64,000 nucleotides of DNA from the NCBI GenBank assembly GCA_963855995.1, contig OY979717.1, positions 61,844,243 through 61,908,242 of the forward strand, written 5' to 3'. This DNA comes from Muricea muricata. Lineage: Eukaryota; Cnidaria; Anthozoa; Malacalcyonacea; Plexauridae. Under the pieces are notes generated by a model that saw only the letters and a program-made list of their open reading frames with translations, was not told where the DNA came from and did not search any database. Both the position numbers and the translations under genes were made by a program. Below are positions 1 to 64,000 of this stretch, piece by piece; position 1 is the first letter of the stretch, and each line of letters starts with the position of its first letter.

Positions 1-360
1 TTGGATTTCGTGCATTCGTAGAACAAAACTGTTTGATATCGCGCAAATTATCATCTAGGTAAAGAATGACAGAAGGTGGTTTTCCTTTAGTCTGAATTAT
101 TTCTTGTATAAAGGGATGATCATGTCAGACAGGAGAGTTTGTGGTACATTACCAGTTTTCTTCTTTTTCACTTGGTACTTCGCATTTTGTATCTGTTTTA
201 AGTCTCTTGGGGAACAGTCCGATCCGTTAAGTACCATGCGTTCGTAGATGTCTCTTGGCGCTAATGCTTTATTGCTATCCCTCAGTTCTTCAAACTTTCG
301 CTTTACAGAGCATGATGTACGGACGTATTCGCTTGTCGTCTTCTTGCTATTACCATGTGG
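1..360 (-). pseudogene. Fragment of a repetitive invertebrate family (MULE-transposase-like proteins)
   Basis: The minus strand reads as open protein from about 360 down to 140 (it includes the stretches IYERMVLNGSDC and SPRDLKQIQNAKY). A frame change near 120-140 is then needed to continue with HPFIQEIIQTKGKPPS and ILYLDDNLRDIKQFC to the window edge. This wording (a Lys-rich linker, HPFIQE, then an ILYxDxQLxDLKxFC-like stretch) resembles multi-copy uncharacterised proteins of corals and Hydra that precede a MULE-type transposase core. The frame break and the missing ends suggest a decayed copy. It lies inside or beyond an intron of the TTC19-like gene on the same strand, but does not read like TTC19. 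Family assignment is from memory of the motif style and is tentative. Confidence 0.4.
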
Positions 361-584
361 GACAGAGTCCTGACAATATTATTTAGTAGCCAATCATAAG
401 CTTTGTTTACTACAAACCAGCTTGTGAATCATACGAACTTTCAAACAAATAATTTGCGAAGTTCGCAACCGCTCGCGGAAAAGCAATCTCAAATTGATTG
501 CAAACAGTCAAAATATAACGAAATGCATTAAAACTTTACATTAAAAAGCTATTTTTAATTTTACAGATACTACAGACAGTGTTA

Positions 585-675
585 CCTTTCACCGGGCGGT
601 ATTTTCACTACTGCCGGGCGGTCCCAGGCGGTAAAATATTTTTCCGGACGGCCCCGGGCGGTGTTTAGTAGGACC
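585..675. repeat. GC-rich cluster of CCGGGCGGT-like motifs
   Basis: Five near copies of the motif CCGGGCGGT (variants CCCAGGCGGT and CCGGACGG) stand within about 90 bases of otherwise AT-rich DNA. They lie just downstream of exon 3 of the minus-strand TTC19-like gene. The motif occurs as direct copies spaced irregularly, some followed by an A/T stretch. It may be the end of a transposon or a small satellite; I cannot assign a function. Confidence 0.5.
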
Positions 676-694
676 GGTAAAGTATGATCATTAC

Positions 695-3579
695 CTGATC
701 AGTGATGAAGACAAATTTTGTAGTCAATGTTGACATTCTTTGATGAGACTGAGTTTCTGAATCAATAAGCTTTTTCACTTGTTGCAATGCGTCTTTGTAC
801 AGTTGGACGGCCTTGTCGTAATTTTTTCCTTTTTTATGTGACTCCTGTACAAATGAGATTAATGTAAGTCAGTGTTGCATGACAACTAAACGTTATTTGT
901 GTACGACCAAGGTAAATAATCAATTGGCTTAACAAAAAGAGTATCAAGCATATCAAGATTGAAGCATTGCATTGCTGGAAATTATAGTTCTTGAAACTTT
1001 TTTTCGATATTAGTTTAATACAAGTACACATGATCTCTCTGCCACTCAATTGCAAATAATTGCTACACAGGCCATAATAACACCAGCAGTATTCCTGTAT
1101 ACACTACTTTACATCATATGGTGAAATTTAAAAAATCATACAACATCAGATAAAATAACACCAATTAAGGGATTTTAATGTGTAATAAAAAATATCTCAC
1201 TTGGGCAATCTTAATGAGTCCATCTAATTCTTCCATTTCCCTATCACGTTTATCATTTTCAAATTTCTTGCTCCAGCCATAAAGAATACCACCACTCAAA
1301 CCTAATCAGAAAATTGTTTATTGCCCTAAGTTCATATATTATTGTAAGGGATTTTAAACGTTTTTGACCAAGGGTCAATCATATGATGATACAGTACGCA
1401 ACAGCAGGGCAGGCTACAGAAAGCATTAGCGCTCAAGGCCAGTGTGACCTGGTATATTCATTACCTTGGGCTCCTCAGTCAAAATATTTTACTAATTTCC
1501 AATTTTTGGCTTCCTAAACAGCACAGAATTCCCAGTTTCAAAACACCTTTTTATTTCAAGGGCCAGGACTGAGAATTTTTTTAAAACAAGTTTCAGTTGT
1601 AGTGGACCCCTGGGATAATGTCGCTCAAGTGTCTCAACAATTTTGTCCAAGATTGCAGGTCATCATAGATAGATCATCAAGGAGGCTAGTGATGATCAAG
1701 GGAGGTGTTGCATTTTGCAAGCACATATTGGCAGTAGGACTGGTGTATTTTACATCGTGCTTTGACCTATACATCTTGTTTAGCAGTGATTCAATTTTTA
1801 AAAATAAAATGTTTGTATACAGCATTTACTTGCAGAAAATATTTTTGCTGACTTTGTGGTCCCAGAAAATAGAATGTTTTGTTAGTCAGTAAAAGTATAT
1901 AATATAGTAACAATAGTTTGTAGTTCTAGTTTAATTTGTGATGTAATAGTATGCATATCTCAAAATGAAATGACATCAACCAAAAATACAAAAACAATAT
2001 TCTTTGTGATATTGTGGGTTTTGTCACAATAAGCATACTAGTATAGACACCGACTCTAATATTTGAATAATTATATCTTTTGGTTCAGTTTTGCACCATG
2101 TTCTCAAAAATAGAAATTAATATGCTCCTTATTGCTAGCTTGAAAGGAAAATTTAAAACAAATTAATTTATATGGTAAATGCTTACAGGAAAATTGGAAG
2201 GAATTTCAGCAGATATTTTCAAGACATTTTTATTGGAAATTTAGCCTCGAGTGAGTGAGCCTTTAGCCTAGGTACCTTGCCCCCCCCCCCCCTGTTTCAC
2301 CCAGTCTTGTTAGAGCTTAAAGAACCTGTACAGTAGAAGGCACAATTATGTAAGTAGCATTACATCAAATGTTAATTTGATATTACTGTAATAGCTTATC
2401 TCTTTTAGCTGCAAAGATATCGAAAGTAAAAAATATAAATTGCTGATTCAGCATAAGTTGCAATGCCACTAGTTCAATGAATACAAGACTGAGCATAGTT
2501 CAGTTATGGTTTCAAACTCAAAATATTGAGAAAAATTATAAAGTAACAGTGTTTTTATAAAACTTTATAATATATCATTTGTGAATCCTGAACACTGATT
2601 GGTTAAGAGCCGTGTTTACATAACTCAATGTAAACACAGAAAATTCCCTGCCACTTGTAAACACGGAAATTTTTTGTATTCTTCGAGCTTTTGACATTGC
2701 TATGTTATAAAAAAATTATAAAACATTTTTCCGTGTTGTTATAAAGTGATATCAACACCTGTGGAAATTGGAAAAATTTGAAGTTGTGTGAAAACACTCC
2801 ACTCTTCGGGCGTTGTGTTTCCACACAAGTTCTCGTTTTTCTAATTTCCACTCATGCTGAGATAACTGTATAAACATGCAAAAAATGTTTTATAGTTCTT
2901 AAATAGAAACTGGTTACTGTGGTTAGGATGAAATAATATTAGAAGTGTATCTACTATCATACCTATTTCTTGCCTAAAGTTCACTGGATGGATAATAATT
3001 ACCCTCTCTTACATGACATATTGTAAACTCTTACCCAAATCCCAACACTTACCCTAACCCTACATGGCCAGGTATTCTGTTATTGTACCCTGATTTGCAC
3101 CTTTCTTGTGCAGTTGTGCTCACAGCTTAAACCTAGGCTCCATTCATAGCTATGTGTTAATAAGCAAAAACATACAAGTACTGTATGTTTTCCAACCTGG
3201 TGCAAGTTTCTCTATGGAAAACACCACTGCAGCACTGCCCACACCCCAAACCAAGGCAACAACACTTGCCTGCAAAAATCAAAATGAGTATTTCTTTTCT
3301 TCTCATGAATGATCCTGGATATGTAGAAAGTCTTCTCCAAGTATTACTTCTGAAATAGATTCTTTGATTTCTTCTCCACAATAGTGGCTGGCCAGCAATG
3401 TCACAACATTTAAACTGTACGATTTTCTGACTATAAAGCCGTACAGGCTTTATATTTGTTTTAAGGCATGTCGTTGTGCTATTTGATGTCATATACAAAC
3501 CTTTCAAAAATAACTGAAATCTACGAGTTCTTACTGGAGTGTATATGTATCCAAAGTTCAAAAATCGGATTCGGACCAT
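695..3579 (-). CDS. TTC19: Mitochondrial TPR protein, probably TTC19, 5' part (three exons; continues left)
   Basis: Three exons join in phase: 3270-3579, 1201-1301 and 695-844. The start at 3579 has a strong context (ACCATGG). The first ~95 residues are rich in Arg, Ser and Thr and poor in acidic residues, including RLYSQK and RRLSTYPGSFMRRK, as expected of a mitochondrial presequence. A hydrophobic segment (ILILIFAGLSGGILYGW) is formed exactly across the first splice junction, giving one membrane span. A charged stretch and a TPR-like helix pair (KKGKNYDKAVQLYKDALQQ) follow. TTC19 is an inner-membrane protein of this layout that helps complex III turnover. The first intron uses a GC donor (AG/GCAAGT). 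No left-hand exons are visible before the edge. Another mitochondrial TPR protein is possible; the exon structure is surer than the name. Confidence 0.5.
1302..3269. other. Intron 1 of the TTC19-like gene
   Basis: No exon recognised. It holds a C homopolymer near 2280. At about 2560-2880 is a copy of a dispersed repeat (containing ATATATCATTTGTGAATCCTG and TAAGAGCCGTGTTTACATAAC). A second copy of that repeat lies at 41780-42010 in WDR75 intron 1. Confidence 0.5.
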
Positions 3580-4163
3580 GGTTGTAAACTTGTATAGATA
3601 CTGGAAGTGAAGAATAACTGCAAATCCTTTCTAAATCCTTTACATATTCCTATATTATATTATTTCACACAGCAATGCCGAAATAAGAACAATTTTCTGT
3701 TCTTCAATATTTATTTTTAGTTTTTAGTGATTAGTTGATAACAATTGACAATATGGGATCCCAGGTTACATTTGGGTGGTTTATGCTTAAGATGGGCAAA
3801 TGATGGAGTGCAGTTGTGCCACAGTTGTGCAGTCAATTTAAAGGCAAAATACATTACATCTTACGCATTCAAATTGCACCAAGAAACGAGTTTTAACAAT
3901 ACCGTACAAATTTTTTTTCTCAACATTTAACATTAATTTTGATTTTTGAAGGTTAAAGTTCATATTTCGTAGGTGCAGTGGTACCACACATTGTTCATGT
4001 GGATGCATTTGGGATACATTTAGGGATTTTGAGAACTCCCGCGAGTTGCGCGAAAAGGGCGGCAAATTGAAAAATGTCTGTAAGCGGGAAAGCGATTCGT
4101 TTGTTGGTAAAAATGTATTTTACGATCACAGATATTTGGCGAACGCTAAAACTGTGAGATGTA
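3580..4163. promoter_or_regulatory. Shared divergent promoter region, TTC19-like gene / BARD1
   Basis: The two start codons are 584 bp apart on opposite strands, and no exon lies between them. The BARD1-proximal 120 bases are the most GC-rich part. They contain GCGCGAAAA at 4048-4056, which reads TTTTCGCGC on the other strand and matches the E2F consensus. Vertebrate BARD1 is cell-cycle regulated, so an E2F site here would make sense. No TATA box is evident. The 5' UTR limits are not visible. Confidence 0.45.
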
Positions 4164-7100
4164 ATGGATTGGATACGAGCTCGTCCCTTTTTGGAAGAGT
4201 TAGTGAATCTGTTGACCTGTGCGATTTGGTAATATAAATATGATCGACTTTATATAGTCTCTCTAGATTTATGTCGCGCTATATAGTTGTATTTGCTGAC
4301 GAGTTTTTAAATAATTTTTCTGAAAAGTTCCTATTCTGATAAAATTATTTTTGTAGTAAAGGCTATCTGAAAGATCCATGCACCTTGGATAGCTGTGATC
4401 ACAATTTCTGCAGGTATACATTCATACCAGTACATTTATTTTATATATGTATCATTGCATATAAATGGTCAGACTGCAGAGTATGGCAAGTGCACACGCG
4501 AGATATTTTTGTTCAATGACTTTACACACTTGAAGTTTTTAACGAGAAAAACATCGAAACTTAATAGGTCTTTAAAAGTTTAGATAGAGTGACTTTGTTT
4601 TAGATTGTATATTAAGTTTTTATCAAGTATTGTGTAGGCATAGCTAACTCTACAAGAAGGCAGAAGATTCAAGAAAGCAAAACTTCTAGTCAATTATGGA
4701 GGGAAGTATGATATTGTAATTTAATTTACAATTATGTGGTCAATTGTCTCGAATGCACACTTGATATTGCAGTTGCTGACTTGCACACCTGGATTTTGTT
4801 TTGTACACTTGAGTTCTCGTCGAATTCTGCCATACTCTGCAGTCTGGTATGATGGGCTGACAAGTATAGTTCCAAGCTGATATGTGGCTCGCTCGTATAT
4901 TATTCATGTTGTAGTATCGTTTTTATTCATTAATGTTCAATAAATTGACAGTATAGCCTCGTTTTTGTGATTAAAATATATGCTTTTTATTATGTTATAC
5001 TAGGGATGCTGTCAAACACTGTTACAGTTATAATCATTAACTAAATGTGAACATAATCAAACTCATATGAAAAATTGAAACTACCTAGCGAAATTTAACG
5101 CACCCTGCGACATAACAGGCTTACAATCAACCTCTTAGTGTAACACCTCAAAATAAATATAAAAGGTTGAAAAGATTAAAACCCATCAAGTGGTCTTGAA
5201 AAACATGAATTTATCAAAATAGATTGTGCTCAGGATATTGGTTGTGCTTATCCTTTACATGGATCATTCCACAATTGCGCAAAGGATTGCAGCATGTACA
5301 TTTTCCCAGAATGCATGGCTGGTATCAAGTAGAAATTACTTAATAAAAATGACACAAGATCACCAAATGATGAGAAATTTTAGCACAATAAACAAATCTA
5401 CAAATATGATTTGTTTAGTCGTTGACACTTTAGATCTTCCTGATAATTTGTTACAATGAGCCAGGGGGTTGGGGAGAGGGGGCAGGGAATGGTTGTAGTA
5501 ACAATTGCTTCATGGATTAGTTGGAATCTGTGGTGTGCCAACATAATTTACATAACTGCTGTTATAAAACAGGTGAAATAGTAAATCAGATAGTGTCTAA
5601 TTATACTATTTGTACTTGAAAGAACATTGAAATAATGACCATAATAAACTCTTTAACCAGTACACAGCAAATTAAAAATGCACAAGTTGCAGCAAGTCTG
5701 CTCCATGCGTGTCACCTGGCAATCATCGATCCATTGTCAGGCCATGTTTGCATCACTAATTCCTGCAGCTTGATGAAATCAAATCTGAGCACTGCAGGTT
5801 GTAACCAGCTTGGTGCAAGTTGATTCTCAAGCCATTTTATTCACAAGTTTAATGCAAGTTGTCTAAACAATTTGCAGGAATGAAGTCGATCTGCAAATAT
5901 CAAGTTCCATCAAGTCTGATTTTCACAGACTTGATGAAACTTCATGACCAATTTGTATCAAGCTGGTAAAATCTACAACTTGCAACAAGTCTGTGGCATT
6001 TCTGGCTGAGTGTGTAGGCAACTTAGCTGTCAGTATATATAATTGTGAAATACAATGTACAAATATCATTGGCTATTGTATTAATTAATATCAGTTTTTA
6101 TTTACTGAAAATAGAAAATGTATTGTGGAAAGTTTGGGTAGTGAGTCAAAGTGTCCAGAATGTGGCTCATTTTCTTGGCTGAAAGATATAAGATTGAATC
6201 ATCAGTTGGCTGCAATTGTGAATATGATGATGACACTACAGTCATTCATTGGTATAAATATGGAAGGTTTGTTTAATTTTTATTAAGGTACAAGAATTAA
6301 GCTAGCATTATGTGCAAATTAAAATGTGATAAAATGAAATGTAAAGTCAGTCAGAAGAATTTAAAATGATACGAAATACCAAAAGTACAGTTCTTGATTA
6401 GTTTGGAAGGCCGTAGCAATAGTTTACATCAGAAATAAATACTTGTCTACTGTTTCCTCCCAATATGTTTTTATTATTTTATTCATGCAGTTTTTAAATA
6501 ACGATAGTAGTTACAGCTTCAGCATATAGTTTTATTCTTTGAACAACCCATACTTCACTATTATTCAACATGATGTCTAAGCTTATTCATTATTAATGAT
6601 AATTTTTCATTCATGCACAAAACTTATTTTGTTTCTATACCGTAGTTGAAAATGCTGAACCTCAAGTTGAAGATGAGTCTGGATTGTCAGAAACCTTTAC
6701 TTTTGCCTCTGATGAAGAAATGCCTTGGGAAAATTTTAATGAGAAAATTGTACCCGATCAAAGTCATGATGAACAGCAGGACTCATCATCTGAATCTGTC
6801 AGTATCATAAAACCTGGTGGCAATACCAAAGAATTTGAAACAAACCGAAAAACAGATGTCACAGTTCACGCTGACACTAAAGAATCTGACGGTGAAGAAC
6901 TTCACGTTAGTTCAGTAGATAACACAGATAACAAACAAAGGAATGTGAGAATTTCAACCTGCACAAAACACAACAAAAGACTGCAGCCACCAAGTGTCAC
7001 TACAAGTCGTACGGATACAGAGTCCCGGTTAACTCGCACTACTATCTCAGAAGCACTAAATGAAAGGACAAAAGTGAAAGAAAATGTGATTAACAGACGT

Positions 7101-10100
7101 GAAAAGATTACCAAACATCAAGGTGTTACACTCCAGAAGCATAATGAAGATACCAGAGAGGATAGTGATGATTTGGAACAAGAAGATAGAACTAGAAGAA
7201 AACCTGCAAACATTAGAAGAAACAAAAAGATGCGAAAACTACCACGTGAGACCGTACAAAGTAGTGTAGAATGCGACCGTGACGATGATGATGATTTGGA
7301 ACTAGAAGATAGGACTGGAAGAAAACCAGCGTCTATTGAAAAGAAAAAGATGAGAAAATCGCCAAGTGAAACAGTACAGAGTAGTGCGCAATCCGACAGC
7401 GAGCAGGAGAATTTGAAGCAAAATGGAACTGGAAGAAAACCAGTATCTATTAGAAGAAAGAGAAAGTTGAGAAAAGCACAAAGTAACACGGTACAGAGTA
7501 GTGTAGAATCCGACAATGAGGTTGATGATGATTTGGAACAAGAAGATATTACTGAAAGAAAACAAGCGTCTATTAGAAAGAAAAAGATGGGAAAATCACC
7601 AAGTGCGACGGTACAGGGTAGTGGAGAATGGGATTGTGATGATGATTTGGAACACGAAAATAGAAGTGGAAGAAAACCAGTGCCTACTAGAGACAAAAAG
7701 ATGAGAAAACCGCAAAGTGAAACAGTACAGAGTAGTGCGCAATCCGACAGCGAAGAGGATTTGGAACAAGGTAGAACTGGAAGAAAACCAGTGTCTATTA
7801 GAGAGAAAAAGATGCGAAAACCGCAAAGTGAAACAGTACAGAGTAGTGCGCAATCCGACAGCGAAGAGGATTTGGAACAAGATAGAACTGGAAGAAAACC
7901 AGTGTCTATTAGAGAGAAAAAGATGAGAAAACCGCAAAGTGAAACAGAACAGAGTAGTGCGCAATCCGACAGCGAGGAGGATTTGGAACAAGATAGAACA
8001 GGGACGAAACCAGTGTTTATTAAAAGAAAGAAAAGTATGGGAAAACCGCAAGGTGAGACGGTAAAGAGTAGTGTAGAATCCGTCAGTGAAGCAGACAACA
8101 TAAGAACAGCAAGTGCAAACATTAGACAACGTCGGAATTTAAGAAAATCAACTGCAGTCGCAGGCAATAAAAAGACGAACAAACAGGCAAGGGATGTGTC
8201 CCTGAGTGCAACAGAATTAAGTAAAAGTGACGCAAAGCACGATTCAGAAATAGTTGAAAATGAAATTCCGAAACGACATTGCCGCGAGGATACTGATAAT
8301 TTGGAACAAAATAGAGCAGGAAGAAAACCAGCGTCTATTGAAAAGAAAAAGATGAGAAAATCGCCAAGTGAAACAGAACAGAGTAGTGCGCAATCCGACA
8401 GCGAGGAGGAGAATTTGGAACAAAATAGAACTGGAAAAAAACCAGTGTCTATTAGAAGAAAGAAAAAGTTGAGAAAAACACAGAGTAACACGGTACAGAG
8501 TAGTGTAGAATCCGACAGAGAGGTTGATGATGATTTGGAACAAGAAGATATCACTGAAAGAAAACAAGCGTCTATTAGAAAGAAAAAGATGGGAAAATCA
8601 CCAAGTGCGACGGTACAGAGTAGTGGAGAATGGGATTGTGATGATGATTTGGAACAAGAAGATATCACTGAAAGAAAACCAGCGTCTATTAGAAAGAAAA
8701 AGATGAGAAAATCGCCAAGTGAAAAAGTACAGAATAGTGCGCAATCTGACAGCGAGCAGGAGAATTTGGAACAAAATAGAACTGGAAGAACACCAGTATC
8801 TATTAGAAGAAAGAGAAAGTTGAGAGAAGCACAAGGTAAGACGGTACAGAGTAGTGTAGAATCCGACAGTGAGGTTGAAGATGATTTGGATGATATTTCT
8901 GAAAGAAAACAAGCGTCTATTAGAAAGAAAAAGATAGCAAAGTCACCAAGTGCGATGGTACAGAGTAGTGGAGAATGCGACAGTGAAGCAGACAACATAA
9001 GAACAGCAAGTGCAAACATGAGGCAACGTCGGAATTTAAAAAAATCAGCTACAGTCGGAGGCAATAAAAAGACGAACAAGCAGGCAAGGGATGTGTACCT
9101 GAGTGCAACAGAGTTAAGTAAAAGTGACGCAAAGCACGATTCAGAAATAGCTGAAAATGAAATTCCGAAACGACATTGCCGCGAGGATGTAAGGAAATTG
9201 TCTTCAGTCAAAAGAAAGAAAAAGAAGACCATACAACGTAGCAGTAGTCGTAGAAAAGTGGACGCTAATATCGTAAAATCTGTTACTAGTACCGTAGCGA
9301 CCGAAGAAAAGAGTGTGAAACCACGTTCCAGTGCAGGAAAATCAACCACCGTCGTAGAAAACATAACAACAAAGCAGTGGCCAGTCTGGAGTAGCACTGG
9401 AGATTCCGACAACGAGACAAACGAAGAAGCTACAAATGTGATCCACACAAGAAAATCAGCCAGAGCAAACAATAAGTTACAGGTGAATACTGAAACAACC
9501 TCCGATTCTGAAGAAAACAATGTTAGTACAATAAAAGCAAGATTTACGAATGAGGATATTAACATAAAACATGATATTAACATAAAACAACGCTGGAATC
9601 TCAGGCAACCAAATACAGACAGAAAACGGACAAGTTTGATGTTACGCCCTACGTTCACGAAAGAAGAAAGCGATACAAAATCGATGGAAAATGAAGAAGA
9701 GGCAACGAAAACAGGGACTCTCCTTGAGCAAAATCCTCTTGCTCATGCTGTAAAACAAAGTAAGAGCGGCAGAAAGAATTCTTTTGAACAAGAGTCTGGT
9801 GCTAAAGCGAAACAAAGAAAATGTGGCGTCATTAAAAGTATGACAACGAAAATTATGGAAGATATGACCGTGGAACAGACACTAAAGTCAAGTGTCCAAG
9901 GACATCGCGATGCAACTGAAAGTGACCCGGACGGCATACAGAAATCAAATCGTAAAACGGCATTTTCGAAAATAGATATTGGAGCAGGACCGCCAGTCCA
10001 AAGACCGTCGAAACGTGCTACACAGAGAAAGAATTGCCAGAATGCGTCGCAAAATATTGTTGGTAATAAAATGTACTTTTTAAGGCATAAGTTGAATCCA

Positions 10101-13100
10101 ACTTCCAAATTGATTGATGTTCCTTTTGACTTTACACAACAAGAAGATCCATTTCACTTTAGCGGTACATCAGAAAAGGATAATAACCACTGTACTGATG
10201 AAAGTGATCATAATAATGATGGCACTGATCTGGATGATATACCTGATTATAATGATATCGATAATGATGATCATCACGATAATTATGATCATCACGATAA
10301 TGATGACGGTGGTTACGATTATGATGGTGATGATCATGGACAAAAAATATCAAAATCTTCCACGACTACATCAGTTCATGCTCGGAAATCAAAACGAGAG
10401 AAATCAAAACCACGCAATACGAGATCTTCCAAAATAAGATCGGCAAACGAGATGACAGAACAATTTACGAAGCTTAGAGGCAGACCTACAAAGAATCATG
10501 AATTCGAGAACGGTAACAACAACCTCAATCAGTCGTCGATGGTTGTCAACGACGAAAATGTTATACTCGACACTAAAAGAAGACGCGCACGAGGAAAAAA
10601 ATATAACATTCGACAATATTTAATCGCCGTTGATCCTACAGATACTTATGAAATTTCTTCAGATGATCGTGAGTAAACACTTTGTTTTTTTTTTCACGTG
10701 TTGTAATAGTGCAGTACGAACATTTTCTTAAAAGGTGGTCCGTTAAACAAGCAGAACAATTTTTAAACTTTTTTTGCTTAACAGAGGTAGAAAAGTTTTT
10801 TTCACTCTGGGATGCATGGGTTCAGTGAGATTGATTTATCAAATGTATTGATCAGACTGTATTAAATTGTATTCTCTGCAAAAATTTATATGTAATTATA
10901 ATAGTAGCACAGTTAATTTTGTTAATTGTCTGAAATGTTCTGCGATAATTGAAATCCCAAAAAAAAATGCTGGTACCTAGGTCCCCAGGATTCATTAATT
11001 TTTTAACCTCTCTAAGTTGACAATGTATTTATAGCGTTGAAGAAGACTTTAGCCCTGTCGGGACCGTCTACTGTAGATGCCTTTTAATAATTTTATTTTT
11101 TGTTTATTTCTACCACCAGCACCGCGAAAGAAATCTCGAAATTTATCGACATCATCGATTTTTCAAAATTCTCAGAACGCCATCCCTTTCTCTCAAACTT
11201 CGCATAATGTTGCCGAGTTGTCTCAGAAATCGAGAAATAAGAAAGGAGAGACGCCTTTACATCTAGCTGCGATTAAGGTGTATATTTAAAAATGCTTTTG
11301 GCCTACAAAAATTTACATCTAATTTTTCTGCTCTCCTTTCAACTGACTTTTTTTTTTTCTAGGGAGATGTAGTCTTGGCACAGAAACTTATCAGTGAAGG
11401 AGCAGATCCAAACATGAAAGATCATGCCGGATGGACCCCATTAGTAAGAAATATTTCCCTTTCAAGACTTTCTTTTTTTGAACACATTCATTGGCACATT
11501 GTGATTACAAAATGTTCATAAAAACATATGTCTACATTAGCTCATGGGTTAAATGATTTATCGAACATCTGAAGTTCGGTCTAAAATTCAAATAGAGAAG
11601 GCTAAAAATGTTTTGAGTGGCACAAAAAATCGTAAACGTTGTTCGCACATCGTTTGTTTTGAGCTTTTTCGGTGTACTGTATATGCAATGTCAATGCTAT
11701 ATATACAGGCGGTAAAATCACACATTACTGGTTCAGCCATTACATTTAAGGGGTACTTCGGCTTGAATAATTGCTATTATTGGCTATTTTAACTTGTGTG
11801 TGTTTATTGCAGCACGAAGCATGCAACCATGGTCATGTGGAGATCGTTAAGTTATTTTTAAACAATAACGCTTTAATAAATATTCCTGGATGTGATAATG
11901 ACACACCACTTCATGATGCGGTTGCAAATGGTCGTTTGAGAATTGTTAAACTTCTTGTCGCAAGAGGAGCTATTTTAACAGCCAGGTATACTTAATTTGT
12001 CCTGATAAATTTTTTTCTAGTTTTTCAATCCGATCTTGACCAGGGTTGTCCGTGAAATTGGTTACACTGTTAGTATAAGACCTATTATTTTAGGAGTTTT
12101 GATTGGTTAAGAGCTAAAGGTGAAATCGTCATATCCGCTTGGTGGTTGCCCAAATTTGGGATTGAAAATAAATACATGTATACGACATTATGAGTCATTT
12201 CGTCGTATATTGAAAACAAATATACATTTTGACTCGTTTCGTCGTATATTGAAACAAGATATGACGTCACGCTATAAATTATGCGGCTTTTGACTTACCT
12301 TGTAATCTGACAATTGTTTTAAGAATATTTTTTTCGTACTCTGATTGGCTTATTAAAGTTTCGAACAATTTCATGGTGTTCCATTATTAGCAGCTTGTGT
12401 CTTCTTGCTTACAAAACAAGCGTTTGAGCTTATAGTCATTTGTAACGATGGCTCTTGCGTTCCAGCACAACGTTTAACAGTGATATTTTCGTTAAATGTT
12501 TGACCCATATAGAAACAAACAAGGTTTATTACCAATGGATTATGCTGTAACAAAGGAGATGAAAGCTGCGCTGAATCCACTTGTTAAATCATCGAGTACA
12601 AAATCTGAAGGAAAAATTGAAATTTTAAAGGTACGTAGATTAAACGCCCTGTCACACTGTGCAATTTTTCATGCAACTTGCGATGCAATTCTACTCTTGG
12701 GAGGTTTAAAGTTGGCAAATACATGCTTCCATCACAGTTTGCCAAAATATTTTTAACATGCCAAACATTTGTCACAAATTTACATCTCTTAAGAGTAGAA
12801 TTGCGTTGCAAGTTGCAAGAAAAATTGCACTATGTGACAGGGCCGTAACGCCGAAGTGCATAATTATCAATACATTTTTCTGATTAGTTTTTTGTTATAC
12901 CTTGCTCCGATTCACTGACGTGCCATTTTTGGTTACCACGTCTTTGGATATTGTAGTGCGTGTTAGGAAACCCTGCATGCCGCAATTGCACGAATGTTTT
13001 CTACACAACCATTACAACACACAACCGTACAGTATTTTTCATTGCCAATACAAGTGTGTCAATGAAAATCACTCTTGGCTGGTGCTCCATCTTTCATCCA

Positions 13101-15925
13101 TTGATAAATGTTTTTGAAATATTGCACATTGTAGAGTTCGTTCAAGTTGTGCCGTGAATCACAAGTTATTTTGGGCACAGCAATTAAAACAAAGAACCAA
13201 GTAAGTTGTACTTTTTTCTGTTGTAAACAGAGGCGTAACTAGAACGATAATTTAGAGGCTGTTTATTCATATATTCGCGTTCAGCCCGACAAGTTTCTTT
13301 TGGAATCCAACCGATTTCAATAGAAATTCATCAGGCAGAACGCCAATATATGAATAAACACTCTCCCAATTAATGCTCTAGTTACGCCCGTGGTTGTGAC
13401 ATAACCTACTTCGCAGATCTACCCTCCCAGATGCACAGTGTGTTGTATCTGAGGTACCTAAATGATATGTTCTCTAATTGGCATTAGAGAGGTTCAGATT
13501 TGTCTTTCAATACCTCTACCGCTACCTCAATCTACCTTTCAGGCAATCAGATGTGCCGGACGTACCCGATTAACTAATAAAAATGGTTTAAAAATCGGGA
13601 AAATGTAGCAGTTGTGGTAGAGGAAGTCAAATCTAAACCTCTCTATTATCTGATTAGCAAGTTAATTTTATGTTTGAAATGTCTAGGTTTTATTGAAGAA
13701 ATGCGTCAGGCAGCTTGGTGGGACACTAGTTCATGAATTTGATGAATCAGGTTTGTACGAAAAATAAACCAAACCACACTCTAGCCCTGTTTCCACGTAG
13801 CTAGTTACGCACATAACTCCGAATGTCTTATCGCTTTCAGGTAATTCAACCTAACTGTCCGGCATAAAAAAATTAACATTGCCCGGTGATTGTACCAGAG
13901 TTTATAATACGTGGGAATAGGCTAAGCGGCGAAGATCTGCAATTCAAAATCGAACCTCTTCGGGAGTGTTATTTTATTTTGCTGTATTGGTTTTCCTAGA
14001 TTGTTTTAGTACATGTTACAGTACTTCGTTTCACGTGGGTCTAATAATTTTATAAATTATTACAGTACAAATGGAAGACTACTTTATTTGCTGGGGCAAC
14101 GTTCAAATTTACGTTGGGTTTATTTAAAACAAAAAGTTAGGAGACGCTTGCGTCTTCTGTTCGAGTTTGTTCTATAACTTGGAAAGTGGCGTACCGAGGC
14201 GACCACTTCAGCGGGTGTTCACATTTTATTGGCAAATTTTCCGACCAAGTTCAATAAATTTATCGACCGAGCACGTTTTTCCCTGCATATTTTCTGTTTT
14301 ACCAGCAATAGTTAGAGGTGCGACATGAATATGAGTGAGAGTTTCACTTGTGTAACATCAACTTGTATAATAAAATTCAACTGGAGCTTTATAATGTCCA
14401 TCAATCCCTCTCCCAAAATACAATAGCCTTTCGCCTTGTAACTGACATTACATTTCGTTTATCACAGTCACTCATGTTGTAACATCTGTAAATGAAAACG
14501 GTCATTGTCCTAGAACAATGAAATACTTGTGTGGAATCTTAGCTGGAAAATGGATAGTTAGTTTTGAATGTAAGTATCGTATCTCTTCGAATTCTCACAC
14601 TACTAAAGTTTGTGGTGTGCCAGGAAGATAAAATTTCTTGCAGTCATTTCTTAAATAAGTCTATAGATACATGGTATAAAATTCATACATAGTATCTCAG
14701 TTGAGCATGCGTCCCATGTGTTTCAGTTCAGTTCAAAGATAAAGGTCTTCCGCCACGGGCTATACTTGTTAAAGCTTCCCTCAACCTTTCCCTCAACTTT
14801 TTATGCTGTTTGACATTTTTTTGCAAATAATGGTCGCGCACACAATATCCCTATACACGCCAGACCTATTACAGTGTTTGTGGCCACTGAAGCGCTGGTA
14901 ATACAATGGTATTTTATTAGGGATTAAGGACAGTCTTCGACAGCGACAATGGTTGGATGAAGGTGTTTATGAAGTGGAAGGAACTGTACGAAAAACATGT
15001 GATGCGGCAAGGAAAGCTAGACTGAACATCTTACAACAGGTGTGAATCTTTAGTTATATTTTTGTGTCTATGTACATTTTTCTGTTTTCCGATTATACAA
15101 GGCCGTATCATGATGCGAGGACATTACTTTTGTTGACCGCTACACAAAAAAAGAACTGGGGCGTGCGTTGGTGATTTTTATTTTAAATCTGTATAGTTTA
15201 GGATAAACAGAACTTTTTGTCTTAATTATTCTTTTCTTTGAAATTTCGTATAAAACAAAGCACTTCATTACTGGACGCTAAAAAATACTGTTTTCTCATC
15301 CCATGTTTCGCTCAGCTTCGAGTCCGCAAACATCGACGGTCTCGGGTCAGAACATACTGTTTCCCTTGGGCTCACTAATCCAATGGGGTTTTTTTTGGCT
15401 GAGTTGTTGTCATTTTACTTAACTCTCATTGAATAAAAACAGGCTGCTAGCTGCTTTGCTCGACAAACACAAAAAGACAAAAATGTACAGCGCAATCGAG
15501 ATCCGGAATGAGGTAGGGTGAAAGATTATATTATAAGATTATATTTTGTATAGATGCCTCGTCTATTGGATGGTTGTTCATTTTTCCTCCGTGGTGTATT
15601 CATCCCTCCAACACCAAGTAAACAAGATCTTATCAAGCTTATTCAATTGGGCGGCGGGAAGTTGCTACAAAGAGAACCCAAAGTTGGAGATGAAGATCTG
15701 ACGTCCAGTCCTGTTGTGACGTCACTATCACGTGCACCAGAGGTGGCGTATCATGCTCCAGCTAACTCCTCCCTATCATATTGTACTGAGTTTATTTTAT
15801 TCGACCCACTATCACGTGATCAACACAAAGTTGTTAACTCCCCAATTCTACAGACCGCGCCTGTCACGTGGTTAATGGATTGTATATCATCGTTTCAACT
15901 CCTCGATATCCCGGACGTACAATAA
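4164..15925 (+). CDS. BARD1: BARD1, BRCA1-associated RING domain protein (13 exons, complete)
   Basis: Exons: 4164-4228, 4357-4413, 6115-6266, 6646-10668, 11120-11277, 11363-11443, 11813-11985, 12513-12630, 13135-13200, 13687-13750, 14468-14569, 14921-15039, 15554-15925. They chain in phase to 1849 codons plus stop. Residues 19-57 form a C3HC4 RING (C19, C22, C35, H37, C40, C43, C54, C57) followed by WLKDIRLNHQL. Exons 5-8 encode the ankyrin repeats (GETPLHLAAIKGD, DHAGWTPLHEACNHGH, NDTPLHDAVANGR, GLLPMDY). Exons 9-13 encode two BRCT repeats with the FEW and MPRLLDGC stretches typical of BARD1. BARD1 is the obligate partner of BRCA1 in an H2A ubiquitin ligase for homologous recombination. Human BARD1 has 777 residues; the excess is all in exon 4, whose domain-free linker is a long charged repeat. 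The start is placed 18 residues before the first RING Cys. Exon 8's acceptor (ATATAG) is the least certain junction. Confidence 0.95.
4414..6114. other. BARD1 intron 2
   Basis: No exon or clear transposon was seen. At about 5680-6005 the sequence is made of loosely repeated words such as AAGTTGCAGCAAGTCTG and GCAAGTTG, in both orientations. This resembles the CAACTTGT-rich stretch at 26800-27150. Small ORFs here have no recognisable similarity. Confidence 0.4.
7140..9195 (+). repeat. Tandem repeat array inside BARD1 exon 4 (about 38-residue unit)
   Basis: The exon repeats a unit of about 38 codons roughly 14 times. Consensus elements in order are: acidic DLEQ(D/E), RTGRKPVSIR, a basic KKKMRK, SPSETVQSS, then AQSDSE. 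Copies differ by substitutions and small indels but keep frame. A second-order duplication is also visible: the block from EADNIRTASAN to IPKRHCRED occurs at about 8085-8290 and again at about 8983-9190, each after a run of units. The protein segment (about residues 255-940) has alternating acidic and Lys/Arg patches, is Ser-rich, and should be disordered. Because the unit lacks stops on the other strand, a long antisense ORF appears there. Confidence 0.9.
10195..10345 (+). repeat. Asp/His/Asn-rich low-complexity run in BARD1 exon 4
   Basis: The codons read DDIPDYNDIDNDDHHDN, then YDHHDNDDGGYDYDGDDHG, derived from repeated GAT/CAT-type triplets (GATGATCATCAC). An RGRPTKN motif, close to an AT-hook core, follows at about 10478. 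The acidic run ends about 110 residues before the exon boundary. It could bind metal or histones, but composition alone does not show this. Confidence 0.7.
12646..12843. mobile_element. MITE with terminal inverted repeats GCCCTGTCACA
   Basis: Both ends carry a long inverted repeat (about 50 bp): GCCCTGTCACACTGTGCAAT at the left is matched in reverse at the right. The pairing extends inward through TGCAACTTGC and ATTCTACTCTT. The element is about 200 bp, non-coding, and sits in BARD1 intron 8, 15 bp after the exon. No convincing target duplication was seen. Confidence 0.75.
13232..13389. mobile_element. MITE with ends GGCGTAACTAGA
   Basis: GGCGTAACTAGA at the left is repeated inverted as TCTAGTTACGCC at the right. 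An inner pair of inverted words (ATTCATATATT / AATATATGAAT) is also present. It is about 158 bp, non-coding, in BARD1 intron 9, starting about 30 bp after the exon. Confidence 0.7.
13483..13647. mobile_element. MITE with ends ATTAGAGAGGTTCAGATTT
   Basis: The left arm ATTAGAGAGGTTCAGATTT with a following CCTCTACCGCTAC is mirrored at the right by GTAGCAGTTGTGGTAGAGG and AAATCTAAACCTCTCTATT. It has about 45-bp arms with a few mismatches. It lies in BARD1 intron 9 and ends about 40 bp before exon 10. Confidence 0.7.
13783..13923. mobile_element. MITE with ends AGCCTRTTYCCACGTA
   Basis: The left end AGCCCTGTTTCCACGTA is mirrored by TACGTGGGAATAGGCT at the right. The element is about 140 bp and non-coding, in BARD1 intron 10 close to exon 10. 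It is the fourth unrelated MITE within 1.3 kb. Confidence 0.65.
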
Positions 15926-15987
15926 ACTAGTTAAAAAAACATGAAAACAAAACTCGTATTCCGAAACGAGGTTGATCCCGAAAAGGC

Positions 15988-15993
15988 AATAAA
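15988..15993 (+). terminator. BARD1 polyadenylation signal
   Basis: AATAAA occurs about 65 bases after the BARD1 stop codon, a normal distance for a short 3' UTR. It is the only canonical signal close to the stop. Confidence 0.6.
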
Positions 15994-16053
15994 ATGAACA
16001 ATCTTGAATTAAACATTTTTATTAGCATGCTGTTGTGTAGTTAAAGGGTGTGT

Positions 16054-16293
16054 AGAAAAAGGGATGGATTGGCAACTCCTGTCATCTATATTTTATCTTC
16101 AGTTGAGCACACCGGAAGCAAACATTGCCCAACTTGTATGGTAATTATGCTCATGAACTCAATTTCGTTTATGCGCATCATTACCAGTTGTGCAATTACG
16201 AGTTGTGCAATGTTTGTTTCCGGTTTATTCAAAATAACAGAACCGAATATCGTGTATAGTATTAACTAGCGTTGCCAATCCATTCCCTTTTCT
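16054..16293. mobile_element. MITE with ends AGAAAAGGGAATGGATTGGC
   Basis: The left end AGAAAAAGGGATGGATTGG is mirrored by CCAATCCATTCCCTTTTCT at the right. An inner inverted pair (CCGGAAGCAAACATTGC / GCAATGTTTGTTTCCGG) makes the 240-bp unit fold back on itself. No ORF. Confidence 0.75.
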
Positions 16294-16481
16294 AATATCT
16301 ATGGTTCATGCTACTGTTATTAATTGGTTTGCCTTCCAAATGCGTTAATGTAAAGACTTTAGCACGGGCGAAGTGGGCGCGTTGGTGACGGTTGAGGATC
16401 GACTGAAAGGTTGGAAAATTCTTGGCAATCAAAGAAAATGAGTTCTAATATCGTGTTGTTCCAGTATTATAATCACATTTA

Positions 16482-16651
16482 AGCTGGTTTTCCACTAGGT
16501 GAATTTGCTCGCGCGACGCAAAGCGAACACAAAAATTCAGCGACGTGATTGGTTGGCGGAAATGCAGGCTTTTTGGCTTGTTAATCACGTTGCAGAATTC
16601 CTGTTTTCACGACGCGACGCGTGAACAAATTGGCCTAGTGGAAAACTGGCT
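16482..16651. mobile_element. MITE with ends AGCTGGTTTTCCACTAGG
   Basis: The left end AGCTGGTTTTCCACTAGG is mirrored by CCTAGTGGAAAACTGGCT. The bases TA flank both ends, compatible with a TA target duplication. The centre has inverted words around CGCGACGC. About 170 bp. A related single end (GAGCTGGTTTTCAACTAG) lies at about 48327 in MARS1. Confidence 0.7.
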
Positions 16652-17590
16652 ATACAAAAAATGTAACAACCTGTTCATGGTTGATGTATATCAACAATAT
16701 TATGTTAGCTTGTTGACGGCAACCAGTGTGATGCCACAACAGCGTCGTTAAAGCAATTCCATAGAGTAGCGTGCGTAATATGGATCAATAGCTATTGCTG
16801 AGCATGAATCAGCCTGTATTCAGGTGTAACAATAATGAACAATTGGGCAGCAAAACTTTCTTTATATTTGCTGTGTAGACGGATTGCTCAGTGGCAACAT
16901 TTGCTATTAATGGTTATTCATTCCTGTCTCACTAAATCTTGATTTTTAGGTCTTAACTATTGTATTACCTTGAGTAACGTCTGTAATAACCAACTAATAT
17001 TGCCCACGTCATGTTATGCTCTTGCATGAATTATGTCCTACATTCATTTGTACAAAGTCTGGAAAATGAAGCAAACTTTAACACAGATAAAGCAGTTGTA
17101 GGAAATCATGTACAAATGTACAAAATCATGTACAAAAAACGCAAAGCGTGCATGGCCAGGCTGGTGAAATTTGTAGTTGCAGATTCATAAATATATGCTC
17201 GCAACTCAGAACATGCACCAGAATGACTGGTCATATATTTCTGGTGGATTATACCCTGTGTATTCCTATTTCTCCACAAAGTGGTGTTACTTTTAACTTA
17301 AATTAAATTACTGTACAGCTAAATTCAAACGCTCAAAGAGATATATTATATGTGTAACAGCTTACATCAAAAATCTGATTAAAATTAGAAGTTTCTTCGT
17401 TTATTGTATTGCTTCGTTCTTAGATTGGTCCTACAGTTTATGATTGTAAATTGAATAATGTGCAGTTTTAAGAATTATTTTAGAATAAAGAATGCGGTAA
17501 TTGTAAATGTAACCACGCTGAACCTACAAAATTCACCATTTGTGCATGACCACTCATTTCACTCCACGCGTTCAGTGAAGAATCTTGTCT

Positions 17591-18313
17591 GTAGTTGCGA
17601 ACACCGCGGAAAAACGTCTGCGCATGCGTCAATTTTACTGAGAGTGGCTTGATGAATCGGGTGTTTCGAGCTTGTTTATTTCGCAATATGGCGGTGAAAA
17701 GAAGTACCTCACATATGTGCCTTTGGAGTAAAATTATTAGCAAACCAACGAACGTATGAACTTAAAACAAGAAATAATTGTAGTTTACATGCCTAGAAAA
17801 TAATAGTATTTTAGATGCAGGTCAAAGGTGAGTAATGAAAAATTTATTGTTTACGAAAGCTGCTCGACCGAATGAACAAGAAAATTTTCCATAGGGTAAT
17901 TTTATCCACATTTTTGCCAATATCTTTTTTTGCGTAGAATGAAAAAATTTTGCGTTGACTGTATTCAAGGGTAATGACTTGCTATGCAACTTAAGCATAT
18001 GCAAATGCAAAACTCTTTCACAGTTTGCAAAACTCTTGTGTTTTAATCCGGTGTTCGAAAATTTTTCAAGAAGTACTCGCTCGCCTCTCGGACTCAAACG
18101 TCAATTTTTGAATTAAATTTTGTATTCTTAACCTTAGAAAACTACTTGTTAATAGCTAAACTACTTGTCCTAATGTTGTTTTGTTTGTTTCACTTATCTT
18201 CAGCAATTAAAAGGAATGATTTTGCTCCAGAAAACGGGATTTAAATTCCCCACAATATTTCCAAGTACTTGCGCATGCGCATACATTTTTCCGCGGTGTT
18301 GTAGTTGCGTGTA
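17591..18313. repeat. Spaced inverted repeat of ACACCGCGGAAAAA and GCGCATGCG
   Basis: GTAGTTGCGAACACCGCGGA with a following GCGCATGCG near 17591-17628 is found inverted near 18271-18313 with few mismatches. The arms are about 40 bp and the spacer about 650 bp. The enclosed DNA has no recognisable protein. It could be a worn non-autonomous element or two independent copies of a short repeat. Confidence 0.45.
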
Positions 18314-18471
18314 ATCCTTGTCTCAAAAGTAGCACCATCGCTGAAATACCCATGCTGACGGTCTTTTTTATCTCATATAAATGTGAGTTCAAATATGATC
18401 TTGAGCAAGGAATAAATCGAGCTGGGGAAATCATGGCGATATACAGCTATAATTTTACAAACCCTGGGGTG

Positions 18472-21400
18472 TTATGACATATCTTTGAATAGACTCTTCA
18501 TCCATTCAAAATCTGGTTTATACGAAAGTTGGGCAGCCTCGTCTGGTTGACTATCTTTCGTTTTTTTCTTTTCGTCTACATTGTGACCTGACTCTGTCTG
18601 TAAACTGCTGTCCAGCGCATTCGAGCCTGCAGTTTCTTCGTCTGATGTGACTGCATCTTGACTGGTGTCCATGCCTACAGGAAGAAAAACCCCAGTTAAA
18701 GACGTGATAAAAATGCATTTGGCATGAAAATTATTCCAACATAATTATGACAATTTGTTGCAAGAAATCCTATACATTAAGATGTATGCAAATGCAAAGA
18801 CGAAAACTTTGATGGTTTTTAGTGACATATAAGAACAGATTGTAGCCGATATTTCCATGAAGTTCAATATTACGACCATAGTGTCTGCATGTTCTAAATT
18901 ATAACTTTTTTGTTTATCTTAATGCACAGTTCATTACTGGTCGCAAATAACATCCTAGATTGAAATCGCGATGTACACTGGTCTATTAATACCTGCTGAA
19001 TGTTTATGTGCTGCGCGTCAAATACTTAATGGACCAAAATGTAGATACACAAGTTCGGTGTGGATAGCCATGCAATAAATCATGAACTTATTACAAATCT
19101 CTCTATATAATTATGAATTAATTTTGCATAAGTTCAAGCAATGTTTGCAAAAAATATTGAAGTCAATGCAAACGGATGCACAAATGCAAACAATTTTGTA
19201 GTTTAAAGTTTAAAATTAATTGAATTGATTTTTGTCTTGACACCAATGTTGCGGCTGTCGATTTCAAAAGAAATTTAATATTTGAGCTTTTGTAATGTTT
19301 GTTTTAAAAACTTCATGGAGAAAACATATTCAATATATACTGTAACACTGATTAACATAAAATAACATGTTTCAAATGTGATTGTTACGCTACAGTTTTG
19401 GTAATGATGAAGCCATATGTGTCAGGGTTATGAACAGTCCACAAATTTTAATACGATGTTGCGATACAAAATTTGTATGAAAACCATACATGGAACAACT
19501 TGTAACAAATCTGTTCTGTTGAACAACCTTGTGCCAATGTCGGAGACAAATTAATTTGTGTAACTTGTGTATTGAGAAATAATAAAATAAGCATGCATAT
19601 ACATGATCGGAGAATGGTGATTCTGATATATTACTATCCAATATATCTCTATCATATGTTTCTGTCACATTACAGGGTTTTTATAACTTAGTCCAATTAA
19701 TTACCCTTTCTGACGACCACCATTTTGCTTATGTTTGAGACTATAAGCTATTGCTATCCTAGTCTCTATTCCCGTCAACTGTCAAAATTCCTTTCACTAG
19801 ACATGACGAGATGATTTTGGAATTTATGCTACTGAAATTCGTGAGTCAATTTAGTCCATTTCTTGGCGTTTTTTTAATATTTCATTTTTTCATATTTTAT
19901 TTTTTCAACTGTCGAACAAACATCCGAATGATTTCTATAGCTTACTGTCTTCTACTATTATTTTAAAGGCAATTACCTAAGCAAGTTCGTCCGGTAATCA
20001 GAAATAATTTAACGTCCGGCAGCTGTGTAAGTAGATGTCAATCAAATGTTAAAATTAAATGCGTACCTCCGCCGTAACTCCTAGAAACAATCTTTTAATG
20101 TTAGCTCAAGAAAGAATAAACGTACTTAAAAGATGTTTCTTTCTTCTCGTCCAACCTACCAAGTTGTTCTTGAAGTGTGTTTGGTGGTCCTTCTAGCACT
20201 AGCTGCACTCGTTTTGAACTACATGGCATGTGTTAATATTTGGAAAAATCCTTTGTTACGAACATGGCACAATATTTTTACAATGAATTTGATCATTATT
20301 GATCTCATAACTAGCGTGCTCAGTATGTCATTCACAATTCTAGTTTTGGCTTATGGCGAGTGGCCAATGAACCAATCAATGTGTAATTTTTCTGGCTACA
20401 TCAACGCCGTTGTTGCCGCGATTGGCATAAACACACTGGCGCTATTCAGTTTCTCACGCTATCAACTCTTTGCTCATCCATCGAAATATCTGACAATTTG
20501 GAACAGAAAAAGATGCGTACAAGCTATTGTTGCAGTTTGGATAGTCGCCTCCCTCGCTTGCTTGCCACCATTATTTGGTTGGGGAAATTACAAATTCTTA
20601 CAAAAAAATGCTGTATGTTTCCTGGAATTCACCGCAAGCAAAGGGTACTCTTCTTTCTATGTTTATGGCCTGCTTGCGCTTCCCCTAATTGTTTCAGTGG
20701 TGTATTTATTTAGACTATACATAGCACTGCGCACGAGGCGCCGAGTCAGTTCCCAAGGTTCGGACGCAGAAACGGCAAATGTAAAGTTTCGACAGACAAT
20801 TCGTGCTGCGAAGTCGCTCCTCATCCTTGCATTGGCGTTTATTCTCTGTTGGTTACCTGTGTTCATAATCTATGCTTTGGACGCTTCGGGTGTTTATTTA
20901 CCAAGAGGATGGTGTCTATTTTCAACACTGATGATTTATGTATTTAGTGTTCTTTTGCCGCTTATTTATACGGCTACAAGTTCTGTATTAAAAATCGACT
21001 GCTGTTCGGCCTGGCTTAGGAAACTCAAAACACAAAAAACACCGAGGACTTCCGTACAACCGGAACGGGACGACAGCTAATAGCCAGGAATAGGTCGTTG
21101 TGGTAACTATTGCGATCGCGCGGCATTCGTAAAAAATACGCATACTCAAGACTCTGATTTGTTAAAGAGAAAAAATGGAAATGAAAAATTTTGGTGGTGA
21201 GATAAGCTTATTTATACCTTAAATAAGTATAAAAATTGCTTTATGCTTTCCATTGAAAAGGAACTTTGTTTTTTCCATTCCATTCAGCAACTCTATCTCA
21301 GCAAACACTATTGTATGCTAAACATGACTATTGTATTTAGCCCCCTACTAAGAGTAAACACAAATTGATTGTAGGCCAAAGATTAACGTTTCTATACTGA

Positions 21401-24400
21401 CCTGCATCTTCATCCTCACTATCATCATTATTATCTTGTGCAAGAGCCTCACTAAATGCAAACAAAATCTAGTTATTTTAGTGCACGAACATAAAACAAA
21501 GGGACAAAAAATTTCATAGCATTAATCTATATGTTGCCCAAGAACGGAGATGTTTAGCAGTGAATATAATATTAGGAAATATAGCCACTAGGGAAGATTG
21601 GATAGTAGTGATCTATAAACGTTCTTCCCTACTCAATGATTAAGAAACTGTTCTTGTACGAGCCGAGAATGAGGCTATGCATGTAACAAAACGTTAAATA
21701 AACCTGAATATACCTGTCGGGTTCTTTGCTGATGAGCAAAGAGTGAAGGAAGTTTAAACATAAAGTTGTTACAGGTGGAAGCACATGTGACGGGGCGCTC
21801 AACATCTACAAAAAATATACACGCTATAACACACTAGACTAATACTTGACCTGAGTTGTTATAAAGAACATTAGAGTAGTTTTGCAGTGCCATCTCTCCC
21901 CATAGTCTTCAAAAGTTGTGAAAAGTTCAAAAAGGTTAAACTTTTATGAAACGCATAATACAGTAACGAAGTAAGAACAACCCAGTCAAATTTGTTGTTC
22001 TTAGAAGAACGACCAATCAACTATTTCGTGACCGCATTATTAGTGCGTGCCATTGAAGTATAACCTTCAAAACCGATGAGATTTAAGCGCGGGGGTGTAA
22101 GAAAAGAGTTGATCAGAATTAAATTCTAAGTCATGGATTTAATTCAGTTTAAATTTTATATTCAGCGTAGGTACTGTATGATAAGGACAATACGTCCAAC
22201 ATTTTGTGAAATGTATCAGTTGATAATCAATATAATCAATGAATTTTGTATGATTAGTGACTGTCTCACTGCTCAAAAACCTCGTGCAAGGCACGGGAAA
22301 TCGTGTTTCCGAGTTCTAGAAATCTATAATTTTCCCTGGGCAGCATGCAACCGGACCCCCTAACTGGTTTGTAGCGTCTCCACTCACGAAAACAGAGAAG
22401 TGCAAACATGACAAATACCTGACAAAAGACAATTTAATAATTTTGATTTTTAATTAACTGTTGTGTCAACAAGCACGTAAAATCATCCGCGTATTGAATT
22501 AGTTTTCATGTATATTCAAGCGACTTGTTTTATTTTATAGGAAAATGTGCAAATGGTCAGTAATTAATTAGTGTCTCGTGGCACTTGTCTTTCAAACTTT
22601 TAATCGTCTTTAAACTAACTTTCGCAAATTTTTTCCCAAAGTGTTAAGAATTGAGCATATTCTTTTCCTGGGTAATGCCAGAAGACAGGAGGTATGCTGT
22701 GATATAGCGACCATAAAGAAAATACTTTTATCTTGGCTTCATTATGACTCACAATGATACTGCGGTAAACCATTGAGAGCTTCGATAGAGCCTATTATAT
22801 AGAGAAAAATACAGGGGTGCGCGGAAATACCAGATTTATTTCGTGTGTTGAACATGATATCTCACGAGTGAGCGCAGCAAACGAGTGAGAAATATCATGT
22901 CCAGCACGAGAAATAAATCTGGTATTTCCGCGTACCCATGTATTTTACTGTTTATCGTAAACTACAGGCTTTCCACCAATATAAAACGTCCAGAAGCTAT
23001 GATTGGTGATTGTTTGAAAAGTGATAATTTTCACATGTGAAATTATCATAAATAATCTCACATGTGAGATTATCAGTTTTATCAGTGCCCGCAATCTTTA
23101 TAAAGCACTGTACTTTATATAATGAACATATTAAAACGATATCACTATAAATGCTAAATTATTTACTTTTTTGACAAGGCTAAATGCATGAGCACATATT
23201 ACTACACATAATATATTTTTCTGTATGAAGTTTCTTACCTCACGGACAACTTTTGAAGAGGTATTTTTATGAAAGGCTGTGGCATCGTCTGAAACATCTT
23301 CGGAAGACACTATAATGGGATTAAGAAGTATGGACTCAGAACAGTGACGGAGAGTAGCCAATCAAATTAACAGGTCAGTACTACTAAACATTCTTGAGAC
23401 ATATTATTTTACCATTGTCGGTGACGGCTCCAAAAACGCGGTGAAACTCAGATTCTTCCGCATTTGTGGTTGTTTCCTGTCAGGAAAAGTTTAATGATCC
23501 AAATTTTATCAAGGTACCGTACCCAGATACTTTACCATTAACGAACAAAGAATCTGATACACTCTCGTTGCTTTCCTAATAGCTATAGCTAATTTTACAG
23601 CTGCCTATTGCATATTAGTAGAATCATACTAGTATACTATTGCAAATGCTGTAATTTGATTGGTTACCCTACTCGCTATCTATTCCTCGATAGATAGCGA
23701 GTAGCGAAACAATCATCTTCCTATAGAGATTTCTTTTAAAAAATTTGCTTAAAAATCAAATTTTTTGTTGAATATTCCATGTTTGATCTTTGATTCTACT
23801 AAAACAATTAGACTACTCGCTCTCGATTTCTACGCGGTGATAGTCGATTCAGGCTTCGCCCTCATCAACTATCCCTGCATAGAAATCTCGAGCACGTAAT
23901 CTACTTGTTAACTATATATTTATTACCTTAAGCAGAAATATTTCCTCTGTTTCAACGTTTTCAATGGTATATAACACCTATATATAAATACAGTCATATT
24001 TAGTAAAACACTACAGTTTTGTTGATCCGTTTTTTGCTAAACTGTATTACATTTTGTAACTAACATTGTAACACTAACAGGTAACGATGAAATCGTCAAG
24101 TGGAGTTGTGACAGCATAGACAATCAAAAGAATGGACTGGAAACGCAAGCTAAAGCGTCAATGTTGCTGATGCGACATCCGTGATACGGCCTGATATGCT
24201 ATACTTCGGAACCCTGTAACTTCACTTTAAATATACTTCAGGACTTTCTATTTACATATTTTAAACAAGAACAGCAGTGTCTATGGAACTATCGACTTTT
24301 AAAATTCTTTATGGACATAACAAAGCTAAAACCCAACGCTGAATGTTTGCGTTCTTTTTTACTACAGAAATGTCGCCATTGTTGTTGTTGAAAAAGGTTT

Positions 24401-27400
24401 ACGGAAACATTAAATGGTGATTTTCCGCCTTGTTTATCTCTCTGAAAAGTTTTAAAAGTCGATAGTTGCATTCACATTTCTGTTCTTGCTTAAAATATGT
24501 AAATACGGAGTCCTGAAATGTATTTAAAGTGAAGTTACAGGGTTCCAAAGTAAAGCGTATCACGGATGTCGCGTAAACTTTAGCTTGCGTTTCCAGTCTA
24601 TGGTGACAGTAGTGATACACACTTAATTTTTAATAGGGCAGGCTGCACAGATGGACTGAGTGCAGATGCGGCTAGCTCAGCCTCTCAGCACCAGTAAAGC
24701 TGAGCTAGGTAGTGTTTGGATGGGTGATCCCAAGTAACGGCCGTGCTGTCTATAGTTTAACTGTGTGAGCAGAGTTCATTATTGACTTCTTCTGTACTTT
24801 GGAAGGGTTTTCCCTGTCTTTCTAAAACCAGCATCTAGGAATTTAGATCAGTTCTTGAATACTGTCAAGTATCAGTGGCGTAGCGTTTTATTCAGTGGCG
24901 GTGGAGTTGTATTCTACTCTCCTCTTCTTTCCTCTTCTCTCCTCTCCTTTCCTCTCCTACTCCACTCTTTTCTCCACTCTATTTTAAACTACTTAAACAG
25001 TAGAAACTAATTAAAAACTACCGACTCTTCGCTACCTGATTGATGTCCATGTAAAACAAACTAGCCATTGTGACATTATCTTTCTTATTCTGTACAGTTA
25101 AACCCTTCATGTTTGGTTGGAAACTGGCGGCCAAGAATCGAGAGCTCCGTATAACATTTGGTTGAACAGCAAGAGGTATCGCTGAACGAGGATCAAAAAT
25201 GTAAACTGTAATTAAATGGAAAAATCCAAATTATTGAATGAAACTCTAACAAGACAGAGTGCATACAAGCGCGCACAACTAATTTCACGACGTCAGACGG
25301 AACAAATTATACAATATGATATCAAGGGAAATCGTGGGTAACTTAGGTTAAGACCTCGAGAATCAGGTTTGTGATTATCAAGGATTGAAGCAAACTGGAG
25401 GGGGGGGGGTCAGTTGATTGTAATGTTTCTTATACAACTAAACAAATCAAAAATGGAAAGAATATTGTCTAAAATTTAGCTACATTTGATAAAGCTCATA
25501 TTGACGTTACGTCCTCATTACCAGCCTATTGATTAATCAAATGCTTTCAATCTACCTCATTAAATAATCACACTTGTTCAAGAAGAGATATTGGTGATCG
25601 TTTAGAAAAAAAAAATTTTTAGCAATATGAACGGCAATGTCTAAATGAAAGCTGTAAGAAGTCTACTGATTCATTAACATACCAAACAGAAAAAACCTAA
25701 ATGAAACTATTGTCAGTGAATACAACAAATTAGTGCATGAAAATAAAATTTATATATTCACACAATGTGCTAGAGAGCAATTTCATTTTGGCTTAAACAG
25801 ACTTCGCACTACTGCTTCTTGGTGCCCGGCAAATTCTGTTGGTATTTCTTCTAGATTACATCTGCTATTTGCCTGATATCGAAGTTCAAAAAGACAAAGC
25901 AAACTAAGCAGACAGTTCGTCATTTGTTTATACATTTTCAAACATAGTTAAACTTACGATGAACATTTTCATCAGTCATTTTGACAAAGATGGCCATTAC
26001 ATAACTGCATGGGTCAGGAAGAATGGATAGAATTTCAGCTTTTGTACTCCACAAAACTGTAATTCAAATATATTGCATGTAAATCTCATTGCAAGAAAGT
26101 AGCATGGCAAGAAATGTGAACAAGATCACTGGAAAAACAATTTTAAAACTTTTATATTGACACCTGAACAAGAAAGCAAATCCCAAGCCATCAGGTAATG
26201 TGGAGTTGATGCCAGCATTATATGAGAACATGATTTTCTGCCAAACTTTATTTGTCTACACCGAAAACAAAATTTCCAGTAAGTGAAAAGTCAAAATACA
26301 AAACAGTTAGCATTTGTTGTTTTCATTGAACTTAACATTTATTTACACCAACTATAAATTTCGTACCTGATATCTTGAGAATAGGGAGAATATAACGTTG
26401 TCTTCTGTTCATTAATACAAGGATCCCATAATGTTATGATCTTCAATGAAAATATGTTTGGGTAAATTTGATAAAGAACATAAATTTGGACACTGTGTAA
26501 GCAAATGTATTATGTATATAAAATGCACATATATACAAATGTAATATATGCAAATTTAGTAATAAGATGAAATGGGCTTATAGTAAGATGATACAAAATA
26601 TTCGAGTTGTATGTGTTATTTTTTTACCTGTCCATACGCAACAGCCAACAAAGATCCGTCTGAGGAAAACGTTGCATCATTCACAGGTTCATCTCTAAGA
26701 TATCCCACAGACTGACACAACCAAGCTTCTCTCCGCTCTGAAATAGCAACATGGCATTTTTACACAGTGCAGTTTTATTGATAATCAAACACATAACCTG
26801 CAACCACTTGTACCACACCATCTTGTTGTACCAACACTTTTCGAGAACTTATAACAAACTTGACTTGTTACAAGGTTGTCCTAACAACCTGATATACATA
26901 CAGACAGACCTTTGCAACAAGATCGTAACAAAGTTGACAACACATGCAAGGTTGTAGCAATACTGTTGTATCATGACTGTGTCAATCTTGTTGTAACAGT
27001 CTTGTAATAAGTCTGGTAGTCCCATCAAGCTTGTCACAACTTGTTCCAACGACTTTGAACAAGCAGTCCTAAGACAACTTGTCAACAACTTGTGAATAGA
27101 ATTGTTACAATTTGTTTGCATTTTTGTTACAACTTGTTTGCATTTTTGTTACAGTTTGTGCGTGTAACTACCTTTTATGTCTGGTTGTTGTTTCAGAATC
27201 CACATTTTAAACTTGCCATCCAAAGCAGCACTCATAGCTCGTTGCACATCAAATGAACCAGGTTGAAACTCGATAGCCACGACTTTTTCTTCGTGAGGAG
27301 GATCAATGCACGTGTTTAACACGTATCTGTGAAAGTAAACTCCTTATTTTACAATAGTTTTATCATTCGAAATAAAACAGATCACATGCATTGGGTTCAC

Positions 27401-30400
27401 TCCTCATTGAGGAAACTTATCAAAACAACATGGAGTCTATTATTTGATAGAATTTATGTTGTCATCGTACACATGTTGTCCATTCTTACATTAAAACAGT
27501 AAGCGCCAAAGGCTGGTTATATCGTTATCTCACCGTTGCATTTCCTTATTAAACTTCCAAAATTTCAACCGATTTTCTGGCGTCATTTTACCGTCGTCTC
27601 GTCTTTCTACCTACGAAAAATAAAATAATATCCGTCACTCTTGTGCAAATCCCATGCCATAACCAAGTACATATAGAAGTAAATCAAATACTAATGAATC
27701 TTTTATTATTAATAATAATGTATTTAATACTCACAACAAACGTGTGAGTTTACACAATATCATTTGCATTAAGATTAATATATATCTATCTTACATACTT
27801 GGTTCCTAACAATTAATATGACAAAATATATTATATTACGTAATTTCTCAGGATAAGACTATCAAAATTTTTAAAATGACCATAGTACTATGTAATTATA
27901 TAAGATTAAAAAGACATCTGTTTAAGAAAACTTGCTTAAATCTTTCCGTTCGAATGTTTGGTAATTCGTAATCGTGGCCTCGATCCCGTAATTGTAAATT
28001 ACGTTTAGGAGGTAATAACGTATGTAATGCATGACTAGGGTTGGCAATAATTTTGTCCCACAGTTTCTTATCTTTCGTATTTATAATATCAACAATATGT
28101 ACTTTTTGGATGGAATATCCATACTTGAATGCTCGTTAGAACAATTTGTCAATTTGAATCAAATATTTGTTATAAGATGCACATCCCCAAACTTCTATTC
28201 CAAAAACCAAAGCAGAAACTATAAGGCTGTGGAAAAGTAATTCCAAGTCCTTTTTAGAAAAGCCATAATATTTGCAAACACGGAGAATATACATTCTACC
28301 ACCAGCTTTACTCATAATTTCATTAAAATGATTGTCCCAATTCCCAGGTTTCTCATGTAAAGTAACACCGAGTATCTTTAACCAACTTTTCCGAGTTGTC
28401 GTTGGTAACGGCTCAGGGAGTGGATATGTTACATTACCATGTGTAATCATCTCCCAGGTTTTCTTAAAATTTAATTCCATACGATTTCTACCAGTCCAGT
28501 CAACTATATTCTCTATTTCAATCACAGAGGTATCATTATCATTTGTAACTTTAACTCCAAGATTCAAGTCATCAGCAAATTTGACCAGGAGATTAGAGTC
28601 CAGTACAGTTTTAATATCATTTATCATAATTGAAAACAAGAGGGGTCCTAATACAGTCCCCTGAGGAACTCCACGATTAATAGGAAGATATTCACTTTTA
28701 ATACCATCGACGCAGACACGTTGACATCTATCCTGAAGGAAATTTATCATCCAATCACATAAGGATTAATGGGTAGCTTCTTTATTTTATCACATAGAAC
28801 ATCATGTGGCACTGAGTCGAAGGCCTTCTTGAAATCAAAAGAGAACACTCTTACCATTTTTGCACCGCGATCTAGCCATTCAAGCCAAGTGTGTTGGGCT
28901 TTAATCAGAGCTGTTGTTGAACTATGGTTTTCCCTATAGGCAAATTGATCTTTGTGGATTTCATTCTCCATCACTTGTGATAAACCATTTATGTATATTA
29001 TTCTTTCGAAGAGCCGCATTATTATGTTGGTTAAGGAAATGGGTTACGGTAGCTGACTGCATCCAGTTAAAGGAGAGACTTTCGGAAAGGGTAAAAGGTT
29101 TGCTAATTTCCACAAATCCGGAATGACGCCATTTTGGAGTGAAGTGTTAAAGATTGTTGTGATCACATGTGCAAGGTCGTACGCATAATCTCTCCAAAAC
29201 CAATATCGTAGATCCTCAGGTCCAGCTGCAGTTGGTTTTTGCTTGAGTAGCAAATTTACTACACTAAAGATAGATATTTTTGGAAGCCTGGTACCCTCAG
29301 GAATACTTAGGGGTACCGGAGCGGTGTAGCTGCTATCTGTATTAATACTCTGGAAGTACATGTTAATAACCTGAAGATCAAACAGAGTGCTTATGGAACT
29401 TCACTATTTGATCGGCCAGTTATTCCATTTACCACCGACCACCATCTTTTCGATCCACATGACTGACTCCTATAATTTTGATTAACTGTCTTTAATTGAT
29501 TTTTCCGTACAAGTTGATTTATTTTTTCCTGTAGACGGTGACTAGCTTCACTGTCATTCCTCTTTATTGCTTTCTTTCTCTGCTTCAGTAGGTGTTTAAT
29601 GATAGGAGAAAGGAAGGGGGGATCTCTATTTGAAATACGCACTTTAATAATTGGAAAGCATTCATTAAATAATGGCAATACTTTCTCATAGAAACGAGCT
29701 ATCATTTCATTTGGACATTTTTCATCGTTAATAATAGAATCCAACTGGCAATTCTCGATCTTTTTTAACATTTCCAATTTGTTGTGATCTCTACAATCAC
29801 GGAACTCCACCGTTTTCTTGAAGACTTTCCTAATTGAACAGGTTTAACTAACACTGCTAAATGGTCAGATCGAACAAGACTCTTTATAGCTCTCACTTTA
29901 GACCATAATTGAGGAAAGTTAGTTATGAATACATCAAGTGCTCTAACACCTCGAGTTGGAATTTTGACGTTCTGTGCAAGAGAATGTTGATTTAATAGAC
30001 TACTTAAATCCAGCTGGTTTACATCACCTGCGATAATTAATCTGGCATTGGGAATGGATGACAATAGACGTTCAACAGCATCAATTAGGTAGTCCAGGAA
30101 ATCCCCGGGTGGATACACGGATGAAGGAGGGTGATACACAGCAGCAACGTAATATTCAGAATTAGGTGTAAAAATTTTGGCCCACAAACATTCATAAGGA
30201 TTTTGAAAGCCATACAACCGTTCTAATTTCCAATCTTTTCTACAGATAACAGCCACTCCTCCTCCCTGTCGGTTCTCTCTATCTTTGCGTATCATAGAAA
30301 ACTCATTTGGACACACCAAATGGCTAGAAATAGCTGGTTTAAGCCATGTCTCTGTAATTATGCACAAATCCACGTTATTATTCCTGAGTTCCAAATGAAG

Positions 30401-33400
30401 TGCAGCAGATGCGTCCGGTTTAACTAAAGATCTAGCATTTAAAACTAAACCAGTAGGAACAATGCGACGATGATTTTCTACACTAGACAATGATTTTCTA
30501 CATTATAGGATTACATTCACTTTTAAACTTGCAAGCCTATAAATTTACCATATATTACCAACTTAGATACCAATTCAATTTAAATACATATACAATTATG
30601 CAGATGTGCATACTAAAGATCTTCTGACTTTTTAAACAAGGAGAACGCCTAATGGTTTGAATGCTGAAATAAAACCTACTACAAGCCTTGAACGTCACAC
30701 AAAGTGAAAATGAGAATTCATGAATGTGACTGGTTCACAAATTAGCCAAGTATAGAAACTTACAGTTGCAAGCCAACTGCCATCATTTGAAAAAGATATT
30801 TGCTCCACGACTGTCATCTTTAGTGGTTCATTTCTCGGTTTGGAAACGTAGTTTTGTCTCACTATTTCCAACTAAAAAATTGAAATAAATCATTAAATAA
30901 ATCAAACTCTCATGCTGCAAATTCATTAAAGTACAAAACCATATTTATTTTGTGAATTTCTATCACATGGCGGTTACTTTGAGTGCCCAGTTTTCTCGTA
31001 CAATAGTGTTTCTCCGTTTTGCTCGTCTTGTCAGATAAATGTGGCTAACTATAATAGTAAACTTTAGTCTTGTATTTCGTCTAAAAAGAGCAGCTAAAAG
31101 TTTGACTTACTGTAAATGCTAAACTATCCTTATCCGGCTTATAAAACTGCAAGTTACCATCTTTGTTGTTGAGTACCAAAGATTTACTTAAGGGATCTGA
31201 GACAAGGCCAGTATACACTTGATTGGCTACAAGATATGAATTTCACACAACGATATTGGTTAAGTTGACATATAAAATACCAACAATAGAGGCTAACTGA
31301 AAGGCAATATGTCAAGACTTTTGTTTTCTCTTATCCGTCAAGCAACTAAATATGATCACCAAACTGAAAAGCTCTTAATCTGACGCTTCTGTTATCCCTG
31401 TGAGTGAAAGGAACGTCATACTTACCACGCGCAAGACCTTGAACAACATTCACAACAGAAAGATCCACAGCAGACACTAAGTTGATCACTAAGTAAAACA
31501 ATCACAATGCATGTTTCACAACGCACGCAAACAGTTTTTTCAGTATCATATTTTTGGCGGTGACCATCGCAGTGTAATTCATCTTGAAAAATATCATAAT
31601 AAAAGGTCTAATCGAACGTTTGAATACGTAACCATGAGGGAGACACTTTCCTACACGTGATGATCTGCAATGCAATCAATTAGCAGCAAAAACATCACAT
31701 TAGTAACGTCATTTTGTTTTCACAGCTACGTAATTAAACATGTTTTCAAACATAAATTACATAGAGAATAGTACACGCACATGGGTGCGCGAAAATACCA
31801 GATTTATTTCGAGTGTTGAACATGATAAGAAAAATCATGTTCAACACGAGAAATGAACTTGAACAAGAAAAATCATGTTTAACACAAGAAATAAATCTGG
31901 TATTTCCACGCACCCATGTGTTTTTCTGTTTATGGTATAAACTACAGGTTTTCCACCAATATAAAATGTCCAGAAGCTATGATTGGTCATTGGTTGAAAA
32001 GCGATAATTTTCACATGTGAAATTATCATAAATAATCTCGAAAAACGTCTTACCATTATTAGTGTGACATAAAGCAATCACTGTATCATCTTGGTTATTA
32101 CAAATATGAGCTATAGGTGCCCCAAGACGAGGCTTAAACTGCTTATGACTCGTATCAACCTGCCAGAAAACCAAAACTGCTTCTTCCCCTCCAGAATATA
32201 AATAAGCCCCTGAAAATATAAGTAATGTAGTTCTAGATTTGGTATCAATTAGTTAATCAGACTGTTTACTAAGGAGAAGAAAAGCTGAAATGTCACACAT
32301 TTCAACTTATCTTGTCATTCGCATACAAGTACGTAAATTTAAACTCAAACGACTTTACTTTGGTGTAGCTTTGGTATTTTGTAATCACAAGAAAAAACCC
32401 ACTTTAGCTCTACCGTTAAATTCAACTTTTCATTCGTCTCTTAACCGTTATTAAAGGCAAAAGCATTCGACCTGCATGTTATTTTTTTAAATTTATATTT
32501 CCGCTCATTTATCTTTTACATACTTCGCCTTGAACAATAACAAAAAAAGCAGTTTACCATAACGAAAAATAGCAGTATGTTTATTTTATTACAATGCATT
32601 GCAGGAATCAAGCAAAAACGACTGAAAAAGATGTCAAAACACCCATAAACTCTAACAAAACAAAGAAAATACATGTAACCTCCTCTCAACGAAAATTGTA
32701 AAGATATAATCGAGGAAATTTTTGACATTGATGTTCCACAAATGTTTATCTGTGTTAAATATCATTCGTGTCGTCCGTTGTCCAGTCTTGTAGATAAAAT
32801 GTGTTGTTAAATGTACAATAATAGATTATTTTAGGAGCCACTGCAAGGAGCAATTGACCGTGACAAAAAGATGGCGAATATAAATTTCCCAGAATGCATT
32901 CCAGCCGAAAATTGTTTCAAAAAGCAAATTGAAGTTCAAAAGGTAATGTTTGAATTGCCTATTGAATTACTCATGCAATAAACAAACATAATTTATAGAC
33001 GATCAAAAGTTTGTCTTAGGTTCTACTTAAATATATCTGAACATGGTTAGGTACAACGACTACATACCATCATTACTGAACTTCAAACTTGCAACTGCGT
33101 GAGCATGCCAATGAAGCTTTGTACAAACTGGTTTTGAATCAACTTCAAGATTCCTCCTAAAATTGAAAAAGCAGTGTATGAACGATTACCCAGCCGCCGC
33201 ATTACATTTCTTATATCTTAATCAAATCGAATCAATGCATACATGCGTACCATATCAAAATTTTGCCATTGTCATGTCCAGTTGCCACGCAGGTATCAAA
33301 TGGATGAAATGCGACTGATGTGAGAGGAGCCTTGCAATAATGCCTGTTAAAAAAACACAAATTTGAGCTATAAAGTAGCTAACCTTTTTTGTTTAATTAC

Positions 33401-36400
33401 CGTAACTAAAGTACTGGCATCTTACTTTTGAAGTATTTTCTCCCCACAATACCAAAATACTGTTATGTATCTTACTTTTGAAGTATTTTCTTCTTATATA
33501 AAATACAAAAATACTGTTACAGGTAAAGATATCTTACTTTTGAAGTATTTTCTTCTCAGAATACCAAATTTGTAAATTGTTCTTTGCAATCACAGCAACT
33601 TGTTCTCCCTACAACATGTAACATATACATAACTAAATCGTTTGTAAAATATTTTTTTGGAAATCTATCATGCCACTTTATATTAACATGTTAAGGAACA
33701 CCAGGACAAACACCCTAATCGTCGGAGTAAAAACTCGAATTTGTGAGCATATTTCAAATTAATCCAAGCACTTGACGGAAACAAGACTAGGACCAAAAAT
33801 AAAAACGCATACTCAGCAAGTGAAGATGAGATTGATATTATTTTTTCTAAAAATGAAGTTTTCATACATGTACAGTGCTTTTCCAAAAGTTTAAATACAT
33901 GCTCAAGAAGCTAAACAACACAATGATACATCGACAACTGTTTAATTTGTTTGAACGTACACAATTTACTGCACATGCGATTGCAAGTAGTTTTATCTCA
34001 TTGGTAAACAATCTATTTAAAGCAACGTCAAGTCAAAATTAACCCAAAAATCAACATGTTCCGAAAGTATTTGTATTAATGGTCAATAATGTCAACACTT
34101 CGTGGCAAATCCTTGTGCCTTGATGACTTTGGCCAGTCGGCGTGGCATTGATTTAATTAGATTTTGGACCAGTTTAACCAGAATTGCTTGTCACATCTTT
34201 TGAATTACGGATTTTAGGTCACACAATGTTCGCGGTGGAGGGTTCTCGTTACTAATTTTCTTCTTAAGAAACATCCATAAATTTTCAATTGGGTTGAGAT
34301 CAGGACGTTGGGCTGGCCAGTCCAGGAACTTTCCTTTCAAATTGATACGATCTTTGCCCGATGGACAGGTGCGTTGTCATCTTGTAAAATTGTGGGTTTG
34401 CGCTTGCGTCGTCTCTCAACAACAAGCGGTAGAAAATGCTCTTGTAAAATCGTGAGGTACTTCGGACCCGTAACAGTTCCACCCACAATAGTAATTGGAC
34501 CCACTCCGTCATAAGTGATGCAGCCCCAGGCCATAAGGGATGCTTCGCCGGTCTTTACAGTGGCAATGGTGCAGCATGGTAACCATTCCTCGGTTGATGT
34601 TCGCCACACAAACACACAACCATCGCTTCCACTAATTTTTATCTTTGATTCGCCCGTGAAAACGACATTCCTCCAATACCGTAAGGTCTTATTCCTCATC
34701 TTCTTGGCCCAACCTTGACGTTTTTTCTAATTGATTGCACTTATAAAGGGCTTTTTTCGTGCTTGCCGCCCATTGTATCCCAAGGATTTCAGTCGTTGTC
34801 TTGTTGTTCTTTCACTGATTTGCTTTTTGATGAATTCCCCCCACGTTTGTGATAAAGCTTTAGCTGATGCCCTCCTATCTTCTTTCATTAATTTAACGAG
34901 ATGCCTGTGGTCTCTGGGCGAAGTCTTTAGTGGTCTGCCACTTCTTTGGACGGTTTGCACATTCCCTCGTAGTCGAAATTGTCGTAAAATTGTTGTCACA
35001 GTTCCACTTGGTCGCTTCGCCTTCTTTGCTATTTCGGATATCGTTGCTCCACCTTTAGCTATTCCCACAATCAATGCACGTTCTTCTTCTGTTAGTTCCT
35101 TTCCTTTTCCCATTTACTACATTCAGCCAACTGATAGCGATTTTCGATCGGTGAAAGAACTATTTATTTCAAATAATCAGCGATATCGCTTGTGGGAGAG
35201 GACAATCTGCCATAAACAGGGCGAGTAGGCGACATGCGCAATTCAGCATAGTGTAATTAAACTTTTGCAAAGGCACTGTAGATGAAACCTATACTTCACA
35301 TAATTACACTAATATGTCTATGAGGCATTGACTAACCTTCTCGCTAAAACAGTAAGATTCAGGACTCTTGGCAACTTTGCAAATTTTCTCAAATTTCAGA
35401 AAGGAATCAACATTCTTCACACTTTTGTGTTCAGCTGTAATACCCGCCTTTGCAAACCAAAACTTTCCGTGTTCTGAAATAAATGAAATTGAAACTTCAG
35501 AAATCGTATGTGACTGTAATATATTCAATATTTGAATATTTTACTTTATTTTAGTATCCATACAAATGTCGAAACATAGACATTCAAGCTGTCAGTCAGT
35601 AACTTACCTTTCTGATTCTCATGTACAATAAATAAAGTTTCTGGATGATCTTTGTGAATGGACATTCCATGTACAGGGTATATTGCTCTGCATTTCTTTG
35701 AAGAAAAACATAGATAATACTAAATATTAGGAATTATTCCGCCAATGCGTAATGACGCTCTCCTAGATTCATGCTTTCAAAAAATCTCTGTGGAATATGT
35801 ATCACAACATGCCAAACATTATCACTCATTCTACATACATTATACAGACATTCAAGTCTCAATTACAACTTGTTAGTCAGTTGACATACTGTTCAGTGTT
35901 CACCCCCGTTAAATAAAGTTGATCGACTGATTGACCTGGTAGCGTAACATTTTTAACGATTAACTGTCATGCAAAGCACCTTCACAAACAGGCACGTACT
36001 AGCACTCAATAATTGGCCACAGATTTCATAAAATACTACAAATAAGTCCTTCAAAGAACTGGGTTTATGTACATGGGCACTAATATAATAACTCACTGCT
36101 ATTATTGACCCGTCCAACACATCCCAGAAATAAATATTCTTATCCAATGCACATGATATCAGCTAAAATTAAGAGATTTCAGTTCAGAAAAAGAAAGATT
36201 GCACAAATGTACGGATAAGAAGGGCTAAGATACAATTGGTTTGACCAATGTTTGAAATGTTGAAAATACTAAGTTCAGCAAACAGTGGATTAAATGTGCA
36301 GTTTGAAGGCTGTTTTCTACTTCATGTGTATCGTATCGTAGCAGACGTACAATAGTGTATTCTTTTGTGCACATGTCATTAGTTTTGCTTGAGTATCCAT

Positions 36401-39400
36401 GAAACAGTAAAATACGGTACATTTCGCTACGATACTACACTCCACAACAGAGTCAAGTCTGTGCATAAAAAAGTTTTTACCTGAAGTTGATTTTTTTCAT
36501 TAATACAAAGACCTGTGACTTCATCATCATGACCATCAAACACCGAAACTAACTCTCCTGTTGACACATTATGTCTTCGTATTTGACTGCCATATGCACA
36601 GAATAATGACCTAGATAAAGACAACATAGCAGTGTGCCAATGCCTTCCTGACAATGATTTATATTCTTCCAAGAAAACACCATGAATTTCTAGTTAACAA
36701 AAACCAACCCTACTTGAGACCGGTGTTTTTGCTAAATGACACATGGCATTACAGCTTTTTACCTCCTAGTATACTGTCAAAACAAACTTGATTTGTGTCA
36801 GACTAAAACAAACAGCGGCTACATTTGTGACGTGCAGATGTGGAGAACATTTCCATTGTTTCAAACTATTAGACAACCAACATTGTCTCACACAAGGAAC
36901 GAAAATTCTAGTAATTTTAAAACTCTTCTAAACAACGAAAATGTCATCAGTAGATAATTTTTGAAACGTCGATGTAAACAAGTATCGAAAATTACCAGGT
37001 GTCACTGTCGTGCGAGAAGATGGCCAACAAGATGTTACATTAAGACCTCAAGGATTCTATAGTTTAAACAGACTTAAATGGACACAGGTAGAATATTGGG
37101 TAGTGATTAGCAGGATGCGTCGTCTTTGTTTCAGAGGTGAACACGACGAATTAGTGTTACGTTCTGGACTGCCACAGTTAAAGACGGCATTAAAATGACA
37201 GACAGTACCCATATTACCCACTCAAAAGACCACCATGACTTTCAACCATGCTTGAATAAGAAGAAAGGCACATCCAGAAGAAAGCTGGTATTTATGCTGG
37301 ACATGCTCAATCTCATATCTTTGGAAAATCTATGAGATAACACTAACACGCATTAATCAATTTGCGTTTACCCCATCGTAAACGCATCACATGGACCTGG
37401 TGTATAACCCCTTCCCAGGGCCCTCGAATTTTTAGGGCAACCCACCTAAATTGAGTCATACAACAAATCCAATAAGTATTTTCTGTAAAGAGTATATCAA
37501 CAAAATGTTCTGATTTGCAGCCGCTTTCCGTCTGTTGTCTTGAGTTCATGAACTTGGATTCTCACTTGTTGCAGTCACATGATGTTACAGCCACCTGTTT
37601 TCATAGACTTGCAAGCAGGGGTTGTCTCTCCACTTGTTACAAGTTGGGTGTTATTCCGGCTGTATGCTCGGGTGTTATTTCATATTTGGGGTGTATGTAG
37701 GTAGGATATCAACGTTTATAAATGTGTGAAGACCGAGCTGCCTATATGTGTTCTATAATGCTTATGTCAAGATAATTAAATATGGACATTTGGGACTAGG
37801 GATTATATAGACTTTCAGGATTTCTCAAAATGAGTACTATCATGATGGAGCTATTATAGAAACGGAGTAAAAGGTATTTCAGTAGTCCATTTACCTAACT
37901 GTTTTAACAAATGAGAACTTGAAACTTGTTTGAAGTGACCCAGATACCATATACTCCTTGCTCCACCGTGCTTTTATAAAGCATGTCGAGAGAAGAAATA
38001 TGCTACTCTGCTCGTTATCCATCGAGTTGTACATGGTCTAAAACTTTTGCAACGGTCATCCCTACCTTTAATGCTTATCCTCCTGGCTAATGATGTGGAA
38101 ATCAATCCAGGTCCTGTAAAGTCTACCAGGAGTAATAATAACGATATGAAAGTCCTTTATTTAAATACCAGAAGCGCAAAGTCATTTATCACAATTGAGA
38201 ACAATCCACCAAACAAAATTTGCAAAATCACCTAACTTCAAGAGTTAGTCCACTCGGGTGATTATAAAGTTATCTGTGTTTGCGAGACATATTTAAATGA
38301 AACTGTCCTTGATTCTGAACTTCTTCCCGGCTTTAATATCTTTCGGAAAGATAGGTGGCGTGCTAATCGCAGTTAAAGAAGGATTACAAGCCACTCGGCG
38401 TTGTGACTTAGAAAGAGATGGTGCTGAATTTGTTGTTGTACAATTGAATAAAGTAAACAATTCATCTGTAATTCTGAGCACATATTATCGTCCACCTCAG
38501 TGTTGTTTGGACAGTGTTAACTCTTAAACAACTCATTGCAAAGTAATCCAGAATATAGCTGAATTGTGTTAGTTGGTGATTTCAACCTCCCTTATATATC
38601 ATGGCCTGACAGTCAGTCAACAACCCCTGTTAACAATGGTGGATGTGCAAATGCTGAAGATCTCTACGAACTTGTGGGTGATAATTTTCTTCACCAGTTT
38701 ATAGAAGGCTCAACCCACCGCGCTGGTAATAAGCTTGACTTATTATTTTGTAATAATGCAGAGAAGATATGTGATGTATTAACTTTTTCCTCTGATGCAC
38801 ACAACTTCCCTACTGATCACCACATTATAAAACTCAGCATCCGTACAAAATTTACAAAAGCAAAACCTGTGCGACGAATTGTCTTTGACTACAAAAAAAC
38901 CGACTTTTCCACATTACGTAGAGCCTCGTCAGAAGCAAAGTTGGACGTACCCTTTACGAATAACATGGATGAATGCTGGGAGCAGTGGAAAAGCACATTT
39001 TTATCTATCGTGACCACTTTTGTCCCGACCAAACTTGTGCCGGATACGAAGTCCCCTCCTTGGATTGATGGTGAAGTTCGTCACCTAATTCGCAAGAAAT
39101 ATACCGCTCTGCGACATTACTCCGCACGAAAGATTAAACTGCAAAACCTGTGTCAAAAAGTCAAGTACGCAATCAGGAATAAACATAAAATGTACATTGC
39201 TAAGATCGAAGCATCGTTTAAAGACAACCCCAAGATGTTCTGGAGCTTTCATAAAGCTATACTTTATCACCGATCCACGACACACCCCGTAATAACCTTT
39301 AAAAACCATACAGCAACATCTCCTAAAGAAACAGCACAACTTTTCAATACCTATTTCTGTTCTGTCTTTTGTCCTGCACAATCTATGGAGATTAACAAAG

Positions 39401-42400
39401 CACCCTCTTCTTTGCTGACCTCAGCTTTGTTGTCTGATATCTCCATCTCAGAGGAAGAAGTTGTTAACCATCTTTGGAACCTGGATCCATCTAAATCTCC
39501 TGGACCAGACAATATTCCTGGTCTCATTCTAAAGCAATGTAGCACTGCCATTGCTCCTAGTCTTTGTTGACTGGTTAATCACTCTCTTAAAACTGGAACT
39601 CTACGTACTGAATGGAAATCTGCAAATGTTACGCCAGTTCACAAGAAATATAAGAAGGAACCTGCTTCTAACAACTGCCCAATGTCCCTACTTCCCCTCA
39701 TCAGTAAAGTCTTGGAGCGCTGCGTGTGCTATCGTTTCTATGATCATCTCCATGAGATAATAAATAAAGCACAATACGGATTTCTTCACGGTCGCTCATG
39801 TGTTACGCAACTTCTAACCACCTTACATCACGTTGGACAACTACTAGATAATAACGTTCAGACAGATATTATCTTTCTTGACTTTGCTAAAGCCTTTGAT
39901 TTCGTCGATCACATCATCTTATTAAAAAAACTTAAGTCTTACGGTATCTTAGGCAACATGTTCAATTGGTTCACTGATTATCTGCACGGACGCAAGCAGC
40001 GTGTCGTTGTAGATGGCGTAGCTTCAGGATGGTCTCAAGTCACCTCTGGTGTCCCTTAGGGCAGTATCTTAGGTCCTATGCTCTTCCTTCTCTTCATCAA
40101 TGACCTCCCTGACATCATTCCACCACCAACGTCGACCAGATTGTATGCGGACGATACAAAACTGTATAATGCAATAAAATCAAACCACGATTGCGATCAC
40201 CTACAGCAAGCATTATCTTACGCTGACGATTGGAGTAAGCAATCCAATATTGACTTCAACGTCTCAAAATGTAAAGTTCTGACAATTCCCCGCCGAAAAA
40301 GCCCAATTGAATCTAAGTACCGTTTTGACTCAACAGAACTGATGCGTGTGGATAGCGAGGTTGACCTCGGAGTGACTGTAACCAGTAAGTTATCTTGGAA
40401 TCAACATATCATCCTAACGGTATCCAAAACAAATAAAATGTTGGGACTATTACGAAGAACCTGCCCCTTGTTAACGAATCGTGACGCTCGAAGAACATTA
40501 TACCTATCCTTAGTGAAATCTCAGATGTGTTATGCCACAGAAATCTGGACACCGCACCAGTCCACCTTTAAAATCAACCTTGAGAGAATTCAAAGACGGG
40601 CTACTCGATGGATTCTTCAAGTAAAGATACAAGACACCCCCTACAAAGATCGTTTGCTGGCTCTTAATCTTTTGCCACTATGCTACGACAGAGAAATAAA
40701 GGACTTAACATTCTTTTTTAAAGCTATGTACGGGCACTATGACTTAAATGTCTTTGACTATGTATCAGTCGTAGGCCATAGTCGTACGCAAAATTGTGTA
40801 AACCCTAGCTTAATGCTCGAAGTACCATCGTGTAAAACAAGTACATTCCAGTCTTCATTTTTTAATCGCATCGTACACCTTTGGAACATTGTGTGCAGAA
40901 CTGCTCAGCCATCAGACTTACGTGGTCTAACAGAGTAGTCTTACGTAGTCTTCAGATCATTTTTATCAAGAACATATTTACAGTTACTACTTTCTTGTTA
41001 TGACGTAAACATGACTTGTACGTGGTCGTTATATCGTACTTGTTCATGTCATTTTAAGTTTAAATGTAAGGTAAACCTATACTATTGCTCGATCTTAATG
41101 AAGTATTTCAAATTCAAATTTGATTATAAGTTCCTTAAATTATTTCAAGGTATTATTCCTCTAACAAAATACACGCATTTCGCTTTTACCTTTTAAACGG
41201 TTTTCAAACTTTATTCAAATCATTCGAGCTGTTGGTATATTTTTACTTAATGACCTTAATTTATGCATATTCGTTTGTATGTTCTGTATGTTAAAAGTTT
41301 AATTGGAGGTGTGCCTCGCATGGGATCTTGAGTCCCGTTTGCGCTCCTTCCTTTTGGTATATATATTTATCCAATAAAGTTTTTAATAATATATATAGAA
41401 TATTGAATTACAGGTGAAATTATGTAAAGAATCTAAACAATTTACTCCAAACCATTTTTAACTCAAGAACATGCACGTGAAATGTTATCAGTATCTAGAG
41501 TTATTAGCCTAATGCACACAAAATAAAGGATACTGGCAACATTAAGGACCTACTCAGTCATTTTTGTTAGGTCTCAATTACCCAATAATGATAAATACTC
41601 TAGAAAATACAACAGGAGGTGAAGTTCTGCAGAATGTGTTTTGATGGTTTTTCATTAGATTTAGAATAGCAGTTTATGTAAAAAAGAAGCATATCATATA
41701 AAGTATTTAACAAGTATACTAAAAAAAGAAAGAGTGTTGGAAGGACCAGCTTCTATTCCGACAGTACAAAGACTGATTATAATATATCATTTGTGAATTC
41801 TGAATGCTGATTTGTTAAGAGCCGTCCGTGTTTACATAACTCAATGTAAACATGGAAAATTGCCTGTCGCTCACCCATTTAGGTAATTTTACATTTTTGT
41901 GCGATACTATAAAAGAAATATTAAACTTTTTTACATATTCATACAAGTTATACTGTTCAACACTTCTGGAAATTGGAAAAACTCAAAATTTAGTGAAAAC
42001 ACTCCAACCTACAGGCACAGTAGGGCCACTCAGCAGTTCAACATGCTCCCCTAATTTCATGCATTTGACTGGCCAGAATAATGGCGGAACAGCCAGTTCA
42101 GCATTTCTATTGGCCAGAAAATGCAATTGATTGGACAGAACCTGCATAGTGAACATGCATAATGTGACATGTGTGGCTACACAAACTTCAAAGGTTCTAA
42201 ATCAAGTGGCTCTTCTGTTTATTATCTATCCTATACTGCAGGCATTGTGATTCCACATAATTTGTCGTTTTTCAAATGCTTTATATTAATTTCTTATATA
42301 TTAGGTTGATTTACAAGTGCAAAAGATGCAAACAAAAGGTAGTGATGCACATGCCTGGATGGAAAAGTTTAAAATTTAGTCTCAGAATTGATAGTATCTT

Positions 42401-44056
42401 GGCATTGCAAGGAAAGATTTTATCAATATTAGAAAATTACATTATAACATTTTTGTTCCTTGTAGCAACGAAATTTGGGTTAGCTTCACTACCTGACAAC
42501 TTATATTTGGTTATTATTGGTACTAACTGGCTTAACTTAAGGATAATTTATTTAGGTCATTGGACTATAGCAATGAAGAGCTCAGAAAAGTGACATTATT
42601 AATCATCAATTTCAAGCACAGAGTGCAAATACTGCAGACTCTATCCCAGGCTCGTGGTATAGGCCCGGAGTATGGAATGATGCAAATGCACCAAAACAGA
42701 AAGTGATTTTGAGTTATTCTTTCATGTTATGAGTCACAAAGGTATTACCACCTTTGATCTCATCATAAATTCGAAACAGGGATCAAAGAACAGAACACTT
42801 GTGATTGTAACATGAAATCACGAAAAACCTGATTTAATTGTGTTGCAAGATTATATGCAAACCTATTGCCTGAATTAAAACCACTGAGTCACCTAGCTTT
42901 AGTACAGGGTTACAACATGGAAAAAACCCAATAAAGCACTATTATGGTAATGTGAATTACTGAATTGTGAAAAAAGCTATTTTAAGAAGTATATGGTGAT
43001 TGGTGGGTTCGTATGGACGAACTCCACACCTAATCTGAACACCAGAAGGAAGGCGTTTTGAACAGAACATTTACCGTGTGTACTGTGCAGTGCAAAATGA
43101 CAAAATCACATCAGTTACATTGCCTTCATGTTTCTTTCCCAGCATGGAAAGTATGGCTGTTTTCGACGAGGTCTCATGTGTACACACAAAAAAATCCAAG
43201 TGTGCCAGACTGAAAAGTTTTATTTTGCGCATAAAAGATCCTTTTCAACAGACAATTTTGCGCAAAAATGTAGAAAACTTTCGCAGATAATTATGAGTCT
43301 AATCAGGTGGTCTGGGTTCAGTTTAGTTGATGACCCCCAGACTCAGCAAATAAATTTATCATTATCAATTTATCATTATCAATATTGAGCACAGTTGGCA
43401 GGTTAGCCTAGATTTTTTGATGATTTGTGCAGATTTTGCCCAATTTTCTGCGCAGTTTCACCACACTGAGGAATTTTGCGCAGATTTTTGCAGTTGCAAA
43501 AATTTTGCGCAGGAAATCAATTTCCGCCAAAGGCAAAACTTTTTAGTCTGGCAAGTGTGCAGTGTACTCAAGTGTGCATTAGACAAGTAGCACTGATAAA
43601 TGATAAATTAAAATTAAACTTCAACATGTATAATTAATGCATTCTTCAAATAAAAATGTCACACTCCTCATTGAGCACCCAAATCACAAGATATTAAATT
43701 TTCGCCTTTTTCTATGCATCCTCCAGACCTTTCCCAGTCTTTCACACTGCCTGCATACCTTGCGCTTTCAGCGCAAGAATCGTAATCAAGTGTGCAAACC
43801 TGAACGTAACAAAAATTCTCGGGTGTGCATTTGCCATACTTTCCATACTGGTTTCCTTCGACTATCAGTCACATAACTCATATTTTCTTACACATCCTAC
43901 ATTTATAATGTAATTCTAATTTAACGCTACTTCAGAAAAGTACAACAGTAAGCCTTACTTTGAATCTTTACTAAATATAATTCTTGATACTGATTTTCCA
44001 CCAACAGTTCGAACTTTTCCTAATACTAATAATTTCTGATCACTGTTGTCCACCAT
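18472..44056 (-). CDS. WDR75: WDR75 / UTP17, nucleolar WD-repeat protein (25 exons, complete)
   Basis: Exons from the 5' end: 43959-44056, 36481-36610, 36097-36162, 35608-35695, 35337-35473, 33538-33608, 33251-33343, 33068-33156, 32054-32209, 31426-31488, 31111-31226, 30764-30871, 27534-27610, 27172-27326, 26628-26737, 26367-26440, 26164-26255, 25958-26056, 25036-25205, 23927-23977, 23413-23476, 23239-23309, 21714-21805, 21402-21451, 18472-18674. Phases chain throughout to 840 codons plus stop, against 830 residues in human. Recognisable stretches: MVDNSDQKLLVLGK start, SCALDKNIYFWDVLDG, WRNLEVDSKPVCTKLHWHAH, EPVNDATFSSDGSLLAVAYG, MLSAPSHVLPPVTTLCLNFL, and an acidic tail ending FEWMKSLFKDMS. 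WDR75 belongs to the t-UTP part of the small-subunit processome and supports pre-rRNA transcription and 18S processing in the nucleolus. Introns carry two LINEs, a Tc1 element and a nested receptor gene. Confidence 0.95.
20133..21080 (+). CDS. Class A (rhodopsin-like) GPCR, single exon, nested antisense in WDR75 intron 24
   Basis: One uninterrupted 315-residue frame with seven hydrophobic segments. Visible landmarks are N29 in TM1, NLIIID with D57 in TM2, C84 before TM3 and C162 in loop 2 (likely disulfide), W136 in TM4, CWLP in TM6 and a short charged tail. The TM3 end reads SRY (residues 108-110) instead of DRY. TM7 ends LPLIY in place of NPxxY. The retinal-binding Lys is absent from TM7, so it is not an opsin. 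Overall style is like the melatonin/adenosine/orphan receptors expanded in cnidarians; the ligand is unknown. The start Met is about 10 residues before TM1. No intron is needed. The whole gene lies between WDR75 exons 24 and 25, on the other strand. Confidence 0.88.
   Translation: MFLSSRPTYQVVLEVCLVVLLALAALVLNYMACVNIWKNPLLRTWHNIFTMNLIIIDLITSVLSMSFTILVLAYGEWPMNQSMCNFSGYINAVVAAIGINTLALFSFSRYQLFAHPSKYLTIWNRKRCVQAIVAVWIVASLACLPPLFGWGNYKFLQKNAVCFLEFTASKGYSSFYVYGLLALPLIVSVVYLFRLYIALRTRRRVSSQGSDAETANVKFRQTIRAAKSLLILALAFILCWLPVFIIYALDASGVYLPRGWCLFSTLMIYVFSVLLPLIYTATSSVLKIDCCSAWLRKLKTQKTPRTSVQPERDDS
22660..22798. repeat. Short interspersed repeat X, copy 1 (four copies in window)
   Basis: About 135 bp beginning CCTGGGTAATGCCAGAAGAC, continuing AGCGACCATAAAGAAAA, and ending GAGAGCTTCGATAGAGCC. 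The other copies are at 46787, 54523 and 57934. It lies in WDR75 intron 22. No terminal inverted repeats and no poly-A tail were seen. Confidence 0.75.
22808..23075. repeat. Fold-back element Y, copy 1
   Basis: 22808-22946 is a hairpin with arms GCGGAAATACCAGATTTATT and its reverse complement around an ATATCTCACGAGTGAG core. Shared flanking sequence continues to about 23075 (CTACAGGCTTTCCACCAATA, CAGAAGCTATGATTGG). The second copy, hairpin plus the same flank, is at 31767-32040, so the mobile unit includes the flank. Confidence 0.7.
23640..23905. repeat. Imperfect inverted repeat in WDR75 intron 20
   Basis: The stretch contains CTATCTATTCCTCGATAGATAG and nearby complementary words (ACTCGCTATC / GATAGCGAGT; GATTTCTACGCGG / GCATAGAAATC). 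It looks like a small fold-back element. Its limits are not sharp. Confidence 0.45.
24132..24600. mobile_element. Long fold-back element (about 190-bp arms)
   Basis: GGACTGGAAACGCAAGCTAA near 24132 is mirrored by AGCTTGCGTTTCCAGTCT ending near 24599. The arms stay complementary inward through GATGTCGC-type words, GGAACCCTGTAACTTCACTT, ATTTACATATTTTAAACAAG and TCGACTTTTAAAA. The central loop of about 100 bp has no gene. The size and long arms suggest a fold-back or MITE-type transposon in WDR75 intron 19. Confidence 0.75.
24640..24780 (+). repeat. 5S-rRNA-like SINE or 5S pseudogene
   Basis: The stretch AAGCTGAGCTAGG, GTAGTGTTTGGATGGGTGAT, CCCAAGTAACGG and GTGCTGTCTATAGTTT lines up in order with the 3' half of eukaryotic 5S rRNA (AGCTAAGC, TTAGTACTTGGATGGGAGAC, CGGGTGCTGTAGGCTTT). 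It keeps counterparts of the internal A and C boxes used by TFIIIA and RNA polymerase III. The upstream part matches 5S less well, so this is not an intact 5S gene. An unrelated tail continues to at least 24850. This layout fits a 5S-derived (SINE3-type) retroposon. Confidence 0.5.
26800..27150. repeat. Degenerate CAACTTGT-rich repeat
   Basis: WDR75 intron 14 is filled with loosely repeated words ACAACTTGT, TTGTTACAA and AACAAGTTG in both orientations. It ends in two copies of TTTGCATTTTTGTTACA just before the exon 14 donor. Similar wording occurs near 19490 and 5680-6005. Possibly a worn satellite or fold-back family. Confidence 0.5.
27893..30505 (-). mobile_element. Decayed APE-type LINE (CR1/L2-like), minus strand
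   Basis: In order from 30490: an AP-endonuclease domain (LCIITETWL, GGGVAVICR, RLIIAGDVNQ, LVRSDHLAV), a linker, then reverse transcriptase (AFDSVPHDVL, NRGVPQGTVLGPLLFS, and a FADDLN catalytic box where YADD is usual). The C-terminal part ends near LNRCLFNL. At least four frame changes or stops separate the open pieces (30490-29765, 29810-29391, 29361-29044, 29019-28747, 28750-28136), so it is dead. The 5' end looks truncated near 30505. It is inserted in WDR75 intron 12 in the sense orientation. Confidence 0.85.
31767..32040. repeat. Fold-back element Y, copy 2
   Basis: Same family as 22808-23075. A hairpin whose arms carry ATACCAGATTTATTTC and its reverse complement, then the shared flank (CTACAGGTTTTCCACCAATA, CAGAAGCTATGATTGG). 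It ends 13 bp from WDR75 exon 9. Here the hairpin core is rebuilt from three short copies of AAATCATGTT. Confidence 0.7.
33418..33560 (-). repeat. Tandem triplication around the WDR75 exon 6 splice donor
   Basis: ATCTTACTTTTGAAGTATTT appears three times on the plus strand (about 33419, 33469 and 33531). On the coding strand each copy gives an exon end plus a GTAAGAT donor. Only the 33531 copy is attached to the conserved exon. The middle copy also has an acceptor-like CCTGTAACAG upstream, so it resembles a small cryptic exon. Confidence 0.65.
33873..35278 (-). mobile_element. Tc1-type DNA transposon, inactive
   Basis: Terminal inverted repeats begin CAGTGC at both ends (left CAGTGCTTTTCCAAAAGTTT; the right end mirrors it) and are flanked by TA, the Tc1/mariner target. 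It is about 1.4 kb, in WDR75 intron 5, same strand as the host gene. Confidence 0.9.
34093..35113 (-). pseudogene. Tc1-like transposase, broken
   Basis: From 35113: MGKGKELTEEERALIVG, a helix-turn-helix DNA-binding part (ISEIAKKAKRPSGTV) and a GRP-type linker (SGRPLKTSP). After a stop or frame change near 34715 the catalytic half follows: VVFTGESKI, TILQDDNAPVH, and RPDLNPIENLW. Tc1 transposases use a DDE triad; here the first Asp (normally in a WSDES or FTDES-like box) reads Gly. That and the frame break make it inactive. The second Asp and the Glu are still present. Confidence 0.88.
37990..41400 (+). mobile_element. Decayed APE-type LINE (CR1/L2-like) with a 2A-like N-terminal motif
   Basis: In order: a leader with DVEINPGP at 38092-38115; endonuclease pieces (VICVCETYLNE, ILSTYYRPP, LVGDFNLPYISWP, TDHHII) at about 38140-38830; a linker; and reverse transcriptase at about 39480-40940 with SKSPGPDNIPG, FLDFAKAFDFVDH, SGVP followed by a stop codon where Gln is usual (near 40057), GSILGPMLFLLFIND and the YADDTKLY catalytic box. 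The tail at 41285-41345 is GC-rich and palindromic, then AATAAAG and a TA-rich end. Several stops and frame changes show it is dead. It is antisense to WDR75 and sits in intron 1. Confidence 0.88.
42715..42830. repeat. Small inverted-repeat element Z, copy 1
   Basis: TTTCATGTTATGAGTCAC is mirrored by GTGATTGTAACATGAAA around an inner GATCAAAGAA palindrome. A related copy (TTGTTATGTTAC, GGGATCAAAGAATGAAAC, GACATAACAAC) is at 62938-63050. Confidence 0.55.
43204..43553. mobile_element. MITE with ends TGCCAGACTGAAAAGTTTT
   Basis: TGCCAGACTGAAAAGTTTT at the left is mirrored by AAAACTTTTTAGTCTGGCA at the right. The inside is rich in TTTTGCGCA words in both orientations. About 350 bp, non-coding, 400 bp upstream of the WDR75 exon 1 donor (in intron 1). 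Confidence 0.7.
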
Positions 44057-45020
44057 TGCTTCTTTCCACGTGCGTCTGAGCCTGCGATACTTGCGAAAAA
44101 GTCAATACTTCACGTTGGGCAGTATGAAGAGAAAACGTGGGTCATTTTTTGCAATCCAAGCATAGTATGGTCCAAGGTACCCCGCGGGAATACATACTAA
44201 CCAAAAATGATCGGGCTTCAGACTTTTGAAACAAAAGTTACGGTAGCATTGTTTTTGATTCGTTCTTTGGAAAACCAATTCCTAAAATTCGTTGTCTTTC
44301 ATTGTTATAACCAACTATTACAAAGCCTGTTATAAGGTTGGTGGCGATTCTGGCCCGCTGGATGATTTATTACTACCACTAGCCCAGGCCAAGTTAGTAG
44401 TCTGACGTCAAGGTCCATTTTAGTCTTTACAGGTAACAGATGGTTTACAGTATCAAGCCTACTTTCTATGACAGCGCCACACTTGTTGAAATTGATGATT
44501 TTTATTGCGTGCGTTGATTACTTGATTATGTACTGAGGTAAATCCCCTACATCCACACCGGGACCAGAAAAAAAAAATACCTGGCCGCGGTGAAAATAGA
44601 ACTTAGTCAACTTAAAACCATCAATGCTCTGCCAATTGAGCCTAGTTCCTTCGATATGAATGCAATCTTAAATGCAATCATGTATCTTCAGGTAGTGAAA
44701 TATGCCATGGTTTTGTGTTGTTTTAACTGTAGACTAGGCCACTATGACTACTACCGAATGATAGTTCGAGATATTCTAAAATAATTCACTACCATCATCC
44801 CAATTAATTCTTACGAGTTGTCGAGTTCATCGCACCGTCCATTTTCCTCAAAATTTTGGCTCATGACGTTACATTGATATCGCTGTAAGTAAAAGGATAG
44901 GGCACGCACTTATGTGTATTTTCAGGGGTAAATAATTCACTGTGTTATTCTAGGACAGCCAACACAACGAAATTGTAGCTACAGCTAAAAGCATCAAAAG
45001 GAAATATCATCGGTCAATTT
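44057..45020. promoter_or_regulatory. Intergenic region with the WDR75 promoter
   Basis: About 1 kb between the WDR75 start codon (44056, minus) and the MARS1 polyadenylation signal. It should contain the WDR75 promoter and 5' UTR. I see no TATA box at a convincing position. No other gene or repeat was recognised. Confidence 0.4.
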
Positions 45021-45026
45021 TTTATT
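45021..45026 (-). terminator. MARS1 polyadenylation signal
   Basis: AATAAA on the minus strand (TTTATT on plus) about 40 bases after the MARS1 stop codon. Confidence 0.55.
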
Positions 45027-45067
45027 TCGATTGTTTAAAATATTTTATATTATTTCTAGAAATAAAT

Positions 45068-64000
<18,933 letters not shown>

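Follow-up and report, generated by a model that had tools for sequence, protein, structure and literature searches.

A predicted BARD1 gene of Muricea muricata with a 4-kb exon and a long, tandemly repeated charged linker

Here we describe a predicted BARD1 gene from the cnidarian Muricea muricata in which the linker between the RING and the ankyrin repeats is approximately 4.5 times as long as that of the structurally solved BARD1 chain 8off_Ea, apparently because a charged unit of around 38 residues was copied many times over within a single exon. BARD1 has to span the distance between its RING, whose target is histone H2A, and an ankyrin–BRCT module that reads histone marks. We consider it likely that in-frame tandem growth of an already disordered, change-tolerant linker produced a longer polyampholyte tether. 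The gene lies in a window of 64,000 nucleotides (assembly GCA_963855995.1, contig OY979717.1, positions 61,844,243 to 61,908,242 of the forward strand); positions below are those of this window.

The model has 13 exons (Table 1), the coding sequence running through RING, ankyrin and BRCT to a stop codon, with consistent phases and a single frame of 1849 residues; a TGA lies in frame 9 nt 5′ of the ATG at 4164. Exon borders were set by eye using homology and splice consensus, so the occurrence of GT–AG in 12 of 12 introns is partly by construction, and the independent support for the model is the agreement of phases and the lack of internal stops. Exon 4, between the RING exons and the ankyrin/BRCT exons, has exact borders (ccgtag before TTGAAAATG at 6646; GATGATC before gtgagt at 10668). 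It comprises 1340 whole codons, and its phases (1 in, 1 out) match those of both flanking exons, to which it is joined in the predicted splicing.

Table 1 Features of the predicted BARD1 gene in the window
Feature	Positions	Strand	Remarks
Exon 1	4164..4228	+	ATG, first RING Cys pair (CAIC); phase-2 donor; RING match to 1jm7_B
Exon 2	4357..4413	+	RING (CDHNFC)
Exon 3	6115..6266	+	Remainder of RING and stretch behind it
Exon 4 (giant)	6646..10668	+	4023 nt; nearly whole RING–ankyrin linker; splice sites, phases 1/1, no stop
Exon 5	11120..11277	+	Linker end, SQ sites at aa 1450, 1457, 1467; ankyrin domain start
Exon 6	11363..11443	+	Ankyrin
Exon 7	11813..11985	+	Ankyrin; HEACNHGH identical to BARD1 structures
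Exon 8	12513..12630	+	Ankyrin domain end and ankyrin–BRCT linker
Exon 9	13135..13200	+	BRCT1 start
Exon 10	13687..13750	+	BRCT1
Exon 11	14468..14569	+	BRCT1
Exon 12	14921..15039	+	BRCT1 end and inter-BRCT stretch
Exon 13	15554..15925	+	BRCT2 and stop codon; matched once in a search of the whole genome
Repeat array A, U01–U08	7194..8111	+	Basic head, acidic tail; U08 end fixed at 37 aa by rule
Repeat array B, U09–U14	8319..9011	+	U14 end fixed at 37 aa by rule
Spacer copy 1	8025..8291	+	267 nt, starts within U08; 91% identical to 8922–9188
Spacer copy 2	8922..9188	+	Starts within U14
RGRP core	10476..10487 (aa 1369–1372)	+	AT-hook-like by pattern only; single occurrence
FxxA motif	6696..6707 (aa 109–112)	+	Pattern; lead for RAD51 binding only; within 20 codons of exon 4 start

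Judged from its sequence, the locus is the BARD1 orthologue, with complete folded parts. The RING matched zf-RING_6 (Pfam; 6.2e-13, 48.9 bits, cut-off 35), the best among 13 families, and its best PDB matches, 1jm7_B (2e-14) and 7jzv_B, are both BARD1. All zinc ligands are present (C19, C22, C35, H37, C40, C43, C54 and C57, on what we take to be the RING pattern). Residues 2–373 of a 377-residue ankyrin–BRCT query aligned with BARD1 chains 7e8i_K, 7lyc_N and 8off_Ea (E of around 1e-78); a BARD1-type RING is followed by ankyrin repeats and then tandem BRCT, collinear with known BARD1. A BRCT family search of the genome gave nine matches, among which two of the four examined presumably resemble FCP1 and XRCC1; BARD1’s own BRCT exons were absent from them, so this search cannot show that BRCA1 is absent. 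A let-7 search, run with no positive control, gave no match.

Between the end of the RING match and the start of the ankyrin match lie around 1384 residues (1383 as aa 92–1474), compared with around 309 in 8off_Ea by the same measure (RING match end 113, ankyrin match start 423), a departure in a feature that does not define BARD1. According to one paper, the human disordered region is only around 150 residues. The preliminary description of this DNA had named the gene BARD1 with complete RING, ankyrin and BRCT parts, had joined the RING and ankyrin exons through 6646–10668 and had put the linker at about 1380 residues, and our analysis agrees with it on each point; its figure of about 370 for the human linker is somewhat high by the RING-to-ankyrin measure taken on 8off_Ea. 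On exon 4, Pfam listed no family above cut-off (the sole entry, PurS, scored 17.7 bits against a cut-off of 22.2), and a PDB search with the exon found no relative (best E 0.76). The linker is probably disordered on the basis of composition: order-promoting residues make up 0.155 of the array and 0.360 of ankyrin–BRCT. An AlphaFold run on a three-unit block (4 rows; pLDDT 60, pTM 0.13) is no evidence of disorder, because a single-sequence BRCT2 control failed as well (pLDDT 33).

The array contains 14 units of 37–41 residues, which together with two copied spacers occupy aa 275–939, or 48% of the linker. Units U09–U11 are copies of U02–U04 (94–95% DNA identity), start-to-start spacings are multiples of 3 in 11 of the 11 listed, and overlapping array rows scored 1003, 851 and 631 in TRF. 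A search of the 453-Mb genome with the repeat DNA, which skips very common words, returned five matches, all within exon 4 (window 7183–8986); a transposon- or satellite-derived repeat was rejected, as this search found no copies elsewhere. We also rejected an antisense gene in an open run of 874 codons (7118–9742): recoding that kept the repeat gave a mean run of 397 codons and at least 874 in 1.4% of cases, compared with a mean of 290 and 0 of 300 for plain recoding. Tandem-repeat segments are commonly open in alternative frames, according to PMC2805694.

Were exon 4 skipped in part or whole, split by cryptic introns or partly an assembly error in its repeat, the protein would have a more ordinary linker. 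Two donor-like strings do lie within the exon (8051 AGGTGAG and 8834 AGGTAAG) and some adjacent units are close (U06 and U07 differ at 4 sites). We nevertheless regard this explanation as improbable. The 4023 nt are in frame with both neighbours and contain no stop where 6.4 are expected (P 0.0013), although this test is biased and not selection-free because exon 4 was first noticed for its open frame. Codon usage correlates between the folded exons and the linker outside the array (r 0.74; r 0.53 for the array), units differ by around one fifth on average (pooled pS 0.30, pN 0.20) and the contig that carries the locus is 71.7 Mb in length.

Every unit combines a basic head (+6 to +9) with an acidic tail (−2 to −9). 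Charge patterning of the array exceeds that of 300 shuffles (z 12.4), its charge autocorrelation has peaks at lags 37–38 and troughs at 18–19, and the linker outside the array is likewise patterned (z 8.3). A tandem repeat of about 38 residues that fills about half of the linker with alternating acidic and basic patches had been described from the letters alone and is borne out here.

Between units, a codon model gave an omega of 0.69; omega 1 was not rejected and 0.3 was (lnL −777.1 free, −778.3 at omega 1 with kappa 1.6, and −788.1 at omega 0.3 with kappa 2). Among 134 inferred changes the synonymous share was 0.216 (neutral expectation, 0.240), and charge class was kept at 60 of 105 (0.571 versus 0.529, P 0.21, non-significant). 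The units appear to diverge nearly neutrally at the residue level while the frame is kept open, with weak constraint. The unit copies are close, which leaves little time to reveal constraint, and an omega of 0.69 permits some; constraint would likewise produce a uniform charge layout across units.

These results bear on the idea that selection has made the array a multivalent tether to DNA or nucleosomes, in which weakly binding heads (for example, TGRKPVSIREKKMRK, AT-hook-like) retain BRCA1–BARD1 on chromatin through avidity. We consider this unlikely. The basic heads, GRKP at six places in the array, the RGRP core and the DNA binding reported for the human exon-4 disordered region (PMC10639053) are consistent with it; however, Pfam at E up to 0.1 listed no AT-hook on exon 4, and neither residues nor charge classes show measurable constraint between units. 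The preliminary description had proposed a multivalent DNA or chromatin tether; the recurrent basic heads and the motifs would allow for one. A copy-number-tunable selected chromatin tether, in which the 14 heads grip DNA or nucleosomes and the 14 tails, in part potential CK2 substrates, release or recruit partners, seems quite unlikely; if it were true, unit number would set the reach and residence of BRCA1–BARD1 on chromatin, possibly varying among individuals.

CK2-like acidic Ser sites are common (strict pattern, 20 versus 4.3 in shuffles), counts that are not independent events because the units are copies, and the array has fewer ATM/ATR-type SQ/TQ sites than its shuffles (1 versus 8.4); the kinase-target idea of the preliminary description fits the former sites and not the latter. 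That the array serves as a docking platform switched by phosphorylation, similar to the MDC1 SDT repeats, with CK2-phosphorylated SDSE tails binding NBS1 or other BRCT or FHA proteins, is highly improbable. SDSE occurs in 7 of 14 units, beside two further S-D/E-T-D/E sites (both SETE), and an SDTE motif of PHRF1 is required for NBS1 binding (PMC4650548). Yet the other seven units lack SDSE, no MDC1-type S-D-T-D/E repeat was found in the array, and copying inflates motif counts. Of the 9 motifs, 7 have Ser at the second site, whereas the NBS1 FHA domain is described as binding pSer-Asp-pThr (PMC8079451), although a BRCT site may accept pSer.

The FxxA motif is a lead only, because one was observed and 0.7 would be expected from shuffles of the linker outside the array, and a PDB search with the FxxA stretch found no BARD1. 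Residues 133–136 of human BARD1 presumably read FxxA too. The human variant D135N, which lies in this region, weakens RAD51 binding (PMC8088670).

In-frame growth of a tolerant linker is the explanation that we prefer. A unit of around 38 residues would have been duplicated repeatedly, in frame, within one internal exon, and further in-frame duplications would have involved a three-unit block and stretches of around 0.9–1.0 kb. The linker would keep its reported human role as a flexible tether joining two chromatin-reading ends; its positive charge would contact DNA, as also reported for the human region, with longer reach, more basic patches and probably many weak DNA-contact patches. The exact unit sequence and unit number may matter little. 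In human saturation editing, exon 4 encodes a disordered domain and loss of function was found in 11 of 1802 missense variants of disordered regions, so the human tether tolerates most changes. Tandem repeats and disorder are reported to be more abundant in long internal exons, and most fixed indels to preserve the frame and to encode disorder (PMC12457776). Long internal exons that gain disordered tandem repeats are a known kind, of which the BARD1 case is a variant. No repeat-expanded BARD1 linker was found in the literature searched, which does not prove absence, and a pattern scan of viral contigs for relatives gave five pattern matches, none confirmed. A natural BARD1 tether of this size puts to an extreme test how much length and charge the complex can take, and could serve directly as a construct to ask whether the linker supplies basic charge rather than sequence.

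Like human BARD1 and 8off_Ea, the predicted protein has the order RING, linker, ankyrin and tandem BRCT with alignable folded domains, and, as in human, where exon 4 encodes the disordered linker, nearly the whole linker lies in exon 4; unlike 8off_Ea, its far longer linker carries a tandem charged repeat. There are 13 coding exons here and 11 exons in human; an extra intron here probably splits the counterpart of human exon 4. In-frame tandem-repeat growth and disorder-type composition are shared with long disordered-repeat internal exons (PMC12457776, PMC9825244), whereas 4023 nt exceeds the fits of up to 840 nt given there (PMC12457776) and the gene is a core repair gene. Similarly, tandem-repeat proteins of Nematostella carry repeats that are specific to the lineage, lie in disordered segments and frequently leave more than one frame open, but their basic units are 5–20 residues in length, as against 37–41 here (PMC2805694). 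With its acidic Ser sites of CK2 type, this break-repair protein recalls the SDT repeats of MDC1 and the SDTE motif of PHRF1; here, by contrast, Ser replaces Thr at +2 in most motifs, and the sites are set in an alternating basic and acidic array.

The forward strand yields a complete BARD1 gene model (4164–15925; the window lies at C2:61844243–61908242 of a 453-Mb, 74-contig genome), with 13 coding exons whose borders were set using homology and splice consensus. All 12 introns are GT–AG with mutually consistent phases, the model is a single open frame of 1,849 residues, and an in-frame TGA lies 9 nt upstream of the ATG. Exon 4 spans 6646–10668, to the base as the preliminary description had placed it, and makes up 72% of the coding sequence. 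The last exon has one match in a search of the whole genome.

The N-terminal part scores best in Pfam as a BARD1-type RING (6.2e-13, over the cut-off) and among structures with BARD1 RINGs (1jm7_B, 2e-14). Alignments of the C-terminal part with the BARD1 chains 7e8i_K (2.4e-78), 7lyc_N (2.9e-78) and 8off_Ea (3.4e-76) begin at the first ankyrin repeat and stop just short of the end of the second BRCT domain. Three ankyrin or designed ankyrin chains total higher scores through numerous repeat matches, but their best stretches are confined to query residues 1–111 and therefore do not cover the BRCT half. For exon 4, no Pfam family passed the cut-off and the PDB search gave no relative, the top hits being two bacterial-regulator chains (E values of 0.76 and 0.8).

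Exon 4 carries 14 tandem units (U01–U14) of 37–41 residues, each with a basic head (net charge of +6 to +9 over the first 16 residues) and an acidic tail (−2 to −9). U09–U11 copy U02–U04 at 94–95% DNA identity, and U12–U14 are a looser copy of the same pattern (79% without gaps; 91% in a second comparison). Offsets between copies of the three-unit blocks and spacers are 1,002, 897 and 351 nt, each a whole number of codons. The sequence shows the growth history of the repeat. A satellite or transposon trapped in the gene looks unlikely, since all five genome matches to the repeat DNA, in a search that passes over very common words, fall within exon 4. On the reverse strand, the array is covered by an open stretch of 874 codons (7118–9742, −), read as a by-product of repeat composition, as 1.4% of repeat-keeping recodings reach that length.

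Features of the window and of the BARD1 model (aa, residues of the model)
Feature	Position	Strand	Remark
Array A, U01–U08	7194–8111	+	U08 end set by rule
Array B, U09–U14	8319–9011	+	U14 end set by rule
267-nt spacer after each array	8025–8291; 8922–9188	+	mutual identity 91%
FxxA	aa 109–112		outside array; n = 1
RGRP	aa 1369		outside array; n = 1
Three SQ sites	aa 1450–1467		outside array, ahead of ankyrins
Open stretch	668–868	−	weak MIT-domain match under Pfam cut-off
Rhodopsin-type receptor, single exon	20130–21080	+	7tm_1, 1.6e-35
SNORA16	46782–46924; 54520–54661; 57931–58073; 22624–22796	−	Rfam RF00190
LINE-type retroelement pieces	28136–30502; 38563–40938	−; +	endonuclease and reverse transcriptase matches
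Long TA dinucleotide arrays	59912–60033; 61047–61165; 61702–61881		94–98% matches, 60–90 copies apiece

Both the lengths of the units and their spacings are divisible by three. Some gaps of 1 and 4 nt in a nucleotide-only alignment must therefore compensate, the unit lengths being whole codons. On the unit tree, 134 inferred changes would have left 6.4 stops without purging and none is present (P = 0.0013, softened because exon 4 was chosen for being open). Residue-level divergence between units is close to neutral. The synonymous share of changes is 0.216 (0.240 expected), 60 of 105 replacements preserve charge class (expected 0.529, P = 0.21), the pooled pairwise ratio is 0.66, and in two long duplicated stretches silent changes are not in excess (5 of 25, with 6.3 expected under neutrality, and 4 of 19, with 4.8 expected). 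The codon model gives an omega of 0.69 (lnL −777.1), against −778.3 for omega 1 (kappa fixed at 1.6) and −788.1 for omega 0.3 (kappa fixed at 2); the estimate of 0.69 leaves room for some constraint. The near-neutral tests thus argue against tight constraint on unit sequence and for selection chiefly for an open, charged and flexible frame.

The array holds 20 instances of a strict CK2-like pattern (4.3 in shuffles), SDSE in 7 of 14 units, GRKP at six places and SQ/TQ at one (8.4 in shuffles); as unit copies are not independent, these counts mainly reflect the content of the ancestral unit. Past the array but still within exon 4, a more hydrophobic island (aa 1234–1263, MYFLRHKLNPTSKLIDVPFDFTQQEDPFHF), followed by a D/H/N-rich run, is distinct by eye from the remaining linker and might be a binding motif.

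Elsewhere in the window, the four SNORA16 (H/ACA snoRNA) matches score 35.6–47.3 bits and share about 140 strongly conserved nt with diverging flanks; they may therefore be a snoRNA series present in several copies, perhaps carried by the introns of a reverse-strand host gene. The receptor appears opsin-like by eye, but its seventh helix shows no obvious lysine for retinal. The LINE-type pieces are split across several frames, and the open stretch with the MIT-domain match may be one exon of an adjacent gene.

Human BARD1 exon 4 is entered in phase 1, and its phase-0 end falls inside the first ankyrin repeat. Exons 4 and 5 together have the same outer phases here, and the giant exon therefore looks like an enlarged form of the orthologous exon that has an additional intron close to its end. 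From RING match end to ankyrin match start the linker measures about 1,384 residues, against about 309 in 8off_Ea between the same match ends; one study puts the human disordered region at about 150 residues (PMC10639053).

The human exon-4 region has been reported to bind DNA, to promote end resection and to tolerate most missense changes and in-frame deletions; the authors of that work infer a requirement for charge and flexibility. PMC10639053 describes BRCA1–BARD1 on neighbouring nucleosomes, with a flexible connection and with DNA contact between the RING and ankyrin domains; PMC12457776 describes growth by in-frame duplication as a general tendency of long internal exons. A linker that requires mainly charge and slack can lengthen in this way harmlessly. 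For the present linker we infer disorder, reach and DNA contact. Our literature search found no report combining BARD1 with long-exon repeat growth; BARD1 is known, as is repeat growth in long exons. Because such a linker can grow harmlessly, we read the feature as a putative enlarged tether of the same kind as the human BARD1 linker, one that probably reaches further and contacts DNA more.
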